64,000 nucleotides of DNA from Streptomyces albus subsp. albus. Its GTDB lineage: Bacteria; Actinomycetota; Actinomycetes; Streptomycetales; Streptomycetaceae. The stretch covers positions 248,001 to 312,000 of the forward strand of contig NZ_JODR01000002.1 in the NCBI RefSeq assembly GCF_000725885.1, written 5' to 3'. The notes under the pieces were generated by a model, which saw nothing but the letters and a program-made list of their open reading frames with translations, searched no databases and was not told where the DNA came from. Below, piece by piece: positions 1 to 64,000 of the stretch (position 1 is its first letter; each line of letters starts with the position of its first letter). The translations under genes and the position numbers were made by a program.

Positions 1-65
1 AGCTCGGTCGCCGCTTCAGCCCCGGCCGAGCCCGCTCGCCACCGACCCGCACTGGGGAAAAGCAC

Positions 66-1025
66 ATGCCCATGATCAACGCCGCGCTCGTGGAGTCCTT
101 CGACGAGCCGCCGCACTTCCGCTCCATCCCCGCCCCCGAGGCCGCCCCCGGCCAGGAAGTGGTGGACGTCCTCGCCGTCGGCGTGCACCCCGCCACCCGG
201 GGCATCGCCGCCGGCAAGCACTACACGAGCCCCAAGGAACTGCCCGCCCCGGCCGGTGCCGACGCAGTCGTCCGCCGCGCGGACGGCAGCCTCGCGTACG
301 TCATGGTGCTGGGCGCCGGCTCCCTGGCCGAGCGCATCGTCATCGATCCGGCCACCGCCATCCCGCTCCCGGACGGAGCCGATCCGGCGCTGCTGGCCGC
401 GACCATGAACCCCGCCCTGTCCTCCTGGTGTGCGCTGCGCACCCGAGCGGACTTCCGGGCCGGGCAGTCCGTCCTGGTGCACGGCGCGACCGGCAACGCC
501 GGCTCGATGGCCGTCAAGGTGGCCAAGCACCTCGGTGCCGAACGAGTGATCGCCGCCGGACGCAACCGCACCCGCCTCGACGGCCTCACCAGCGAGGGCG
601 CGGACGAGATCGTCCAGCTCACCCCCGACCAGGACGCCACCGCAGCCGCGCTCGCCGGCGCCGCCGCAGAGGTCGACGTGGTCCTCGACTACGTATGGGG
701 GCCGCCCACCGAACTCGCCATGCGCGCCGTCCTCGAAGCACGCACCCAGCACACCCGCCCCCTCGACTGGGTCCAGGTCGGCGGCATGGGCGGAGACTCG
801 ATCACCCTGTCCGGGCACGCCCTGCGCTCCAACGCGTTCCGCATCCTGGGCAGCGGCTTCGGCCAGGTGGACATGCAGGTCATCCAGCGCGAGCTGACCG
901 AGCTGGCCGCCGCGGTCGCCGCGGGCGGCATGGCCGTGCGCCCCCATCCGTTCCCGCTCGACCAGGTCGAGGCGGCGTGGGCCCACAAGGACGCACCCGG
1001 CGAGCGCACCGTCATCCTGCTGTGA
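66..1025 (+). CDS. Quinone oxidoreductase-like protein (MDR superfamily)
   Basis: The 319-residue product has the medium-chain dehydrogenase/reductase layout: an N-terminal catalytic domain, then a Rossmann fold with the loop VLVHGATGNAGSMAV at residues 136-150, typical of NADPH-dependent quinone or zeta-crystallin-like oxidoreductases. The Cys/His ligands of the zinc-dependent branch are not apparent, so a zinc-independent reductase is likely. ATG at 66 follows a weak purine stretch; ATG at 72 is an alternative. The gene converges on the phenylpropanoid operon, whose last gene ends 90 bases away on the other strand, so a shared role is possible but not shown. The substrate is unknown. Confidence 0.8.
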   Translation: MPMINAALVESFDEPPHFRSIPAPEAAPGQEVVDVLAVGVHPATRGIAAGKHYTSPKELPAPAGADAVVRRADGSLAYVMVLGAGSLAERIVIDPATAIPLPDGADPALLAATMNPALSSWCALRTRADFRAGQSVLVHGATGNAGSMAVKVAKHLGAERVIAAGRNRTRLDGLTSEGADEIVQLTPDQDATAAALAGAAAEVDVVLDYVWGPPTELAMRAVLEARTQHTRPLDWVQVGGMGGDSITLSGHALRSNAFRILGSGFGQVDMQVIQRELTELAAAVAAGGMAVRPHPFPLDQVEAAWAHKDAPGERTVILL

Positions 1026-1115
1026 CGCCCACGCCACCGCCGGCCCGGCCCGGTGTCCGGGCGCCCGCCTTCCGGCACAGGGCACGGACCACGATGCGTG
1101 CCCTCGTGCCGGCCG

Positions 1116-1625
1116 TCACGGAAAGCCGCGCGGGGCACCGTCGATGACGGTTTCGTCGTCAGGTCCCACGTTCTCGATCAGGGTGATGTCCGAGAACTCG
1201 GCGACGACATGAATCGGGTACGTGGGCCCTTCGTCGCGGTAGGCGTACATGCGGTCCAGGTGGTCGTTCTGGAAAAGGACGGTGCGTTCGGGGTGTTGGG
1301 CGACCCAGCGCGGAAAGAAGATGACGCCGTGGGAAATCCGCGCGGCCGGCACCAGGGTGACGCACACCGATGTACCGGTGGGTTCGCTCCAGGAAATCTT
1401 GTACACGCCCTCGGTGAGAGCGACGAGGTCGACTTCCTGGTTCTTGACCCAGCGGCCACCGACCATGCCGCTGTGAATGCGGTAATCAATGGTCGTGGCG
1501 TTCTTGATGTACATCTCGTAGCGCCAGCCATTGGCGTAGGTGTATTCGACCCTACGGCCGATGATGCCTTCGATGTCCTTTTCGCCTGCCGTGCTGCTGG
1601 GAGGGAATATCGCTTGATGCGTCAT
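1116..1625 (-). CDS. padC: Phenolic acid decarboxylase
   Basis: The 169-residue product matches the small calycin-fold phenolic acid decarboxylases, which convert p-coumaric, caffeic or ferulic acid to the 4-vinylphenol plus CO2 without a cofactor. Family signatures are plain: [15 protein letters not shown] with the paired active-site tyrosines, [15 protein letters not shown] with the substrate-binding arginine, SWSEPTGT with the catalytic glutamate, then FFPRWV.QHPE and FQNDHLD. Known family members need a free para-hydroxyl, because the reaction goes through a quinone methide. It is the last gene of the minus-strand operon, 30 bases after the O-methyltransferase, and takes the cinnamic acids the upstream lyase would make. 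Confidence 0.88.
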
Positions 1626-1655
1626 ACGGAACTCCGGTGAACGGGCGCCGGACGG

Positions 1656-2690
1656 TCAGGGTTTGCGGGCGATCACGCCTGCATTGGCGGTGGGTGCTTG
1701 CACGCGGGTGACGTGGATGTCGGTGAAGCCCGTCTCGGCGAGCCAGTCGGTGAGTTCGGCGGCTGTGAAGCCGCGGCCCCAGGTTTCCACCTGCATCGCA
1801 AGACCCATCAGGGCGGCGTCGAGCGGGCCGTCCTCGTCATCGTCGATCAACAGCTCGGCGATGACGAGCCGGCCGTTCGAGGGCAGGGCGGTGAAAGACC
1901 TGGTGAGCAATTCGCGGCACCGGGAGTCGGGCCAGTCGTGCAGGACGGAGGAGAACAGGTGGGTGTCGTAGCCTCCGGGGAAGCACGTGTCGGCGAAGAA
2001 GTCACCGGGGACCGTGGTGATGCGGTCCCCGAGGTCCGCTTGGTCGATCTTCTTCTGCGTGAGCTCGCACACGTGGGGCAGGTCGTAGACGGCCGCCCGC
2101 AGCGAGGGGTGCATACGGCACAGCTCGATGTCCCAGGCGGCGCCGCCTCCCCCCACGTCGAGCAGCGCGTGCGCCTGTGTCAGGTCGATCCGGGAGCCGA
2201 GCGCACGCGCGGTGACGGCGGAGACTGCCGTCATCGCCTCCCAGAACGTCTCCAGCATGACGGGGTCGGCATTGTCGAAAAGGGAGTTCTGCTCGTCCGG
2301 GTCCCAGGCGGTGGGTCGGTCGTGGCGCAGGGCGTCGTGCAGACGCATCCACCCGGGGTAGTCATGGCGGTCGAGCATCTCGACCCAGCCGCCGAAGTAG
2401 GCGGGACTGGTGCGCACGAGGTGACGCTGTGAGAGCGGGGTGTTGAAACACTTCTCGCCGACGCGGGTCAGCAGCCCGAGTGCCGCACAGGCAGCCAGGA
2501 GTGACCGGGTGGGGCGGGCGGAGGTGCCGAGCTTGCCGGCCAGTTCGGCGCACGTCGCACCGGGGTGGGCGGCCAGGGTGCCGAAGAGGTCCAGATCCAG
2601 TGCGGTGGACAGCGTCTTGGACACCCAGAGGCCGGAAGCCAGCTCCATGATGCGCTGCGGTCCCTCCGCCTCAGGAAGCGAATCCGTCAT
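1656..2690 (-). CDS. SAM-dependent O-methyltransferase (HIOMT/small-molecule type)
   Basis: The 344-residue product has an N-terminal winged-helix dimerisation domain (residues about 10-95) and a class I methyltransferase domain. The SAM loop reads LLDVGGGGAAWDIEL and the catalytic motif SSVLHDWPD holds the usual general-base histidine. This is the architecture of plant and bacterial phenol O-methyltransferases. It overlaps the upstream fusion gene by four bases (ATGA), so translation is coupled. Within the operon it is the second methyltransferase. I infer it methylates the para-hydroxyl of a vinylphenol or other phenolic intermediate, because the fused methyltransferase looks like the catechol type; the sequence does not prove the substrate. 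Confidence 0.85.
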   Translation of the reverse strand: MTDSLPEAEGPQRIMELASGLWVSKTLSTALDLDLFGTLAAHPGATCAELAGKLGTSARPTRSLLAACAALGLLTRVGEKCFNTPLSQRHLVRTSPAYFGGWVEMLDRHDYPGWMRLHDALRHDRPTAWDPDEQNSLFDNADPVMLETFWEAMTAVSAVTARALGSRIDLTQAHALLDVGGGGAAWDIELCRMHPSLRAAVYDLPHVCELTQKKIDQADLGDRITTVPGDFFADTCFPGGYDTHLFSSVLHDWPDSRCRELLTRSFTALPSNGRLVIAELLIDDDEDGPLDAALMGLAMQVETWGRGFTAAELTDWLAETGFTDIHVTRVQAPTANAGVIARKP

Positions 2691-4330
2691 GAGCGCGCCT
2701 CCTTCTCGTCGTCACGCTTGCGACTCAGGGTCAGGCCGTCGGCGATGGGGAGCATCACGTTCTCGACGCGGGGATCGTCCTGGACGTGCGCGTTGAAGCT
2801 CCGGATGGCCCCGGCGTTTCCGGTGGCGTGCGGGTCGGCCGCATCACCGGCGTAGAACACGTTGTCGGCCAGGAGTACGCCTCCGGGACGGACCCGAGGG
2901 AGCAGTTCCTCCCAGTAGTCCCGGTAGGAGGGCTTGTCGGCGTCGATGAAGGCCAGGTCGAAGGACGGCTCCTCCGGAAGGGAGCGCAGAGTCTCCAGGG
3001 CCGGACCCAGACGCAGCTCGATGCGGTCGGCGACGCCTGCCCGCTCCCATGCGTCCTGGGCGATGCCGGTCCACTCCGTGGTTTTGTCGCAGGTGATGAC
3101 GCGGCCGTCGGGAGGGGCACCCAGCGCCAGCGCGAGGGCCGAACAGCCCGTGAAGGTACCGATGTCGATGATGTCGCGGGCGGCGGTCAGCTTGGTGAGC
3201 AGGGTCAGGAACACCGCCTGCTCGTGGGGAATCCGCATCTCGGCGACTGTCCCCAGGGCCTCGGTGTGCTCCATGAGGTCTCGCTGGACGCGGCTGGGTG
3301 CCATCGTGTGGCTGACCAGGTAGCGGTGCAGAGCGGGGGTCATGGGCACGGTCTTCGCTTCGTCGGTCAGGATCGTCATGGCACCTCCCATGTGTGCGCC
3401 GGGGCCGAGGGGAACGGACGCGGAAGACGTCAGGTGGCCGGCCAGTTCCGTGAAGAGGCCGACGGCGGAGCCGAGCAGGGCGTCGAGGTCTGTCCGGTGC
3501 TGCGCGGCGACCCGGGGCGGCTGTTCCAGGTCGTTCAGGCCGTAGGTGCGGATGTCGCACACGACGCGGACCAGCCGCCTCACGGCCTGGGCGATGAACG
3601 CCTGCTCGCAGACGGGCGCGCGCCGCACGCGGAAGAAGTCGTCGATGACCTCGCACTCGGCCTCCGTCGGCTGCGAGCCTGCGTGCCTCCCGGCCTGCTG
3701 GAGCAGCGACTGTCCGCCGGGCACGAGCTTGCCCGCGACAGCCATGTGGACGTGGTGGCTGCGTTTGACCGCCGCCTTGAGCGGAGCCAGCACCGATGCC
3801 GGGCAGGTGGCCCGCGCCTGGCGCAGCAGCCCGGTGAGGGCCATGTGGTCCCTGTGCCACTCACCGCTCAACGCGGGGTCGTGGGCCGCCATGTCGGCCC
3901 GCACTGTCGCCGCGTAGCGTGCGGCCGAGCAGCTGCCCGTGTAAAGGAACAACAGCGTGTAGATGTCGTACAGCCGTGCGGCGCGGTCAGCGGCGTCGCG
4001 GGCGGACGTGCGGACGAGCTCCCGCAGGGTGGGCTGGAGCAGCCGCCAGACGCTGAAGGCCAGTTGATGGCCTACGAGCCAGCGGTGGCGCATACGGGCA
4101 TCGGGGTCCGACGGTGGCCGTTCCGCGGGGGGCGCGGGCCCGTGCGCGACTCGGGTGAGAAGCCTCAGGTCGTCCTCGATCCGCTGGGCGGCACGCGTGC
4201 AGGCCCCGCCCGGGCAGCGGCGACAGGTGGTGAACTCCTCATCCGGACGCGGCAGCGTCAGCAGCACCTCGTCGGCAGCGGCACTGCAAGTGCCCGTGGG
4301 GAAGTACCGATCGGTGGGCTGTCCCGTCAC
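2687..4330 (-). CDS. Probable heme-dependent tyrosine hydroxylase fused to catechol O-methyltransferase
   Basis: A 547-residue two-domain protein. Residues about 318-540 form a CCoAOMT/catechol-type methyltransferase: SAM loop IIDIGTFTGCSALALA and metal-site motif FDLAFIDADKPSYRDYW, then GGVLLADNVFY. Residues about 1-305 are all-helical and resemble the SfmD/LmbB2/TyrH heme-dependent tyrosine 3-hydroxylases: an YDIYTLLFLYTGSCS...SGEWHRD block, His88 in GHQLAFSVW, and the cluster SHHVHM at 191-196. From memory, characterised TyrH uses distal His88 and axial His196, so spacing fits. Cysteines 36, 39 and 44 near the N-terminus are unexplained. No stop separates the domains; ATGs at residues 314 and 318 could be an internal start. 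The N-terminal assignment is inference, the C-terminal one firm. Confidence 0.75.
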   Translation of the reverse strand: MTGQPTDRYFPTGTCSAAADEVLLTLPRPDEEFTTCRRCPGGACTRAAQRIEDDLRLLTRVAHGPAPPAERPPSDPDARMRHRWLVGHQLAFSVWRLLQPTLRELVRTSARDAADRAARLYDIYTLLFLYTGSCSAARYAATVRADMAAHDPALSGEWHRDHMALTGLLRQARATCPASVLAPLKAAVKRSHHVHMAVAGKLVPGGQSLLQQAGRHAGSQPTEAECEVIDDFFRVRRAPVCEQAFIAQAVRRLVRVVCDIRTYGLNDLEQPPRVAAQHRTDLDALLGSAVGLFTELAGHLTSSASVPLGPGAHMGGAMTILTDEAKTVPMTPALHRYLVSHTMAPSRVQRDLMEHTEALGTVAEMRIPHEQAVFLTLLTKLTAARDIIDIGTFTGCSALALALGAPPDGRVITCDKTTEWTGIAQDAWERAGVADRIELRLGPALETLRSLPEEPSFDLAFIDADKPSYRDYWEELLPRVRPGGVLLADNVFYAGDAADPHATGNAGAIRSFNAHVQDDPRVENVMLPIADGLTLSRKRDDEKEARS

Positions 4331-5859
4331 AGGTCCTCCCCGTCGGTCGGTTCGGTGCCGGCCATGCCGTCGAGGAGAGCGGCGGCGCGACGTACGTCGG
4401 CGTCCAGAGGGCGGTCCCTGTCGATGGGCGGAATCTCCTCACTGATCACGTCGAGGGCCTGGGCGCACAGTGGTGCTGTCGGCTTGCGGGTTCCCACATG
4501 CGCGGCCTGGCGCAGGGCGACGGCGAGGGACCCGTGCAGGAGCCGCAGCTTCATGGCGAGGTCCAGGGCGTTGAGCGCAGCCTGCGTGCCGAACGGGACG
4601 ACGTCCTGGTTGTGGAGGTTCGTCGGCAGGCTCTGGGCCGAGGCCGGTGTGGCGGCGCGACGCATCGAGGCGATGACTGCGGTGGCCGCGAGTTGTACGC
4701 CCTGCAGGGCGTGTTGACGCCCCGGCTCGGGCGCCAGCATGGGCGGGAGATCCCCGTTGCGGCGAGGATCGATGAGCAGGTCGAGTTGCCGCTCGGCCAG
4801 GTTGCCGAGCTGTACGGCGGTCAAGGCGAGCGCGTCCCCGCTGAACGCGGCCGGCTGGCCGAAGAAGTTGCCGCCGTGCGCGATCATCTCCTGCTCCGCG
4901 AAGAACAGCGGGTTGTCGCTGACGGCGTTGATGTCGTCGTGCATCACGGCTGCGCAATGCTCCACCGATGAGGCCGCGGCGCCGATCAGCTGAGGAGCGC
5001 AGCGGATGCTGTAGGGCTCTTGCAGCCCGCGTGTGCCCGACGGCACGAGGCCCTTGAGCAGCCGGTTGAGACGTTCACCCGCCAGGGCCACATGCGGGTG
5101 TCCGAAGGCGGTGAGCAGCCCGGCGTCCGCGAACGCGGCCGAGCAGCCCAGCACGTCCACGAGCAGCGCCACGAGCAGCAGCGCACTGTGCAGGGACCTC
5201 CGCAGGGAGGACACGGCCAGGGCACCCGCACCCGCGGTCAGGGACGTTCCGTTGACCAGGGCCAGCGCGTCACGCCCGTCGAGCCGCACCGGCTTCAGAC
5301 CCAGCCGCGCCAGAGCCTCACCGGCGGTAAGACGCTCCCCGTCGGCATAGGCGTGGCCGTGCCCCTGGAGTGCGCGGGCCAGATAGGCGAGCGGAATCAG
5401 ATCGCCGCTCGCCCCGAGCGACCCCAGGCTCGGCACAGCAGGCGCGAATGTTGTGTTCAGGGCATGTGCCAGCCCTTCCACGACATCGAGCGACACCCCG
5501 GATCGGCCCTGGCACAGCGAACGCAGCCGTACGAGCATCGCCGCCCGCACGACCGAGGGCTCCAGGTCGGCTCCTTGTCCTGCGACGAGGTGGTTGAGCG
5601 CGTTCTCGCACTGCTCCGTCGTGGTCTCGCGCCCACGGAAACCGACCAGCGGGCCGAATCCGGTCGTCGCCCCGTACACGGCCCGACCGCTCTCCAGGCT
5701 GCGGAACACGAAATCGCGACACGTGTGAATGCGGTCACGCACGTTTTCATCGATCAGAATTCTCATCGGCTCACGCACCCGGTCCACGTCGCGCAGACGG
5801 AGTGCCGAACCGGGGGATATCCGCAGCACCGGCCCGGATTCGCTGGCCAGCGAAGTCAC
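4327..5859 (-). CDS. Aromatic amino acid ammonia-lyase, probably tyrosine ammonia-lyase
   Basis: Member of the MIO-dependent histidine/phenylalanine/tyrosine ammonia-lyase family. From the GTG at 5859 the product is 510 residues, a usual family length. The MIO triad Ala-Ser-Gly is at 150-152 (GSLGASGDLIPLA) and the catalytic tyrosine in VYGATTGFG is Tyr62. The selectivity position reads His90-Leu91 (ALNHLVAGQG), as in bacterial tyrosine lyases, instead of Ser-His (HAL) or Phe-Leu (PAL). HAL's characteristic glutamate is Gln in GGNFFGQPAAF. The start follows GGAGG by five bases; ATG 5871 is an alternative but has no Shine-Dalgarno. First gene of the operon; expected product p-coumarate, or caffeate/ferulate from DOPA analogues. 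A tyrosine aminomutase is the main alternative. Confidence 0.87.
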   Translation of the reverse strand: MTSLASESGPVLRISPGSALRLRDVDRVREPMRILIDENVRDRIHTCRDFVFRSLESGRAVYGATTGFGPLVGFRGRETTTEQCENALNHLVAGQGADLEPSVVRAAMLVRLRSLCQGRSGVSLDVVEGLAHALNTTFAPAVPSLGSLGASGDLIPLAYLARALQGHGHAYADGERLTAGEALARLGLKPVRLDGRDALALVNGTSLTAGAGALAVSSLRRSLHSALLLVALLVDVLGCSAAFADAGLLTAFGHPHVALAGERLNRLLKGLVPSGTRGLQEPYSIRCAPQLIGAAASSVEHCAAVMHDDINAVSDNPLFFAEQEMIAHGGNFFGQPAAFSGDALALTAVQLGNLAERQLDLLIDPRRNGDLPPMLAPEPGRQHALQGVQLAATAVIASMRRAATPASAQSLPTNLHNQDVVPFGTQAALNALDLAMKLRLLHGSLAVALRQAAHVGTRKPTAPLCAQALDVISEEIPPIDRDRPLDADVRRAAALLDGMAGTEPTDGEDL

Positions 5860-6302
5860 GCACACCTCCATACAGACAACAGGGAGAGCCGAGAGCCCCG
5901 CACCTGGCGGGCCCTCGTTCCGTGGCGTGGAATTGCCCGTACTCGGGGCATCGCCCGTACTCTTCTGCATGGTGACAACGGAAAAAACCGCGTCGGAACC
6001 CCAGACTGCCACCGGATGCGTGAACACGTTGAAAGCGCACGCCGCTGCCCGGTGAACTCGGTTGACGGTCCCCTACAACAGGCCGACCCGTCACTCCGCG
6101 CAGGCGGTCCGGGACGGTCGGGCCGTCCAACCCCGACCGGCGCACGTCACCTTCGAAATGCCGTGCGTTGTCGCCTCACCGGAGGCTCCGGCGGTCCCGG
6201 GCATCTTCGAAGACCGGGTGAATTCACTGCGGTCGGATCTCGTCGGGAACGCGCAGGTTCTTGTTGTCCGGGGGGGGGGAAGGGATGGGGCTCCCTGACA
6301 AA
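5860..6302. other. Non-coding stretch upstream of the lyase operon
   Basis: About 440 bases between the divergently placed lyase operon start and the DUF397 terminator. I see no convincing gene. It must carry the minus-strand promoter of the lyase operon, but I could not pick a clear -35/-10 pair or operator by eye. A run of ten G occupies 6270-6279. Confidence 0.5.
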
Positions 6303-6345
6303 ACAGGGCGTGGACCCGCTCATCGCGAGCGGACCCACGCCCTGT
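6303..6345 (-). terminator. Intrinsic terminator of the DUF397/XRE operon
   Basis: Stem arms 6303-6321 and 6327-6345 pair over 11 bp, a 2x2 internal mismatch, then 6 bp, with a five-base loop. On the minus strand the hairpin is followed by a T-rich stretch (GTTTTGTC), as in a Rho-independent terminator. It sits 28 bases after the last DUF397 gene. Confidence 0.8.
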
Positions 6346-6372
6346 CCGGGTCCGGGAGCAGAACGCCGTGCC

Positions 6373-6564
6373 TCAGCGCTCCGAGGCGAACCGTACGAAC
6401 TCGCCCCAGCCCTCACGGCTCACCGCGAACGGCTGACGGGACACGTCCTTCGAGTCCCGCACCTGAACCGCCTGTTCAGCGAACGCGACCTCCACACAGC
6501 TGTCGCCCTGGGTGCCGCTGTAGGTGGACTTGAACCAAGCAAGTGTCGTTGTACCGCTGCTCAT
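6373..6564 (-). CDS. DUF397 protein, copy 3
   Basis: A 63-residue DUF397 protein. Family features are the start ...LAWFKSTYSG, the block GDSCVEVAFAEQAVQVRDSKD and the end W.EFVRFASER. In actinomycetes DUF397 proteins are partners of XRE-DUF5753 regulators and act as small modulators or toxin-antitoxin-like partners. It is the third and most promoter-distal of three nearly identical tandem copies. Differences from its siblings include Thr-Thr-Thr in place of Ala/Glu near the N-terminus and Gln for His in the AEQAVQV block. Confidence 0.9.
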   Translation of the reverse strand: MSSGTTTLAWFKSTYSGTQGDSCVEVAFAEQAVQVRDSKDVSRQPFAVSREGWGEFVRFASER

Positions 6565-6584
6565 GGCAACCCTCCCAGGCGGCC

Positions 6585-6776
6585 TCAGCCCTCCGAGACG
6601 AACCGCACGAACTCGCCCCAGCCCTCACGGCCCACCGCGAACGGCTGACGGGACACATCCTTCGAGTCCCGCACGTGGACGGCCCGCTCGGCGAACGCAA
6701 CCTCCACGCAGTCGTCGCCCTGGCTACCGCTGTAGCTCGACTTGAACCAAGCAAGTTCCGCCGTACCACTGCTCAT
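6585..6776 (-). CDS. DUF397 protein, copy 2
   Basis: A 63-residue DUF397 paralogue with SSYSGSQGDDCVEVAFAE and VHVRDSKDVSRQPFAV. It lies 20 bases after the end of copy 1 and repeats it with a period of 211-212 bases, including the short spacers, so the array arose by tandem duplication. It differs from its siblings by Asp for Ser before the conserved Cys and by a FVSEG C-terminus. Expected to act with the regulator at 6984-7892. Confidence 0.9.
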   Translation of the reverse strand: MSSGTAELAWFKSSYSGSQGDDCVEVAFAERAVHVRDSKDVSRQPFAVGREGWGEFVRFVSEG

Positions 6777-6795
6777 GCCTCACCTCGCAGACACT

Positions 6796-6987
6796 TCAAC
6801 GCTCCGACGCGAACCGCACGAACTCCCCCCAGCTCTCACGGCTCACCGCGAACGGCTGACGGGACACGTCCTTCGAGTCCCGCACGTGAACCGCATGTTC
6901 AGCGAACGCAACCTCCACGCAACTGTCGCCGTCGCTGCCGCTGTAACTGGACTTGAACCAGGCGAGATCCGCCGTACCGCTGCTCAT
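6796..6987 (-). CDS. DUF397 protein, copy 1
   Basis: A 63-residue DUF397 protein, the copy closest to the regulator. Its ATG overlaps the regulator's stop codon (ATGA, 6984-6987), so the two are translationally coupled, the usual layout of an XRE-DUF5753/DUF397 pair. Contains SSYSGSDGDSCVEVAFAE and VHVRDSKDVSRQPFAV. Two further copies follow on the same strand. Confidence 0.92.
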   Translation of the reverse strand: MSSGTADLAWFKSSYSGSDGDSCVEVAFAEHAVHVRDSKDVSRQPFAVSRESWGEFVRFASER

Positions 6988-7892
6988 AGCTCTCCTCGCA
7001 GTCGCTCCAGCAGGGCCCGTGATTCTTTGGGGCTCAGGGCCTGCGAGCGCAGTGTGTCATAGCGCTGACAGAGGAGTCTCACCTCTTTCCGGTCCGAGAT
7101 AAGCCGCCCGTTCCGCTGTCCTTCGGAGTAGCAGAGCCGCTGGCCCGCCGGGGTCTCCAGGATCTGTACCGGCCCGTCCATGCACGCATGCAACCCTGTC
7201 TGCAGCGGGACCACCTGGAGCGTGACATTGCGCGGAGCACTGCGCGCGAGTACCTCGCCCACCAGCTCACGCATCACGTCCGCATCACCGAACCGCCGCC
7301 GGAACACGTGCTCTTCGACGATGAAACTGAACGGCACCTTCGGCCGCTCCCTCATCATTGCCTGCCGCTCGATTCGGGCGGCAAGCTGTGCCTCCATCTC
7401 CTCGTCCGTCCGCAGCGGAATCGTGCCGTCGAACACCGCCCGCGCGTACGCCTCCGACTGCAACAGTCCCGGTACCAGTCGGCACTCGTACGTGCACAGG
7501 CTCACGGCCTTGCGTTCCAGTCGTGCCCAGCGCCGGAACCACGCCGCGAGGCCCACCTCGCCCCGGGTGAGGTGGCGAGCCGCCTTGCGCAAGGCTCCGG
7601 TTTCACCCAGCGCCGCTTCCGCACGCTCGACGAAGTCGTCGTCCGGCATGCGCCGGCCCAGTTCGACGGATTCCACGGTGTGTTTGGAGAACTGGACGCG
7701 GGTGGCCAGTTCCGCGCGGCTGAGCCCGGCGTGCTCGCGGAGGGCCTGGACTACCGCTCCGAACGTGCGCAGACTGTCCGAGGGGTGCGGTTCCCGTTCC
7801 CACTCCCCCGCCGGGGCCGTCCCCTCGTCGGTGTCCAAGCCACCGTCCCCGGCTCGTTCGCTGCCGTTGGCGCCCCCATCGGTGATCTCCAT
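6984..7892 (-). CDS. XRE-family regulator with DUF5753 (Scr1 type)
   Basis: A 302-residue protein. An acidic, probably disordered N-terminus of about 35 residues precedes a helix-turn-helix (ALREHAGLSRAELATRVQFSKHTVESVE, split over two helices) and a long DUF5753 domain (WFRRWARLERKAVSL..., LVPGLLQSEAYARAVF). Such proteins bind DNA and are modulated by DUF397 partners, three of which follow. ATG at 7892 is preceded by GGAGGGGG at good spacing; ATG at 7913 would add seven residues. It is divergent from an anti-sigma-type ATPase at 8061, a common pairing in streptomycetes. Confidence 0.9.
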   Translation of the reverse strand: MEITDGGANGSERAGDGGLDTDEGTAPAGEWEREPHPSDSLRTFGAVVQALREHAGLSRAELATRVQFSKHTVESVELGRRMPDDDFVERAEAALGETGALRKAARHLTRGEVGLAAWFRRWARLERKAVSLCTYECRLVPGLLQSEAYARAVFDGTIPLRTDEEMEAQLAARIERQAMMRERPKVPFSFIVEEHVFRRRFGDADVMRELVGEVLARSAPRNVTLQVVPLQTGLHACMDGPVQILETPAGQRLCYSEGQRNGRLISDRKEVRLLCQRYDTLRSQALSPKESRALLERLRGEL

Positions 7893-8060
7893 GCGCCACC
7901 CCCTCCGTTCCACCCATCGACGGCTTCTCGCAGCCGTCTCGTCAACGACTCACAGTGACGCTCCGTTCCGCGTACCGTCCACCCCCTGTGCCCGTACGCT
8001 CACTCCGCGTACGTGGTGCCGCGCTCGCTTTCGCTGATCCGCGCGCGCCACGCTGACGCC

Positions 8061-8516
8061 ATGAACCAGCCATTTCCCCAACTCAGCGCCGGTTGTTGCC
8101 ACACCTTCGCGCAGTTGCTGTCGTCCACCCGGCGCGGGGCCCGGCTCGCCCGGCTGCTCAGCGTGACGCAGCTTCAGGAGTGGGGTGCTCCGCAGAGCAT
8201 TACAGAGCGTGCTGAACTTGTCGTCGCGGAGCTTGCGGCCAACGCGGCCCTGCACGGGCGCGTCCCCGGGCGCAGCTTCCGGCTGACGCTCGTCTTCGAT
8301 CCGCCGGCCGGCCGCCTCCGCGTGGAAGTCACCGACGCGCGCGGGGAGTTGTACCCGCAGGTCCCTCCGCCACAGGCCGCGTCCGGCGTACCGCGCACGA
8401 GCGGGTACGGTCTGTCGCTCGTGGCCGCGCTCGCCGACCACTGGGACACCGTCCCCCACCCGCCGAGCGGCAAGACTGTCCGGGCGGTGCTCTGCGCACC
8501 ACCCGGTGCTCGTTGA
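8061..8516 (+). CDS. Anti-sigma-type ATP-binding protein (RsbW-like HATPase)
   Basis: A 151-residue stand-alone HATPase domain of the kind found beside XRE-DUF5753 regulators. The N box reads ELVVAELAANAALHG and the G box SGYGLSLVAALADHW. Some relatives are serine kinases acting on anti-sigma antagonists; for most, function is unknown. ATG at 8061 (MNQPFPQL) fits the family better than an upstream in-frame ATG at 8013, which would add a basic 16-residue extension. The 168 bases to the divergent regulator hold both promoters; I could not define them. Confidence 0.82.
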   Translation: MNQPFPQLSAGCCHTFAQLLSSTRRGARLARLLSVTQLQEWGAPQSITERAELVVAELAANAALHGRVPGRSFRLTLVFDPPAGRLRVEVTDARGELYPQVPPPQAASGVPRTSGYGLSLVAALADHWDTVPHPPSGKTVRAVLCAPPGAR

Positions 8517-8540
8517 CGGGGCTCTCGCGGCGGTGCGGAG

Positions 8541-9329
8541 TCACCCCCGGCCGCTGCGGGCGGCCGGCAGGAGGCCGGAGCGCTGGGCCTTCAGGACGGT
8601 GGCGAGGCGGTCCTGGGTGCCGAGCTTGCGGTAGATGTTCTCCAGGTGTTTGTGGACCGTACGGACCGATACGCGCAGGCGGCGTGCGATGGCCGGCGCG
8701 GTCAGTGTGTCGGCGAGCAGCGCCAGCACGGCGGTCTCGCGCGGCGTCAGGCGGTACGCGGCGGCCAGGTCGGTGCCGGACCCGGCGGGGTGCAGGCCCG
8801 CGTGCCAGCCGCTGAGGATCTCGCTCTGCCGGTGGATTCCCGACAGCAGGGGCTGCGCGCGGAGGGCGAAGTCGAGGTGGGCGTCGGTGAAATCCTCGCG
8901 CGGGCGGTAGACGAGAGCCCCGCGCAGCGGCCTGGCGCTGCCCGGCAGGGGGAGGCCGAGGACGTGGCGGATGCCCAGGGAGGTGTGCAGCAGGTGGGCG
9001 GCCTCGCCGCCGCGCCAACTGCGTTCGCCGACGAGGCGGGCGGCGGTGACCGGCCGGTGCGCGTTGGGGGTCTGGCTGGGGCTGATGAAGGGGTGCCCCG
9101 TACGGATCAGCCGCTCGGTGGAAGGTTCCAGGCGGATGTCCTCCTGCGTCCCCTCCCTGGCCCAGGGGCAGAGCACGCCGGACTCCTCCGTCCACTCCTG
9201 CGTCTTGTGGATGAGCAACTCGCCGCCGCAGCCGCGCAGCAGCTCCGCCGTGATCAGCGGCCACAGTTCGCCCGGGTCCCATTCGTGCAGTGCTGCCACG
9301 GCGACCTCGGCCAGTCTGCTGTCCGACAC
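8541..9329 (-). CDS. LuxR-family transcriptional regulator
   Basis: About 262 residues. The C-terminal LuxR DNA-binding domain is clear: LTPRETAVLALLADTLTAPAIARRLRVSVRTVHKHLENIYRKLG. The N-terminal 190 residues are a GAF-like sensor region without recognisable ligand motifs, and no receiver domain is present, so it is not an ordinary response regulator. The GTG at 9329 is chosen because the residues upstream look non-conserved; an ATG at 9371 also keeps the frame. It is convergent with the ATPase gene and divergent from the small secreted protein at 9498. Confidence 0.8.
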   Translation of the reverse strand: MSDSRLAEVAVAALHEWDPGELWPLITAELLRGCGGELLIHKTQEWTEESGVLCPWAREGTQEDIRLEPSTERLIRTGHPFISPSQTPNAHRPVTAARLVGERSWRGGEAAHLLHTSLGIRHVLGLPLPGSARPLRGALVYRPREDFTDAHLDFALRAQPLLSGIHRQSEILSGWHAGLHPAGSGTDLAAAYRLTPRETAVLALLADTLTAPAIARRLRVSVRTVHKHLENIYRKLGTQDRLATVLKAQRSGLLPAARSGRG

Positions 9330-9497
9330 CGCTCCCCCATCACGCGATTGTCGATACGTACCCCTACGCATACCAGTTCCGCGCCGGACCGTGTGGACTT
9401 GGTGATCGACACCTCATGGCGGGACCGGCCGGCGCCGGTCCCGCCCCCCCGGGGCCGTCGGCACCGGGGACAACTTCGACGCGTTGGGGGAACGCAG

Positions 9498-9782
9498 ATG
9501 AGGACACGTATACGGAAGACCGCTTCGCTGCTGGCCGTCGCGGGGGCGGCCACGCTCCTGCTGGGGACCGCGGGGTCCGCGAACGCGGCCTCGGCGCCCG
9601 CTTCCCAGGCGGGCACCAAGGCGGTGTCCCAGCCGGCGGCCGGATGGGAGTTCTTCGACGACTACTGGACCTACGACGGCTGCGAGGCCGAGGGCTACCG
9701 GGGCAAGGAGCGGGGCGAGTGGCTGGACTTCCAGTGCCGGCCCAGCGCCGTCGACTGGAACCTGTGGGTGCTGCGGCCCTGA
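9498..9782 (+). CDS. Small secreted protein, unknown function
   Basis: A 94-residue protein with a Sec signal peptide: basic MRTRIRK start, hydrophobic core SLLAVAGAATLLLGTAG and a cleavage-like SANAASA. The mature part of about 60 residues has two cysteines (DGCEAEGY and FQCRPS) that could form one disulfide, and many aromatic residues (EFFDDYWTYDG). I recognise no family. It is followed by a strong terminator hairpin, so it is probably monocistronic. Confidence 0.75.
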   Translation: MRTRIRKTASLLAVAGAATLLLGTAGSANAASAPASQAGTKAVSQPAAGWEFFDDYWTYDGCEAEGYRGKERGEWLDFQCRPSAVDWNLWVLRP

Positions 9783-9812
9783 CACCCGTGCCCCGCGAGG
9801 GGTGACTTCTGG

Positions 9813-9851
9813 TCCCGCCGGGCCCCGGCCGTTTGCCGGGGTCCGGCGGGA
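9813..9851 (+). terminator. Terminator hairpin after the small secreted protein
   Basis: Arms 9813-9829 and 9835-9851 pair over 17 bp with a single G-U wobble and a five-base loop. It lies 31 bases after the stop codon at 9782. There is no T-run, as is usual for GC-rich actinomycete terminators. The rest of 9783-10104 holds no gene that I can support. Confidence 0.7.
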
Positions 9852-10104
9852 GCAGGGCCCCGTGCCTGTCGGAGGGGGGCGGCACGGGGCACGGTCCGGG
9901 CGGCGGGAGAGCTACGGACTCGTCCGCCGCCCGGGCCCGCGACGCTCCGCACGTCCGCGCCGCCGGCCGGTTCCCGGCGGCGCGGTGGCGGCGCGCCCGC
10001 ACAGACGCGAACCATCGCGGGGACGCACCCCGCGAGCAGGCCCGGGGAAGGCGGCGGGAGAGTTGTCCCGGACACCAGGGCGGGCCGGTGACGGCACCGG
10101 TCCG

Positions 10105-10521
10105 ATGAGCACCGACATCGTTTCCGAGGCATTTCAGGCGCTTCTCGGCAACGACCCCGGGCGGATCGCCGCGGTCTTCACCAAGGACGCCGAGTGGCTC
10201 TCCCCTCCGGGGAACGCCACCGCCGTCGCGCTCGACGCGCCGCATCACATGGTGGGGCGGGAGGCGATCGCGCGCTTCTTCACCGAGGACCTGCCCCGGC
10301 TGTTCACGCGGGACGTCGGTGCCGTCCTGCACGGTTCCCACACCGACGGGCAGCGGGTGACGGTCGAGGCGACCGTGACGGCGACGCTCCCCGACGGGAG
10401 CCACTACGCCAACGAGTACTGCTTCGTCTTCGAGCTGCGGGACGGGCTGATCCACCGGGTCCGCGAACACACGGACACCGCGCGCGGGCACCGCCTCGTC
10501 TTCGGCGGCCTCCCGCGGTAA
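10105..10521 (+). CDS. SnoaL-like / NTF2-fold protein
   Basis: A 138-residue protein with NTF2-like features: DPGRIAAVFTKDAEWLSPP near the start, MVGREAIARFFTEDLP, a run of beta-strands and FELRDGLIHRVREHTDTA near the end. SnoaL-like proteins include polyketide cyclases, hydrolases and many orphans; nothing here fixes a reaction. The ATG at 10105 starts the conserved part (MSTDIVSEAFQALL). It is convergent with the TOPRIM gene, 18 bases apart. Confidence 0.8.
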   Translation: MSTDIVSEAFQALLGNDPGRIAAVFTKDAEWLSPPGNATAVALDAPHHMVGREAIARFFTEDLPRLFTRDVGAVLHGSHTDGQRVTVEATVTATLPDGSHYANEYCFVFELRDGLIHRVREHTDTARGHRLVFGGLPR

Positions 10522-10539
10522 TCCCGCCGCGCCCGGCCC

Positions 10540-11157
10540 TCAGAGGCCGGCGAGCAGGCCGTCGAGCGGGGCGGGGGTGCGCTCGGGGTCGAGTGCCTCG
10601 ACCAGGACACGGCCGTAGTGGATCTTGCGCCCCTTCTTCGTGCCGAAGAAGCGCCGCAACTGCTGCTGCGAGGTGCGGCCCTGCTGTGCGGGCTGGTGCA
10701 GGAAGGTCCGCAGGGCGCGCATGTCGCCCTCCTCGTGGACGAGTTCCTCCACCCGCGAGACGCCCAGTGCACGGATCAGCTCGTCCTCCAAGTCCGCGGC
10801 GCAGACGAAGAATTCCTGCTCCGCGGCACCGGCCCGCTCCCAGCCGCGGGCGTAGTAGCGGCGTTCCCTCTCGTCGCACAGCCCCGTCAGGCGGAGGCCG
10901 AGGCCGGAGGGTCCCAGGAGCGTGGCGAAGCGTCCCACGTTCATCGCGCCGCCCATCGACACCAGGCAGATGCCCTCCGCCGCCAGGTCCCGGTCGCGGC
11001 CCGCGGCCAGCGCGCTGATCGCCGCGACATCGCTGGGCCCTTCGAGCAGCACGACCGCCCGTACGCGCGAGCGTGCCGCCGCCTCCCGCGCGGGGCCCTC
11101 CGGACCCCCTGCCGCCCATGCGGTGACCGCTTCGTGGAACGCCCCCATGTCAGTCAT
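10540..11157 (-). CDS. Stand-alone TOPRIM domain protein (OLD-like)
   Basis: A 205-residue protein with an OLD-type TOPRIM domain: the glutamate motif AVVLLEGPSDVAAI and the acidic motif GLCDERERRYY. TOPRIM of OLD nucleases is normally fused to an ABC-type ATPase domain, which is absent here and not encoded nearby. A metal-dependent nuclease or nucleotidyl-transfer activity is possible but unproven. The basic stretch FFGTKKGRKIHYGR near the C-terminus could contact nucleic acid. It is divergent from the GntR-ABC operon. Confidence 0.7.
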   Translation of the reverse strand: MTDMGAFHEAVTAWAAGGPEGPAREAAARSRVRAVVLLEGPSDVAAISALAAGRDRDLAAEGICLVSMGGAMNVGRFATLLGPSGLGLRLTGLCDERERRYYARGWERAGAAEQEFFVCAADLEDELIRALGVSRVEELVHEEGDMRALRTFLHQPAQQGRTSQQQLRRFFGTKKGRKIHYGRVLVEALDPERTPAPLDGLLAGL

Positions 11158-11237
11158 GGCACGAGTCTCCCCTGCCCCGCCCGCCAGGGGGAGGGATTTT
11201 CCGCAGGGGCGCGAGTTGACAAACGGGTACCCCTAGA

Positions 11238-11273
11238 ACCACCCTTTCACTACTTGATTAGTGAAAGGGTGGT
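11238..11273 (+). promoter_or_regulatory. Perfect inverted repeat ahead of the GntR gene
   Basis: A perfect 15-bp inverted repeat, arms 11238-11252 and 11259-11273, six-base spacer, ending seven bases before the ATG at 11281. The right arm contains the only Shine-Dalgarno-like stretch (GGGTGG). It could be an operator for the GntR protein (autoregulation) and, as RNA, a hairpin hiding the ribosome site. A TTGACA-like -35 lies at 11216-11221. Confidence 0.75.
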
Positions 11274-11280
11274 CGGTCGG

Positions 11281-11676
11281 ATGATCGAGTACCGGATCGA
11301 CCGGCGCAGCGGCATCGCCACCTACCTCCAGATCGTGCAGCAGACCAAGCAGGCACTGCGGCTCGGACTGCTGGAACCCGGCGACAGGCTGCCACCGGCC
11401 CGCGAGGTCGTGGAGGCGACCGCCGTCAATCCGAACACGGTGCTCAAGGCGTACCGCGAGCTGGAGCGGGAGGGGCTGGTCGAGGCGCGGCGCGGGCTCG
11501 GCACCTTCGTCCGCAAGGCACTCGGCACGACGGTGGGCGACTCGCCGCTGCGGGCCGAACTCGTCGCGTGGGTGGAACGCGCCCGGCGCGAGGGGCTGGA
11601 GCGGGACGACGTCGCCGCGCTCTTCGCCGCCGCACTGGACGAGCACTTCCAGGACAGGAAAGAGGAACAACGATGA
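11281..11676 (+). CDS. GntR-family regulator (YhcF type)
   Basis: A 131-residue protein with the GntR winged helix (YLQIVQQTKQALRLG, LPPAREVVEATAVNPNTVLKAYRELEREGLVE, GLGTFV) and only a short C-terminal tail, which is the YhcF/YtrA subfamily layout. These usually repress an adjacent ABC transporter operon. That fits: its stop codon overlaps the ABC ATPase start (ATGA, 11673-11676). The 15-bp inverted repeat just upstream is the likely operator. Confidence 0.9.
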   Translation: MIEYRIDRRSGIATYLQIVQQTKQALRLGLLEPGDRLPPAREVVEATAVNPNTVLKAYRELEREGLVEARRGLGTFVRKALGTTVGDSPLRAELVAWVERARREGLERDDVAALFAAALDEHFQDRKEEQR

Positions 11677-12599
11677 CCACCACGGCCATCGAGGCGAGCG
11701 CGCTGGGCAAGCGGTTCGCGCGGCGCGGGAACTGGGCGCTGCGTGACTGCTCGTTCCGGTTGCCCGCCGGACGGGTCTGCGCCCTCGTCGGCGTCAACGG
11801 CGCGGGCAAATCGACGCTGCTGGCCCTCGCGGCCGGGCTGATCGCCCCCACGGAGGGCGGCATCACCGTGCTCGGCGGCCACCCCGCCGACGCCCGGCCC
11901 GACCTCGGGTACGTCGCCCAGGACAAGCCGATGTACCCGCAGCTCACCGTCGCCGAGACCCTGCGCATGGGGGCGGACCTCAACCCCGGCCGCTGGGACC
12001 GGGACACCGCCGAACGGATCGTCTCGGGCGGCGCGCTGGACCGCGACGCACGGATCCGCTCGCTCTCCGGCGGACAGCGCACCCGCGTGGCCCTCGCCCT
12101 CGCCCTGGCCAAACGGCCCCGGCTGCTCCTGCTGGACGAACCGATGGCCGACCTCGACCCGCTGGCGCGGCGCGAGCTGATGGGCCTCCTGATGGCCACG
12201 GTCGCCGAGCAGGGCACCACGATCCTCATGTCCTCGCACGTGATAGCCGAGTTGGAGGACTCCTGCGACCACCTGCTGGTGATCGGTGACGGCCGGGTGC
12301 GTCTGGCGGGCGACATGGAGGAGCTGCTGGCCGCCCATCGCCTCCTCGACGGCCCCGCACAGGACGGCACGTCCGGCGCCGGCCCCGAGCTGGGACAGGA
12401 CACCGTGGTGGTGTCGCACACCACCACCGGCCGCCAGTGCACCGCCCTCGTCCGGGACGCGGGCGCCGCCCCGCCCGACGGCTGGCGGGCCGCCGAGCCC
12501 TCGCTGGAGGAAGTGATCGTCGCCTATCTGCGCAACCCGGAAGTGCCCGGCCTCGCCCTCGACACCGTTTTCGCCGCGCCCAAGGAGGCGACCGCATGA
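11673..12599 (+). CDS. ABC transporter ATP-binding protein
   Basis: A 308-residue ATPase: Walker A VGVNGAGKS at about 39-47, Q-loop GYVAQDKP, signature LSGGQRTRVALAL, Walker B LLLLDEPMADLDP and switch histidine MSSHV. The C-terminal 80 residues form an extra domain often seen in exporter or membrane-remodelling ABC ATPases. It is coupled to both neighbours by four-base overlaps. It pairs with the membrane protein that follows, making a two-component ABC system under YhcF-type control; the substrate is not evident. Confidence 0.92.
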   Translation: MTTTAIEASALGKRFARRGNWALRDCSFRLPAGRVCALVGVNGAGKSTLLALAAGLIAPTEGGITVLGGHPADARPDLGYVAQDKPMYPQLTVAETLRMGADLNPGRWDRDTAERIVSGGALDRDARIRSLSGGQRTRVALALALAKRPRLLLLDEPMADLDPLARRELMGLLMATVAEQGTTILMSSHVIAELEDSCDHLLVIGDGRVRLAGDMEELLAAHRLLDGPAQDGTSGAGPELGQDTVVVSHTTTGRQCTALVRDAGAAPPDGWRAAEPSLEEVIVAYLRNPEVPGLALDTVFAAPKEATA

Positions 12600-13669
12600 C
12601 CGCCCGGACACTTCACTCCGCCCCCTCGGCTCCCTCGGCCGCCTCGGCTCCCTCCGCTGCCTCGCCCGCTTCGCCGGACGCGCGGCCCTCCGCCCGGCCC
12701 CGCCAGATCCGATGGCTGCTCCGCCTGCACCGCCCGGCGCTGTACGCCTGGGCCGCGCTCGTCCTGGTACTGGCCGCCGGGCTGCTGTGGCTGGGCGGGC
12801 CGCTCACCGACGCCGCCGCGCAAGGATGGCGGCAGTTCAGCGCCTGCGGCATGGCGGAGGCCTGCGCCTACGACCAGCCCGCGATCCTGCGGTACCGGGA
12901 CTTCTACCTGTACGCGACGATCGCCGTGCTCGCCGTCCCGTTCCTCGTCGCCGCCTGGGCCGGCACCATGCTGACCGGCCGGGAACTGGAGACGGGCACC
13001 GCGGGACTGGCCTGGACGCAGTCGGTGACCCCGGCGCGCTGGCTCGCCGCCAGGCTCCTGGTGCCCGCCGCTCTCGTCACCGCCGGCACCGGTCTGCTGG
13101 CCGGGCTGCACCACTACGTGTGGAGCGCCGGACGGGGCCGTATCGACACGGCCAAGAGCTGGTACGACTCCTCCACGTTCTTCGCCAACGGCCCCGTCCC
13201 CGTCGCGCTGGCCCTCACCGGACTGGCCGTCGGCGCCCTCGCGGGCCTGCTGTGGCGGCGCTCCCTGCCGGCCCTGATCACCTCCGTCGCGGCCACCGGC
13301 GGCGTGTTCGTCGCCCTCCACTGGGCCCTGCCCTACCTGTGGCCCACCGTGCACCGGGTCAGCAGTCTGAAGCTGGACACCCCGGCGGGTGTCGGGCTGT
13401 CCGCCCACTCCGGCGTGGTGACCTCCTCCGGCGAGCAGCTGCCCCAGCCGTGGTGCGGCAGCAGCGTCAGCCCGCAGTGCCGGGCCGTCTACGAGAAGCT
13501 GGACGCGGTCGGCTACTTCCGCGACTACCACCCCTTCTCCCACCACTGGCCGCTCCAGCTGACCGCCACCGCCGTCGTCCTCGCCCTCGGCGCCCTGCTC
13601 ACCCTCGCCGCGTTCCGCGTGCTGAGGGCACGCACCGGCGCGGTCCGCGGCATGAAGACCGCCGCCTGA
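12596..13669 (+). CDS. ABC transporter membrane subunit
   Basis: A 357-residue membrane protein. A Ser/Ala/Pro-rich cytoplasmic tail of about 35 residues precedes roughly six membrane segments (for example YAWAALVLVLAAGLLWLG, YATIAVLAVPFLVAAWAG, LTATAVVLALGALLTLAAF). An extracytoplasmic loop around residues 240-310 carries two cysteines (WCGSS, QCRAV). It is the permease partner of the preceding ATPase, whose stop codon its ATG overlaps. No substrate motif was recognised. Confidence 0.85.
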   Translation: MTARTLHSAPSAPSAASAPSAASPASPDARPSARPRQIRWLLRLHRPALYAWAALVLVLAAGLLWLGGPLTDAAAQGWRQFSACGMAEACAYDQPAILRYRDFYLYATIAVLAVPFLVAAWAGTMLTGRELETGTAGLAWTQSVTPARWLAARLLVPAALVTAGTGLLAGLHHYVWSAGRGRIDTAKSWYDSSTFFANGPVPVALALTGLAVGALAGLLWRRSLPALITSVAATGGVFVALHWALPYLWPTVHRVSSLKLDTPAGVGLSAHSGVVTSSGEQLPQPWCGSSVSPQCRAVYEKLDAVGYFRDYHPFSHHWPLQLTATAVVLALGALLTLAAFRVLRARTGAVRGMKTAA

Positions 13670-13689
13670 CCACGGGCCGCCCCGGTACC

Positions 13690-13721
13690 GCGGCCCTCCC
13701 GCCGGGGGGCGGGAGGGCCGC
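13690..13721. terminator. Bidirectional terminator between ABC operon and iolG
   Basis: Perfect 14-bp stem, arms 13690-13703 and 13708-13721, GGGG loop, between the convergent ABC membrane gene and iolG. It is symmetrical and can serve both strands. Confidence 0.8.
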
Positions 13722-13742
13722 TTCTTGTGGGCACTTTTGTGG

Positions 13743-14744
13743 TCAGGCCCGCACCTCTGCGACGGTCACCGGCTCGCCCTTGCGGCGCGACAGATCGCAT
13801 GCCTCGGCGACGTAGAGGGCCTCCAGCGCCTCGGCCGCCGAGCACGGATTGGCCGCGCGGCCCGCGGCGACCTCCACGAAAGCGGCAAGCTCGGTGACGT
13901 AGGCGTCGTGGAAACGTTCCATGAACGTCGCGTAGGGCGTGCCGCGCCGCCACGACAGGGCGGGCTCTGCGGTCGGCAGGGGCGCGTGGTCGTCCAGACC
14001 GACGACACGGGTGTCGCGGGAGCCGCACACCTCCAGGCGCACGTCGTAGCCGGCGCCGTTGTAGCGGGTCGCGGTGACGGTGGCCAGCGTGTCGTCGTCG
14101 AAGCGGAGAACGGCCGCGCAGGTGTCCACGTCGTCGCCCGCCGCGAAGAAGTCCTCGCCCCGGTTGGCGCCCAGCGCGAAGACGGAGACCACCTCGCGGC
14201 CGGTGACCCAGCGCAGGATGTCGAAGTCGTGGATGCTGCAATCCCGGAACAGCCCGCCCGAGGTGGGGACGTACGAGGCGTGCGGCGGCGCCGGATCGCT
14301 GGTGCAGGCCCGCAGGGTGTGGACCCAGCCGAGGTCACCGGCGCGCAGGGCCTCCCGGGCCGCCCGGTAGCCGGCGTCGAACCGGCGCTGGAACCCGATC
14401 TGCACCGGGACCGTGGCGGTCCTCGCCCGCTCCACCACCGCCAGCGTCCCCGGCACGTCCGCGGCCACCGGCTTCTCGCAGAACACCGGCACGCCGTGGT
14501 CGAGCGCATGGTGGATGAGGGCGGCGTGCGCACTGGTCGCGGCGGCGATCACCACACCGTCGAGGCCGTCCGCGTACAACTCGTCCACCGACCGGGCCGC
14601 CTCCACCCCCGCCGAGGCGGCCAGCGCCTGCGCCCTGGCGGTGTCCACGTCTGCGACAACCACCCGCTCCACGCCGGGCACGGTCTTGAGCGTCGCCGCG
14701 TGGAACGCTCCGATACGTCCGGTACCGATGAGGCCGATCTTCAT
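13743..14744 (-). CDS. iolG: Inositol 2-dehydrogenase-like (Gfo/Idh/MocA)
   Basis: A 333-residue Gfo/Idh/MocA oxidoreductase: NAD-binding GLIGTGRIGAFHA at the N-terminus, catalytic motif PVFCEKPVAADVPG and the active-site block DCSIHDFDILRWVTG. With an IolE homologue and an inositol-type transporter in the same operon, myo-inositol or scyllo-inositol 2-dehydrogenase is the best reading, though other sugar substrates are possible. ATG at 14744 has AAGGAC upstream and starts exactly at the nucleotide-binding strand. Last gene of the operon, next to a terminator. Confidence 0.83.
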   Translation of the reverse strand: MKIGLIGTGRIGAFHAATLKTVPGVERVVVADVDTARAQALAASAGVEAARSVDELYADGLDGVVIAAATSAHAALIHHALDHGVPVFCEKPVAADVPGTLAVVERARTATVPVQIGFQRRFDAGYRAAREALRAGDLGWVHTLRACTSDPAPPHASYVPTSGGLFRDCSIHDFDILRWVTGREVVSVFALGANRGEDFFAAGDDVDTCAAVLRFDDDTLATVTATRYNGAGYDVRLEVCGSRDTRVVGLDDHAPLPTAEPALSWRRGTPYATFMERFHDAYVTELAAFVEVAAGRAANPCSAAEALEALYVAEACDLSRRKGEPVTVAEVRA

Positions 14745-14870
14745 ATCAGGTCCTTGCGTCGGGGAAGGGGAACCGAGGGAACGGGAACGGGTGGGGGCGG
14801 GAACGGGTGGGGGCGGGCACTCACGGTGGGTCCGGAGCCGGGAACGGGCCGGGTACACGGGCTCGGAGCC

Positions 14871-16406
14871 TCATCCGGCCGAACGCCCGGCGGGCCGGCC
14901 CGCGGTGTGCCGCAGCTCGCGCTCCAGGTCCTCCAGAGCCACCCCCTTGGTCTCCGGCACCCACCGCTTGCAGAAGGCGAAGGACAGTACGCACATCGCC
15001 GCGAACACCCAGAACGTGGTGCCGGCCCCCACCCCGTCCAGCAGGACGGGGAAGAGCAGCGCCACCGCGAAGTTGCACAGCCACATCACGAACACCGCCG
15101 CGCCCATGGCCAGTCCGCGCACCTTCAGCGGGAACATCTCCGCGAGCAGCAGCCACACCCCGGTGTTCAGGGTGGCCTGCATGAACGCCATGTAGACCAC
15201 CATCAGTGCCAGCACCAGCACACTCGTGGCCGTGGAGTGCGGCAGCCGGAAACAGGCGCCGAGCACGGCGAGGGAGACGCCCATGCCGGACAGTCCGCCC
15301 AGCAGCATCGGCCGCCGGCCCACCCGGTCGATGAGGGTCATGCCCACGACGGTCGCGGCGACCGACACCACACCGACCGCGATGGTGGCGGTGATCGAGG
15401 TGTCGATGCCCAGACCCGTCGAGCGGAGGATCTTCGGCGCGAAGTAGACGACGGCGTTCACACCCGTGATCTGCTGGACGGCGGCCAGTCCGACCCCCGT
15501 CAGCAGCAGGCGCCGCACCCACGGGGTGCGCAGCAGTTCACCGGCGCCGCGCCGCGCCTCGGCCTCCCTGCGGCGTGCGCGCACGATACGGTCCAGCTCG
15601 GCGGGCACCTCGCCCGCCGGCAGCGTACGGCGCAGCACGGCGGCGGCGTCCCCGCTCCGGCCCCGGCCCGCGTACCAGCGCGGGGTGTCGGGCAGGAAGC
15701 ACATCCCGGCGAACAGCGCGAGGGCCGGCAGCACCGCCAGGCCCAGCATCCACCGCCACGCCGCCCAGTGGGCCAGCACGGCGTCCACCACGTACGCCAG
15801 CAGTTGTCCGCTGACGATCATCAGCGAGTTGAGGGAGACCAGACGGCCGCGGATGCGCGCGGGCGCGATCTCCGACAGATACAGCGGCGTGATCACGGAC
15901 GCGCCGCCGACGGCCAGCCCCAGCACGAAACGGGCCACCACCATCCAGGCGACCGTCGGCGCGAGCGCCACCGCGAGGGCGCCGACGACGAAGACGGCAC
16001 CCGCCCACAGCAGTGCGAGGCGCCGGCCGAGGGCGTCCGCGGCCCGGCCGCCCAGCACCGAACCGAACGCCGCACCGATCAGCAGCGCGCTGGTCACCAC
16101 GCCTTCGCCGAGCGAGGACAGCCCGAAGTGCTCCGCCATGAACGGCAGCGCCCCCGAGACCACCCCCGTGTCATAGCCGAACAGCGCGCCGCCGAGCGCG
16201 GCGACCGCCGCGACGGCGAGCACGAACCGGCGGGCGGCACCCCCTCGCGGGGCGGCGGCCGGACGGCGGGGTCGGTGCGGATCGTCGGGGCCGTGCCGGT
16301 GGTGCGGGTCGTCCGGGCTGCGCGCGTGGTGGGGGCGGTCCGGCGTTTGCCGGTGGTACGGGTCGTCCGGCGAGTACCGGTCGTGCGACGGCTGCCGTGC
16401 GGTCAT
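14871..16406 (-). CDS. MFS sugar/inositol transporter
   Basis: A 511-residue sugar-porter MFS protein with the family marks ALFGYDTGVVSGALPF, RPMLLGGLSGM after DRVGR, GLAVGGASVITPLYLSEIAP, and the C-terminal PETKGVALEDLE. It resembles IolT-type inositol permeases and sits between iolE and iolG. The first 45 residues are an unusual His/Asp/Pro-rich repeat of the type DDPHHRHGPDD, probably cytoplasmic; metal binding is conceivable. The spacing to iolE is five bases. A tandem repeat of a 16-base G-rich unit lies in the 126-base gap to iolG (14778-14813). Confidence 0.87.
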   Translation of the reverse strand: MTARQPSHDRYSPDDPYHRQTPDRPHHARSPDDPHHRHGPDDPHRPRRPAAAPRGGAARRFVLAVAAVAALGGALFGYDTGVVSGALPFMAEHFGLSSLGEGVVTSALLIGAAFGSVLGGRAADALGRRLALLWAGAVFVVGALAVALAPTVAWMVVARFVLGLAVGGASVITPLYLSEIAPARIRGRLVSLNSLMIVSGQLLAYVVDAVLAHWAAWRWMLGLAVLPALALFAGMCFLPDTPRWYAGRGRSGDAAAVLRRTLPAGEVPAELDRIVRARRREAEARRGAGELLRTPWVRRLLLTGVGLAAVQQITGVNAVVYFAPKILRSTGLGIDTSITATIAVGVVSVAATVVGMTLIDRVGRRPMLLGGLSGMGVSLAVLGACFRLPHSTATSVLVLALMVVYMAFMQATLNTGVWLLLAEMFPLKVRGLAMGAAVFVMWLCNFAVALLFPVLLDGVGAGTTFWVFAAMCVLSFAFCKRWVPETKGVALEDLERELRHTAGRPAGRSAG

Positions 16407-16411
16407 ACAGG

Positions 16412-17332
16412 TCAGGCTCCGCAGGACCGCAGGAAGCGGCGGGTCCGCTCGGCGATCGGGAAGGGCTGGTCAGGCGGGCAGGGATACATGTCCTGTTCGA
16501 CGATAGCGAAGAGGTCCACGCCCAGTTCCTGGGCCGCCTCCAGCACCGGCGGCAGCTCCGGCACACCACGCGGCGGCTCGCACATCACCCCCTGCCGCAC
16601 CGCCGGACCGAACGGGGTGCCCTTGGCCCGCACGTCGGCCAGGACGTCCGGATCGACCTGCTTGAGGTGCAGATAGCCGATCCGCTCCCCGTACCTCCTG
16701 ATCAGTTCGACGCTGTCACCGCCGCAGTACGCGTAGTGGCCGGTGTCGAGACACAGCTTGACCAGCTCGCCGTCGGTGGCGTCCAGGAAGCGGACGACGT
16801 TCTCCTCCGTGTCGATGTGGGTGTCGGCGTGCGGGTGGACGACGATGCCCAGGCCGTACTCCTCCCGCACCCGGCGGGCGAGACGCTCCATCCCGGCCGC
16901 CTGGTGCCGCCACTGCTCGGCGGACAGCCGGCGCGGCTCCAGCTCCTTCGCCGTCTTGTCGTCCCGCCAGAACGACGGGATGACGACCAGGTGCGAGGCG
17001 TCCAGCGCACCGGCCAGCGCCGCGACCCGCGCCACCTGCTCCCAGGTGGCCTCCCACACGGCCGGACCGTGGTGCAGCGAGGTGAAGACGGTGCCCGCCG
17101 ACACCTTCAGCCCACGCCGGGCCGTCTCCTCGCGCAGCACCCCGGCGTCCGTCGGCAGATAGCCGTACGGACCCAGTTCGATCCACTCGTAACCCGCCTC
17201 GGCGACCTCGTCCAGAAAACGCCGCCAGGGGACCTGCTGTTCGTCCTCGGGGAACCACACGCCCCACGAGTCGGGTGCCGACCCGACACGGAGCCGGTCG
17301 AGGACGGGGGTGGCCGGACGCGGTACGGACAT
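16412..17332 (-). CDS. iolE: Inosose dehydratase-like sugar isomerase/epimerase
   Basis: A 306-residue TIM-barrel protein of the AP-endonuclease 2 family. The start GSAPDSWGVWFPEDEQQVPW is typical of 2-keto-myo-inositol dehydratase. Metal and catalytic residues are placed as expected: EWIELGPYGYLP, VHPHADTHIDTEE, CLDTGHYAYCGGD, GYLHLKQVD and the final VEQDMYP. It is the first gene of iolE-iolT-iolG, acting after the dehydrogenase. The other iol genes (iolB, C, D, R) are not in the window. Confidence 0.87.
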   Translation of the reverse strand: MSVPRPATPVLDRLRVGSAPDSWGVWFPEDEQQVPWRRFLDEVAEAGYEWIELGPYGYLPTDAGVLREETARRGLKVSAGTVFTSLHHGPAVWEATWEQVARVAALAGALDASHLVVIPSFWRDDKTAKELEPRRLSAEQWRHQAAGMERLARRVREEYGLGIVVHPHADTHIDTEENVVRFLDATDGELVKLCLDTGHYAYCGGDSVELIRRYGERIGYLHLKQVDPDVLADVRAKGTPFGPAVRQGVMCEPPRGVPELPPVLEAAQELGVDLFAIVEQDMYPCPPDQPFPIAERTRRFLRSCGA

Positions 17333-17436
17333 GGAAGCGGCTCTCCTCCCCCGGTCGGCGGTGACCGGAAAGGCCCGAGTGACGGTGTCGTGGCTGACGG
17401 TGTCGTCGGCTCAGCGTGCGGGGCAGCAGCGAACAC

Positions 17437-17474
17437 TGTCAAGACTTCGTCCTGACATAAGGACTTAAGGACTT
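17437..17474 (-). promoter_or_regulatory. Candidate promoter/operator of the iol operon
   Basis: On the minus strand TTGACA (17442-17437) resembles a -35. Beside it are an inverted repeat GTCCT-6-AGGAC (17449-17453/17460-17464) and two tandem copies of AAGGACTT (17459-17466, 17467-17474). A 12-bp direct repeat lies nearer the gene (17380-17391, 17395-17406). I found no good -10. A regulator binding here is inference. Confidence 0.4.
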
Positions 17475-18140
17475 GGCCGGACTTCGCCGGGTCGGCGCTC
17501 TCGCCGCTCCGCAGGCGGTGCGGTGCCGGGGGCGTCGGGCGGTGGTGGGCCGTGGTGGGCGCGGGGCACGGGGTGCCACCACGCTGTGCCGCGGTCGCGT
17601 ACCCGGCGGCGGGGCGCACCCCTGCGTGGCCGTGGGGGGCGGGCGGCGCTGGGGGCGGGACGGCGCCACGGCAGCGCGCCGTCCCGCCTCTGTACGCGCG
17701 GAGCGGGCGCCGTCCGCACGGCGGGCGGGCGGACGGGCGGGCGGGCGATCGGCCACGAGCGGGGCACGGCGGTTCCTGCGGCCTGCCGAGGTGTCCGGTG
17801 GCCCGTCCATGCCCGCTGCCGGCACGTCCGGTGGTCCGCCCACTCCCGCTGCCCGCACGTCCGGTGGTCCGCCGATGCCCGCGCCGGTCTGCCTGCGCCC
17901 GCTGGTCTGCCGCGGCGTCCGTGGGCCGCGCCCGTTTGCCTGCCGCGGCGCCCCTTCGGCGGTCGCCGGGCCCGCGGTGATCGCGGGACCTGTGGCGGAC
18001 GCCGGACCGGTGGGGGGTCGCGGGACCCATGGCGGACGCCAGACCCGTGGCCGTCCGTGGGCCCGGTGGTGGATCCGTCGTACCCACGGGGTCCGTGGGT
18101 CCCGTGGGGTGGGTCCGTCGGGCCGTGGACGGTCCGCGGG
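17475..18140. repeat. Non-coding low-complexity region with 33-bp tandem repeats
   Basis: No gene is supported in this stretch between iolE and the oxidase gene. Three 33-bp units with few differences occupy 17790-17888, and 18000-18140 is built from degenerate GGTCCGTGGG-type words. All frames are open because of base composition, with no conserved protein signature and no good ribosome site. Confidence 0.6.
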
Positions 18141-19313
18141 TCAGGGCGCGGGGGTCATGGGCCGGTCGGGGGCGAACGGCGACAGGTCGAGGGGCACGGG
18201 ACGGCCGAGCGCCAGGCGGGCGGCGAGAGTGCCCGTCCAGGGACCGGCGGTCAGGCCCTCGGCGCCCAGGCCGTTGGCGACGACGAGACCGTCGAGCCCG
18301 GGCACGGCGCCCAGCAGCGGACGGCCGTCCGGGGACGCCGGGCGGAACCCGACGCGGGTCTCCACATGGGTGGCGGTGGCCAGCCCCGGCGCCACCGCCA
18401 GCGCGTGACCGAGGACTTCGGCGAGCCCGGCGGCAGTGACCCGGTGGTCGAAGCCCGTCCCCTCCTCGCGGGTGGCGCCGACGACGACCCGCGAGTCGTC
18501 GAAGGTCAGCAGGTAGTGGCCGGTGAGCGGCAGGACGACCGGCCAGTGGGCGGTGTCGGCACCGGGCAGCCGCAGATGGACGATCTGACCGCGTTGCGGA
18601 ACGACCGGCACGCGTACCCCGTGCGGCTCCAGCAGCGCGGGCGACCAGGCACCCGCCGCCGCGACGACCGCGTCCGCGCCGAGGAGTTCACCGGCGACCC
18701 GCACCCCGCGCACCCGGCCGCCGTCGGCCTCCAGTTCGGCCGTACCGGTGACGGTCCGCAACCCGTGCCGGCCGGCCGCCGCCACGAGCGCGTCCCGCAT
18801 GCTGCGGCCGTCCAGCCTGGCAGCGCCCGAGAGGTGGAGCGCGGTGCCGGAGAAGCCGCCGTCATGGCCGGCGCCGGGTGGCGCGGCACCGTCCGGGTGG
18901 CCGTCCCCCGGGGCCAGCGCGGGGAAGAGGCGGCGGGCCTCGGCGGCGTCCACGGTGGTCACCTCGCCCGCGTGCGGGGCAGCTGCCGCCACGTGGGCGG
19001 TGACCCTGTCACGCACCCGGGCGGCCTCGGCCGCGTCCTGCGGCAGCAGCACCAGGGCCCCGACCTTGCGGTAACCGACGTCGCCCTGGCCGTCTTCCGC
19101 GAGCGCCGCGAGGAGTTCGGGATAGTGGGCGGCCCCGGTGGTGGCGAGCGGGTCCTTGTCCCTGTTGGTCCAGGGGCAGATGATGCCGGCGCCCGCCGAG
19201 GTGGCCCGGCCCTCGTGCGCGGCGTCGACCAGTACCGTCTCCGCCCCGGCCCTCGCCAGCTCGTACGCGGCGGCGGCTCCCACTATCCCGGCTCCCACGA
19301 CGACGATCCGCAC
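18141..19313 (-). CDS. FAD-dependent amino-acid oxidase/dehydrogenase (DAO family)
   Basis: A 390-residue DAO-fold flavoprotein. FAD-binding VRIVVVGAGIVGAAAAYELARAG is at the very start, the second flavin region is AVVAAAGAWSPALL, and the C-terminal motif is RPLLGAVPGLDGLVVANGLGAEGLTAGP. It resembles D-amino-acid dehydrogenases and glycine/sarcosine oxidases; the substrate cannot be fixed. The GTG at 19313 follows GAGGAG by five bases and opens directly on the dinucleotide fold, so I prefer it to the ATGs at about 19350. Confidence 0.85.
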   Translation of the reverse strand: MRIVVVGAGIVGAAAAYELARAGAETVLVDAAHEGRATSAGAGIICPWTNRDKDPLATTGAAHYPELLAALAEDGQGDVGYRKVGALVLLPQDAAEAARVRDRVTAHVAAAAPHAGEVTTVDAAEARRLFPALAPGDGHPDGAAPPGAGHDGGFSGTALHLSGAARLDGRSMRDALVAAAGRHGLRTVTGTAELEADGGRVRGVRVAGELLGADAVVAAAGAWSPALLEPHGVRVPVVPQRGQIVHLRLPGADTAHWPVVLPLTGHYLLTFDDSRVVVGATREEGTGFDHRVTAAGLAEVLGHALAVAPGLATATHVETRVGFRPASPDGRPLLGAVPGLDGLVVANGLGAEGLTAGPWTGTLAARLALGRPVPLDLSPFAPDRPMTPAP

Positions 19314-19361
19314 GCTGCCTCCTCGCTCCCGGTGCCGCGCACAGATCATCACCCGTGACGA

Positions 19362-21353
19362 TCACCCGTCAATGCCGCCCGCGGTCTGTTCTCCTCCCCG
19401 GTCCGGGACGGGTCGCGTGCGGGTGGCACGGGCCCGGCGGTCGAGGAGCCGCAGCAGCAGCGCGGCGAGGAGTTGGAGGGCCGCGACGGCCAGCACCAGA
19501 CCGGCGGCGGGCAGCCGGGCGAGAACACCGACGAGGGCCGCACCCGCCGCTGCGGCGGTCAGTTTCAGCCCCGCGCCCAGGGTGAAGACCTGGGTGCGCA
19601 CGGCGGCCGGGGCGTGGTCGGCGCGCAACCGCAGCGTGGCCGTCAGCAGGGGGCCGTCACCCAGCCCCGCGAGGGCGAACAGCGCCACGGTCAGCGGGAA
19701 GGACGGCACGGCGGCGGCGCCGGCCAGAGCGACCGCGGTGGCCAGCAGGCTCCCGAGGGCGAGCCGGCGGGGCTCCGGCGCGCCGCGCCACCGGGCCAGA
19801 CCGAGCGCACCGGCCAGGCCGCCCACCGCGAACGCGGTCAGCAGTGCCCCTCCCCCGTCGGCGCTCCCCCGCTGCGCCGCCAGCAGAACCGCCACGACGG
19901 GCAGTCCGCCCAGACCGAGAAAGGCGACACACGTCGCGACGGTGACGGCCCGCAGAGCCGGAACACGCCACAGCACCCGCACGCCCGCGGCGAGCTGCCC
20001 CCGGAAGCCACCGCCGGGGCGCGCGACGGCACCGGTGGCCGGACCTGACGGAGCGTCGGTTTCCGGGCCCGGCCCGGCGGCGGGGTCCGGCGCCGACGTG
20101 GCGCCGGTCCCCTTGCCCGGCGTGAGGCCGTTCCCCTTGCCCGGCGTGGGGCCGGTCCTCTTGCCCGGCGTGGGGTCGGTTCTGCGGCCCGACTCGGCGG
20201 TGGACTCCGGGCCCGGTGTGGCTTCGGCTCCCGCACCCGACATGGCGTCGCTTCCCGGACCCGACCCGGCGGCGGGCGCCCGGACGGACGCGGCATCGAT
20301 CTCCTTGCCCGGCGTAGTCCCGACTTCCAGATCCGGCTCGGTGGCAGACCCCGGGCTCGACGCGGCCTCGGCTCCTCCCGCACCTGGAATGGAGGCGGCT
20401 TTCGGCCCCGGCTCGGCGGCGGGCTCCCGGCCCGATATGGCTTCGGCTCCCACGCCCGACTCGGCGACGAGGGCCCGGCCCGACACGGCGTCGGTTCCCG
20501 GGGCCGACCCGGAAGCGGTCACCGAGCCCTGCGCCGCATCGGTCATGGGGCCCTGCGCCGAGTCGGCTTCCTGGTGCGGCCCGGGAGTGTCGGCGGCTGC
20601 CTTCCGGGCGAGCGGCGGGGCCGTGGGACGCGGCGCGTCCGTTCGACGGCGCCCGGTCGTACGACGGAGTCCGGTCGTCCGAGGAGGTCCGGGAGTCGGG
20701 TGCCTTCTGGCTGTGGGGCTTTCACCGGCACCCGGGTCCGGGGCGACCGTCGGGCTTTCACCGGCAGTGGAGCTTTCACCGGCCGTGAAGTGCGGAGCGG
20801 CCGTCGGGTGCGGGGTGGGCAGGGCGGTGGTCGTCAGTGCTGCGGCCGTCGCCGAGGCGGCCAGCAGTGCGGTGGCCGGGCCGGGCGCGAGCAGTGCCGC
20901 AGTCGTGCTGACGGCCGCCGGTGCCAGCACGCCGGCGGCGTTGTAGGTGCTGGCGTCCAGGGCGTAGGCGCGGGTGCGGTCGGGGCCATCGGGGGTGAAG
21001 GTGGCCAGCAGGCCGGAGAGTCCACCGGTGACGACGGGCCCCGCACTGCCGCCGAGCAGCGCCACCACGAGGGTGAGCACCATCGGGGCGCGGCCCACGG
21101 TGAGGGCCAGGGTGGCGATGGCGGCGCCGAAGAGCGCGAGCGCGCAGCCGTGGAAGAGCCGCGTGCGCCGGGCGCGTTCGGCGAGGGCGCCCACCACGGG
21201 GGCGGCGACCGCGTGCGGTGCCAGCCAGGCGGTGAGGAGGAAGGCACCGGGTGCCGGACTGCCCGTACGGTCCAGGGCGAGCAGGGCGAGGGCGACGGCC
21301 ACGCCCTCGTCGGCGAGCCGTGCGAGGAAGGCCGTCGTCAGATATGCCCGCAT
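19362..21353 (-). CDS. MFS transporter with a ~265-residue low-complexity insertion
   Basis: A 663-residue protein. Residues 1-180 hold about six membrane helices (AYLTTAFLARLADEG, FLLTAWLAPHAVAAPVVGALAE) and 445-640 hold the second half (RVPALRAVTVATCVAFLGLGG, LGDGPLLTATLRLRAD). This is an MFS drug-exporter-like fold without a recognised substrate. Between the halves, where MFS proteins have a short cytoplasmic loop, residues 180-445 form a Pro/Gly/Ala/Thr-rich stretch with TPGKxTGPTPGKGNG-like repeats and an Arg-rich segment. ATG at 21353 follows GGGAGG at good spacing. It is divergent from the CGNR gene. Confidence 0.82.
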   Translation of the reverse strand: MRAYLTTAFLARLADEGVAVALALLALDRTGSPAPGAFLLTAWLAPHAVAAPVVGALAERARRTRLFHGCALALFGAAIATLALTVGRAPMVLTLVVALLGGSAGPVVTGGLSGLLATFTPDGPDRTRAYALDASTYNAAGVLAPAAVSTTAALLAPGPATALLAASATAAALTTTALPTPHPTAAPHFTAGESSTAGESPTVAPDPGAGESPTARRHPTPGPPRTTGLRRTTGRRRTDAPRPTAPPLARKAAADTPGPHQEADSAQGPMTDAAQGSVTASGSAPGTDAVSGRALVAESGVGAEAISGREPAAEPGPKAASIPGAGGAEAASSPGSATEPDLEVGTTPGKEIDAASVRAPAAGSGPGSDAMSGAGAEATPGPESTAESGRRTDPTPGKRTGPTPGKGNGLTPGKGTGATSAPDPAAGPGPETDAPSGPATGAVARPGGGFRGQLAAGVRVLWRVPALRAVTVATCVAFLGLGGLPVVAVLLAAQRGSADGGGALLTAFAVGGLAGALGLARWRGAPEPRRLALGSLLATAVALAGAAAVPSFPLTVALFALAGLGDGPLLTATLRLRADHAPAAVRTQVFTLGAGLKLTAAAAGAALVGVLARLPAAGLVLAVAALQLLAALLLRLLDRRARATRTRPVPDRGGEQTAGGIDG
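20021..20813. repeat. Low-complexity repeats inside the MFS gene
   Basis: This is the DNA for the inserted MFS loop. It consists of degenerate short repeats, among them several 27-bp-like units around 20105-20175 reading TPGK...GxTPGK. The frame stays open throughout, which suggests in-frame expansion and not decay. Confidence 0.65.
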
Positions 21354-21408
21354 GGTTGTCCCTCCCGCCTGTCCGCCCGCCCGCTCGGCCGCTCGGCCGC
21401 TCGCCACC

Positions 21409-21436
21409 GTAACGCTTCATCCGTATGATGCGTTAC
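21409..21436. promoter_or_regulatory. Inverted repeat between divergent MFS and CGNR genes
   Basis: Arms 21409-21420 and 21425-21436 match at 11 of 12 positions around a four-base spacer (core TAACGC/GCGTTA). It fills the 71-bp divergent intergenic region and overlaps the first codons of the CGNR gene, so a protein bound here could control both genes. Confidence 0.65.
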
Positions 21437-22006
21437 ATGGTGCCAAGTACGCAGCTCCCCGGCGGATTCCGGCCGGGAGAGCGCCTGATCGACCTGGCGA
21501 ACGCCGTGCGGGAGGATCCGGAACTGCCCCGGGACGCGCTGGCCGCCGTGCTGGCCCGGCACGGGGAGAGCGAGCGGGATCTGGCGAGCCTGAACCAGGC
21601 GGAGGCGAACGCGCTGCGTGCGGCGGTCGCCGAGCTGACGGACCGGGTCCTGACGGAGGACGACACCGACCGTGCCGCCGCCGCGCTCAACGACCTGTTG
21701 GCGCGGTGCGGCGCCCGCCCCCGGCTGAGCCGGCACGACGGGCACGCCTGGCACCTGCACGTGGACCGCGGCGACGACGCGAGCTGGGCCGACTGGTTCA
21801 CCGCCACCGGGGCGCTCGCCCTGGCGCGGCTGCTGAGCGAGCGAGGCGGCATCGACTGGGGCGAGTGCGCGGCCCCCGGCTGCCGCCGCCTCTTCCTCGG
21901 CGGCGGTCCTGGCGTACCGCGCCGCTACTGCTCGCGCACGTGCGCCACCCGCACCCGGGTGGCCGCCCACCGGGCGCGCACGGCACGCGGCGGTGGCGGG
22001 CAGTGA
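21425..22006 (+). CDS. CGNR zinc-finger protein (ABATE domain)
   Basis: A 193-residue protein with an N-terminal ABATE region (LIDLANAVREDPELPRDALA) and a C-terminal zinc finger reading CAAPGCRRLFL...RRYCSRTCATRTRVAAHR. The usual CGNR tetrad is CATR here. CGNR proteins are putative DNA-binding regulators. Start: ATG at 21425 or at 21437; the first lies inside the inverted repeat, which suggests a leaderless or autoregulated transcript. It is divergent from the MFS gene, a likely target. Confidence 0.85.
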   Translation: MMRYMVPSTQLPGGFRPGERLIDLANAVREDPELPRDALAAVLARHGESERDLASLNQAEANALRAAVAELTDRVLTEDDTDRAAAALNDLLARCGARPRLSRHDGHAWHLHVDRGDDASWADWFTATGALALARLLSERGGIDWGECAAPGCRRLFLGGGPGVPRRYCSRTCATRTRVAAHRARTARGGGGQ

Positions 22007-22151
22007 GCCGTACGCGACGACCTGCGGCGGGGCACCACGCAAGACAGCGGTTCGAGTACGGGCACAAGGCAGGTTCGGTGGTCGCCCGAGTTCGGTGGCC
22101 GCCCGGGCGAGCCGTCACCGGAGCCGACCCCCGGGACGACACGCGGGGCAC

Positions 22152-22430
22152 TCACCGGCGCGGGCCGTCACCGCGACGCCCGCCGCCCCGCGTGCCACCA
22201 TCCCGCGTGTCGTCGCCGGGGTCGCCGTCCGGGGGCTCGTCCCACCAGCGGTCGTCGGGCTCGCGCCGGTTGCCGATGATCGCGGCGACCGGCGGGATCA
22301 CCATCGCGACCACACACATGGCGATGGCCGCCGGTACCGACCACAGCCGCACGAAGGCCCACGCGCTGACGAACAGCACCAGGCAGACCGCCATCAGCGC
22401 GAAGTAGCGTCGGCGCCTCCTCGCGTACAC
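22152..22430 (-). CDS. DUF3099-type small membrane protein
   Basis: About 92 residues from a GTG at 22430. A basic start (YARRRRRYF) leads into two membrane helices, ALMAVCLVLFVSAWAFV and VPAAIAMCVVAMVIPPVAAI, then NRREPDDRWWDEPP and a Gly/Asp-rich tail. This matches the actinobacterial DUF3099 family; function unknown. GGAG lies very close to the GTG, so the exact start is uncertain. The last 30 residues are low complexity. Confidence 0.75.
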   Translation of the reverse strand: MYARRRRRYFALMAVCLVLFVSAWAFVRLWSVPAAIAMCVVAMVIPPVAAIIGNRREPDDRWWDEPPDGDPGDDTRDGGTRGGGRRGDGPRR

Positions 22431-22462
22431 GTCTCCACCGTACGGCGCGGTCCCGGGGACCG

Positions 22463-23209
22463 TCAGGCGGCGCGGTCGGTGAAGCGCACGGCGAGCTTCT
22501 CCAGTGCGTCGGCGGTGCCCTCCGGATCGGTCAGCGGGCTCAGATGGTGCGAGGTGCGGCGCAGTACGCGGTGACCGAGGGACTCGGCGTGGATGGCGGT
22601 CTCCTCGTACTGCGGGCTCAGCCGCAGATAGGCCGTGCGGGTGCGGTCGGGGTCGGGCTCCGCCTCCGGGGCGGGCTCCTCGGCGTAGGCCAGCGGCGCC
22701 CGGGGCAGACCGGCGCGGAAGCGGGCGCGCAGGTCGGGGTCGGGCACCTCGTCGGCGAGTTCCCGTTCGGGGTACCAGGTGTCCCACGGGGGAAGCCGCC
22801 CGCCTGCGGCCAGCCCGCGCAGCCAGGCGGCCTGGTCGGCCGGCACCGCTTCCAGCCAGCTGCGGCCGGGGTGCGGCCACTGCGCGTCCACGTACACGGA
22901 GCCCGCGACGGTGCGGGGGCCGCGCTCGCGCCGGGTGAGCCGCCGGCCCAGCGCGGGCAGCAGCGGTCCGGCACCGCCGTGTCCCACCAGCACCACGGGC
23001 ATGTGGCCGGGGCCCGGGGGGACTTGGCGTTCGGCGGCGGCGAGCAGCAGGGGATAGTGGGGGCCCGCGCCGTCGAGGGTGCCGCCGAGAGCCGGAGCGG
23101 TGACGGTCCGGCCCCGTGCGCGCAGCGCGCCGGCGACCGGCTGCCACAGCACGTCGCCGGTCAGCGGACTGTGCACCAGCACCAGCTCGGCCTGCTTCGC
23201 AGCGGGCAC
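22463..23209 (-). CDS. Alpha/beta-hydrolase fold protein lacking the serine nucleophile
   Basis: A 248-residue alpha/beta-hydrolase-like protein: LVLVHSPLTGDVLWQPVAGALRARG at the start, nucleophile elbow region PVVLVGHGGAGPLLP, and a late histidine in RTSHHLSPLTDPEGTA. The elbow reads G-H-G-G-A-G where active members have G-x-S-x-G, so the serine is absent and classical hydrolysis is unlikely. Many streptomycetes encode such proteins of unknown role. It ends 32 bases before the DUF3099 gene start. Confidence 0.78.
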   Translation of the reverse strand: MPAAKQAELVLVHSPLTGDVLWQPVAGALRARGRTVTAPALGGTLDGAGPHYPLLLAAAERQVPPGPGHMPVVLVGHGGAGPLLPALGRRLTRRERGPRTVAGSVYVDAQWPHPGRSWLEAVPADQAAWLRGLAAGGRLPPWDTWYPERELADEVPDPDLRARFRAGLPRAPLAYAEEPAPEAEPDPDRTRTAYLRLSPQYEETAIHAESLGHRVLRRTSHHLSPLTDPEGTADALEKLAVRFTDRAA

Positions 23210-23600
23210 ATTCCTCCCCTTTCGGGCTCACGGCACAGGGTGTCAGGGAGAGGGATCAGCGTAGACCCGCACGGCCGCCGCACACCCGGGGATCACTACA
23301 TACCGACCGGTACGGCGCCGGTCGCTCCGGTTCGCCACCCTCCTCCGATCGGACGAACGGTCAGGTGCGGGAACGGTTCGCCCGGCAAGCGCCGCATACG
23401 GTCCCCGGCATGACTGCGGCACCGGAGACCGGCGGGACGGTGGGCGCCGTCGGTGCGGGCGGCACGGACGGCCAGGTGCTCTCGGCGAGCCCCACTCCGC
23501 GGACGGCACCCCGGGGCCGCCCCGGGTACGGCCGCGGCGGGGTCCGCCGCCGGAACGGCTGCCGGGCCGCCGCTCAGGGACGGCTGGTAGACCTTGCGTC

Positions 23601-23975
23601 GTGAACGAGATGCACGACGACACGTACGACAGCACCCCTGTGACGATCGCCGGGCTCCAGCAGCGGCTGGCCCGGTTCGCGGCGGAACGGGACTGGGGGC
23701 AGTACCACACGCCGAAGAACCTCGCCGCCGCGCTCAGCGTCGAGGCGGCCGAGCTGGTGGAGATCTTCCAGTGGTTGACTCCCGAGCAGTCGGAGCGGGT
23801 GATGGCGGACCCGGAGTCGGCGGGCCGGGTGGAGGACGAGGTCGCCGACGTCCTCGCGTATCTGCTCCAGTTCTGCCATGTGGTGGGGGTCGATCCGCTC
23901 TCCGCGCTGGAAGCAAAGATCGAGAGGAACGAAACGCGTTTCCCGAGGCCCGGAACCGGTCACTCTATGGAGTGA
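23601..23975 (+). CDS. MazG-like nucleotide pyrophosphohydrolase (dCTPase type)
   Basis: A 124-residue all-alpha NTP pyrophosphatase: FAAERDWGQYHTPKNLAAAL, metal-binding EAAELVEIFQW and EDEVADVLAYLLQF. The two acidic pairs (ExxE, ExxD) bind Mg. The family hydrolyses dCTP or other non-canonical nucleotides to the monophosphate. It starts with GTG at 23601 or ATG at 23610. A 6-bp inverted repeat (23959-23964/23971-23976) spans the stop codon. Confidence 0.87.
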   Translation: MNEMHDDTYDSTPVTIAGLQQRLARFAAERDWGQYHTPKNLAAALSVEAAELVEIFQWLTPEQSERVMADPESAGRVEDEVADVLAYLLQFCHVVGVDPLSALEAKIERNETRFPRPGTGHSME

Positions 23976-24079
23976 CGGAGTTCTTCACACGACCCTTTTT
24001 ATCCACAAAATTCCGAAACCCCCTGGCGGAGCTGGCCATTGACAGTCACGCTGGGTAGCGACCAGTGAGGGGGAAGCAG

Positions 24080-24538
24080 ATGGATGCGGTACGGCTCATC
24101 GCCGCCACGCGCCAGGCTCTCGCGCTCAGTGCGGACGTGGCCGACGTCGTGACGGAGGCCTGGCAGGCCCAGGCGCTGGCCGTCGCGGTGGGCAGCCATC
24201 TCGCGGTCAGCGGTCCTCCGGCGGTGCGGTCGGAGGCGCTGGGGCTCAGCGAGGTGGGCACCAGAGCCGGCGGCTCCCGCCACCACACGGCGCCGCGTGC
24301 GGGCGGTCTGCGGGCCGCCCAGCTCTCGGCCATCGACGATCCGCGGCGCACACTCGACGACCTGGGCGCCCTGCTGGGCGAGGCGGGGGTGGCCTTGGTG
24401 GGCGTCGCCGTCACCGCCGAGGACGAGACGCTCTACTGGCAGTGCATGGAGGCCATCGACGCGGCGGACGAATCGGGTGACCGGGTCACCGCGATCCTCC
24501 GCACCCTGTCGATGCGCGAACGCGGCAGCCTCGCCTAG
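24080..24538 (+). CDS. DUF6099-like protein
   Basis: A 152-residue protein opening MDAVRLIAATRQALALS, which I recognise as the streptomycete DUF6099 type. It is predicted all-helical, without membrane segments or cysteine motifs (one Cys). GAGGGGGAA lies at good spacing before ATG 24080, and a TTGACA hexamer at 24039-24044 could be a -35. Function unknown. Confidence 0.7.
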   Translation: MDAVRLIAATRQALALSADVADVVTEAWQAQALAVAVGSHLAVSGPPAVRSEALGLSEVGTRAGGSRHHTAPRAGGLRAAQLSAIDDPRRTLDDLGALLGEAGVALVGVAVTAEDETLYWQCMEAIDAADESGDRVTAILRTLSMRERGSLA

Positions 24539-25194
24539 CAACGCGGCAGCCTCGCCTGGCGGGGCACCGCCTCGGCCGCACCGGGCTCCGGGTCGGTGCG
24601 GGGTTCGCAGCCCGCCCCCTCGACCACCGCGCCGACGGCCGCGGTGCCGAGCGGGGCTTCACCGTTGACGGGACGGTTCCCCAGGCGGCACCGGCCGTCA
24701 CGGCGGTGACACCGGCAAGACCCGCGGGCGCCTCGGCGGCGAAGCCGACGCAGTGGCGGCAGGCCATGCCGCGCCCGGTGCAGGCGTGGACCGCCGCACC
24801 ACCGCCGGGTGCAGATGTGGACCGCCGCACCACCGCCGGGTGCAGGCGTGGGCCGGGGTGCCGCCGCCGCGTGCCGTCATGCCGGAGCCCGGCCCCCCGG
24901 GCCGGCGAAGCGCGCGCCACGCCCCAGTCGCGGAGCTTCCGGCCCGCGTCGTACGGCGGGAACAGGCGTACGGCGAGGACAGGCGGACGGCGAGCCGGCC
25001 GGTGACCGCCGCTGTCGCGCTCGCGCACCCCACCAGCGCGGAGACGAGCACCGGCCGGCGCCCCCGCGCAGGCCCGCAGCCCCCCTCGGCATCGCACCGG
25101 CCCGCCCGCCGGGCACCACCCGAGCCGCACCCGGACCGACTGCGCGGTGAGGGCGCCGGGCCGCACCGGGCCCCCGGAAGGCAAGATGGGGGGC
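24539..25194. other. Intergenic stretch without a supported gene
   Basis: About 650 GC-rich bases with open frames on both strands but no recognisable protein family or good ribosome site. It contains the 31-bp tandem repeat at 24778-24851. A minus-strand frame around 24700-25050 opens like a lipoprotein (VSALVGCAS) but continues without conserved features. Confidence 0.5.
24778..24851. repeat. 31-bp tandem repeat, 2.4 copies
   Basis: Unit 1 at 24778-24808 and unit 2 at 24809-24839 differ at a few positions only; a partial third copy runs to 24851. Confidence 0.8.
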
Positions 25195-26118
25195 ATGCGA
25201 CTGCGAATCTTCACCGAGCCCCAGCAGGGGGCCGACTACGACACGCTGCTGAAGGTCGCGAAGGCCACCGAGGACCTCGGCTTCGACGCGTTCTACCGTT
25301 CCGACCACTACCTGGCCATGGGCGACTCCGACGGTCTGCCCGGCCCCACCGACGCCTGGATCACGCTGGCGGGGCTGGCCCGCGAGACCAGCCGCATCCG
25401 GCTGGGCACCCTCATGACGGCCGCCACCTTCCGGCTGCCGGGCACCCTGGCGATCCAGGTCGCGCAGGTGGACGCCATGTCGGGCGGGCGTGTCGACTTC
25501 GGGCTGGGCTCCGGCTGGTACGAGGACGAGCACACCGCCTACGGCATCCCCTTCCCGAAGGAGAAGTTCGGGCGGCTGGAGGAGCAGCTGGCGATCATCA
25601 CCGGGCTGTGGGAGACGCCCTCGGGCGAGAAGTTCGACTACGAGGGCACCTACTACCAGCTCAAGGACTCCCCGGCGCTGCCCAAGCCGTACCAGGAGCG
25701 CATCCCGGTGCTGATCGGCGGCTTCGGTGCCAAGCGCACCCCCCGGCTGGCCGCCCGGTACGCGGACGAGTTCAACGTGCCGTTCGGTTCGCTGGAGGAC
25801 AGCAAGCGGCAGTTCGACCGGGTCCGTGACGCCGCCGCGGAGCGGGGCCGGGACGCGGACGAGCTGGTGTACTCCAACGCGCTGGTGGTGTGCGTCGGCA
25901 AGGACGACGCCGAGGTGGCCCGCCGTGCCGCCGCCATCGGGCGGGAGGTGGACGAGCTCAAGGAGAACGGTCTGGCCGGCTCCCCCGAGGAGGTCGTCGA
26001 CAAGATCGGCCGGTACGGCGAGCTGGGCAGCTCCCGCATCTACCTCCAGATCCTGGACCTGAGCGACCTGGACCACCTGGCGCTGATCGCCGACCAGGTG
26101 CAGGCCAAGCTGGCGTGA
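25195..26118 (+). CDS. F420-dependent LLM-class oxidoreductase
   Basis: A 307-residue luciferase-like TIM-barrel: FYRSDHYLAMGD, ITLAGLARETSRIRLGTLMTAATFR, SGGRVDFGLGSGWYEDEH, PVLIGGFGAKRTPRLAARYADEFN. This is the F420-dependent group common in actinomycetes; the substrate is unknown. ATG at 25195 (MRLRIFTEP) begins the conserved first strand; upstream ATGs would add a Pro/Gly tail. The stop overlaps the next gene's GTG by four bases. Confidence 0.87.
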   Translation: MRLRIFTEPQQGADYDTLLKVAKATEDLGFDAFYRSDHYLAMGDSDGLPGPTDAWITLAGLARETSRIRLGTLMTAATFRLPGTLAIQVAQVDAMSGGRVDFGLGSGWYEDEHTAYGIPFPKEKFGRLEEQLAIITGLWETPSGEKFDYEGTYYQLKDSPALPKPYQERIPVLIGGFGAKRTPRLAARYADEFNVPFGSLEDSKRQFDRVRDAAAERGRDADELVYSNALVVCVGKDDAEVARRAAAIGREVDELKENGLAGSPEEVVDKIGRYGELGSSRIYLQILDLSDLDHLALIADQVQAKLA

Positions 26119-27104
26119 CACCGCGTCCGTCCGGGCCCGGGCAGGACCGGGCCGCCGCCTCCTCGGCCGGGGGCGGCGGCCCGGTTCCGCTCGCCGCGGC
26201 GCTCGGGGCCGGTCCGGTCCTGCTCGACGGCGGACTGTCCAACCAGCTGGAGGCCCAGGGCCACGACCTGGCCGACGAGCTGTGGTCGGCCAGGCTGCTG
26301 GCCGAGGCACCCGGGGAGATCGAGCGGGCGCACGCCGCGTATCTGGCGGCGGGGGCACGCGTGCTGATCACCGCCAGCTATCAGGCGTCCTTCGAGGGGT
26401 TCACCCGGCGCGGGCTGCCGCCCGGCCGGGCCCGGGAGCTGTTCGGCCGCAGCGTACGGCTGGCCCGCCGGGCGGCGTCCCGTGCGGCCGGGCCGGTGTG
26501 GGTGGCCGCGTCCGTCGGCCCGTACGGCGCGGTCCTGGCGGACGGCAGCGAGTACCGGGGCCGGTACGGGCTGGACGTGGCGGAGCTGGCCGCCTTCCAC
26601 CGGCCGCGGATCGAGGCACTGGCCGAGGCCGGGCCCGATGTGCTCGCGCTGGAGACGGTGCCCGACGTGGTGGAGGCCGAGGCGCTGCTGCGGGCGGCGG
26701 ACGGCTGCGGGGTGCCGGTGTGGCTGAGCTACACGGTCGCGGGTGGCCGCACCCGGGCCGGGCAGCCGCTGGCGGAGGCGTTCGCCGTGGCGGCACACGA
26801 TCCGCAGGTCATCGCGGTCGGCGTCAACTGCTGCGAGGCCGGCGAGGTGGAGGCGGCACTGGAGGCGGCGGCGCACGCCTGTCCGGGCCTGCCGCTGGTG
26901 GCGTACCCGAACAGCGGTGAGGGCTGGGACGCCGAGCGGGCCGCCTGGACGGGGGCGCCGTCGTTCTCGGCGTCGGCGGCCCGTGGCTGGGTGGCGCGCG
27001 GCGCACGCCTGGTCGGCGGCTGCTGCCGGGTGGGTCCCGACGGGATCGCCGCGCTGGATGCCGCGCTGCGCCGGGCGGCGGGGCCGGGCCCGGCTGACGT
27101 CTGA
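26115..27104 (+). CDS. mmuM: Homocysteine S-methyltransferase
   Basis: A 329-residue zinc-dependent methyltransferase: [17 protein letters not shown] near the N-terminus and the zinc ligands [10 protein letters not shown] and [11 protein letters not shown]. MmuM uses S-methylmethionine (or SAM) to methylate homocysteine to methionine. It starts with GTG overlapping the LLM gene's stop (GTGA), so the two are coupled. The first 30 residues are Gly/Ser/Pro-rich and may be dispensable. Confidence 0.88.
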
Positions 27105-27119
27105 CGGCCGTGTCCGGAT

Positions 27120-27148
27120 CCTCGCGGGTGCGGGGGTGCTCCGCGAGG
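27120..27148 (+). promoter_or_regulatory. Inverted repeat in the arcA 5' region
   Basis: Perfect 8-bp arms CCTCGCGG (27120-27127) and CCGCGAGG (27141-27148), 13-base spacer, ending eight bases before the arcA ATG. It may be an operator or an RNA hairpin near the ribosome site. Confidence 0.5.
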
Positions 27149-27156
27149 ATGAGCGC

Positions 27157-28404
27157 ATGGGATTCCATGTCGACTCCGAGACCGGGCGGCTGCGCCGCGT
27201 CATCGTGCACCGGCCGGGCCTAGAGATGAAGAGGCTCACCCCCACCAACAAGGACGACCTCCTCTTCGACGACGTGCTGTGGGTCCGGCGCGCCCGCCAG
27301 GAGCACGACGCGTTCGCCGGCGCGCTGCGCTCCTTCGGGGTCGAGGTGCTGCTGTTCGCCGACCTGCTGGCGGAGGCGCTGGAGGTGCCCGCGGCCCGCG
27401 CGCTGGTCCTGGACCGGGTCTTCGACGAGCGCGAGTACGGGCCGCTGGCCACCGGTCATCTGCGGGACTCCTTCGACCGGATGCCGACCGCCGAGCTGAC
27501 CGAGGCGCTGATCGGCGGTATGACCAAGCGGGAGTATCTGGAGCGCTGCGCGGAGCCGGCCTCGGTGCGGTTCCACGTGATGGAGGCGGACGATTTCCTG
27601 CTGGCCCCGCTGCCGAACCACCTGTTCACCCGCGACACCTCCGCCTGGGTCTACGACGGGGTGTGCATCAACGCGATGCGGTGGCCGGCGCGGCAGCGCG
27701 AGACCGTCCATTTCGAGGCCGTCTACCGGCACCATCCGCTGTTCGCGGCCGAGGCGGCGTCCGGGGGTTTCCACACCTGGGCCGGGGGCGCGTCGGGTTC
27801 GCCGTCCACGATCGAGGGCGGGGACGTGCTGGTGCTGGGCAACGGCGCGGTGCTGGTGGGGATGAGCGAGCGGACGACGCCGCAGGCGGTCGAGAAGCTG
27901 GCCCGGGGGCTGTTCGCGCGGGGCTCGGCGCGCACGATCGTGGCGCTGGACATGCCCAAGCGGCGGGCGTTCATGCACCTGGACACGGTGATGACGATGG
28001 TCGACGGGGAGACGTTCACCCAGTACGAGGGGCTGGGGATGCTCCGCTCGTACACCATCGAGCCGGGCCCGGACGGGGCCGGCGGGCCGGAGCTGAAGGT
28101 GTCCGACCATCCGCCGGAGCACATGCACCGGGCCATCGCCGCCGCGCTGGGCCTGGACCGGATCCGGGTGCTGACGCCCACCCAGGACGTGCGGGCCGCG
28201 GAGCGCGAGCAGTGGGACGACGGGTGCAACGTGCTGGCGGTGCGGCCGGGCGTGGTGGTGGCCTACGAGCGGAACATGACCACCAACACCCATCTGCGCA
28301 GGGAGGGTATCGAGGTGGTGGAGATCCCCGGCAGCGAACTGGGGCGGGGCCGCGGCGGGCCGCGGTGCATGAGCTGCCCGGTGGAACGTGACCCGGTGGG
28401 GTGA
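27157..28404 (+). CDS. arcA: Arginine deiminase
   Basis: A 415-residue amidinotransferase-fold enzyme converting arginine to citrulline and ammonia. Motifs: [51 protein letters not shown] and the catalytic cysteine in [15 protein letters not shown]. Length and ends fit the family. It precedes ornithine carbamoyltransferase and a cationic amino-acid permease on the same strand, making an ADI-like set; no carbamate kinase is in the window. Confidence 0.95.
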
Positions 28405-28453
28405 GCCCGGCCTGCGGGCGGGCCGGGGCCGGGCAGATGCCGCCCCGGGGCAA

Positions 28454-28491
28454 CTCGCATAGAGATTCGTGGGACTGTATACAATTGCGGG
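28454..28491 (+). promoter_or_regulatory. Pair of ARG-box-like sites upstream of argF
   Basis: Two 18-bp sites with the ARG-box plan of 5-bp half-sites four bases apart: CGCAT-AGAG-ATTCG (half-sites 28456-28469) and TGTAT-ACAA-TTGCG (28476-28489), 20 bp centre to centre. Paired boxes are typical for ArgR. The segment is clearly AT-richer than its surroundings. It lies 33 bases before the argF start. Confidence 0.55.
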
Positions 28492-28523
28492 CGACAGCGA
28501 AGGCAGCGCGAGCAAGGAGCACC

Positions 28524-29534
28524 ATGGGAGCAGACCTTTCAGGCCGCCACTTCCTCAAGGAGCTGGACCTCACCCCCGAGGAGTTCCGCGGCCTCCTCTC
28601 GCTCGCGGCCGAACTGAAGGAGCAGAAGCGGACCGGCACCGAGAGCGACCACCAGCGGTTGCGCGGCCGGAACATCGCCCTCGTCTTCGAGAAGGCCTCC
28701 ACCCGGACGCGCTGCTCGTTCGAGGTGGCCGCCGCCGACCAGGGCGCCCGCACCACCTACCTCGACCCGTCCGGCTCGCACCTGGGCAGCAAGGAGTCCG
28801 TCAAGGACACCGCCCGCGTGCTGGGCCGGATGTACGACGCGATCCAGTACCGGGGCAGCGGCCAGCAGATCGTCGAAGAGCTGGCCGCGCACGCCGGGGT
28901 GCCCGTCTACAACGGGCTGACCGACGAGTGGCACCCCACCCAGATGCTGGCGGACGTGCTCACGATGACCGAGCACGCGCCGCGGGGCCGCGCCCTGGAG
29001 GAGCTGTCGTACGCCTACCTGGGCGACGCCCGCAACAACATGGGCAACTCCTACCTGGTGACGGGCGCGCTGCTGGGCATGGACGTCCGGATCGTGGCGC
29101 CGCGCTCGCTGTGGCCCGAGGAGCCGGTGATCGCACAGGCCCGCGAGCTGGCGGAGGGCACCGGGGCACGGATCACCCTTACGGAACAGATCGAGGAAGG
29201 CGTGCGCGGCGCGGACTTCCTCGCCACCGATGTGTGGGTCTCCATGGGGGAGCCGCAGGAGGTGTGGGACGAGCGGATCGCGCTGCTGCGGCCGTACGCG
29301 GTGACGATGGACGTGCTGCGCGCCACCGGCAACCCGGACGTACGGTTCCTGCACTGCCTGCCCGCCTTCCACGACCTGGGCACGGCGGTGGCCCGGCAGA
29401 TCCACGAGCGGCACGGGTTGACCTCGCTGGAGGTCACCGACGAGGTCTTCGAGTCGGAGCACTCGGTCGTCTTCGACGAGGCGGAGAACCGGATGCACAC
29501 CATCAAGGCGGTGCTGGTCGCCACCCTCGGCTGA
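28524..29534 (+). CDS. argF: Ornithine carbamoyltransferase
   Basis: A 336-residue OTC: carbamoyl-phosphate motif [49 protein letters not shown] and the ornithine-site [10 protein letters not shown]. The length matches the long (arcB/argF) form. ATG at 28524 follows AAGGAG. Beside arcA it can run catabolically, splitting citrulline to ornithine and carbamoyl phosphate; the ARG-box-like pair upstream points to arginine control. Symbol argF or arcB cannot be settled from sequence. Confidence 0.94.
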
Positions 29535-29625
29535 GGTGACGGAGCCCGTCGGCAGGGGCGGGCGTGTGCGCATCACCGACCGGGGTCGCCCGGCCGGTGT
29601 GTCCGTGGTCAGCCGGCCGGGCGTG

Positions 29626-29667
29626 TGTGCATAGTCATACGCATAAACGAGGGACCATGCATAAACG
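29626..29667 (+). promoter_or_regulatory. ARG-box-like site and GCATAAACG repeats upstream of the permease
   Basis: TGCAT-AGTC-ATACG (29628-29641) has the ARG-box plan. GCATAAACG occurs at 29641-29649 and again at 29659-29667, 18 bp apart. It shares the GCAT words of the site upstream of argF, so co-regulation by ArgR is plausible. Confidence 0.45.
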
Positions 29668-29690
29668 GCCGTTACGATGGAGTAAGCCTC

Positions 29691-29720
29691 GAAGGGTCCG
29701 GGCCACCGCCCGGACCCTTC
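29691..29720 (+). terminator. Hairpin in the permease leader (possible attenuator)
   Basis: Perfect 13-bp stem, arms 29691-29703 and 29708-29720, CACC loop, then CTTGTG. It stands between the putative operator and the permease start at 29779. It could terminate argF transcription or attenuate permease transcription. Confidence 0.65.
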
Positions 29721-29778
29721 CTTGTGGGCGTTCGCGCCCACCCGTGCACGACCCCCGCACTGTTACGGAAGTCCCCCC

Positions 29779-31263
29779 ATGCCCCGCACCGGCCTGCGCC
29801 TCAAGTCCCCCGAACAGCTGGTCGCCGAATCCGGCGCCGATCTGGAGGGACACGGCCTCAAGCGCACCATCGGCCCGTTCCAGCTCGTGTGCTTCGGCAT
29901 CGGCGCGATCGTCGGCACCGGCATCTTCGTCGGGCTGTCCGACACCGTGGCCGAGGCCGGCCCCGCGGTGATCGTCTCCTTCTTCCTGGCGGCCCTGACC
30001 TGCGTGTTCACCGCCTTCTCCTTCGCCGAGCTGGGCGGCGCCATCCCCGTCTCCGGCAGCTCGTACTCCTACACCTACGCCTCGCTCGGGGAGCGCGCCG
30101 CCTTCCTCGTGGGCTGGTGCCTGCTGCTGGAGTACGGCGTCTCCGTCTCGGCCGTGGCCATCGGCTGGGGGCAGTACCTCAACGAACTGCTGGAGAACAC
30201 CGTCGGCTGGCGCATACCCTCCGCCCTGGCCGACGCACCGGGGCACGGCGGCATCGTCAACGTACCCGCGGTGATCGTGATGCTGCTCGCCGCCGTCCTG
30301 CTGGTGCGGGGCATCCGGGAGAGCGCACGGGCCACGGCGGCGATGGCCGTCATCAAGGTCGGCATCCTGGTGCTGTTCTGCGCCATCGCCTTCACCGCCT
30401 TCAAGGCCGGCAACCTGATGCCCTTCGCCCCCGCGGGCATCGGCGGCATCGGCGCCGGCGCCTCGCTGGCGTTCTTCTCCTTCATCGGATTCGACGCCAT
30501 CTCCACGGCCGGCGAGGAGGTCAAGAACCCCCGCCGCAACATCCCCCTCGCCATCCTGGTGACGATCGGCTGCGTGGCCCTGCTGTACTGCCTGGTGTCC
30601 GTCGCGGCACTCGGCGCGATGCCGTGGGAGCAGGTCGGCGGCAAGCCCGCCGCGCTCTCGCTCATCGTCAACCACGCCACCGGCTCGACCTTCGGCTCCA
30701 CCGTCATCGCGCTGGGCGCGGTGGTCGCCATCGCCTCGGTGGTACTGGCCGTGATGTACGGGCAGACCCGCATCCTGATGTCGATGTCCCGCGACGGGCT
30801 GATGCCCAAGGTCTTCGAGCGCATCTCGCCCAAGACCTCCACCCCCGTGGCCAACACCTGGATCGTCGCCGTCGTCTTCGCGGTGCCCGCCGCCGTCGTC
30901 CCGCTGGACGTGGTGCTGGACATGACCGTGATCGGCACCTTGGCGATCATGGCGGTGGTGAACATCTGCGTCCTCGCCCTGCGCCGCTCCCACCCCGGCC
31001 TCCAGCGCCGCTTCCGGGTGCCGTTCTACCCGGTGGCGCCGCTGCTGGGCGTCGCCTTCAGCCTCTACCTGATGTACGGGCTGCCGCTGCTCACCTGGAT
31101 CCAGTTCGCCGTCTTCGTCGCGATCGGCCTGGTGCTCTACTCCTGCTACGGGCGGCGCCGCTCCCGGCTGGGGAACGCACGGCCCGCCGACCGGAGCGGG
31201 GAGACGGAGCAGGGCTCCGAGGCGGGGGCGCCCCCGTCCGCGGTGACGGCCCCGCGCCCCTGA
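29779..31263 (+). CDS. Cationic amino acid/APC-family permease
   Basis: A 494-residue APC transporter with about 12 membrane segments. The first helix has the family consensus FGIGAIVGTGIFVG, followed by ELGGAIPVSGSSYSYTYA, AFFSFIGFDAISTAGEEVKNPRR and YGQTRILMSMSRDGLMPKVF. It belongs to the CAT/YfnA subgroup. Next to arcA-argF and behind an ARG-box-like site, arginine/ornithine uptake or exchange is the likely role. ATG 29779 has only a weak GGAAG upstream. Confidence 0.9.
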   Translation: MPRTGLRLKSPEQLVAESGADLEGHGLKRTIGPFQLVCFGIGAIVGTGIFVGLSDTVAEAGPAVIVSFFLAALTCVFTAFSFAELGGAIPVSGSSYSYTYASLGERAAFLVGWCLLLEYGVSVSAVAIGWGQYLNELLENTVGWRIPSALADAPGHGGIVNVPAVIVMLLAAVLLVRGIRESARATAAMAVIKVGILVLFCAIAFTAFKAGNLMPFAPAGIGGIGAGASLAFFSFIGFDAISTAGEEVKNPRRNIPLAILVTIGCVALLYCLVSVAALGAMPWEQVGGKPAALSLIVNHATGSTFGSTVIALGAVVAIASVVLAVMYGQTRILMSMSRDGLMPKVFERISPKTSTPVANTWIVAVVFAVPAAVVPLDVVLDMTVIGTLAIMAVVNICVLALRRSHPGLQRRFRVPFYPVAPLLGVAFSLYLMYGLPLLTWIQFAVFVAIGLVLYSCYGRRRSRLGNARPADRSGETEQGSEAGAPPSAVTAPRP

Positions 31264-31336
31264 CCCGGGCGGGCGCCGCGCCCGGCGGGACGGGCGCGGC
31301 CCGCGCCTTCCCTCCCGCAGCGCCACGGAAGTGCCC

Positions 31337-32464
31337 TCATCTGGCGCGTTTGCGTCCTCTGCGGGCGATCTCCTCCTCGCTCAGCCGCCGCAGCAGCTCC
31401 ACACGGGCCGCGAACTCCGGGTCCTGCTCCTCTTCGTCCTCGTCGTCCTCCACCAGACCGCCCTCGGCCCGCAGCCGCTGGTCCTGGACCATCACCGGCT
31501 CGTCCGGGTCGTAGTCACTGGGCCGGGGCCCCTCCGGACCGTCGGGGCCGATCCGGACGAACCGCTCGACGCGGACGAGCCGCAGATGGCGTCCGGCGAA
31601 GCTCAGTTCGACGCCGCGCTCGGCGTCGAGCCGGTCGGCTGCCTCCTTGTAGACGGCGCGGGTCTCCTCGTCCAGCCCCTGCATGGCGGGCGCGAGCACC
31701 CGCAGCAGCATCGTGAGCGCGTCGCGGGCCTCCTGCGGGGTGCCGCTGTCACCCGTCTCCGAGCGCCAGGCGCCGCCCTCCTGCTCCGCGAAGAGGAACG
31801 CGGGTGGCAGCAGCACCCCGCCCGGATGCGTCACGGCGGCTCTGCGCGCGTCCGCGCGGACCTGCGGCGGGTCGCCCTCGCGGTGCGCGAGGGCGAGCAG
31901 TTCCGCCTTGAGGACACCCTCGGAAGGGCCGGTGGGGATGACGGTGTCGAGGACGAAACCCTCCGTACGGTCGGGCAGCCGGCCGCCGGCCCCCGGTTCG
32001 GCCGGGTCCGGGTCGGAGGGGCGCGGCGGCTCGGGGCCGTCACGCCCGGCACGGATGACGTTCTCGGCGCGCACCACGCGGTACCGGTCGCCCAGGACGG
32101 TCAGCTCGTCCAGCGGCTCCCAGTCGAGGCGCTCGGCCGCCGCCCGGCAGGCCGCGCAGGTCTCCGCCTCGCCCGCCTCCTCGGCCTCGTGGGCGCGGCG
32201 GCGGAAGTGGGAGGCCAGCGAGTCCCGCGCGGTCTGCGGGGTGGGCGCGCCGAAGGACGGCAGCAGCTGCCAGCCGCCCTCCTGCCGTTCCCGGGCGACA
32301 CCGAAGACGGGCCGGAAGCCCATCAGCACCGGGTACCGCTCGCGTGCCCGCCACGCCTCCTCGTCCGCCATCGCCGCCACGGGCTCCACGACGGGTGCCA
32401 CCCGGATCGTCCGGTAGGCCGGCACCTCGTCACTGTCGGCATCGCTGTCCCGCTCACCATGCAT
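31337..32464 (-). CDS. DUF5954-like protein
   Basis: A 375-residue acidic protein, not membrane-bound. It has two homologous halves: PVLMGFRPVFGVARERQEGGW in the first, and the paired blocks YRVVRAENVIRAGRDGPEPP and LRLVRVERFVRIGPDGPEGP. CAAC in the first half is the only Cys pair. The C-terminus is a Glu/Asp run followed by a basic tail (RRGRKRAR). It matches the streptomycete DUF5954 type as I remember it; function unknown. Confidence 0.75.
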   Translation of the reverse strand: MHGERDSDADSDEVPAYRTIRVAPVVEPVAAMADEEAWRARERYPVLMGFRPVFGVARERQEGGWQLLPSFGAPTPQTARDSLASHFRRRAHEAEEAGEAETCAACRAAAERLDWEPLDELTVLGDRYRVVRAENVIRAGRDGPEPPRPSDPDPAEPGAGGRLPDRTEGFVLDTVIPTGPSEGVLKAELLALAHREGDPPQVRADARRAAVTHPGGVLLPPAFLFAEQEGGAWRSETGDSGTPQEARDALTMLLRVLAPAMQGLDEETRAVYKEAADRLDAERGVELSFAGRHLRLVRVERFVRIGPDGPEGPRPSDYDPDEPVMVQDQRLRAEGGLVEDDEDEEEQDPEFAARVELLRRLSEEEIARRGRKRAR

Positions 32465-32697
32465 GCGGCAAGTATGCGCGCGACTACCGTACGTACGGGG
32501 CGAGTTGGCCGCACTCCCCCGCCCCGCGAAAACCGGTCATGCGTCCGGACACCCCCACCCGGGTGAGCAAGGGGCACACGGCTGCCGATTCCCCCACTTT
32601 TCACACGAACCGGCCACTGCTGGAGCACGTCCTGAGGACCAACAGAGCTGTCACATCATGATGCGAGCCGACAGCCAAGGGCAGGGACGACCGCTTC

Positions 32698-33204
32698 TCA
32701 CAGTTTGCCGAGCGTCACTCCGCGCCAGGTCCAACCGGCCTGGAGAACGGTGTTCCGAAGAGGTTCCTTCAGCTCCCCGCTGTCGAACCGAAAGTCCTCC
32801 GTGACTTCGAGGCCGCCACCGTCCTCCTTCCGCCCGATCGTCCACCGGAAGGACTTCTGATTGACCGGCCCGCGCCCGTACTCCTTCGACACCGGGACAC
32901 CTTCGACCCACTGGATCTTCCATTGCTCCTCGAGCGCGCGCACCTCGTTGTCAGCGGGAACGAGGCGCATACGGATCCGGATGCGGCGGCTCAGCCGAGT
33001 GCGGGCGAAGAACGACTGCCAGGCTGGCTCCGTCAGCCGCCATTCCGCCACCAGGTGCGCGCCCTCCCCGGCGCCGTAGCGCACCACGTAGGGAACCTCA
33101 GGCCCGTTGAGGCCGAGCAGCATGATCTTCAATTCCTCAGCAGACCGCAGCGGAACATCACTGCTGGGGCGTTTCGTGCCGTTCAGTTTGTCGAAGAAGC
33201 CCAT
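32698..33204 (-). CDS. Hypothetical protein, secretion-cassette gene 4
   Basis: A 168-residue cytoplasmic-looking protein beginning MGFFDKLNGTKRPSSD. It is mixed alpha/beta and rich in Trp, with basic segments (RLSRRIRIRMRLVP). No family recognised. ATG 33204 looks like a natural start but has only a weak ribosome site; an in-frame start at 33249 would add 15 residues. It is last in a four-gene minus-strand cassette around a WXG100-type protein. Confidence 0.65.
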   Translation of the reverse strand: MGFFDKLNGTKRPSSDVPLRSAEELKIMLLGLNGPEVPYVVRYGAGEGAHLVAEWRLTEPAWQSFFARTRLSRRIRIRMRLVPADNEVRALEEQWKIQWVEGVPVSKEYGRGPVNQKSFRWTIGRKEDGGGLEVTEDFRFDSGELKEPLRNTVLQAGWTWRGVTLGKL

Positions 33205-33264
33205 AACCAACCTATTGGGTGTCATTGCTGTACGAACGGTCGTGTTCATTTTGGCGACAGCGCA

Positions 33265-33759
33265 TCACGAGGCGGCTCCGGTGTCCGGGCGCACGCTGCG
33301 TACGAGGGACTGGAAACCCTCCACAACGGAGGGGTACTGGACTGCGGTCGCGGTGAGCGTGAGCTGGAGCACCGCTCGCCCGTTCGAGTCGCCGTCCAGC
33401 ATGGCCAGATACACCTGCGACTGGACAAGATCACGCCGACCGCCGCCGACGACAGCCGAGAAGCAAATCGTCTGCGCTAGACCAGGCACATCGCATGACC
33501 CGACTTCTTTGCGGTCGACCACTTTCACTGACTCGGCCACGGCGCGAATGCGTTGTACCGATGCAACGGCAATCTCGGCCAGCGAGGCATCGTCTGGATG
33601 ATACTCACCGCTGATGGAAATATTTGCAGTGAACCCGGCATCAGACTGCGCATGGACTGCGACGAAAGCCACGTCCGAAACGCCCACGCTGTCCGGGGGC
33701 GCCGTCCCCCAGCCGTCAGGCAGTTGGAATGTGATGGGTACCGGAAGACTCGTGGGCAT
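33265..33759 (-). CDS. DUF1795/LpqN-like protein, cassette gene 3
   Basis: A 164-residue protein with the PsbP/DcrB-like plan of beta-strands after PITFQLPDGWGTAPPDS, and ANISISGEYHPDDASLAEIAVASVQRI. No signal peptide is visible, so a cytoplasmic form is likely. In actinomycetes such proteins accompany type VII secretion substrates and may be chaperones or immunity-like partners; that role is inference. GAAGGGA lies upstream of ATG 33759. It follows the WXG100-type gene by 23 bases. Confidence 0.65.
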   Translation of the reverse strand: MPTSLPVPITFQLPDGWGTAPPDSVGVSDVAFVAVHAQSDAGFTANISISGEYHPDDASLAEIAVASVQRIRAVAESVKVVDRKEVGSCDVPGLAQTICFSAVVGGGRRDLVQSQVYLAMLDGDSNGRAVLQLTLTATAVQYPSVVEGFQSLVRSVRPDTGAAS

Positions 33760-33782
33760 TTCGTGGAGTCCCTTCTCGAGCG

Positions 33783-35087
33783 TCAGAGCAGGCCTGTGAT
33801 GGTCTTCTTCAATGATCCGGCCATGTCTCCCACCGCATCGGCTGCATCGTTCGCGGTGTCGGCCACCTTGCCTGGATCGATGACGATTTCCGCACCCACC
33901 TTGCCTCCAACAATCGGTGATGCACCCAGGTCAGCCCCTATATGGAACTTGCCGTCGTCATTCTTCTCCCCGAATGTGAGGTCCGCTTCCACGCCCGGGC
34001 CGGCCCACGCCTCTCCCGTCGCACCGATGCTTATCCCGCCAGCTTCGGCACCTCCAGCCGCGCTGACCTTACCCCCGGCAAACGCTTTTCCACCGGCGCT
34101 GAATCCGTCAGCCCCCAGGCTGACGTTGGCACCGGCCTCCCCGCCCGTGAAGCCGGTGCCCCGACCATATATGCCTGCGAAATCGGACTCGAAGCGTCCC
34201 TCGGTGAATGCTCTGAGACCACCGGACACTTCAGCGGTTCCGTCGATTCCCGCCTCAGTGATCCCGCCACTCGCTGACGCTCGGACGCCTCCGTTGGCAT
34301 CGGCAATTCCGGACAGTTTCATTTCTCCCCGGGTGAGCGAGCCTTGCGCCGTCACATGGAAAAGGTCGGCATACGCCTTGGCCATGCCTTGCCTACCGTA
34401 GCCGGGTCCGGACAGTGTGACGTCGGCGCCAGGGCCTGTGGCGTCGAAAGAACCCTTGGAGACCCATCCGTCGATCTTTGTGCGGGTCGGGCGCGCTGAA
34501 CCCGCCGTTTCCAGGTCACTCTCAGCGTGCGCATTGAAACCGCCGATGCCGTCACCGTCTGTCGATAGGTCACTCACAGCGCGGACGAGCGCCCGCTTCA
34601 CCTTCTGGTCAGCTTCGTCCACAGCTTTGACAGCCTTAGCGATCTTGTCGGTCCACGCCTGCGCTGCCTCCACACAGGCTGCGGAGTGACCGGGATCGTT
34701 ACCGGCGGTTCGTTTCTTGTCAGACCCCACATAGGTGGCGACGCCCGAGCTGTCGACCTCGTAGCCCCTGTCCTCGGCGTCGGTAACAAGATCCCGCACG
34801 ACCTCCCGCAACCGCGTCAGCTCAACGTGAGCCTGGCGCAGGAGGCTGGCGACTGCCAGTGCCTCTGTCTCAGCTGCGGCGAACTCGAAAGCTGTGGATC
34901 GGGCATTCATCTGGTGGGCACTGAAAGATTCCCCTTGCCAATTACCGTTGGCCAGGGCACGCGGAACATGCTTTACGTAAGCGCCCATCAATTCACCGAA
35001 GCGCTCCCCCATGTGTTGCCATGCCTTGGCCAAATCCACCAACTGGGAAAGGTCGGCGCTCATCACGTCCTGGTAGCCCAGCGGCAT
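33783..35087 (-). CDS. WXG100-type secreted protein with Gly-rich repeat domain
   Basis: A 434-residue protein. Residues 1-110 form a helical hairpin with the turn GNWQGESF (W-x-G), as in type VII secretion substrates. Residues about 210-400 are a Gly/Ala-rich repeated domain (GGKAFAGGKVSAAGGAEAGGISIGATGEAWAG read in pieces) like the glycine-rich passenger regions of large actinobacterial polymorphic exoproteins. The end is a short helix (TANDAADAVGDMAGSLKKTI). No C-terminal toxin motif is visible. The start at 35087 follows a G-run and GAG. Secretion by an Esx system elsewhere in the genome is inference. Confidence 0.72.
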   Translation of the reverse strand: MPLGYQDVMSADLSQLVDLAKAWQHMGERFGELMGAYVKHVPRALANGNWQGESFSAHQMNARSTAFEFAAAETEALAVASLLRQAHVELTRLREVVRDLVTDAEDRGYEVDSSGVATYVGSDKKRTAGNDPGHSAACVEAAQAWTDKIAKAVKAVDEADQKVKRALVRAVSDLSTDGDGIGGFNAHAESDLETAGSARPTRTKIDGWVSKGSFDATGPGADVTLSGPGYGRQGMAKAYADLFHVTAQGSLTRGEMKLSGIADANGGVRASASGGITEAGIDGTAEVSGGLRAFTEGRFESDFAGIYGRGTGFTGGEAGANVSLGADGFSAGGKAFAGGKVSAAGGAEAGGISIGATGEAWAGPGVEADLTFGEKNDDGKFHIGADLGASPIVGGKVGAEIVIDPGKVADTANDAADAVGDMAGSLKKTITGLL

Positions 35088-35111
35088 GATTCTCCCCCCC
35101 CCCAACCGCAC

Positions 35112-35672
35112 TTACAGGTGGTCGAGCCCACTGGGCAGGGGCCGTCGCCCCTCATCCGACAAGCTGCTCTCCGGCGCGGCAGCGATTTCCCGTCCTTGGG
35201 CGATATCACGTTCCTGGAGGAGATTCTTCGTGCCCCTCAACGCCTGCAGCTCCCCCTGCAGCCTGGACACCAGGCGTAGCACTTGAGCCTCCCAGACTGA
35301 TAGCGCTTCTGACATCGCTTTCGCTGTGGCCCAGTCGGAAAGCCCTTGCAGGCCGGTATCCGGCTGGAGAGCCGTCACTCCCGGAGCCTGCGGCCCAAGG
35401 AACGACGGAGCCACTTTGCCGCCGCCCTCCCCCATACGTCCGGCAGCCTGCGTATCGGGCAGCAATTGCTCTGTCAGGAACTTCACCGCCCGTTTCTTGT
35501 CGCTCCGCGAGCTCGCAAGCGTCTCCGGTCCTTTCTGGCCTCTATGGCCGCCTGCTCCGTCCAACTGCACACGCTGCTGCACAGCATCGTCGGAAATCAG
35601 AACAATCCCCGCCCTCGCTTGGCCCTTCAAAGTCCGCGCCACGACCGGCACCCGGAAGATACTTCGGTTCAT
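35112..35672 (-). CDS. Hypothetical protein, cassette gene 1
   Basis: Up to 186 residues. The C-terminal third (MSEALSVWEAQVLRLVSRLQGELQALRG read in pieces) is a predicted coiled coil resembling Esx-type helices; the middle is Gly/Pro-rich. It is the first gene of the cassette, 24 bases before the WXG100-type gene. The start is uncertain: ATG 35672 abuts a TATTAT box, so transcription may begin at or after it, and a GTG near 35651 is possible. Confidence 0.55.
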   Translation of the reverse strand: MNRSIFRVPVVARTLKGQARAGIVLISDDAVQQRVQLDGAGGHRGQKGPETLASSRSDKKRAVKFLTEQLLPDTQAAGRMGEGGGKVAPSFLGPQAPGVTALQPDTGLQGLSDWATAKAMSEALSVWEAQVLRLVSRLQGELQALRGTKNLLQERDIAQGREIAAAPESSLSDEGRRPLPSGLDHL

Positions 35673-35701
35673 AATACAAGTTGCCCAGCGCGACAAGTCA
35701 A
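35671..35701 (-). promoter_or_regulatory. Sigma-70-like promoter of the secretion cassette
   Basis: On the minus strand TTGACT (35701-35696) and TATTAT (35676-35671) are 19 bp apart; TGTATT at 35678-35673 gives 17 bp. AT-rich for this genome. It abuts the first ATG of the cassette, suggesting a leaderless message or a later start. Confidence 0.5.
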
Positions 35702-36053
35702 CCACTTACCGTTCCCGACCAGCGTCTTCTTCCGGGTGACGAAGGGGCTGAACAGTCAGCGCAAGCTGCCGGTCGTTCTCCTCAGGCAAGGAGGCGTCCA
35801 GGGCGCCATTCCCGGATGATCTGGCGTCCGACCGTGGTCCTGAGGGAAACACCACCATCGACACTGGGAGCCGGGTCGCCCGACCTCTCCCGGGCCGGTG
35901 TACGGGAAAGGCGAGCTCACCGCCGGCACGTCCCCGCCCCGCACTAAGGCGGGCCGTTCGATGCGGTCGGCATGCGTCGGGGGCGTTGGGGGGAGGGAAT
36001 CGGAGGCGAGACGCACGGCGAAGAGCGAGGCACCGGACACCGCGGAGGACATC
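35702..36053. other. Intergenic stretch
   Basis: About 350 bases between the secretion cassette and the plus-strand membrane gene. No convincing coding region, repeat or terminator was found. Confidence 0.5.
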
Positions 36054-36452
36054 ATGCGCGTCGCACTGCTGCGGGCGGTCGGCATGGCGACGGCCGCCTA
36101 CGGCATCGCCGTCACCGCCCGGCCCCGCCTGCTGGCCGCACCGTCCGGGCTCACCGACGAGCAGGGCCGCACCGGCGAGCACACCCTGATCTCACTGCGG
36201 CCCGTGGGCGTGCGTGACGCGGCCAGCGGGCTCGCCCTCGCGCTGGCGCCCGAAGGCCCCGCGCTGCGGACCGCCGCCCTGCTGCGGATCGCCGCCGACC
36301 TCTCGGACGCCGTGCTGCTCGGTGCGACGCTGCCGCGCCCGGCCCGCGCCAAGGCAGTGGCCGTCTCCGTGGGATGGGGTGCCCTCTCACTGGCCGCTCT
36401 GGGCACCCGGCCCGCCCCGGCCGCACGGAAGGGCCGCCGCTTCCCCCGTTAG
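36054..36452 (+). CDS. Small membrane protein (DUF4267-like)
   Basis: A 132-residue protein with about three or four hydrophobic segments (LLRAVGMATAAYGIAVTA, AALLRIAADLSDAVLLGAT, AVAVSVGWGALSLAAL) and a basic C-terminus. The layout is like DUF4267 membrane proteins; function unknown. ATG 36054 follows GCGGAGG at ideal spacing. Confidence 0.7.
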   Translation: MRVALLRAVGMATAAYGIAVTARPRLLAAPSGLTDEQGRTGEHTLISLRPVGVRDAASGLALALAPEGPALRTAALLRIAADLSDAVLLGATLPRPARAKAVAVSVGWGALSLAALGTRPAPAARKGRRFPR

Positions 36453-36462
36453 GGTGCCGCAC

Positions 36463-36708
36463 ATGACAGTGACGGACATGCGGCAGGGGCAGTGCCCGGG
36501 GTGCGGATCGGGCGAGATCCACGACGTGGAACGCCACCCCCAGCAAGGCGGCAGCCTTCTGCTCAGGCTGCGGCACCGCATGACCCTGCAACGGTTCGCC
36601 ACCCGGCTGCTGGTGTGCCTGGAGTGCGGGCGCTTCCAGGAGCACCTGGAGCTGGACGAGAAGGATCGGGGCGAGATCGCCAAGGGTTCGGTGCGCCGGC
36701 TGTCCTGA
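36463..36708 (+). CDS. Small zinc-ribbon protein
   Basis: An 81-residue protein with two Cys pairs, CPGCGSGEIHD and VCLECGRFQEHLEL, forming a likely zinc ribbon around a basic helix (LLRLRHRMTLQRF). Probably a nucleic-acid or protein-binding module; no specific role recognised. It starts 10 bases after the previous stop, so it may be co-transcribed. Confidence 0.72.
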   Translation: MTVTDMRQGQCPGCGSGEIHDVERHPQQGGSLLLRLRHRMTLQRFATRLLVCLECGRFQEHLELDEKDRGEIAKGSVRRLS

Positions 36709-36811
36709 GACCAGGCGCCTGGGGGGCGGCTCCCCCGGATGCCCGTGCGCGCCGCTGCCGTTCGTACGCGCTCGCCGGGCGGCGCCGGACCGCCGCGTCT
36801 ACCCTCGTGGC

Positions 36812-37684
36812 ATGGGTGGCCGGCACCGTCAGATCCGTTCGGCGAGCGCCGACGACCTGCTCTCGCAGCTCGGCCGGCTCACCGCCCGGGTCCGGGAGGA
36901 GATCGAGGTCCAGCGGGCCCGAGTCGAGCTGGCCGAGGCCCTTCAGCGCGGCATGCTGCCCACCACCCTGCCGACCGCACCCGGGCTGCGCGTCGCCGCC
37001 CGGTACGCGCCGGCCCGCAGCGGCCTGGACATCGGCGGCGACTGGTACGACGGCTTCCGGCTCTCGGACGGCACCCTCGCCTTCTCCGTGGGCGACGTCC
37101 AGGGCCACGACGTGGAGGCCGCCGCCTACATGGGCCAGGTGCGGATCGTGCTGCGGGCGGTCGCCGCGATGGGGGCGGCCGACCCCGGCGAGATCCTGGG
37201 CACCGCCAACGAACTGCTGGCGGCCACCGACGACCCGCTCTTCGCCACCTGCCTCTTCCTCTGTTTCGATCCGCGGACCTGGAGCGTGCGCACCTCCCGC
37301 GCCGGCCACACCGGCGCCGTGTGGGCGCGCGAGGACGGGGAGTGCGGCGTCATCGAGCGCGGCCAGGAGGACATCGGCCTCCCGCTGGCCGTACTGCCGG
37401 GCGAGACCTACACCGTCACCCGGTACCGGTTCACCCAGCCCGGCGCGCTGGCACTGCTGACCGACGGGGTCGTCGAAGGGCCGCGGTTCCCCCTGGAGGA
37501 GGGCCTGGACGCGGTCGCCCAGGTGCTGTGCGACGGGGTGCACGAGGACCCCGACACGCTCGCCGACCGCGTCATGGAGGTCGCGGAGCGGACCGGGCAC
37601 AGCGACGACGCCGCCGTCCTGGTGCTCAGCCACGACGGCCCGGAGGCGTGTCGGACGGCCGACGCGGCGCCCGGCGTTGTGTGA
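36812..37684 (+). CDS. SpoIIE-type PP2C serine phosphatase
   Basis: A 290-residue phosphatase. A short coiled coil (LGRLTARVREEIEVQRARVEL) precedes a SpoIIE domain: LQRGMLPTTLPTAPGLRVAARYAPA, metal aspartates in GGDWYD and VGDVQGHDVEAA, LTDGVVEG and SDDAAVLVL. All catalytic acids are present. It would dephosphorylate an anti-sigma-factor antagonist. No sensor domain is fused, but its stop overlaps the start of a MASE1 membrane protein (TGATG), which could be the sensor partner. Confidence 0.9.
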   Translation: MGGRHRQIRSASADDLLSQLGRLTARVREEIEVQRARVELAEALQRGMLPTTLPTAPGLRVAARYAPARSGLDIGGDWYDGFRLSDGTLAFSVGDVQGHDVEAAAYMGQVRIVLRAVAAMGAADPGEILGTANELLAATDDPLFATCLFLCFDPRTWSVRTSRAGHTGAVWAREDGECGVIERGQEDIGLPLAVLPGETYTVTRYRFTQPGALALLTDGVVEGPRFPLEEGLDAVAQVLCDGVHEDPDTLADRVMEVAERTGHSDDAAVLVLSHDGPEACRTADAAPGVV

Positions 37685-38760
37685 TGAACGACGTGGCACG
37701 CACCCCTGTGACGGCCGACCGGCCCCCGGAACCCTCCCCGGACCCCGCCCCGGGGCCGGCCGGCGGCGGAAGCGGCATCACCGTCCGGCTCCTGGCCGGC
37801 TACGCGCTGCGCGTCGTACTGATCGCCCTCGGCTACTACGCGGGCGGGCTGGTCGGCCTGCTGCGGGAGGTGACGGTGGCCGGCGCGACCGTCACCCCCT
37901 TCTGGCCGCCGACCGGCGTCGCCGTCGCCTGTCTGCTCGCCTTCGGACTGCGGGTGTGGCCCGGCGTCGCACTCGGCGCCCTGCTGGTCGTCACCGGGAT
38001 GGGCCCGCTGAGCTGGACGGCACTGGGACTCGTGGCGGGCAACACCCTCTCCCCCGTCCTCGCGTGCCTGCTGCTGCGCCGCGCCGGGTTCCGCGCGCAG
38101 GTGGACCGCCTCCGGGACGGGGTCAGCCTGGTCTTCCTGGGCGCCCTGCTGGGCATGCTCGTCAGCCCCACCGTCGGCACCTTCATGGTGGTGGCCGGCG
38201 GGGGCCTGTCCCCGGACGACTTCTGGCCCGTCTGGGCGGCCTGGTGGGCCGGCGACGCGGTCGGCGTCCTCGTGGTCACCCCGCTGCTGCTGGCCCTGCG
38301 ACGGCCCGGCCGGCCCCGGGACGCCGCGCAGATCGCCGAGGCAGCCGCACTCGGCGCGGCGACGATCCTGCTGGCCCTCGTGGTCACCCGCTCCCCCGTC
38401 AGCCTGCTGTTCCTCGTCTACCCGCTGCTGGTGTGGGCGGCGCTGCGGTTCCAACTGGTGGGCGGCGCGGTCTGCACGGCCGTCCTGTCCCTGTGCGCGA
38501 CCTGGGCGGCCACCGACCCCGCCGGGGTCTTCGCGCGGCAGAACCTGTTCGAGGGCATGATCACCCTCCAGGCCCTCAACGGCTCCGCCGCGCTGACCGC
38601 CCTGCTGCTGGCCGCGGTCACCGCGGAGAGACGCAGCACCCAGCGCCGGATCGCCGCCGCCTGCGAGGACCTGGCCGAAATGGTGGACGTGCTCGCCCCG
38701 CAGGGCCGCGGCCCCCGCTCCTTCCCGGCCGGCAGCCGTACGGGGCAGCGGCAGGGCTGA
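37684..38760 (+). CDS. MASE1-domain membrane sensor
   Basis: A 358-residue membrane protein with about eight or nine helices matching MASE1: TPFWPPTGVAVACLLAFGLRVWPGVALGA, WAAWWAGDAVGVLVVTPLLLAL, and YPLLVWAALRFQLVGGA. MASE1 is normally an N-terminal sensor fused to a GGDEF or kinase domain, but here the protein ends about 40 residues after the last helix with no output domain. Overlap with the phosphatase gene suggests they work as a pair. Confidence 0.85.
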   Translation: MNDVARTPVTADRPPEPSPDPAPGPAGGGSGITVRLLAGYALRVVLIALGYYAGGLVGLLREVTVAGATVTPFWPPTGVAVACLLAFGLRVWPGVALGALLVVTGMGPLSWTALGLVAGNTLSPVLACLLLRRAGFRAQVDRLRDGVSLVFLGALLGMLVSPTVGTFMVVAGGGLSPDDFWPVWAAWWAGDAVGVLVVTPLLLALRRPGRPRDAAQIAEAAALGAATILLALVVTRSPVSLLFLVYPLLVWAALRFQLVGGAVCTAVLSLCATWAATDPAGVFARQNLFEGMITLQALNGSAALTALLLAAVTAERRSTQRRIAAACEDLAEMVDVLAPQGRGPRSFPAGSRTGQRQG

Positions 38761-38789
38761 ACGCCCCCGGCGGCCTGCGGGGGCCGCAC

Positions 38790-38990
38790 CGCTGGTGCAC
38801 GGGCCTTGGCGTACGGGCCTGGCGTGTGGGGCTGGCGTATGGGGCTTGGCGTGCGGCTCGGGTGTATGGGCACTGGCGTCGCACGGGGGCTGGTGTGCGG
38901 CGCTCGGCGCACGGACCCTGGCGTGCGACCCAGGTGTACGGCCCTGGCGCATAAAGCTCTGGCGCACGAGGGGCTGGCGTGCAGCGGCTC
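38790..38990. repeat. Degenerate 14-16 bp tandem repeats (GGCCTGGCGTayG)
   Basis: About a dozen imperfect copies of a GGGCCTGGCGTATG-like word between the MASE1 gene and the gene at 39005. No coding signal. Confidence 0.6.
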
Positions 38991-39004
38991 GTTAGGGTGC
39001 CGCC

Positions 39005-39613
39005 ATGCTTGTGCACGGTGCTGGCCCGCTCTCCCTCCCCGAGCCGCAGGAATGGCGGCAGGCGCTGCTCACCCTGGGATGCCAGTTGGCCGCGGTGGGG
39101 CCCCGGCGGCACGAGGACTGGCTGGTGGACGCCGCGGCGGTGCTCCAGTTCCGCACCCGCGACCCGCGCGGCTGGCTGCCCGAAGCCCACACCAGGTGGC
39201 CCGAGCGCGGCCGGAGCTCCCCGTACTACCCGTTCGACCGGCTGGAGCCGCACCACCTCGACCACCATCTGGAGCTGCTGACCCACGAGGCGGCGGTGGA
39301 ACTGACCGCACTGCACTGGACCGCCGCCCCCTTCGGCGGGCCCCGGCCGCCCGGCGAGTCCGGCCCCGTACGGCGGCGCAGGCTGTGGTCGGCGGCCCGC
39401 ACCCTGCTGGCCCGGTTCGGCCCCGACGCGGAGTACGCCACCAACGCCGAGGACCTCAGCGGCGGCACCGATCCCCACTGGTACCGCGACGGCTTCTCCC
39501 TCTCCTGCTTCGCGGGGGTGGACGCACAGCGGGACGGCTACGTCTGCGACTTCGGCATCCTGGCGGTCTCGGACACGGAGATCGGCGCCTTCTGGAACTT
39601 CTTCATCGACTGA
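39005..39613 (+). CDS. Hypothetical protein
   Basis: A 202-residue soluble protein, rich in Trp, His and Arg, without membrane segments. Notable segments are PYYPFDRLEPHHLDHHLELL, HEAAVELTALHWTAAPFGGP and a C-terminal YVCDFGILAVSDTEIGAFWNFFID. I recognise no family. It is convergent with the DUF4291 gene, 15 bases apart. Confidence 0.65.
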   Translation: MLVHGAGPLSLPEPQEWRQALLTLGCQLAAVGPRRHEDWLVDAAAVLQFRTRDPRGWLPEAHTRWPERGRSSPYYPFDRLEPHHLDHHLELLTHEAAVELTALHWTAAPFGGPRPPGESGPVRRRRLWSAARTLLARFGPDAEYATNAEDLSGGTDPHWYRDGFSLSCFAGVDAQRDGYVCDFGILAVSDTEIGAFWNFFID

Positions 39614-39628
39614 CCCACGGCGGCGTAC

Positions 39629-40225
39629 TCAGCCGGCCAGATGGCCGAGCAGTTCCGGGCCCGCCGGGTAGGGGCGTTCCTCCGGCAGCAGGGCACGGGC
39701 CTCCGCCAGGTCGCCTTCCTGGACCGCGACACGCACCCGGTGCGCGAGAGGGGTGACGTCCGCGATGGACACCGTCCACTCGTCGGCGTAGCGACGAGTG
39801 GCCTCCCCCGCCAGGCCCAGCTGGAGGGACCGGTGCTCCAGCGGGCGCAGGTGCAGATCCCGCTCCGGGTCCCACTGGACCCGGGCGGGTGACTCGCGCA
39901 GCCGGCGCCGCCAGGTGGCGTGGTCGGGGTGACGGGCCGCGTCGTAATGCGTCAGACAGGCATGCCGCAGCGCCCATTCGAAGCCCTCGCGGCTGATCTC
40001 GACGGCGAGCACCGTCTCCTGGTCCGGCTTGGTGCCCCAGCCGCAGCGGTACATCATCCACAGGAAGGACGGTTTGATCCAGGTCATGCGGTCCCGCTTC
40101 CATGCGGCGGGGAACCGCCCGTCCCGGGCCGCCGGCAGACCGAGCCGCGGCGCGTACGCCTGGTAGACGGTGACCGTGGTCGGGGTGTACAGGGCCCGTA
40201 TCTCATGGGTGGGTCGCTTCGTCAC
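39629..40225 (-). CDS. DUF4291 protein
   Basis: A 198-residue DUF4291 protein with the family core EIRALYTPTTVTVYQAYAPRLG, RMTWIKPSFLWMMYRCGWGTK and a late RSLQLGLAG. Function unknown; some family members lie in toxin or ADP-ribosylation-like contexts. The GTG at 40225 begins the conserved part; the 26 codons upstream are Arg/Pro-rich and unlike the family. Confidence 0.85.
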   Translation of the reverse strand: MTKRPTHEIRALYTPTTVTVYQAYAPRLGLPAARDGRFPAAWKRDRMTWIKPSFLWMMYRCGWGTKPDQETVLAVEISREGFEWALRHACLTHYDAARHPDHATWRRRLRESPARVQWDPERDLHLRPLEHRSLQLGLAGEATRRYADEWTVSIADVTPLAHRVRVAVQEGDLAEARALLPEERPYPAGPELLGHLAG

Positions 40226-40379
40226 GGCGCCCAGCGTCGCGTGACCGGGGCTGTGGCAGCCACCGAATATCCACCGGCGGGGCCGCCGGAGGCCGCCCGG
40301 CACCCGGGGCCCCGCCTCCGGACGGCGCGGCCTTGGTGACTCGCGCTCGGGCGGGGCGTGCGGGTGCCGGGCGTGCGGG

Positions 40380-41204
40380 TTACAGGATCTCCAGCGGCTG
40401 CTTGCGGGTCGGGGGCGGGAACGCCGCGTCGAGCGCGGCCAGGTCCTCGTCGGTCAGGGTGAGGTCGGCCGCCGCGCGGTTCTCCTCGACATGGGCGCGG
40501 GAGGCCGCCTTCGGGATGGCGATGACGTCCTCGTGGCGCAGCACCCACGCCAGTGCGACCTGTGCGGGCGTGGCACCGTGCGCGTCGGCGACCGCGCGCA
40601 GCGCCTCATGGCCGAGCAGCCGGCCCTGCTCCACCGGCGAGTAGGCCATCACGGGCACGGACAGTTCGCGGCAACGGGGCAGCAGGTCGTACTCCGGGCC
40701 GCGGCGGGTGAGGTTGTAGAGGATCTGGTCGGTGGCCGGGACCGCGCCCGCGGGGAGGTCGGCGAGGTCGTCGGCGTCCAGATTGCTCACCCCCCAGTGG
40801 CGGATGCTGCCCTCCCGTACCAGGTCCTCGAACGCCTCGACCGTCTCGGCCAGCGGCACGCCGCCCCGCCAGTGCAGCAGATACAGGTCGATGCGGTCGG
40901 TGCCCAGACGCCGCAGACTCGCACGGCACGCCTGGAGGGTGCCGCGCCGGTCGGCGTGCGACGGAAGGACCTTGCTGACGAGGAACACCTCGTCCCTGCG
41001 GCCCGCGACGGCCTCGCCCACCAGCTCCTCACTGGCGCCGCCGCCGTACATCTCGGCCGTGTCGATGAGTGTCATCCCCGCATCGATGCCGGTGCGGAGC
41101 GCGTCCAGCTCCTCGGCGCGCCGGGACGGGTCGTCCCCCATGTGCCAGGTGCCCTGCCCGAGGGCCGGGACCCGAGCACCGGAGGGAAGGGTCACTGTGC
41201 GCAT
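40380..41204 (-). other. Aldo/keto reductase unit with possible own start
   Basis: If independently translated, ATG 41204 gives a 274-residue reductase of normal length ([20 protein letters not shown]). ATG 41255 is an alternative. No strong Shine-Dalgarno precedes either. It is part of the fused frame described for 40380-42014. Confidence 0.6.
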
Positions 41205-42014
41205 CACGTGATCGTGGTCCTTTCCGTTGACGGCGGTGCTGAGGGGCCCCTCCATGATCGCCGCTCCACCGCCGCTCCGCCCGCCCGGGTGCAGGGCCGC
41301 CCGCCCGGGTGCGAGGCCCTTGCGGGGCCGCCCTCGCGGGGCCTCTCGCCGGGCCCGGCCGGTGTCACGATGCTGGTTGAGGTAGGCGAGAACGGCGCGG
41401 ACGCGGCGGTTGGTGTCGCCGTCGTCGGAGATGCCGAGCTTGCCGAACAGGGAGGTGGTGTACTTGCTGATGGCGCTCTCGCTGAGGAAGAGACGGCGGC
41501 CGATGGCCTGGTTGGACAGCCCTTCGGCCATGAGGGCCAGCACGGAGTGCTCGCGGTCGGTGAGCCCCTCCAGTTCCCGGTTCGGCGCCGTACCGGCCAG
41601 GAGCTTGGCGATGACGGCCGGGTCCATGGCGGTCCCGCCGCCCGCGACGCGCTCCAGAGCGGAGAAGAACTGGTCGGCGTCGAAGACGCTCTCCTTGAGG
41701 AGGTAGCCGACACCGCCGGAGCCGTCGGCCAGCAACTCACGGGCGTAGAGCTGCTCGACGTGCTGGGAGAGGATGAGGACCGGAAGTCCGGGTGTCTCGG
41801 TGCGCGCCGCGAGAGCCGCCCGCAGTCCCTCGTCCGACTGGTTCGGCGGCATACGGACATCGATGACGGACACGTCCGGGCGCCAGGTCCGCAGTGCGTC
41901 GAGCGTCTCCGGCCCGGTCGCCGCGGTCGCGACCACCTGGTGCCCGTACGCCTCGATCAGGCGGACCATCCCGTCACGCAGCAGGTAGAGGTCCTCGGCT
42001 ACAACGATTCGCAT
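40380..42014 (-). CDS. NarL/LuxR response regulator in frame with an aldo/keto reductase
   Basis: A 544-codon frame with no stop between two complete proteins. Residues 1-125 are a receiver ([15 protein letters not shown], phospho-Asp52 in [15 protein letters not shown]) and 148-205 a LuxR helix-turn-helix ([24 protein letters not shown] read in pieces). Residues 271-544 are an aldo/keto reductase with Asp/Tyr/Lys/His catalysts in [20 protein letters not shown] and LYLLHWRGG. The 55-residue linker is Arg/Gly/Pro-rich and looks like translated intergenic DNA. The frame overlaps the kinase gene by 16 bases. Either a stop was lost and a fusion is made, or the reductase is separately initiated. 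Confidence 0.72.
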
Positions 42015-43258
42015 GGCACCGTCATCCTCACACGGGTCGGGCCGCCCGGCGGACTGGTGACCTCCAAGCTGCCGTCGAAGACCGCCAGTCGGCGACGCAG
42101 CCCGTGGAGCCCGCCACCGGACCGCTCGCCGGCGCCGCCCCGGCCGTCGTCCTCGACCTCGACGACGAGGCCGCCCCCGTCCCGGAAGAGGGAGACGTCG
42201 GCGCTGGTCGCGCGGGCGTGCTTGGCCGCGTTCGCCAGCAGTTCGGCAACGCCGAAATAGAGGGCGGACTCGATCGGCGGCTCCGCGTGCAACGGTGCGT
42301 CGGCGCGGACGGTCACCCGGAGGGGGACGTCCAGCGCGAGCGCCCGGACCGCGTCGACGAGACCGCGTTCGCTGAGCACCGGCGGCGCGATGCCGCGGAC
42401 CAGTTCGCGCAGCTCCGCCAGCGAGGTGGCGGCTCCCGCCCGCGCGTCCCGCAACAGCGCCCTGGCCTGCTCGGGATGGGTCTCCATCAGTTTCTCCACC
42501 GTCGACAAGGACAGCCCGAGCGCGATCAGACGGGCCTGTGCCCCGTCGTGCAGGTCCCGTCCGATCCGGCGGATCTCCGCGGCCTGGGCGACAGTTGTGT
42601 CCGCCCGCTGGGCGGTCAGCTCCTCCACCCGGCCCGCCAGCCGCATCGCGGCGGAAGGGCCCAGGAAGCGGACAGCGACCGGTTCGACAGGCCGCCAGGC
42701 GTACGGAGCCGCGACGGCCGCCACGACGAGGCCGAGCACCCCGACGGACCACGCGGCGGGCCCCGACGAAACGAACGCGCAGGCCGCCGCGGCCACCGCG
42801 GCCGGCGGGACGGCGGCGGCCAAGCCCGCGGTGAACGGCACGACCAGCGTGAACCGCACGTCCCGCCAGACGGCGGGGTCGGCCCACCGGACCCGCCACT
42901 TCTGGTCCAGCACCGCGTCGCGGCGGGTGCGCTCGTAGCCGAAGCCGTTCCACCAGTACCCGGTGGACATCTGCGTCACCGGCCCGGCCTGCCGGTATCC
43001 GTCGGGGACGACGGTGGCCGTCCACCGTGCGACGAGCAGCCGGACGGCCCGGCACACCGGACGGGACAGGGCGAGCGTGCCCACGCAGACCAGCACCAGC
43101 GGCGCCGGCCAGGACCATGGATTGCTCGCACCCCACCGGATGCCCAGGGCCACGGCGGCGGCCCACACGCCCGGGACCAGCATGCTGACGAGCGCCACGG
43201 CGCACGCCCGCACGAACCCCACTCCGACGCGTACCGGCCACGCATCCGACTGCCTCAT
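41999..43258 (-). CDS. Sensor histidine kinase (HisKA_3)
   Basis: A 419-residue kinase. Membrane segments lie at about 15-65 and 140-185; a cytoplasmic loop contains [18 protein letters not shown]. The dimerisation box [19 protein letters not shown] carries the phospho-histidine, the N box is [10 protein letters not shown], and the G region is [10 protein letters not shown]...[10 protein letters not shown]. Cognate partner of the response regulator it overlaps. ATG 43258 follows GAGGGAC; codons upstream look non-conserved. Divergent from the membrane protein at 43409, a possible target. Confidence 0.9.
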
Positions 43259-43408
43259 GTCCCGTCCCTCGCCTCCGTTCGGTGCTTCCACTGTGCACCG
43301 GCCGGGAGCCGCGTCCTGCCTGGTCGGCCGGAGAGTGGGTCCAGACCCACCGCACCGTGCGGCCAGACGCATACCCGGGCGGCCCGGCGCTTCGTAGCGT
43401 CAACCGGC

Positions 43409-43861
43409 ATGGACACCCACACAGATCCCCAGGCCGAGACGGCTGCCCTGCACGACCCCCGCGCCCGGCGCGCCTTCGGCACGGTGCGGAGAAGCATCCA
43501 GAGCTACGGCGTCCTCAGCGTCGTCGCCCTGCTGACCGTCGCCCTCGCGGCAGGCGGCGGCCATACGGTGAACACCTTCATGTGGGTCCGGGCGGTCCTG
43601 CTGCCGCTGGTCGCCGTACTGGTCTTCCGGTTGGCCGGCTCCGCTTCCCGTGGCTCGCGGCGCGCCCTCGAACGTCTGAGGGCCCTCGCCGTCGTCATGC
43701 CGGTCGCGATCATCGGCGTCGATCTGATCCCGGGCGTCTGCCCGCCCTGGTACGCCGCGATGCAGACCGTCTGCATGCTGCCCGTCATCGTCGTCGCCGT
43801 CGTCACCCGCGGCTCCGCGCTGCGCGCCGCCGTTCCCGCCGCCGATCCCGGGCGACGGTGA
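43409..43861 (+). CDS. Membrane protein divergent from the two-component system
   Basis: A 150-residue protein with four hydrophobic helices ([66 protein letters not shown]). Family not recognised; such proteins are commonly found beside NarL-type systems in streptomycetes and may be regulated by them. ATG 43409 lies 150 bases from the kinase start. Confidence 0.75.
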
Positions 43862-43869
43862 CGACTTCC

Positions 43870-44400
43870 GCCGGGCCACTGTGCCGCCGCGCGGGGGCTG
43901 CCGGCCGGACCCGCCGCTGTGTGGGGGCTGCCGGCCGGGCGCCGCTGTGCGGAGCTTGCCGGCCGGACGCCGTCGCGCGGGGGCTGCCGGCCGGCGCCCG
44001 CCGTGCGGAGTCTGCCCGCCGGACACCGCCGTGCGGGGGCTCCCAGCCGGGCGCCCGCCGTGCGGAGTCTGCCAGCCGGACACCGCCGTGCGGGGGCTCC
44101 CAGCCGGGCGCCCGCCGTGCGGAGCCTGCCAGCCGGACACCGCCGCGCGGGGGCTCCCAGCCGGGCGCCCGCCGTGCGGAGCCTGCCAGCCGGACACCGC
44201 CCTGCGGAGCCTGCCAGCCGGACACCGCCGCGCGGGGGCTCCCAGCCGGACACCGCCATGCGGAGGCTCCCAACCGAGCGCCGCTGTACGGAGCCTGCCG
44301 GCCGGGTGCCGCTGTGCGGAGCCTGCCGACCGGGTGCCGCTGTGTGGTGGCTCCCAGCCGGGCGCGCCGCCGTGTGGAGCCTGCCGGTCGGACGACCGAA
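43870..44400. repeat. Minisatellite: alternating 28/29-bp GC-rich units
   Basis: About 18 units of a GTGCGGAGCCTGCCAGCCGG-type repeat. In the centre (about 43995-44230) 28-bp and 29-bp variants alternate to give a 57-bp higher-order period, nearly perfect over several copies. Flanking units are degenerate. Period 57 is a multiple of three, so frames stay open on both strands, but no start, ribosome site or conserved protein is seen. The rest of 43862-44673 has no gene either. Confidence 0.75.
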
Positions 44401-44673
44401 GACCGGCGGCTGGCGACCGGTGGCCGGTGGGCAGGTGGCTGCCGGTCGGTGGCCGTGTCTGACGACCGGGAAAGGGCCCGCCCCTCCCCGGCCCCCCCGG
44501 GGGGGGTGGGGCTTCGGGTGGGGGACGGGCCCGGCGGCCCCGGGCTGCGGCAGCCGGGGCCGGTCGGGGCCGGCGCTGTGGAAGAGGTGTGCGCCGGCAC
44601 CGTGCGGGGTGCTCCGGGAGCGCCGTGCGAGTGCTCCCGGAGCATCGTGGGCCCCGAGCGAGGGGCCGAGGCG

Positions 44674-45930
44674 TCAGGACGCTTCGCGTTCCGGTATCCG
44701 GGTGCCGTTGGCGAGGGCCGCGGGGTCGAGGCCGAGCGCCGCGGCTGCCGTGGCTCCCACGTCGGCGAGGCTGGCCGCGTCCGGCAGCAGTTCCACGCCC
44801 CGGGCGCCGGGCCGGTGGACGAGCACGGGTACGTATTCGCGGGTGTGGTAGGCGTGGCCGATCGTCGGGTCGTTGCCGTGGTCGCCGGTGACCACGAGCC
44901 GGTCGCCGGGCCGGTCCAGCAGGGCGACCAGCGCGGCGAGGCCGGCGTCGACCTGTTCGAGTATCCGGGCGTACCGTTCGGGGTCCTGCTGGTGGCCCGC
45001 CAGGTCGCTCTCCTGCACGTTGGCGACGACCAGTACGTCGCCGGGGGCGCGGACGGCCTCCAGGGTGTGGTCGAGCACATCCGCGGTGGGCACGGCGGGG
45101 CGGCGTACCGCGGCTTCGCAGGCGAGGATGTCGGCGGCCTTGCCGACGAGTGTCACCGGGATACCGGCCCGCGCCGCCACCTCGGGAAGCTGCCGGGTGT
45201 GGTCGAGCGGGGCGCCCAGGTGCTGCACCTGGAGGCCGCCGTTGCGGTAGAAGCCGCTGGCGGGGGTGTCGAGACCCACCGTGCCGGCGTCGCCGTCGCG
45301 GACGAAACCGGACAGCGGGCCGTCGGCGTGGCCGCCCACTGCGATGACGCGCGCGACGGGCGCCACGGCCCGCACGGTGCGGGCGACGGCGAGGATGCCG
45401 TCGAAGTCCACGTCGTCCAGCCGGGCCGAGGTGTTCCAGTTGATGCCGGGGTCGGCCTCCAGGTTGTCGTGCACCAGCACGCACTCGTCGACGAGGAGCA
45501 GCGGCCTGCCGTCGAGGAGGGCGACGTGGTGGCCGGCGGCGCGCAGGGCCGCGGTGACCTCGTCCAGGTGCTCGGCGAGGCGGGCGACCGTCACCCGGCT
45601 GAAGTCCGCGCCCATCATCGTCTGGTGGCCCGCGAAGGTGTCGGCGCCGGGGTAGCCGAGCGCGGCGCGGCCGGCGGCGACGGGCAGCCGGGTGCTGCGG
45701 GCGAGGTCGGCGTGCGGGTGGACGAGGCCCAGGCCCAGCGCGCCGAGGGCGGGCAGCCGGAGCGGGCGCCCGAACGTCTCGCGGGCGTGGTCGAGGACGT
45801 GGCCGCAGGTGTCGGCCGTGATGTCGCCGGGGCGCAGGGCCCCCGCGTCGGGCATGGCGCCGATGCCGAAGCCGTCGATGACGACGATGACGGTCCGGCC
45901 GCGGCCGGGTGCCGGGTCGCTGGTGGTCAC
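44674..45930 (-). CDS. yhfW: YhfW-like phosphopentomutase family protein
   Basis: A 418-residue alkaline-phosphatase-superfamily protein of the phosphopentomutase type: metal site VIVVIDGFGIGAMPDAG, active-site Thr in DTCGHVLDH, and the C-terminal metal motif TGDHGNDPTIGHAYHTREYVPVLV. It would interconvert ribose 1-phosphate and ribose 5-phosphate or a related phosphosugar. GTG 45930 follows GGGGAGG and overlaps the yhfX stop by four bases. Last gene of the yhf block. The context of eight yhf homologues argues for the YhfW branch, not housekeeping DeoB. Confidence 0.87.
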   Translation of the reverse strand: MTTSDPAPGRGRTVIVVIDGFGIGAMPDAGALRPGDITADTCGHVLDHARETFGRPLRLPALGALGLGLVHPHADLARSTRLPVAAGRAALGYPGADTFAGHQTMMGADFSRVTVARLAEHLDEVTAALRAAGHHVALLDGRPLLLVDECVLVHDNLEADPGINWNTSARLDDVDFDGILAVARTVRAVAPVARVIAVGGHADGPLSGFVRDGDAGTVGLDTPASGFYRNGGLQVQHLGAPLDHTRQLPEVAARAGIPVTLVGKAADILACEAAVRRPAVPTADVLDHTLEAVRAPGDVLVVANVQESDLAGHQQDPERYARILEQVDAGLAALVALLDRPGDRLVVTGDHGNDPTIGHAYHTREYVPVLVHRPGARGVELLPDAASLADVGATAAAALGLDPAALANGTRIPEREAS

Positions 45931-47090
45931 AGTGCCCTCCCCCGCGCGTCGTAGAGGCCGGTCAGCCGGGGCTTCCCGGCGGAGAGGCCGGCGACCACCG
46001 CGACCGTGGAGCGGGTCACGAAGATCTGGGTGCGGAACGCGAGCAGCGCCGTGTCGCCGGCGCGGACGTCCGAGCCCGCCTCGGGGGCCTCCAGCAGGCG
46101 GTAGTAGTCGATGTTCTCGGCGGGTGCGCTCTGCACGGGCAGCCTCAGCCCGGTGCGGGGCAGCAGCGCGGTCTCGATGTGGGAACGCGCGTAGAAGCCA
46201 CCGCCGAAGACCGCCGGCCGGCCGTCGGCGAGGGTGTGGGCGACCTCGGTGACGTATACGTACGCCGGCCGCTCCGGCTGGTCCGGATCGACGGCGTGCA
46301 GCGGCGTGGTGCCGGTCAGCGCGTGGCCCGGCTCGCCGTGGGTGGCGCCCAGCCGGGCGAGCAGCGGCAGGCTGGCGACGGAGGTGGCGCTGGGGGCGCT
46401 GAGCTTGAGGTCCTGGTGCCCGCGGGCGGCGAGCAGATCGCGGGCCTGGCGGGCCAGTTCGAAGTTGGGGGTGGCGGCGGGGGCGCCGGTCCCGGGTTCG
46501 CACAGGACGCAGGGGAAGGCGGTGACCCCGGCCAGGCGGATGCCGGGCAGCCGCTCGGCCTCCTCCGCGAACTTGTCGAGCACGGCGAGGGGGACGCCGC
46601 CCTCCTGGCCGGGGTAGACGGCGCCGGGTGCCCCTTCGAGGCGTACGAGGACGTCCTGGACGAAGCCGAGGCGCTGGGCCGCCTCGGAGACGGCACGGGC
46701 GTTGGCCAGGTCGTAGACGGTGACCGTCTCGGGCCGCCAGGCCAGCAGTTCGGGCAGGGAGCGGTGCGGGATCTGCACCAGGTGGCCGAGGTTGCCGGGG
46801 CGGGCGCCGGCCGCGTGCAGGATGCGGGCCTCGTCGGCGTCGATGGCGGCGAACCGGGGGATGCTGCGGGAAACCGCCTCGATCACCTCGGGGTTGCGGC
46901 CGAACTGCTTGGCGACGAACCACAGCGACAGGCCGAGCCGGTCGGCCTCGGCCGCCAGGAGGGCGGCGTTCCCGGCGACGGCGTCCAGGTCGATGACGTA
47001 GGTGTCGGGCGGGATCTCACCGCGCCGGTGCAGGTCGGCTGCCGCGTCGGCGAGCCCGGGGTTGCGGGCGAGCAGGCTGTCGAGGAACAC
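45927..47090 (-). CDS. yhfX: YhfX-like PLP-dependent alanine racemase-fold protein
   Basis: A 387-residue fold-type III PLP enzyme. The PLP lysine is in LWFVAKQFGRNPEV, where alanine racemases have VKANAYG; barrel strands follow (NLGHLVQIPHRSLPELLAW, VLVRLEGAPGAVYPGQEGG, LAGVTAFPCVLC), then a C-terminal beta domain (DYYRLLEAPEAGSDVRAGDTAL read in pieces). It is the YhfX type; some distant relatives are amino-acid racemases. GTG 47090 follows AAGGAC. It starts one base after yhfS and overlaps yhfW, so the three are coupled. Confidence 0.87.
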   Translation of the reverse strand: MFLDSLLARNPGLADAAADLHRRGEIPPDTYVIDLDAVAGNAALLAAEADRLGLSLWFVAKQFGRNPEVIEAVSRSIPRFAAIDADEARILHAAGARPGNLGHLVQIPHRSLPELLAWRPETVTVYDLANARAVSEAAQRLGFVQDVLVRLEGAPGAVYPGQEGGVPLAVLDKFAEEAERLPGIRLAGVTAFPCVLCEPGTGAPAATPNFELARQARDLLAARGHQDLKLSAPSATSVASLPLLARLGATHGEPGHALTGTTPLHAVDPDQPERPAYVYVTEVAHTLADGRPAVFGGGFYARSHIETALLPRTGLRLPVQSAPAENIDYYRLLEAPEAGSDVRAGDTALLAFRTQIFVTRSTVAVVAGLSAGKPRLTGLYDARGRAL

Positions 47091-47091
47091 G

Positions 47092-48312
47092 TCAGTCCTT
47101 CGTGGGGTCGGAGTGCGCCTCGTCGGCGGCGGGCGCTTCATCGGCGGCGGGCGCTTCGGAGGTGTCGTGCGGGTGGCCGGCGAGGGCGGCCAGGGAGCGG
47201 CGCAGGATGTCGAGGACGAGGTCGGCACCGGCCCGCATGGGGTTGATGCGGACGACCCAGTCGGCCAGCTCGGGTGCGTCGTCCAGGCTGGAGCTGGACA
47301 TGCGGTAGAAGAGCGGCGCGATCTCGTAACGGGAGTTCGACCCCACCGGGTACGGTGCGGCCCCGAAGCGCGCGGCGACGGCGGGCAGCTCGCGGGCCAC
47401 GGGCCGGTCGAGCTGGACGAGCAGGCACCGGTCCTGGGCGTTGGCCACCCGGACGTCGACGACTCCGGGTACCTCGCCGGCGGCCAGGCGTTCGGCGGCC
47501 TCGGCGCCGACGCGGGACTGGAGGGCCCACATCACCGGTACGTGGGTGAGCGCACGCAGCGCATCGAGCGCCTGGTGGCCCTGGACCTGGCCGCCGCCCG
47601 AGTAGTTGTCCTCATGCACGCGGGCGATCAGGTCCCGGGCGCCGACGACGACGCCGACGCCTTCGGGGCCGTGCAGTTTGAACAGCGAGAAGCAGGAGGC
47701 GTCGGCGCCCAGCTCCACGCCGCAGGCGGGGACGCGGAAGACGGCGTAGTTGTCGTCGACGATCGTGCGCACGCCTGCCGCACGGCAGGCGGCCAGCACC
47801 TCGCCCGGGTCGTAGGAGTCGGCGAGGCGCTGCCGGGTGTGCTGCACGTAGGCCCAGCGGAAGCGGCCGGTGGCCAGGGCGGCGCGCAGTTCTTCGGGGT
47901 CGTTGAAGTCGACCTCGACCGTCTCGACGCCGAGGCCGCGCAGGGTCACCGCGGTGGTGCGGTAGACGGGGGCGCGGTGGATGAGCAGCGGGTCGCCCGG
48001 GCCGACGGCGGCGCTCAGCGCGGCACGGATGGCTCCGGTCCCGGCGCCCTGGACGAGGGCGGCGCCCTCGGCGCCGAAGTACTCGGCGAGGACCGCCTCG
48101 ACGCGCGCGGTCGTGTGCGGCCGTCCGGGGCCGGGCACCACTCCGGCATCCGCGGTGAACAGTTCAGGCCCGGTGAAGTGCGCTGCCGTGGCCTCCAGCA
48201 GCCGGAACTGCCGTGCCGCGGCGTCCTCCACCGGGACGGTGGGCAGGGGGTGGGTTTCCGGCAGCGCGGGGGGTGCTGGGGTGGCGGCGGTGGATGCGGC
48301 GGGTGGTGTCAT
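47092..48312 (-). CDS. yhfS: YhfS-like PLP-dependent aminotransferase-fold protein
   Basis: A 406-residue fold-type I PLP enzyme: GAGTGAIRAALSA, IVDDNYAVFRVP, and the PLP lysine in SCFSLFKLHGPEGVGVV. It is the YhfS family, related to cystathionine gamma-lyase or aminotransferases but without a known substrate. The C-terminal 25 residues contain a duplicated APAADE/APAADE segment. It starts one base after the phosphotriesterase-family gene. Confidence 0.86.
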   Translation of the reverse strand: MTPPAASTAATPAPPALPETHPLPTVPVEDAAARQFRLLEATAAHFTGPELFTADAGVVPGPGRPHTTARVEAVLAEYFGAEGAALVQGAGTGAIRAALSAAVGPGDPLLIHRAPVYRTTAVTLRGLGVETVEVDFNDPEELRAALATGRFRWAYVQHTRQRLADSYDPGEVLAACRAAGVRTIVDDNYAVFRVPACGVELGADASCFSLFKLHGPEGVGVVVGARDLIARVHEDNYSGGGQVQGHQALDALRALTHVPVMWALQSRVGAEAAERLAAGEVPGVVDVRVANAQDRCLLVQLDRPVARELPAVAARFGAAPYPVGSNSRYEIAPLFYRMSSSSLDDAPELADWVVRINPMRAGADLVLDILRRSLAALAGHPHDTSEAPAADEAPAADEAHSDPTKD

Positions 48313-48313
48313 C

Positions 48314-49282
48314 TCAGAACTCCTCCGGGCCGGCTCCGGTCAGGAACCGCAGCGGGTTGCGCCGGGTCATCAGGTCGATCAGGTCGTCGTCCACGCCCGC
48401 CGACCGGACGGCGGGGAGGAAGGAGCGGAACAGGTGGCCGTAGCCCTGTCCGCCCTCGGTGAGCAGATAGCCGTGGCGGGAGATGTCGCAGCTGAGCAGC
48501 ACCCGGTCGGCATGTCCGGCCTCCAGCAGCGCCAGCAGCAGCCGCAGCCGCACCTCGTCGCTCTGGTAGCTCTCCTTGCCGACGGTGTCGAAGGCCACGT
48601 ACGCGCCGGCCTCGGCGAGCCGGCGGTGCACGGCCGGTTCCGCGAGGAGGTCCTGGTGTCCGATGCAGAGCCGCTCGGGAGGCAGTCCCTCCGCGGTGAG
48701 CAGATCGAGCTGGGCGAGTCCGCCGTGGCCCAGCTGCGCGTGGGTGGCCACGGACAGTCCGGTGGCGAGCGCCGCGCGGGCGGCGGCCCGCAGGGAGCGG
48801 CTCTCCGGCTCGGTGGGGGTCTCGCCGTGGCTGCCGACCTCGCCCAGCACCCCGGGGCGGATTCCGGTGCCGTCCAGGCCCGCGTCGATCTCCTGGACGA
48901 GGGTGTCGGTGAGCTGCTCGACGCCGGCCCCGTCCAGGTCCGCCGCCGGGTGGAACGGCTCGTAGTACCACCCGGTGGCGGCGACGACGGCGACGCCGCT
49001 CTCCCGTGCGATCCGCGCGAGCGTGTCCGGGTCCCGTCCCATCCCCCGGCAGGTCAGTTCGATGACCAGGCCGAGGCCGAATTCCTCGCGCAGCGCGGCC
49101 AGTTCCCGGGTGACGGCCGGGCCGTGCCGCTGTGCGTCGAGGACCGCCGCCCCGTCGCCCTTGCGGTCCAGGTCGAGGACCAGGTGTTCGTGGGCGAGGG
49201 CGGGGCCGGGCACCGAGCGGGCGGGCAGCGGGCCGGTGACGGTCTGCAGCAGCCGCTCGGTGGGGTGCGGGGTGGTGCTCAT
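48314..49282 (-). CDS. php: Phosphotriesterase homology protein (YhfV/Php)
   Basis: A 322-residue amidohydrolase: metal histidines in LAHEHLVLDLD, bridging residue in VLGEVGSHGE (Glu in place of the carboxylated Lys of true phosphotriesterases, as in E. coli PHP), THAQLGHGG, CIGHQDLL, and metal Asp in LLSCDISRHGYL. All binuclear metal-site residues are present. Likely a lactonase, phosphodiesterase or phosphotriesterase on the pathway's substrate. ATG 49282 follows GGAAGG. Confidence 0.88.
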   Translation of the reverse strand: MSTTPHPTERLLQTVTGPLPARSVPGPALAHEHLVLDLDRKGDGAAVLDAQRHGPAVTRELAALREEFGLGLVIELTCRGMGRDPDTLARIARESGVAVVAATGWYYEPFHPAADLDGAGVEQLTDTLVQEIDAGLDGTGIRPGVLGEVGSHGETPTEPESRSLRAAARAALATGLSVATHAQLGHGGLAQLDLLTAEGLPPERLCIGHQDLLAEPAVHRRLAEAGAYVAFDTVGKESYQSDEVRLRLLLALLEAGHADRVLLSCDISRHGYLLTEGGQGYGHLFRSFLPAVRSAGVDDDLIDLMTRRNPLRFLTGAGPEEF

Positions 49283-49313
49283 GGTGCGGGCCTTCCGGGA
49301 GGGCGGCGCGGCC

Positions 49314-50705
49314 TCAGCCCTTGACGGGGGTGAACAGGTCGAGCCAGTAGAGGATGTTGAGCAGGACGCCACCGACGATCACCGCGGCGGGTGCGGCTGC
49401 CATCCGGACGACGGGGCGGCCCATCGCCTCGTTGAGCAGGTAGAGCCCGCCCACGATGAGGATGCCGAGCCCGGCGCCCATCGCGTTGGCCGCCATCAGC
49501 GAGCCGAACAGGATGGCCAGGTGGAGGCTGTCGGTGATGGCGTTGCGCAGGTGCTCGGAGGAGTCGCGGACGCTGGGCAGCTTGCCGAGGACCTTGCCGA
49601 TGTAGGAGAGGGCCAGGACCTCCACGGCGAAGACGGCGGCGCCGACTATCACGGCCAGGACCGGGTTCGGCATCAGGTAGCCGATGGGGTACACGAGGGT
49701 GAACCCGGCGATGCCGTAGGCGCCGGACGCCAGGGCGGTCGTCGCGATCAGCGGGATGAAGCCGAAGACGCGGTAGAAGTCGACCTGGGCCGCCTCCGAG
49801 ATGTGCCCCTTGGCGATCAGGAAGCTGGTGGCCTCACCGCCGCCGAATATGTGCATCTGCGCCAGCAGACAGACTCCGGCGCCCAGCAGCATGAACAGCG
49901 GCAGATGGCGGCGCAGACGGGCGGCGCTGGCGCTGAACAGCGAGGCCATCGGATCGTCCTCGGGCGCCTCGTCCTGGGTGGAGGCGGCGCTCTCGCCCCG
50001 GGCGGCTGCCTCGGCGCGGTCCGCCTTGCGCTGGGCGAGGTCCTTCCGGACGGCGAGGCCGATGAGCAGCAGGACGCCCACGGCCATGGCCAGCGCGCCG
50101 GCGAACATGTTGGGCCACAGCTTCATCGTCGCCACTACGAGGACGAGTTCGACGACGCCTGCCACCGCTCCCCACTTGCGCCCGAACTGCTTGGTGATGG
50201 CCAGCACCGGGAAGAGCGTGAAGAGGAAGAGGATCGGTGTGGACATCTGCTGCATGGCGGTCAGGAAGTCCACGGGCAGGTCGTGCGCGACCTCGTTGGC
50301 GCCGTTGAGGCCGTAGACGACGACGGCGCCCCAGGCGGCGCCCAGCAGCGGCGCCAGCCACTTCTTGGGCGACAGCAGGCCCAGGATGTCCGTGGGCAGG
50401 AAGACCAGCCACGGGTTGAGGACTCCGGAGGAGAGCGCCATGGGGGCGCCGAGTCCGAAGATGAAGCCGGCGGAGAGCCCGAAGGAGACCGCCGTGGTGG
50501 CCGAGCGGGTCGTCCGGCCCTGGATGAAGTCCAGCATGAACGGGCGCACGCCGTCGTTGAAGACGGCCAGGGCCTTGTGCGAGATGAACGCGGTCACCGC
50601 ACACAGGACGATGACGGTCACCTGCTGCGGCCAGGACAGGTCGAGGCCCGTCCCTGCGGCAAGTTGGGTGCCGGAGGCGCTCACTGCGCTTGCGAGGTCA
50701 CTCAC
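49314..50705 (-). CDS. yhfT: YhfT-like multi-spanning membrane protein
   Basis: A 463-residue membrane protein with about 11 or 12 helices (VTVIVLCAVTAFISHKALAVF, SFGLSAGFIFGLGAPMALSSG, LGAAWGAVVVYGLNGANEVAHDLP read in pieces). A charged cytoplasmic loop of about 40 residues (KADRAEAAARGESAAS) divides it. It is the YhfT family, presumed to be the uptake or export component of the yhf system. No transport family motif beyond that was recognised. 31 bases before php. Confidence 0.87.
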   Translation of the reverse strand: MSDLASAVSASGTQLAAGTGLDLSWPQQVTVIVLCAVTAFISHKALAVFNDGVRPFMLDFIQGRTTRSATTAVSFGLSAGFIFGLGAPMALSSGVLNPWLVFLPTDILGLLSPKKWLAPLLGAAWGAVVVYGLNGANEVAHDLPVDFLTAMQQMSTPILFLFTLFPVLAITKQFGRKWGAVAGVVELVLVVATMKLWPNMFAGALAMAVGVLLLIGLAVRKDLAQRKADRAEAAARGESAASTQDEAPEDDPMASLFSASAARLRRHLPLFMLLGAGVCLLAQMHIFGGGEATSFLIAKGHISEAAQVDFYRVFGFIPLIATTALASGAYGIAGFTLVYPIGYLMPNPVLAVIVGAAVFAVEVLALSYIGKVLGKLPSVRDSSEHLRNAITDSLHLAILFGSLMAANAMGAGLGILIVGGLYLLNEAMGRPVVRMAAAPAAVIVGGVLLNILYWLDLFTPVKG

Positions 50706-50747
50706 GGGGTCGCTCCTTCACGCCCGGGATGTCCGTTCCGAACCCCG

Positions 50748-51104
50748 TCAGGCGCGCGCGGCGACGGCGCGGACGAGGAGGGGGACGACGGAGTCGATCT
50801 GGTCCATGGAGAAGCCGAAGACCTTCTTGCCTTCGGCGAGGAGGGCGGCGGCCTCGTCCTCGGTGGGGACGGAGCGGCCGAAGGTGTGGCAGGCGGACTG
50901 GCCCATGAGTCCGACGAGGACACCGAGGGAGGCGCCGGCGCCGGTGTGGCAGGTGCCGAAGTAGTAGTCGGCCTGGCCGGAGCGCAGCTTCATCGCGGCG
51001 TCCATGTCGCTGGAGACGGCGACGTCGATGCCGTCCAGCCCGAGGGCCTTGACGGCGTTGGCGACCTCGTTCTTGCCGACTCCGCCGGCGAGGATCTTCG
51101 TCAT
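50748..51104 (-). CDS. yhfU: YhfU-like DUF2620 protein
   Basis: A 118-residue DUF2620 protein: MTKILAGGVGKNEVANAVKA, SGQADYYFGTCHTGAGASLG, MDQIDSVVPLLVRAV. It has a PTS-EIIB-like size and fold feel but no catalytic Cys in the first loop. In E. coli it lies next to yhfT, as here, suggesting that the two form one transporter or complex. Confidence 0.86.
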   Translation of the reverse strand: MTKILAGGVGKNEVANAVKALGLDGIDVAVSSDMDAAMKLRSGQADYYFGTCHTGAGASLGVLVGLMGQSACHTFGRSVPTEDEAAALLAEGKKVFGFSMDQIDSVVPLLVRAVAARA

Positions 51105-51226
51105 GGTGGGGTGCCTCTCATCTGTCGTGTGCGGCCGGGCGGGGTGACCCGGCCGGGTGGTCGTCGGGTGCGGCGGTGGGCCGCAGGGGGTGCGGCCGGC
51201 GGGCGGGGCCCGCGGCCGGTGCGGGG

Positions 51227-51601
51227 TCAGCCGTTGACGCGCTGGGCGAGGACGGCCAGGTGCATGGCCAGGAAGTTGATCTCGGATTCGGGCAGTGCGG
51301 CACCGAGTTCGGCCTCGGCGCGTGCGGCGACGCGGCGGGCCCGTTCGACGGCGGCGGGGTGGTCGGCGAGTTCGGCCGCGACCTGATCGTCGGTCAGGAA
51401 CTTCTCGATGGGCTCGCCGTCGAGCAGCCGGGTGAGGGCCATCATCAGATGGCTCGTCAGCATGCCGGCCGTCTCCTCGGTGACGGTTGCGCCCTCGTCG
51501 GCGAGCGCGGCCAGCTCGGCCTCCACGAAGTCGGCCACCTCGGGCCGGACCTGGCCACCCTCGCGGAAGAGCTGGATGCGGAGCGCGAGCTGGTCGTCCA
51601 C
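51227..51601 (-). CDS. yhfY: YhfY-like PRD-domain protein
   Basis: A 124-residue single PRD domain: LRIQLFREGGQVRPEVADFVE, LTSHLMMALTRLLDGEPIEKF and the closing ESEINFLAMHLAVLAQRV with the PRD histidines. PRDs are usually phosphorylated by PTS proteins to control antiterminators, but no RNA-binding or PTS gene is present here. The GTG at 51601 is preceded by AAGGAG at six bases. First gene of the yhfY-U-T-php-S-X-W run. Confidence 0.84.
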   Translation of the reverse strand: MDDQLALRIQLFREGGQVRPEVADFVEAELAALADEGATVTEETAGMLTSHLMMALTRLLDGEPIEKFLTDDQVAAELADHPAAVERARRVAARAEAELGAALPESEINFLAMHLAVLAQRVNG

Positions 51602-51625
51602 GGCATTCTCCTTCAACTTTCGCCC

Positions 51626-51647
51626 AGAACTCGGGATTCTGGATTCT
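51626..51647 (-). promoter_or_regulatory. Putative YhfZ operator upstream of yhfY
   Basis: AGAACTC-G-GGATTCT (51626-51640) resembles the perfect palindrome ahead of yhfZ (5 of 7 in the left arm, 7 of 7 in the right), followed at once by another GGATTCT half-site (51641-51647). It lies 25 bases upstream of the yhfY GTG, where a repressor could block the operon. Confidence 0.6.
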
Positions 51648-51833
51648 CTTGCCGGACTGCGGCCCTGCGCGGCAGGGGCCGTGCACGGCTGAGGCCGCCC
51701 GTCCGGGGCCCACGCCCCGGCGGGTCTTCCGCCGGGGCCCGGGAGGTCCGGCGCCCCTGGCGGCTGCTTTGTGACGCTCCGTCGGCTTCCGGCGGTCCGC
51801 GAGGGGCGGACCGACCGGGGCCGGCGGGGCGGG

Positions 51834-52778
51834 TCAGTAGGAGGGCATACGGTCTCCCCGTATGACCTCGGACTGGAGGGCAGTGACCCGTCCGGGGTCG
51901 ATGGCGTCCTTTATGGCGTGCAGCGCGGCGGCGCTCTCGGCCCGGCCGACGACCGCCGCGCTGGAGTTGCGCAGGGCCAAGTCACGCGTTATCTCGTCGC
52001 CGAGGGGCAGCACGTCCACGCCGTGCCCGATCCGGCCCTGCACCTCGTCGAGGCTCCAGACGGTGGCGTCGGCCTCGCGGTGGACGAGGAGATCGGGCAG
52101 CTGCATGTAGGAGCACTCGATCCACTCGACGTCGTCGCGTCCGCCGAAGGTCAGCTCGGCGAGCATCCGCTGGTCCTCCGAGGCGTGGTCCACGGCGACG
52201 CGCAGGCCGGGCTCCTCCAGCGAGCCGCCCTCGGCCACCAGCACACCGTGGGCTCCGACATAGGTGGCCGGGCCCAGGTCCACCACCAGGGCCAGCTCCT
52301 CGGGGTGCTCCTCGATCAGCCGGTCGGCGGCGTAGCGGGAGAGGACCACCAGATCGGCCTTGCCCTCCAGAAGGGCGGTGACCCGGCTTCCGGCGCCCCG
52401 CATGAAGGTGATGGCGAAGGGGGTGCCGGCCTCCTCGAACGCGGTGCGCAGCCCGGTGGCCAGGCCCTCGTAGCGACGGGAGTAAGGCAGGGGCATGGCG
52501 GCGAGCAGCGTGCCGAGGCCGGAGAGCCGCCACAGCACGGCTCGGTCGGATTTGACGAGGAAGGTGCCCAGATGACCGCGGGCGGCGGTCTCGATGGCGC
52601 CGGCCTCCTCCAGCAGGCGCAGCGCGGCCTGGACGGTGCCGTTTCCGCAGCCCAGCTCCTCGGCGAAGTCCCGCACGCGGGGCAGCCGCGTCTCCGGCTC
52701 GTACTCCAGCAGAAGGAGCGCGAGCTGGCGGGCCGCCAGGCCGTTGCGGGTCAGGAACCGCTCGTCGTAACCGTTCAC
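51834..52778 (-). CDS. yhfZ: YhfZ-like transcriptional regulator
   Basis: A 314-residue protein with an N-terminal winged helix (LPRVRDFAEELGCGNGTVQAALRLLEEAGAIET) and a periplasmic-binding-like C-terminal domain (YEGLATGLRTAFEEAGTPFAITFMRGAG, GKADLVVLSRYAADRLIEEHPEELALVVDLG read in pieces). This is the GntR-like YhfZ family. GTG 52778 lies about eight bases after a -10 box, suggesting a leaderless message; a TTG at 52814 is unlikely because it would put the operator inside the gene. It is the presumed regulator of the whole yhf block. Confidence 0.86.
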   Translation of the reverse strand: MNGYDERFLTRNGLAARQLALLLLEYEPETRLPRVRDFAEELGCGNGTVQAALRLLEEAGAIETAARGHLGTFLVKSDRAVLWRLSGLGTLLAAMPLPYSRRYEGLATGLRTAFEEAGTPFAITFMRGAGSRVTALLEGKADLVVLSRYAADRLIEEHPEELALVVDLGPATYVGAHGVLVAEGGSLEEPGLRVAVDHASEDQRMLAELTFGGRDDVEWIECSYMQLPDLLVHREADATVWSLDEVQGRIGHGVDVLPLGDEITRDLALRNSSAAVVGRAESAAALHAIKDAIDPGRVTALQSEVIRGDRMPSY

Positions 52779-52786
52779 GAAGAAAC

Positions 52787-52814
52787 AGTAAACAGAATCC
52801 TGGATTCTTGACAA
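52787..52814 (-). promoter_or_regulatory. yhfZ promoter with a palindromic operator in its spacer
   Basis: On the minus strand, -35 TTGTCA (52814-52809) and -10 TTTACT (52792-52787) are 16 bp apart. The spacer holds a perfect palindrome AGAATCC-N-GGATTCT (52794-52808). This is a classic autorepressor arrangement. The plus-strand TTGACA at 52808-52813 could contribute to the divergent gene. Confidence 0.7.
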
Positions 52815-52871
52815 GACCCCTTCTCCCGGTCTTCAGGGGCCCGGACAGCAGGAAACTGCTAGAAAAGGGGC

Positions 52872-55800
52872 ATGCGCGGACTTTTCCGGCGCCGATCGGC
52901 TCGGCGCGAGCACCCCCGCCGGGTGCCGCCCGCCTCCGCGCAGTCCTCCGGCCCCTCCTCCTCCGAACAGCGCTCCCCCGCACGCTCCCCGTCCGGGCCC
53001 TCCTCCGACCAGACCACCGACGAGCCCCCTGCTGAGCAGCCCGCTTCCGAGCAGCCCGCCGATCAGCACTCCTCCGGGCCGTCGGGCCCCGGGGCCTCCG
53101 GCTCCGGCTCCGAGCAGTCCGAGGGCTCCCCCGCGGCACCCTCCGGAGCGTCCGGCACCGCGGAGCGGACCGCCCCTCTGCGCGAGCCCTCCCGCTTCCC
53201 GTTCGGAGCCCGGAGCGTCGCCGGGGAGGTGTTCATCCTCCAGGTGGCGGTCATCGTGCTGCTGACCGTCGCGGTGGTGGTCGCCTTCGTGCTGCACGCC
53301 AGGTGGGACAGCGAGCAGCAGGCGCGCAACAAGTCCCTGGCGGTCGCCCAGACCTTCGCCCGGGCCCCTGGCGTCCTCGACGCGCTGGACAGCCGCGACC
53401 CCACCGCGGCGCTCCAGCCGCGCGCCCAGGCGGTCCGCAAGGCCGCCGACGTCAGCTATGTCGTGGTGTGGACACCGGAGGGGAAGCGGATCACCGCGCC
53501 GAAACGGCGGATGATCGGCCAGACCGTCGTGAAGCCCTTCAAGTTCATCGTGGAACGGGCCCGGGAGGGCCGCCCCACCACCCACACCATCGACGCGGTC
53601 ACCGGCGGCGACACCGTCAACACGGCCGTGCCCGTCACCCGGCCGGACGGCTCCCTCGCCGGGCTGGTGTCCGCGGGGGTGACCGTCTCCCGGGTGAACC
53701 AGGGCGTCAAGGACCAGTTGCCCGTACTGCTCATGTCCGCCGCCGGCGCCCTCGTCCTGGCCTCCGTCAGTTCCGCGCTGGTCAGCAGACGGCTCCGCCG
53801 CCAGACGCACGGGCTCGGCCCCGTCCAGATGACCCGGATGTACGAGCACCACGACGCGGTGCTGCACTCCGTCCGCGAAGGGGTGCTCATCCTGGACGCC
53901 GAGGGCCGCCTGGTGCTGGCCAACAGCGAGGCCCGGCGGCTGCTGGAGCTGCCCCCCGAGGCGGAGGGCGAGCAGGTCGGACGGCTCGGCCTGGACGCGG
54001 GCATGGCCGAGCTGCTGACGTCCGGCCGCACCGCCTCCGACGAGGTCCACCTGGCGGGCGGCCGGCTGCTGGCCGTCAACGTCCGCGCCACCCGCGGCGA
54101 GGAGGGCCCGCCCGGACGGGTCGCCACACTGCGGGACACCACCGACCTGCGCGCGCTCGAGGGCCGCGCCGCGGTGAGCCGCGAGCGGCTGCGGCTGCTG
54201 TACGAGGCGGGGGTGCGGGTCGGTACGACACTGGACGTGGTCCGTACGGCCGAGGAACTGGCCGAGGTCGTCGTCCCCGGGTTCGCCGATTTCGCCACCG
54301 TGGAACTGCTGGACCCGGTGCCCCGCGGCGAGGAACCCTCCGGAGCGCGCACCGACATGCGCCGGGTGGCCATGAGCGGCATCCGCGAGGAGCCGCCGCT
54401 GTACCCGGTGGACACCGTCATCCGGACGGTCGCCACCTCCCCCGACGAGGCGGCACGGGAGACCGGCCACCCCGTACTGGTGCCGGACCTGCGGCAGGCG
54501 CACGACTGGCTCGCGGAGAACCCCGAGCGCGGCCGGGCGACCCTCGACTACGGCATCCGCTCCCTGATCAGCGTGCCCCTGCGCGCCCGCGGAGTCGTCC
54601 TGGGGTCCGTCGATTTCTGGCGCACCGAGGAGAGCGAACCCTACGCGGAGGACGATCTGGTCTTCGCCGAGGAACTGGCCGCCAGGGCAGCCGTCAGCGT
54701 CGACAACGCCCGCCGCTACACCAGGGAGAACGCCATGGCGGTCACCCTGCAGCGCAGTCTGCTGCCGCGCGGGCTGCCCGAGCAGGACGCGCTGGAGGTG
54801 GCCTCCCGCTATCTGCCCACCCGGGCCGGGGTCGGCGGTGACTGGTTCGACGTCATCCCGCTGCCCGGCGCACGGGTGGCCCTGGTGGTGGGGGACGTGG
54901 TGGGCCACGGGCTGCACGCCGCGGCCACCATGGGGCGCCTGCGCACAGCAGTGCTCAATTTCTCCTCCCTCGACCTGGCCCCCGAGGACCTGCTGGCCCA
55001 CCTGGACGAACTGGTCGACAGGATCGACCAGGACCAGACGGCCGCCGGCAACGGTGAGGCCGTCACCGGCGCCACCTGCCTGTACGCGATCTACGACTCC
55101 GCCTCGGGCCGCTGCACCGTGGCCCGGGCCGGCCACCTGGGGCCCGCGGTCGTCAACCCGGACGGCACCGTCGACTTCCCCGAGGTCCCCGTGGGGCTCC
55201 CACTGGGGCTCGGCGGCGCCCCCTTCGAGACCGCGGAGCTGCAGCTGGCGGAGGGCAGCAGCCTGGTGCTGTACACCGACGGGCTGGTCGAGGACCGCGA
55301 CCGCGACATCGACGACGGGCTCGCCCAGTTGCACGACGCGCTGGCCGACCACCCCGGGCGGCCCCCCGAGGAGACCTGCGGCGCGGTGCTGGACGCGCTG
55401 CTGCCCGCCGACCCGAGCGACGACGTGGCGCTGCTGGTGGCCCGCACCCGGGTGCTCCCGGCGGACCGGGTCGCCCAGTGGGACGTCCCCGCGGACTCCG
55501 GTGCGGTGGCCCCGCTGCGCGCCCAGGTGACCGGCAAACTGACCGAGTGGGGGCTGGAGGAGGTCGCCTTCACCACCGAGCTGATCCTCAGCGAACTGGT
55601 CACCAACGCCATCCGCTACGGCAGCGAACCCATCCGCGCCCGCCTGCTGTACGAACGTTCCCTCACCTGCGAGGTCTCCGACGGCAACAGCACCTCGCCG
55701 CATCTGCGCCGGGCCGCCGCCACCGAGGAGGGCGGGCGGGGCCTGTTCCTGGTGGCGCAGCTCGCCGAACGCTGGGGCACCCGCTACACCCCGCACGGCA

Positions 55801-55898
55801 AGGTCATGTGGACCGAACAGAGCCTCCATGGCGGCGGCACCCCGCAGGAGGAGGACGAGGAGAGCCTGCTCGACCAGTGGGGCGACGGGGACATGTGA
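52872..55898 (+). CDS. Membrane sensor with PAS, GAF, SpoIIE phosphatase and HATPase domains
   Basis: A 1008-residue regulator. A Ser/Pro/Glu-rich disordered head (1-110) is followed by a membrane helix 119-142, an extracytoplasmic Cache-like domain (150-280: VSYVVVWTPEGKR, VPVTRPDGSLAG), a second helix 285-305, PAS (325-430), GAF (about 450-615), and SpoIIE (625-860: LQRSLLPRGLPEQDAL, GGDWFDV, VGDVVGHGLHAAA, YTDGLVED, SDDVALLV). Last is an anti-sigma-type HATPase (870-990: ELILSELVTNAIRYG, GGRGLFLVAQLAERW). It probably both binds and dephosphorylates in a partner-switching pathway. ATG 52872 follows AAAAGGGG. Divergent from yhfZ. Confidence 0.92.
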   Translation: MRGLFRRRSARREHPRRVPPASAQSSGPSSSEQRSPARSPSGPSSDQTTDEPPAEQPASEQPADQHSSGPSGPGASGSGSEQSEGSPAAPSGASGTAERTAPLREPSRFPFGARSVAGEVFILQVAVIVLLTVAVVVAFVLHARWDSEQQARNKSLAVAQTFARAPGVLDALDSRDPTAALQPRAQAVRKAADVSYVVVWTPEGKRITAPKRRMIGQTVVKPFKFIVERAREGRPTTHTIDAVTGGDTVNTAVPVTRPDGSLAGLVSAGVTVSRVNQGVKDQLPVLLMSAAGALVLASVSSALVSRRLRRQTHGLGPVQMTRMYEHHDAVLHSVREGVLILDAEGRLVLANSEARRLLELPPEAEGEQVGRLGLDAGMAELLTSGRTASDEVHLAGGRLLAVNVRATRGEEGPPGRVATLRDTTDLRALEGRAAVSRERLRLLYEAGVRVGTTLDVVRTAEELAEVVVPGFADFATVELLDPVPRGEEPSGARTDMRRVAMSGIREEPPLYPVDTVIRTVATSPDEAARETGHPVLVPDLRQAHDWLAENPERGRATLDYGIRSLISVPLRARGVVLGSVDFWRTEESEPYAEDDLVFAEELAARAAVSVDNARRYTRENAMAVTLQRSLLPRGLPEQDALEVASRYLPTRAGVGGDWFDVIPLPGARVALVVGDVVGHGLHAAATMGRLRTAVLNFSSLDLAPEDLLAHLDELVDRIDQDQTAAGNGEAVTGATCLYAIYDSASGRCTVARAGHLGPAVVNPDGTVDFPEVPVGLPLGLGGAPFETAELQLAEGSSLVLYTDGLVEDRDRDIDDGLAQLHDALADHPGRPPEETCGAVLDALLPADPSDDVALLVARTRVLPADRVAQWDVPADSGAVAPLRAQVTGKLTEWGLEEVAFTTELILSELVTNAIRYGSEPIRARLLYERSLTCEVSDGNSTSPHLRRAAATEEGGRGLFLVAQLAERWGTRYTPHGKVMWTEQSLHGGGTPQEEDEESLLDQWGDGDM

Positions 55899-56109
55899 GA
55901 GACCGCACGGCGGCGGACGGCCCGCCGGGCGCCCCCGGCGACAGCCGCACCGCACGGAACAGCACACCATGGGCCCCGGCCGTCGCTCCGGCGCCTCCGC
56001 CCGCCGAGCGACGCCCCCTGCACCGAGTGCCTACCTATGCGCCGAGCACGGGCCCGAGACGCCCGCAGGGGCACCCCGCCCGGTGATGGTGCGCAATTCA
56101 GTTCCGGCC

Positions 56110-56540
56110 CGTCCCGCCCCGCCCGCCGCACGGCCCGGAGAAGGCGCAGTGCCGCACAAATGCAGCGCACGTGCGGCACAGATGCCGCACAGGTGCAGCG
56201 CAGATGCCGCACGGTCGCGGCACCCCGGCCCAACGCGGCACCCACACGACGCAGGAGCGGCCGTCATGCGGCACGAACGAGGCACCGATGCGGCACGGAA
56301 GCGGCCTCCCCGCGGCACAAACGCGGCACCCATCCACCGCAGAAACAGCACCCACGCGGCGAAAACACGGCACCTACGCAGCACACAAAAAGCCCCCGCC
56401 CGGCACAAACACGGCACCCACCCAGCACACAAGAAGCCCCTGCAGCACGGATGTGGCACAGATGCGGCACCCATGCCGCAAAACCGCCGCAAAAACGCCG
56501 CACCCATGCGGCACCCTGCGGCACCCGCACCGCTCCCCTG
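56110..56540. repeat. Degenerate GCGGCAC repeats
   Basis: Roughly 30 copies of the word GCGGCAC or GCCGCAC, often as CATGCGGCACC, spaced 12-18 bases. The segment also has A-runs rare elsewhere in the window. Reading frames are open on both strands (Cys/Arg/Ala or Arg/His/Ala-rich) without protein-like features. The rest of 55899-56591 also has no supported gene. Confidence 0.65.
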
Positions 56541-56591
56541 CGGCAGCCCTGCGCCCCGCTCGGTGCGCCCGCGATGGGCGACACTTGGTGC

Positions 56592-58484
56592 ATGGCCAGC
56601 AGCATCCCCGCATCCGAGCCGCAGTCCACCGCACCCGGACCGGGGCCGGCGCCGGAGGGGCCGGAGGAGCGGCAAGCCCGGGTGCCGACGCTGGGCAGTC
56701 TGCTGGCGGCCGGTGCCGGCGAGGCGCTGGAGCTGGTGTGCGCCCCGCGCGGCAGGGACGTTCCGGTGCGCGGGGTGGGCGTTTTCGACTCCGGTGAGAC
56801 GTTCGCCGCACAGGGGCAGGTGCTGGTCGCGGCGGGCGTGGACGACTCCTCGGACGTCGCCCCCATGGTGCTGCGGTCCGCCGCCAGGGCCGGCGCGGTG
56901 GCCGTCGTCACCCGGCGGGGCGCGGGCGGACCGGGCCGGCGGCTGCTGGAGCTCGCCGAGGAGACAGGCACCGCACTGCTCACCAGGGCGCCGTGGATCG
57001 AGTGGACGGAACTGATCGGCATGCTGCGGGCCGCTCTGGCGCACCGGGGCGGGCCCGCGGGTCCGGAGGCGGCCACCGATGTGCCGCTGGGCGACCTGCC
57101 GGCGCTCGCCCGTGCCCTCGCCGAGCTGGTGGGCGGGGCGGTCACGATCGAGGACCCCGACTCCCGGGTGCTGGCCTACTCCCCCACAGAGAACGGCGCC
57201 GACCCGCTGCGCCGGCTCACCATCCTGGGCGGGCAGGTACCCCGCTGGCGGCTGGACGAGCTGGCGGCCAGCGGCTTCCTGCGCACCCTGTGGGCCAGCG
57301 ACGACGTGGTGCACCGGCCCGCGGAGGAACGCTTCTCCGAGCGGCTGGCCATCGCGGTGCGGGCCGGTGAGGAGGTGCTGGGCTCCATCTGGGCGGCTGC
57401 CGACGGCCGTCCCCTGCCGCCGGATGCCCGGCAGGCGCTGCGCGAGGCGGCCCGTACCGCCGCCCCGCATCTGCTGCACCACCGGCTGCGGCACCAGACC
57501 GGTGCCACCCGGCGGCGGCAGGCGGTGCGGGCCCTGCTGGAGGGCGCCGGTGACGCGCGGTCGGCCGCCGCGACGCTCGGTCTCGCCCTGGGCACCCCCT
57601 GTGTCGTCCTGGCCGTCACCACCGACGCCGTCCACGGGGAGGGCACGGCGCACGACCGGGCACTGCGGCTGGCCTCCCTCCAGGTGAGCGCCCACCAGCC
57701 GCCCGGTTTCGCGCTGCGTACCGACGACCGGCTGGACGTGCTGCTGCCGCTGCCCGACGGACGCGAGGAGCGGTCCCACGGCCCCCGTCCGCCGGCGGAC
57801 GCTACGGGCTCCGCGGTGGCCGAGGGGGCCGGGGAGAGCGGGACGGAGGGCACGGCCCCGCAGGCGCGGCGGCTCGCCCTCCAGCTGGCCGCCGCCGTAC
57901 GGGAGGCGGGGGTCGGTCCGCTGGTGGCGATCGGCGCGGCACGGCCCGGGCTGACACGGGCGGGCGAGTCCCGCGAGGTCGCGCATCTGGTCCTCCAGGT
58001 GCTGCGGGATCGCCGGACGCGTGCCGCGCCGGAGGGCCGTACGGCCGCTCCTCCGCCGGACGGCCACCCCGCAGGGCCTCCGCCCAAGGGCGGGCCGGGG
58101 ACCGTCCCGGCGCTGGAGGTCGCCGGCGAGAACGACGTGCGGGAGGCCCTGGACGCGCTGCGGGTCGTGCGGGCGGTGGCCGGGCTGACACCCCGGGTGG
58201 ACGGCCCGGTGCGTGATCTGCTGGCGCACGACGCGGAGCACCGCAGTGATCTGGCGCCCACCCTCGCGGCCTATCTGAGCCGGTTCGGCGACGTGGCGAG
58301 CACCGCGCGGCAACTCGGCGTCCACCCCAACACGCTCCGCTACCGGCTGCGCCGGCTGCGCACCCGTTTCGGGCTGGACCTGGACGACCCCGATGTACGG
58401 CTGCTGGCGGAGCTGGGGCTGCGCGCGGCGGGCCTGTACCCGGCGCCGGGCGGCGGCCCCTCCCGTCCCGCGGAGCCTTTCTGA
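56592..58484 (+). CDS. PucR-family transcriptional regulator
   Basis: A 630-residue PucR/CdaR-type regulator. The N-terminal PucR sensor (VPTLGSLLAAGAGEALELVCAP, PVRGVGVFDSGETF, AVAVVTRRGAGGPGRRLLELAEETG read in pieces) leads to a central region with GAF-like strands and the C-terminal helix-turn-helix YLSRFGDVASTARQLGVHPNTLRYRLRRL. A Gly/Pro-rich linker precedes the C-terminal part. ATG 56592 fits; ATG 56574 is possible. It stands ahead of a PLP decarboxylase and an amino-acid permease, its likely targets. Confidence 0.88.
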   Translation: MASSIPASEPQSTAPGPGPAPEGPEERQARVPTLGSLLAAGAGEALELVCAPRGRDVPVRGVGVFDSGETFAAQGQVLVAAGVDDSSDVAPMVLRSAARAGAVAVVTRRGAGGPGRRLLELAEETGTALLTRAPWIEWTELIGMLRAALAHRGGPAGPEAATDVPLGDLPALARALAELVGGAVTIEDPDSRVLAYSPTENGADPLRRLTILGGQVPRWRLDELAASGFLRTLWASDDVVHRPAEERFSERLAIAVRAGEEVLGSIWAAADGRPLPPDARQALREAARTAAPHLLHHRLRHQTGATRRRQAVRALLEGAGDARSAAATLGLALGTPCVVLAVTTDAVHGEGTAHDRALRLASLQVSAHQPPGFALRTDDRLDVLLPLPDGREERSHGPRPPADATGSAVAEGAGESGTEGTAPQARRLALQLAAAVREAGVGPLVAIGAARPGLTRAGESREVAHLVLQVLRDRRTRAAPEGRTAAPPPDGHPAGPPPKGGPGTVPALEVAGENDVREALDALRVVRAVAGLTPRVDGPVRDLLAHDAEHRSDLAPTLAAYLSRFGDVASTARQLGVHPNTLRYRLRRLRTRFGLDLDDPDVRLLAELGLRAAGLYPAPGGGPSRPAEPF

Positions 58485-58745
58485 ACGGCTCCGCACACCG
58501 TCGGTGGCCGACAGGAACGAGCGCGGCGAGGACGTTGTGCGTCCGCACCACGGGATGCCGCCCGCCATGGTGCGGGACGACAACACCGGGCGGCCGGCCC
58601 GCACGGTGTTGTGGGCGCGCACACCGCACAGGCCGCGACTTCGGACCGCCGGCCGCAGACACGGACCGCCACCACGACGCAGAGTGGACGGGATCTGCAC
58701 GGGGTGCGCGCAGGTGACGGCACCGCACGGGAAGGGAGTCCGCGG

Positions 58746-60131
58746 ATGGCACTGGACGCTGTGGCACGGAGACGGGAAGCGATCGCCGCAGCGGTCCGTG
58801 AGGGGCTGCTCGGCCCCGAGGCGCCGCTCGTGGCCCTGCTGGACGTCGAGGGCATCCGGCAGGCCGCCCGGGAGCTCCGGGACGCCTTCGCGGGCCCGGC
58901 GCCCGTGCTGCACACCTTCGCCGTGAAGGCGGCGTCGCTGGTGCCCGTGCTGGAGCTGCTGGACGCCGAGGGCGTCGGCTGCGAGGTGGCCAGCCCGGGC
59001 GAGCTGGAGCTGGCCAGGGCGGCGGGCGTGGCGGCCGACCGGATCGTCTTCGACTCCCCCGCCAAGACGGTCGCCGAGCTGCGGGACGCGCTGGCGAGCG
59101 GGATCGCCGTCAACGCGGACAATCCGCAGGAGCTGGCGCGGCTCGACGCGCTGGTCGCCGAGCGGCGCTCGGCCGGGCAGGACGCCGGGGCGCCCGTGGG
59201 CATGCGGATCAATCCGCAGGTGGGCACCGGTTCCATCGGCGCGATGAGCACCGCGACAGCGACCTCGAAGTTCGGGGTGGCGCTGCGCGACGAGGGCGCC
59301 GAGGAGTGGATCACCGACAGTTTCGCGGCCCGGCCCTGGCTGACGCGGCTGCACACCCACACGGGCTCGCAGGGCGTGCCGCTGGAGCTGATGGCCGAGT
59401 CGGTACGGGTCGTCCACGAGCTGGCCGAGCGGATCAACCAGCGGGCCGGGCGGCAGCAGATCGACACCATCGACATCGGCGGCGGCCTGCCGGTGAACTT
59501 CGCCGGCGACGAGACCGAGCCGTCGTTCGCCGCCTACGCCGACCTGCTGCGACGGTCGGTGCCGGGACTCTTCGACGGGCGCTATACGATCGTCACCGAG
59601 TTCGGCAGGTCCCTGCTCGCCAAGCAGGGCTTCGTCGCCGCTCTGGTGGAGTACACCAAGAGCGCGGGCGGTCGCCGGATCGCCGTCACCCACGCCGGTG
59701 CCCATGTGGCCACCCGTACCGCGTTCGCGCCCGAGGCGTGGCCGCTGCGGGTCGGCGCCTTCGACGCGGAGGGCGCGCCCAAGCGGACGCCGGAAGTGGT
59801 GCAGGATGTAGCGGGGCCGTGTTGCTTCGCCGGGGACCTGGTGGCGCGCGAGAGGGCACTGCCCGAACTGGAGCCGGGAGACGTGGTGGCACTGTGGGAC
59901 ACAGGCGCCTACTACTTCTCCACGCCGTTCCAGTACAACAGCCTGCCCCGTCCGGCCGTGCACGGTTTCGGACGGGACGCTGCCGGCCGCGTCCGCTTCT
60001 CGCTGGTGCGGCCGGCGCAGCGGATGGAGGAGCTGCTGGCGGACAGCGGCGCCGCACAGCGCGGTGCCCTGACCGGCACGGCCGGTGCGGCCGGCGGGCC
60101 GGGCCGCCCGGTCTCCTCCGCCGCGTCCTGA
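58746..60131 (+). CDS. PLP-dependent decarboxylase (DAP/ornithine decarboxylase fold)
   Basis: A 461-residue fold-type III enzyme: PLP lysine in TFAVKAASLVPVL, HTHTGSQGVPLELM, glycine loop IDIGGGLPVNF, TEFGRSLLAKQGF and the active-site cysteine block GPCCFAGDLVARE. It resembles diaminopimelate decarboxylase but the substrate loop differs, and it is not in a lysine operon, so a catabolic decarboxylase of another amino acid is likely. The C-terminal 30 residues are Gly/Ala-rich. GGGAAGGGAG precedes ATG 58746. Confidence 0.85.
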   Translation: MALDAVARRREAIAAAVREGLLGPEAPLVALLDVEGIRQAARELRDAFAGPAPVLHTFAVKAASLVPVLELLDAEGVGCEVASPGELELARAAGVAADRIVFDSPAKTVAELRDALASGIAVNADNPQELARLDALVAERRSAGQDAGAPVGMRINPQVGTGSIGAMSTATATSKFGVALRDEGAEEWITDSFAARPWLTRLHTHTGSQGVPLELMAESVRVVHELAERINQRAGRQQIDTIDIGGGLPVNFAGDETEPSFAAYADLLRRSVPGLFDGRYTIVTEFGRSLLAKQGFVAALVEYTKSAGGRRIAVTHAGAHVATRTAFAPEAWPLRVGAFDAEGAPKRTPEVVQDVAGPCCFAGDLVARERALPELEPGDVVALWDTGAYYFSTPFQYNSLPRPAVHGFGRDAAGRVRFSLVRPAQRMEELLADSGAAQRGALTGTAGAAGGPGRPVSSAAS

Positions 60132-60210
60132 CCTGTCGGGTGTCCGGCTCCCGGGTCCGCCCGGGTCCGCCGCCGGGTCGCCCCGGCTCCGAGCCGTTCG
60201 GGGCCGGTCA

Positions 60211-60235
60211 GCCGTCCTGAGCGTCTCAGGACGGC
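60211..60235 (+). terminator. Hairpin between decarboxylase and permease genes
   Basis: Perfect 11-bp stem, arms 60211-60221 and 60225-60235, three-base loop. It lies 80 bases after the decarboxylase stop and may end or reduce read-through to the permease. Confidence 0.6.
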
Positions 60236-60347
60236 CGGTCACGGTTCGCCGTGCCCGGCACCCTGCCCTGTCCATCAGGCACACACTGGTGCGCCCCTGT
60301 GGCGTGCCAGGACTCCGGTGTGCCCCGATCCACGGAGACCCAGACGC

Positions 60348-61856
60348 ATGGCGAACGCTGCCGACACCCGCGGAGGCGGGGTGACCACACAGTCCCCCGA
60401 GGGCCGCGCTCCCACACCCGGCGCACTGGTGCGCGAGGACGGCTACGCGTCGGGCCTGCGCAACCGCCAGGTCCAGATGATCGCCGTGGGCGGCGCGATC
60501 GGCACCGGGCTGTTCCTCGGCGCGGGTGAACGGCTGCACTCCGCAGGCCCCTCGCTGGTGATCGTCTTCGCGGTCACCGGCCTGTTCGCGTTCTTCATCG
60601 CGCGGGCCATGGGCGAGCTGGTGATGCACCGCCCGACCTCGGGCTCCTTCGTCTCCTACTCGCGGGAGCTGCTGGGCGGCGAGAAGGCCGCTTTCGTGGC
60701 GGGCTGGGTCTACTTCCTGCACTGGATATGCAGCGGCATCGCGGAGATCACCGCGGTCGCCGTCTATCTGCACTACTGGAGTGCGCTGCGGGCCATCCCC
60801 CAGTGGACGCTGGCGCTGTTCGCGCTGCTGGTGGTACTGGGCGCCAATCTGATCTCGGTGCGGTGGTTCGGCGAGTTCGAGTTCTGGTTCGCGCTGATCA
60901 AGGTCGCGGCGATCATCGCGTTCCTCGCCGTCGGCTGCTGGCTGCTGGCCAGCCGCCACCCCGTCCAGAACGGCGAGGCGGGCGGTCCGCAGATGATCAC
61001 CGATCACGGCGGGATGCTGCCGCACGGCTTCCTCGCGGCGTTGATCATCGTCCAGGGTGTGGTGTTCTCCTACGCCGCCATCGAGATGGTCGGCATCACG
61101 GCGGGCGAGACGGAGAACCCCCGGAAGGTCATCCCCAAGGCCATCAACTCGGTCTCCTGGCGCATCGTCGTCTTCTACGTGGGCTCCGTGCTGCTGCTCG
61201 TCCTGCTGCTGCCGTGGACCGCCTACAGCGGCCGGGAGTCGCCGTTCGTGACGCTGATGAGCCACATCGGCGTCCCCGGCGCCGACCAGATCATGAACTT
61301 CGTGGTGCTGACGGCGGCGCTCTCCAGCTGCAACTCCGGCCTCTACTCCACCGGCCGGACCCTGCGTTCGATGGGCCTGGCCGGCTCCGCACCGCACTTC
61401 ACGACCAAGATGAACCGCCGCCACGTCCCCTTCGGCGGCATCCTGCTCACGGCGTCGTTCTACCTGCTCGGCATCGTGCTGAACTACATCGTTCCCGAGC
61501 GCGCCTTCTCGATCGTGCTGAACTTCTCCGCGATCACCATGATCGGCACCTGGGCCATGATCATCCTGTGCCAGCTGGCGCTGCGCCGCCGGGTCCGCCA
61601 GGGCCGCGCCGAGGACGGCGGCTTCCATCTCCCCGGCGCCCCCTTCACCTCGTATCTGACGCTCGCCTTCCTCCTCCTGGTCGTCGTCCTGATGGCCTGC
61701 GACGGCGACATCGGCACCTGGTCGGTGGCCTGTATGCCGCTGATCGCCCTCGCCCTGTGGGGCGGCTGGTACGCCGTCCGCAAGCGGGTCACCGCGATGG
61801 CGACGGCCCGCGAGCAGGAGCAGGCACCGGACGCCGCCGACCCCGCGGGCGCCTGA
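60348..61856 (+). CDS. CycA-type amino acid permease
   Basis: A 502-residue amino-acid transporter of the AAT group (D-Ala/D-Ser/Gly type): RQVQMIAVGGAIGTGLFLG, ELVMHRPTSGSFVSYSRELLG, YAAIEMVGITAGETENPRK and CNSGLYSTGRTLRSM, with 12 helices. Close relatives import D-alanine, D-serine and glycine or bulky L-amino acids. It follows the PLP decarboxylase and PucR genes, so it probably imports that enzyme's substrate. The first 35 residues are cytoplasmic. Confidence 0.9.
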   Translation: MANAADTRGGGVTTQSPEGRAPTPGALVREDGYASGLRNRQVQMIAVGGAIGTGLFLGAGERLHSAGPSLVIVFAVTGLFAFFIARAMGELVMHRPTSGSFVSYSRELLGGEKAAFVAGWVYFLHWICSGIAEITAVAVYLHYWSALRAIPQWTLALFALLVVLGANLISVRWFGEFEFWFALIKVAAIIAFLAVGCWLLASRHPVQNGEAGGPQMITDHGGMLPHGFLAALIIVQGVVFSYAAIEMVGITAGETENPRKVIPKAINSVSWRIVVFYVGSVLLLVLLLPWTAYSGRESPFVTLMSHIGVPGADQIMNFVVLTAALSSCNSGLYSTGRTLRSMGLAGSAPHFTTKMNRRHVPFGGILLTASFYLLGIVLNYIVPERAFSIVLNFSAITMIGTWAMIILCQLALRRRVRQGRAEDGGFHLPGAPFTSYLTLAFLLLVVVLMACDGDIGTWSVACMPLIALALWGGWYAVRKRVTAMATAREQEQAPDAADPAGA

Positions 61857-61865
61857 GCCCGGCCC

Positions 61866-61885
61866 GCGGCCGGCTTCCCGGCCGC
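61866..61885 (+). terminator. Hairpin after the permease
   Basis: Perfect 8-bp stem (61866-61873/61878-61885), CTTC loop, nine bases after the stop codon. Confidence 0.6.
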
Positions 61886-62281
61886 CGCGTCACGGTGCGG
61901 ACGGGGACGAGCGGGGCGCGTGGCGCCCCGCTCCGGTGGTGACGAGTGAGACGTTCACTGTCCTCGTCCTGACTCCCCGCGGTGGCGCGCTCACCCGCGG
62001 CCGGGATCTCCGAGCCCGAACTCGCCCCCCTGGCCGGCCGGCACCTCCGGTTGGTGTTCCGGCAGTCCGAGCGCTTCGTGGGCCGACTCGTCGCCGGCCG
62101 GGGGCCCGCCGTCCGCTCGGCGTGGAGGCCGGGACGTTCTGGAGCACCGCGCTCGGCGCGGTGCTGCTCGTCCGCGCCGGAGCACACGGCACGGTCGCCG
62201 ATCCGGACCTCACGGGGGCGCTGAGCCGCACCCGAACGCGTCTAGCTCAGCCGGCCGGACCCGAAGCTGCGGTTGCGCGGG
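61886..62281. other. Intergenic stretch, no supported gene
   Basis: About 400 bases. Short frames are open, one with a vaguely protein-like VEAGTFWSTALGAVLLV, but none has a credible start or conserved features. It could be a gene remnant. Confidence 0.45.
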
Positions 62282-62821
62282 TCAGCGGACCCAGCCGGTG
62301 AAGCGTCGGCCGCCCTGGGGAGTACTCTGCTCGCCGCGGCGGGACTCGGAGGCGAGCACGGCCTGGCAGGCGCGTACGAGCCAGGCGTTCACCGAGAGTC
62401 CCTGCTTGCCCGCGGCCTCGTCGATCTGGGCCTTGAGCTGTTCCGGCGGACGGAAGTTGATCCGTGCCGTGGCACCGCCCGCTTCCGTACCCGTGGCGTC
62501 GAGGGGGAGGGCGGGCTCGGGGGCGAGGGGGCGGTCCGCGGCGGGCTCGTCCTGGAAAGGTTCGGCGGCCGGGGGCGGGGTCACCACGAAGCCGGGGTCG
62601 AGGCCGCGCAGCCGCACGTCCACCGAGCCGGGGGCCAGGTCGCGGGTGATCTCGTCGGCGGCGGCGGAGAGCACCTTGAGCAGGGTGAGGCGGGCGGCCG
62701 ATTCGAGCGGTCCGACGAGCCGCTCCGCGAGTGCGCGCGCCTCGTCGCCACCCCCTGCGGCGGCTGCGACGAACTCCTCGCAGAGTTCCTCCACGTACGG
62801 CCGCATCTCCATGCCCGGCAT
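62282..62821 (-). CDS. Ribbon-helix-helix (HicB/Arc-like) protein
   Basis: A 179-residue protein. An N-terminal helical region (EELCEEFVAAAAGGGDEARALAE) leads to an acidic/Pro linker and a C-terminal ribbon-helix-helix: ARINFRPPEQLKAQIDEAAGKQGLSVNAWLVRACQAVL read in pieces. It may be a DNA-binding regulator; no HicA-like toxin gene is adjacent, so a toxin-antitoxin role is not supported. The starting ATG at 62821 is followed by two more in-frame ATGs within six codons. Confidence 0.75.
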   Translation of the reverse strand: MPGMEMRPYVEELCEEFVAAAAGGGDEARALAERLVGPLESAARLTLLKVLSAAADEITRDLAPGSVDVRLRGLDPGFVVTPPPAAEPFQDEPAADRPLAPEPALPLDATGTEAGGATARINFRPPEQLKAQIDEAAGKQGLSVNAWLVRACQAVLASESRRGEQSTPQGGRRFTGWVR

Positions 62822-63034
62822 TATGGCACGCGGCCCCCGGGCCCCTTCATGGTGAGGGCCCGGCCCGGGACCTGCGGGAACGGGTGCTGTGCCGCCCGTA
62901 CGCGATCATCACTCGCACGCTTGCCGCCCTCCGTCACCCAATAGGCGGAATACCATCATTCAATACACTCAACCGGCCCGTCGCGGGAGATGCTGTGGGG
63001 GTCCACGAGATTCCTCGGAAGAAAGGGCTCACAC

Positions 63035-63339
63035 ATGCACATGCTCCGTCCCGCACTCGCCGTCTCGGGGGCCGTTCTGGCCGGCATGATGATGAGCGGC
63101 GGAACAGCAAGTGCGGCGACCGGTGATGTCGTCGTCTTCCAGACGGAGTTGCAGCCGCTCACCCAGTACGAGAATCCCGAGGGGTGCCACAAACTCCCGG
63201 CCGCCGCGCATGTGCTGACCAACCGCACGGACAAGCCGTGAAGATTTACGGCGACCCCTTCTGCCTGACCCCCGGGCTGACGGTGCAGCCGGGGTACGGC
63301 TCGCACGTCGCTCCCGGCAGCGGCAGCTTCTCCGCCTGA
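63035..63339 (+). pseudogene. Frameshifted small secreted protein
   Basis: The first 68 codons encode a signal peptide (RPALAVSGAVLAGMMMSGGTASAA) and VVVFQTELQPLTQYENPEGCHKLP, ending at TGA 63239-63241 straight after NRTDKP. In the next frame the protein continues without pause as VKIYGDPFCLTPGLTV, then GYGSHVAPGSGSFSA and a stop at 63339. One extra base at 63239 would restore a roughly 101-residue protein of a small secreted family that I recall from streptomycetes; the second cysteine lies in the lost part. It could be a natural mutation, a sequencing error or, least likely, programmed frameshifting. Confidence 0.7.
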
Positions 63340-63409
63340 TCCGTCCGGCAGCGTGAGAATCCGGCACATTACCGCCGGCCGCACTGGGAGAACGGGCAGA
63401 GAGGTCCGC

Positions 63410-64000
63410 ATGACATACGACCTGGCCGTCGTCGGCCTGGGATACATCGGGTTACCCCTGGCCCAGCAGGCCGGCGCGGTGGGGATGTCGGCCGTCGGCT
63501 ACGACATCTCCGCACAGGTGGTGGCCGATCTGATGGCCGGCCGCTCGCACGTGGACGATGTGAGCGACGCCGATGTGGCCGCCATGCGGGCGGCCGGGTT
63601 CCGCGCCACCACGGACCCCTCGGTCCTGGGGCGCAGCAGCACGATCGTCATCTGCGTCCCCACCGGGCTGACCCCGGACGGCGACCCGGACCTGGGGTCC
63701 TTGCGCGAGGCCGTCCGCACGGTGGCCTCCCAGTTGCGGACCGGGACGCTCGTGGTGGTGGAGTCCACCAGCCACCCGGGCACCACGGAGGAGATGGTGC
63801 GCCCACTGCTGGAGGAGGGCAGCGGGCTGGTGGTCGGGGAGGACTTCCACCTGGCCTATTCTCCGGAGCGGATCGACCCCGGAAACCGGTCCTACACCCT
63901 GCACAACACCCCCCGGGTGGTGAGCGGCTGCACCCCGCTGTGCGCGAAACACGCCGTGGCGTTCTACAGCAGACTGGTGGAGACGGTGGTGGTGGCCCGG
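63410..64000 (+). CDS. UDP-glucose/GDP-mannose dehydrogenase family enzyme (partial)
   Basis: The gene runs off the window; 197 codons are visible. NAD-binding YDLAVVGLGYIGLPLAQQAG opens it, followed by TIVICVPTGLTPDGDPDL, VVVESTSHPGTTEEMV and FHLAYSPERIDPGNRSYTL, the signatures of UDP-N-acetyl-sugar (ManNAc/GlcNAc/GalNAc) 6-dehydrogenases. These make UDP-uronic acids for polysaccharides or antibiotics by NAD-dependent four-electron oxidation. Codon 15 is TTA (63452-63454), so translation should depend on the bldA tRNA in a streptomycete. His replaces the Tyr usual in ESTSYPGT. Confidence 0.88.
   Translation, partial: MTYDLAVVGLGYIGLPLAQQAGAVGMSAVGYDISAQVVADLMAGRSHVDDVSDADVAAMRAAGFRATTDPSVLGRSSTIVICVPTGLTPDGDPDLGSLREAVRTVASQLRTGTLVVVESTSHPGTTEEMVRPLLEEGSGLVVGEDFHLAYSPERIDPGNRSYTLHNTPRVVSGCTPLCAKHAVAFYSRLVETVVVAR

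Follow-up and report, generated by a model that had tools for sequence, protein, structure and literature searches.

The presence of a complete yhf gene set in an actinomycete raises the question of what its eight proteins accomplish together. The annotation of E. coli K-12 still labels these genes putative or uncharacterised, and our literature search found no study devoted to the function of yhf, DUF2620 or SFCGS; the substrate profile of E. coli PHP has reportedly been studied in the Raushel laboratory. We address this question for a block at positions 44674-52778, on the minus strand, of a 64,000-nucleotide stretch from Streptomyces albus subsp. albus (the window, i.e., this whole stretch). 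A preliminary description had recognised the whole set on one strand, in an order unlike that of E. coli, and had proposed that the proteins act together, importing and degrading a conjugate of an amino acid with a phosphorylated or ribosylated sugar.

Composition of the yhf block

Profile search places each of the eight proteins in its expected family, all encoded on the same strand in a single block, so that the claim of a full set is borne out. The first gene, yhfZ (51834..52778, minus strand, as are all genes below), encodes a GntR-type regulator with a YhfZ C-terminal domain (Pfam YhfZ_C, 210 bits, cut-off 35; NCBIfam YhfZ_full, 340.3 vs 260; solved relative 2ozz). It is followed by yhfY (51227..51601), encoding a single-PRD protein presumed to be a PTS phosphorylation target (Pfam PRD, a broad family not specific to yhf, 31.7 vs 23), by yhfU (50748..51104), encoding a DUF2620 protein (144.6 vs 25), and by yhfT (49314..50705), whose multi-helix product is presumably a membrane protein and the presumed importer (Pfam YhfT, 514.6 vs 26.1). 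The product of php/yhfV (48314..49282) is a PTE-family metallohydrolase (Pfam PTE, again a broad family, 210 vs 22.4) with E. coli PHP as best solved relative (4lef/1bf6); PRK09875 (php) tops the NCBIfam models for it, under its cut-off (213.8 vs 486). Two PLP enzymes come next, one of fold-type I encoded by yhfS (47092..48312; YhfS-like_C, 141.7 vs 27; solved relative 4j8l), and one of the alanine-racemase-like fold-type III encoded by yhfX (45927..47090; YhfX-like_C, 87.4 vs 27; Ala_racemase_N, 60.7 bits; solved relative 4kbx). The last gene, yhfW (44674..45930), encodes a phosphopentomutase-like protein of the alkaline phosphatase superfamily (Metalloenzyme, likewise a broad model, 113.6 vs 24.3; PRK12383, the model of E. 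coli yhfW, 456.3 vs 254).

The close packing of the last four genes was also confirmed, V-S and S-X being separated by 1 base each and X-W overlapping by 4 bases. Directly 3' of yhfW lies a stem-loop (44610..44644, minus strand), a likely transcription terminator with a 12-bp stem, the 91-nt stretch having a minimum free energy of -48.5 kcal/mol (z -3.0). Co-transcription of the block would be in keeping with the spacing, the common putative operator (see below) and this hairpin at the block end; Rfam at gathering thresholds gave no match within the window. Compared with the E. coli operon (yhfZYXW-php-yhfUTS), the block shares all eight families, the single strand and the regulator in first place, and differs in gene order; identities are 38-48 % for V, W, X and S, 42 % for T and 33 % for U.

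Conservation of gene order and putative operators

Comparison of yhf order and neighbours, the check proposed in the preliminary description, yielded one dominant order as well as new operon contexts for YhfX. Of 199 Streptomyces genomes, 26 have a YhfT that scores above the cut-off, and thus the set is not rare. The order ZYUTVSXW is found in 55 of the 78 loci kept from 127 relatives in one contig scan, a sample biased to Streptomyces and exclusive of Bacillota loci, with Actinomadura and one Chloroflexota species among the 55; such agreement excludes chance as the source of the block. Cetobacterium has the same order plus one added gene, so that the window's arrangement recurs in two other bacterial phyla. 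It is thus the E. coli order (ZYXWVUTS) that is probably derived: the set has indeed been kept across phyla, as had been claimed, but the direction of the reordering is reversed, the window carrying the widespread arrangement. Within Streptomyces, the block occupies at least two chromosomal sites, 26 of 45 loci being flanked by at least one gene among ffh, rpsP, rimM, trmD, glnD and a conserved gene of 199 residues that accompanies them. One order in most loci, different chromosomal sites and a common putative operator support well the view that the proteins act together.

Nonetheless, the set is not invariant. Absence of a gene refers here to the stretch read and not to the genome as a whole. 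Although the sequence continues, a Yersinia locus lacks S and W, a Vibrio locus lacks S, and W is missing from three Chloroflexota clusters; among Streptomyces, one cluster (L060) ends after V and three (L057, L058, L062) are without W. In loci L192 and L193, T was not seen within the 16 kb read. The genes most constantly present are T, U and X; since each of Z, V, S, X and W is absent from some clusters, a single eight-part pathway is not general.

The dyad AGAATCCnGGATTCT lies upstream of both yhfZ and yhfY. Putative YhfZ operator 1, AGAATCCAGGATTCT (52794..52808), is situated 30 bases before the yhfZ start and is the sole exact copy in the 7.6 Mb genome; allowing up to three mismatches, it recurs before yhfZ in 61 of 64 loci. 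Putative operator 2, AGAATCCCGAGTTCT (51626..51640), stands before yhfY and recurs there in 47 of 64 loci at the same tolerance, and before yhfU in none of the 64. It is one of four genome places with two mismatches to the dyad, the other three looking like chance occurrences. In YhfY itself, H51 is invariant in the 15 proteins aligned (13 YhfY and two from SFCGS operons).

Residues of the enzymes and the predicted fold of YhfU

The four enzymes keep residues of catalytic type. In YhfV, H31, H33, E148, H181, H209 and D266 are invariant in nine proteins, and we take them to be metal ligands. K212 and D186 of YhfS, presumably of catalytic type, are invariant in eight proteins, and K61 of YhfX in 13; after YhfX itself, the nearest solved chains to the latter are D-threonine and D-3-hydroxyaspartate aldolases. 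YhfW shares with E. coli DeoB T98, presumably the nucleophile, and D19, D309, H313, D350, H351 and H362, presumably ligands of the two metals, despite 28 % identity and an alignment that diverges in its middle part; the Thermosporothrix protein has Ser in place of the nucleophile Thr. YhfW is described here as phosphopentomutase-like, with a putative mutase activity on ribose 1-/5-phosphate.

YhfT and YhfU had been proposed as transporter-like. For YhfT this stands only insofar as its model (pLDDT 84.9) consists mainly of long helices, and structure search of the model gave no known fold and no match of weight. YhfU, on the other hand, is predicted to have an RpiB fold, with weak support from sequence. 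The assignment relies on structure comparison (VIA-align) and on the cysteine loop, not on the Foldseek ranking, in which several alpha/beta folds appear, with a B12-binding mutase domain at the top (E 9e-4) and RpiB next (E 3e-3). Cys52 is invariant in 27 of 27 proteins, within a glycine loop and with T or S two residues further, as in RpiB/LacAB; the roles of Cys and Thr in RpiB are described in PMC4783025. Unlike those enzymes, YhfU lacks a conserved counterpart of the catalytic histidine (His99 in E. coli RpiB), no histidine being invariant or nearly so in the 27 proteins (the commonest occurs in 18 and is Gln in the window), which makes an RpiB-type isomerase activity doubtful; it is also shorter (118 residues in the window vs 149 in E. 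coli RpiB). One Coccidioides protein of RpiB fold is likewise without this histidine, according to PMC3212906. The direct sequence match with E. coli RpiB is not significant (18.6 vs 17.6 for the best of 20 shuffles), deeper profiles giving 27.5 vs at most 22.3 in 50 column shuffles and an hhalign probability of 25 %. When a profile of 27 rows, one of them an SFCGS protein, was searched against the PDB, the top 22 rows were TAL-effector repeats, read here as an artefact as no single stretch passes, and RpiB came next (E 0.01). An SFCGS protein scores 21 bits with the RpiB model TIGR02133 (cut-off 168). The idea of YhfU as a plain transporter subunit, which is unproven, was set aside after the fold search.

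Related operons and a possible catabolic route

YhfX is also encoded in non-yhf operons. Six alphaproteobacterial plasmid loci combine it with a ROK regulator, a sugar-type ABC importer and, unlike yhf, an M20 hydrolase (ArgE/DapE-like where tested); four actinobacterial loci combine it with a ROK regulator, a ROK kinase, a sugar ABC importer and, like yhf, a PTE-family hydrolase, three of them also carrying a NagB-II/GlmS-like SIS enzyme. Importer, kinase and SIS enzyme here replace T, U, Y, Z, S and W. A PTE-family hydrolase lies near YhfX in 10 of 10 loci of one set read, four being yhf loci, and none was found in the stretches read of the Embleya or alphaproteobacterial loci. The SIS proteins resemble glucosamine-6-phosphate deaminase; their identity as Amadori deglycases (FrlB) was dropped, as much higher scores are obtained with the NagB-II and GlmS models, every one of them under its cut-off. 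The SFCGS operon offers a second comparison, with genes for a PRD-like protein, an RpiB-like small protein (SFCGS/EF_0830), DUF4312, DUF4311 and DUF4310, an amidohydrolase (EF_0837), a DgaE-type PLP lyase and a DgaF-type KDGP aldolase. Its plan resembles that of yhf, both combining a PRD-like protein and an RpiB-like small protein with further products of unknown function, a metallohydrolase, a PLP enzyme and an enzyme of sugar phosphates, but DUF4312/4311/4310 replace YhfT, the aldolase replaces the mutase, and YhfX, YhfW and YhfZ are missing from the stretch read.

These related gene clusters suggest that yhf takes up and degrades a sugar joined to an amino acid. The earlier proposal to this effect agrees with the genes now found beside YhfX, namely those for importers, ROK kinases, SIS enzymes and, in Actinomycetes, PTE-family hydrolases; this company favours the breakdown, under the control of a PRD protein, of a putative conjugate that contains an amino acid or amino sugar. 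Our own reading, of which we are about half convinced, is that yhf works as a catabolic operon whose substrate is imported and consists of a sugar joined to an amino acid (or to an amino sugar). Besides these neighbours, it draws on the order kept across sites, the common operator, the catalytic-type residues of V, S, X and W, the YhfU fold, the similar plan of the SFCGS operon and the PTS genes of one Chloroflexota cluster. YhfZ would repress from AGAATCCnGGATTCT before yhfZ and yhfY, a site proposed from its conservation, leaving it once ligand is in the cell, and YhfY would sense the phosphorylation state of the PTS. YhfT would import the conjugate; the PHP-type hydrolase YhfV may cleave an ester, lactone or amide bond; YhfX (by racemisation or retro-aldol cleavage) and YhfS (as lyase or transaminase) may act on the amino-acid moiety; YhfW would shift or strip the phosphate on a pentose-type sugar, and YhfU, with its RpiB-like cysteine loop, might bind or enolise that sugar phosphate.

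The substrate could instead be an (N-acyl) amino-sugar acid of the dga/SFCGS kind, deacylated by YhfV and deaminated by YhfS as an ammonia-lyase, the product passing to sugar-acid breakdown and YhfW serving as a phosphatase, not a pentomutase. The SFCGS-like plan, with its enzymes of DgaE and DgaF type, and the deaminase-like SIS proteins near YhfX speak for it; nonetheless, models for KDGP aldolase and DgaE-type enzymes (Pfam, NCBIfam) find no match among the eight yhf proteins, YhfS belongs to another subfamily of fold-type I, no relation between YhfT and DUF4310/4311 could be detected, the DeoB residues are retained in YhfW, and the PRD-like protein of SFCGS locus L130 has no Pfam match, its family matching YhfY by profile comparison only (probability 92 %). 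We regard this substrate as unlikely. That yhf clears a damaged intracellular metabolite (a sugar-acid lactone phosphate or D-amino-acid adduct) would suit the DeoB-like and RpiB-like parts, for which pentose phosphates are apt, and the PTE family includes phospho-furanose lactonases, whose model YhfV matches weakly (49 bits, cut-off 630). Uptake operons, however, are usually marked by just such features as a presumed membrane protein of their own and a regulator that has a dedicated operator, and importer genes adjoin YhfX in the six loci from Alphaproteobacteria, the four actinobacterial loci of ABC type and one locus from Embleya; a detoxification or repair role is very improbable. In a Streptomyces, a pair of PLP enzymes together with a phosphomutase-like protein could recall a natural-product biosynthetic cluster. 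This is scarcely credible given the flanks of the Streptomyces loci (26 of 45, see above) and given that E. coli, Vibrio, Cetobacterium and Chloroflexota carry all or most of the block.

It is also conceivable, though quite unlikely in our view, that YhfT and YhfU form a new PTS-like phosphorylating permease, Cys52 relaying PTS phosphate to the YhfT-carried sugar. U directly precedes T in 78 of 78 loci of the T-anchored scan, the invariant cysteine sits in its glycine loop, a PRD gene is usually near yhfT/U, and the yhf cluster of Chloroflexota genome G636 contains Enzyme I, HPr (the only one found in that genome) and PRD genes. HPr occurs in all eight Chloroflexota genomes with YhfT above cut-off vs 56 of 143 others (p 0.0008, six of the eight looking closely related). 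As to the IIB and IIC folds of PTS permeases, YhfU is RpiB-like with weaker IIB matches, and YhfT gives no match of weight. A wider proposal joins DUF2620 (YhfU) and SFCGS into a single unrecognised RpiB-derived family working with dedicated membrane proteins and PRD-type regulators. Its members would define a new class of PTS-linked modules for uptake and processing of sugar/amino-acid conjugates, a degenerate isomerase being the cytoplasmic partner of the importer, and yhf would be one branch, with an undescribed route through YhfV, YhfX, YhfS and YhfW; this we put forward as tentative and rather doubtful.

For the catabolic-operon reading, the search for the substrate now has defined handles: a putative operator usable as a reporter, a list of the genes that may be missing, and the fold predicted for YhfU. 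In the sister operons, kinase and SIS enzymes point to amino-sugar-like substrates; yhf lacks both, and its own substrates may differ.

The eight-gene block in the window

The yhf block lies on the minus strand of the window (52778-44674), with the genes in the order yhfZ, Y, U, T, V (php), S, X and W, referred to below by their letters. The eight proteins all pass the curated Pfam cut-offs, each in its claimed family, and YhfZ and YhfW are equivalogs by NCBIfam; the preliminary description was therefore correct in recognizing a complete yhf set. For V, php is the best NCBIfam model (213.8 vs. a cut-off of 486). Solved counterparts exist for YhfZ, YhfS, YhfX and PHP, and the fold of YhfU is predicted by modeling. 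One base separates V from S and S from X, X and W overlap by four bases, and a stem-loop with a 12-bp stem follows yhfW. The window's V retains the conserved catalytic-type residues, S the conserved lysine and aspartate, X the conserved lysine, and W the positions matching the nucleophile and metal sites of E. coli DeoB; we take the roles of these residues (PLP lysine and aspartate, nucleophile, metal positions) to be those of the known families. Among solved chains compared with the X profile, D-threonine and D-3-hydroxyaspartate aldolases rank next after YhfX itself (E 1e-6 to 3e-5), a hint of D- or beta-hydroxy-amino acids.

The neighboring region (window, 52872-61856) carries a 1008-residue sensor phosphatase (sCache, GAF, SpoIIE) divergent from yhfZ; beyond it lie a PucR-type regulator, a PLP enzyme of the ornithine/DAP/arginine decarboxylase type and an amino-acid permease.

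Distribution, gene order and putative operator

Within Streptomyces, the yhf set is an accessory operon of patchy occurrence: of 199 genomes of the genus, 26 have YhfT above the cut-off, as do 2 of the 296 genomes of a phylum sample, one of these two being the window's own. Public records already carry the name "YhfT family protein". A single scan of species genomes, anchored on T, led from 127 relatives to 78 loci (L-numbers denote loci, G-numbers genomes). Their main orders are ZYUTVSXW (55) and ZYXWVUTS (6), followed by UTVSXW (4), ZYUTV, ZYUTVSX, YUTVSX and ZYXVUT (2 each) and five others (1 each); ten of the 17 loci with neither main order end at a contig edge (<400 bases). The group of 55 takes in Actinomadura (L071) and Thermosporothrix (L068; Chloroflexota), three further complete ZYUTVSXW loci occur in other actinobacterial families, and the fusobacterium Cetobacterium shows the window's order, interrupted by an amidase-like gene that separates T from V. 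Since ZYXWVUTS is seen only in enterobacterial loci, it is, by parsimony, probably the derived order. The amidase-like gene of Cetobacterium somerae (L082, 11294-12325) falls under the Pfam Amidase cut-off and had no match in the other plasmid records searched; in Streptomyces varsoviensis, a divergent second YhfT (54% identity; L040, 7708-9045) sits between yhfZ and yhfY.

Among 45 Streptomyces loci with long flanks, the block is adjoined in 26 by at least one of SRP54/ffh, RimM, TrmD, S16, GlnD or an associated 199-residue gene, in seven, including the window, by a common second neighbor set, and in 12 by neither. ZYUTVSXW is kept in 24/26 first-site loci, in all six second-site loci other than the window, and in 10/12 of the remainder, the four exceptions having genes missing or an additional T. 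The dyad AGAATCCnGGATTCT (≤3 mismatches) occurs upstream of yhfZ in 61/64 loci and of yhfY in 47/64, against a background of 0/64 upstream of yhfU and 22/1280 in random 160-base windows of the same loci. The window's 7.6 Mb genome holds five matches at ≤2 mismatches, the sole exact one upstream of yhfZ and another upstream of yhfY; the reversed pattern gave zero matches in this genome. Because the dyad is conserved before yhfZ and yhfY and has few genome matches, YhfZ is best read as a putative regulator of itself and the yhfY-W unit, and of little else. At the level of sequence, conservation extends from the gene set and its order to the putative operator and the active-site residues.

Absences were judged where the sequence runs on beyond the block. 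A Yersinia cluster (L080) is devoid of S and W, and the second cluster of the same genome comprises Y, X, W, U and T only; Vibrio halioticoli is without S, three Chloroflexota clusters (L114, L115, L117) are without W, and the block of Streptomyces purpureus (L060) ends after V. W is also missing from L057, L058 and L062, and Z from L020, L057 and L062. U adjoins T in 78/78 T-anchored loci, and X is absent despite ample room from L060 alone. The order kept at different sites and the shared dyad give good support to the proposal that the eight proteins act together, but "all eight always" is too strong, as Z, V, S, X or W is absent from various clusters. Two unlike yhf-type clusters coexist in the genome of Yersinia artesiana (L110 and L111: Z Y X V U T and Y X W U T).

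YhfX in other operons

YhfX was found in 20 of 394 genomes of Actinomycetes, from which ten loci were examined, with profile checks on selected proteins for the PTE, ROK, SIS, binding-protein and GntR calls. Four are of yhf type (three complete with eight genes, one Y U T V S X), two are mixed (V, U, Y, W, X, S, SIS and ABC; no T seen in the stretch read), and four combine YhfX with a ROK regulator, a ROK kinase, a sugar ABC importer and a PTE-family hydrolase, joined in three by a SIS enzyme. A PTE-family hydrolase lies near YhfX in all ten loci; none was seen near it in six alphaproteobacterial loci or in Embleya. The alphaproteobacterial loci, on plasmids, place YhfX amid genes for a ROK regulator, an M20 hydrolase, a sugar-type binding protein, a permease and an ATPase; the M20 protein of Ruegeria is ArgE/DapE-like, and its binding protein comes closest, though weakly, to the allose and rhizopine types, all of these matches being below cut-off. 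In Embleya, an amino-acid permease gene is followed by YhfX and then by ROK kinase-like and SIS genes. The SIS enzymes near YhfX are closer to NagB-II and GlmS, a likeness that disfavors their being a fructoselysine deglycase. A tree of 24 YhfX proteins sets the members from other operons, mixed loci included, apart from the yhf type as one group (support 0.98).

PTS link and overall reading

All 15 proteins compared, 13 of them YhfY, retain the first PRD histidine. In the Chloroflexota genome G636, the yhf cluster (L116, 704-12975) encloses Enzyme I, HPr and PRD genes, this HPr being the sole one found in the genome, where Enzyme I genes number two; the cluster also carries YhfS in two copies, along with an SDR and a class-III aminotransferase, and its YhfX is broken into two reading frames. 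Of the Chloroflexota genomes in which YhfT exceeds the cut-off, 8/8 have HPr, vs. 56 of 143 others, three of these with a sub-cut-off YhfT match (p 0.0008), a weak association because six of the eight genomes look like near relatives. An RpiB match was found in none of three yhfT-bearing Chloroflexota genomes (G296, G624, G633) vs. 41/61 in the whole sample, possibly by chance or relatedness. A published Lactobacillus rhamnosus comparison lists DUF2620, YhfX, PTE-related and PRD proteins, the accessions of RpoN and a PRD/NtrC regulator being near-consecutive (PMC7513527). On a Vibrio halioticoli plasmid, genes for lactose/cellobiose-type PTS IIB, IIC and IIA, DUF7916 and a porin lie directly upstream of the yhf block (L083, 3196-7271).

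A parallel plan is displayed by the SFCGS operon (L130, 2761-8493; L131, 7264-12779). The SFCGS protein is present in 55/119 genomes sampled from the family of Superficieibacter electus (G298), and our literature search found neither a published study of it nor a functional study of the yhf genes. We infer the import, the step order and the substrate of the yhf pathway; the best fit, with middling confidence, would be an operon for the breakdown of a conjugate, of the sugar/amino-acid or amino-sugar kind, that is taken up by the cell.
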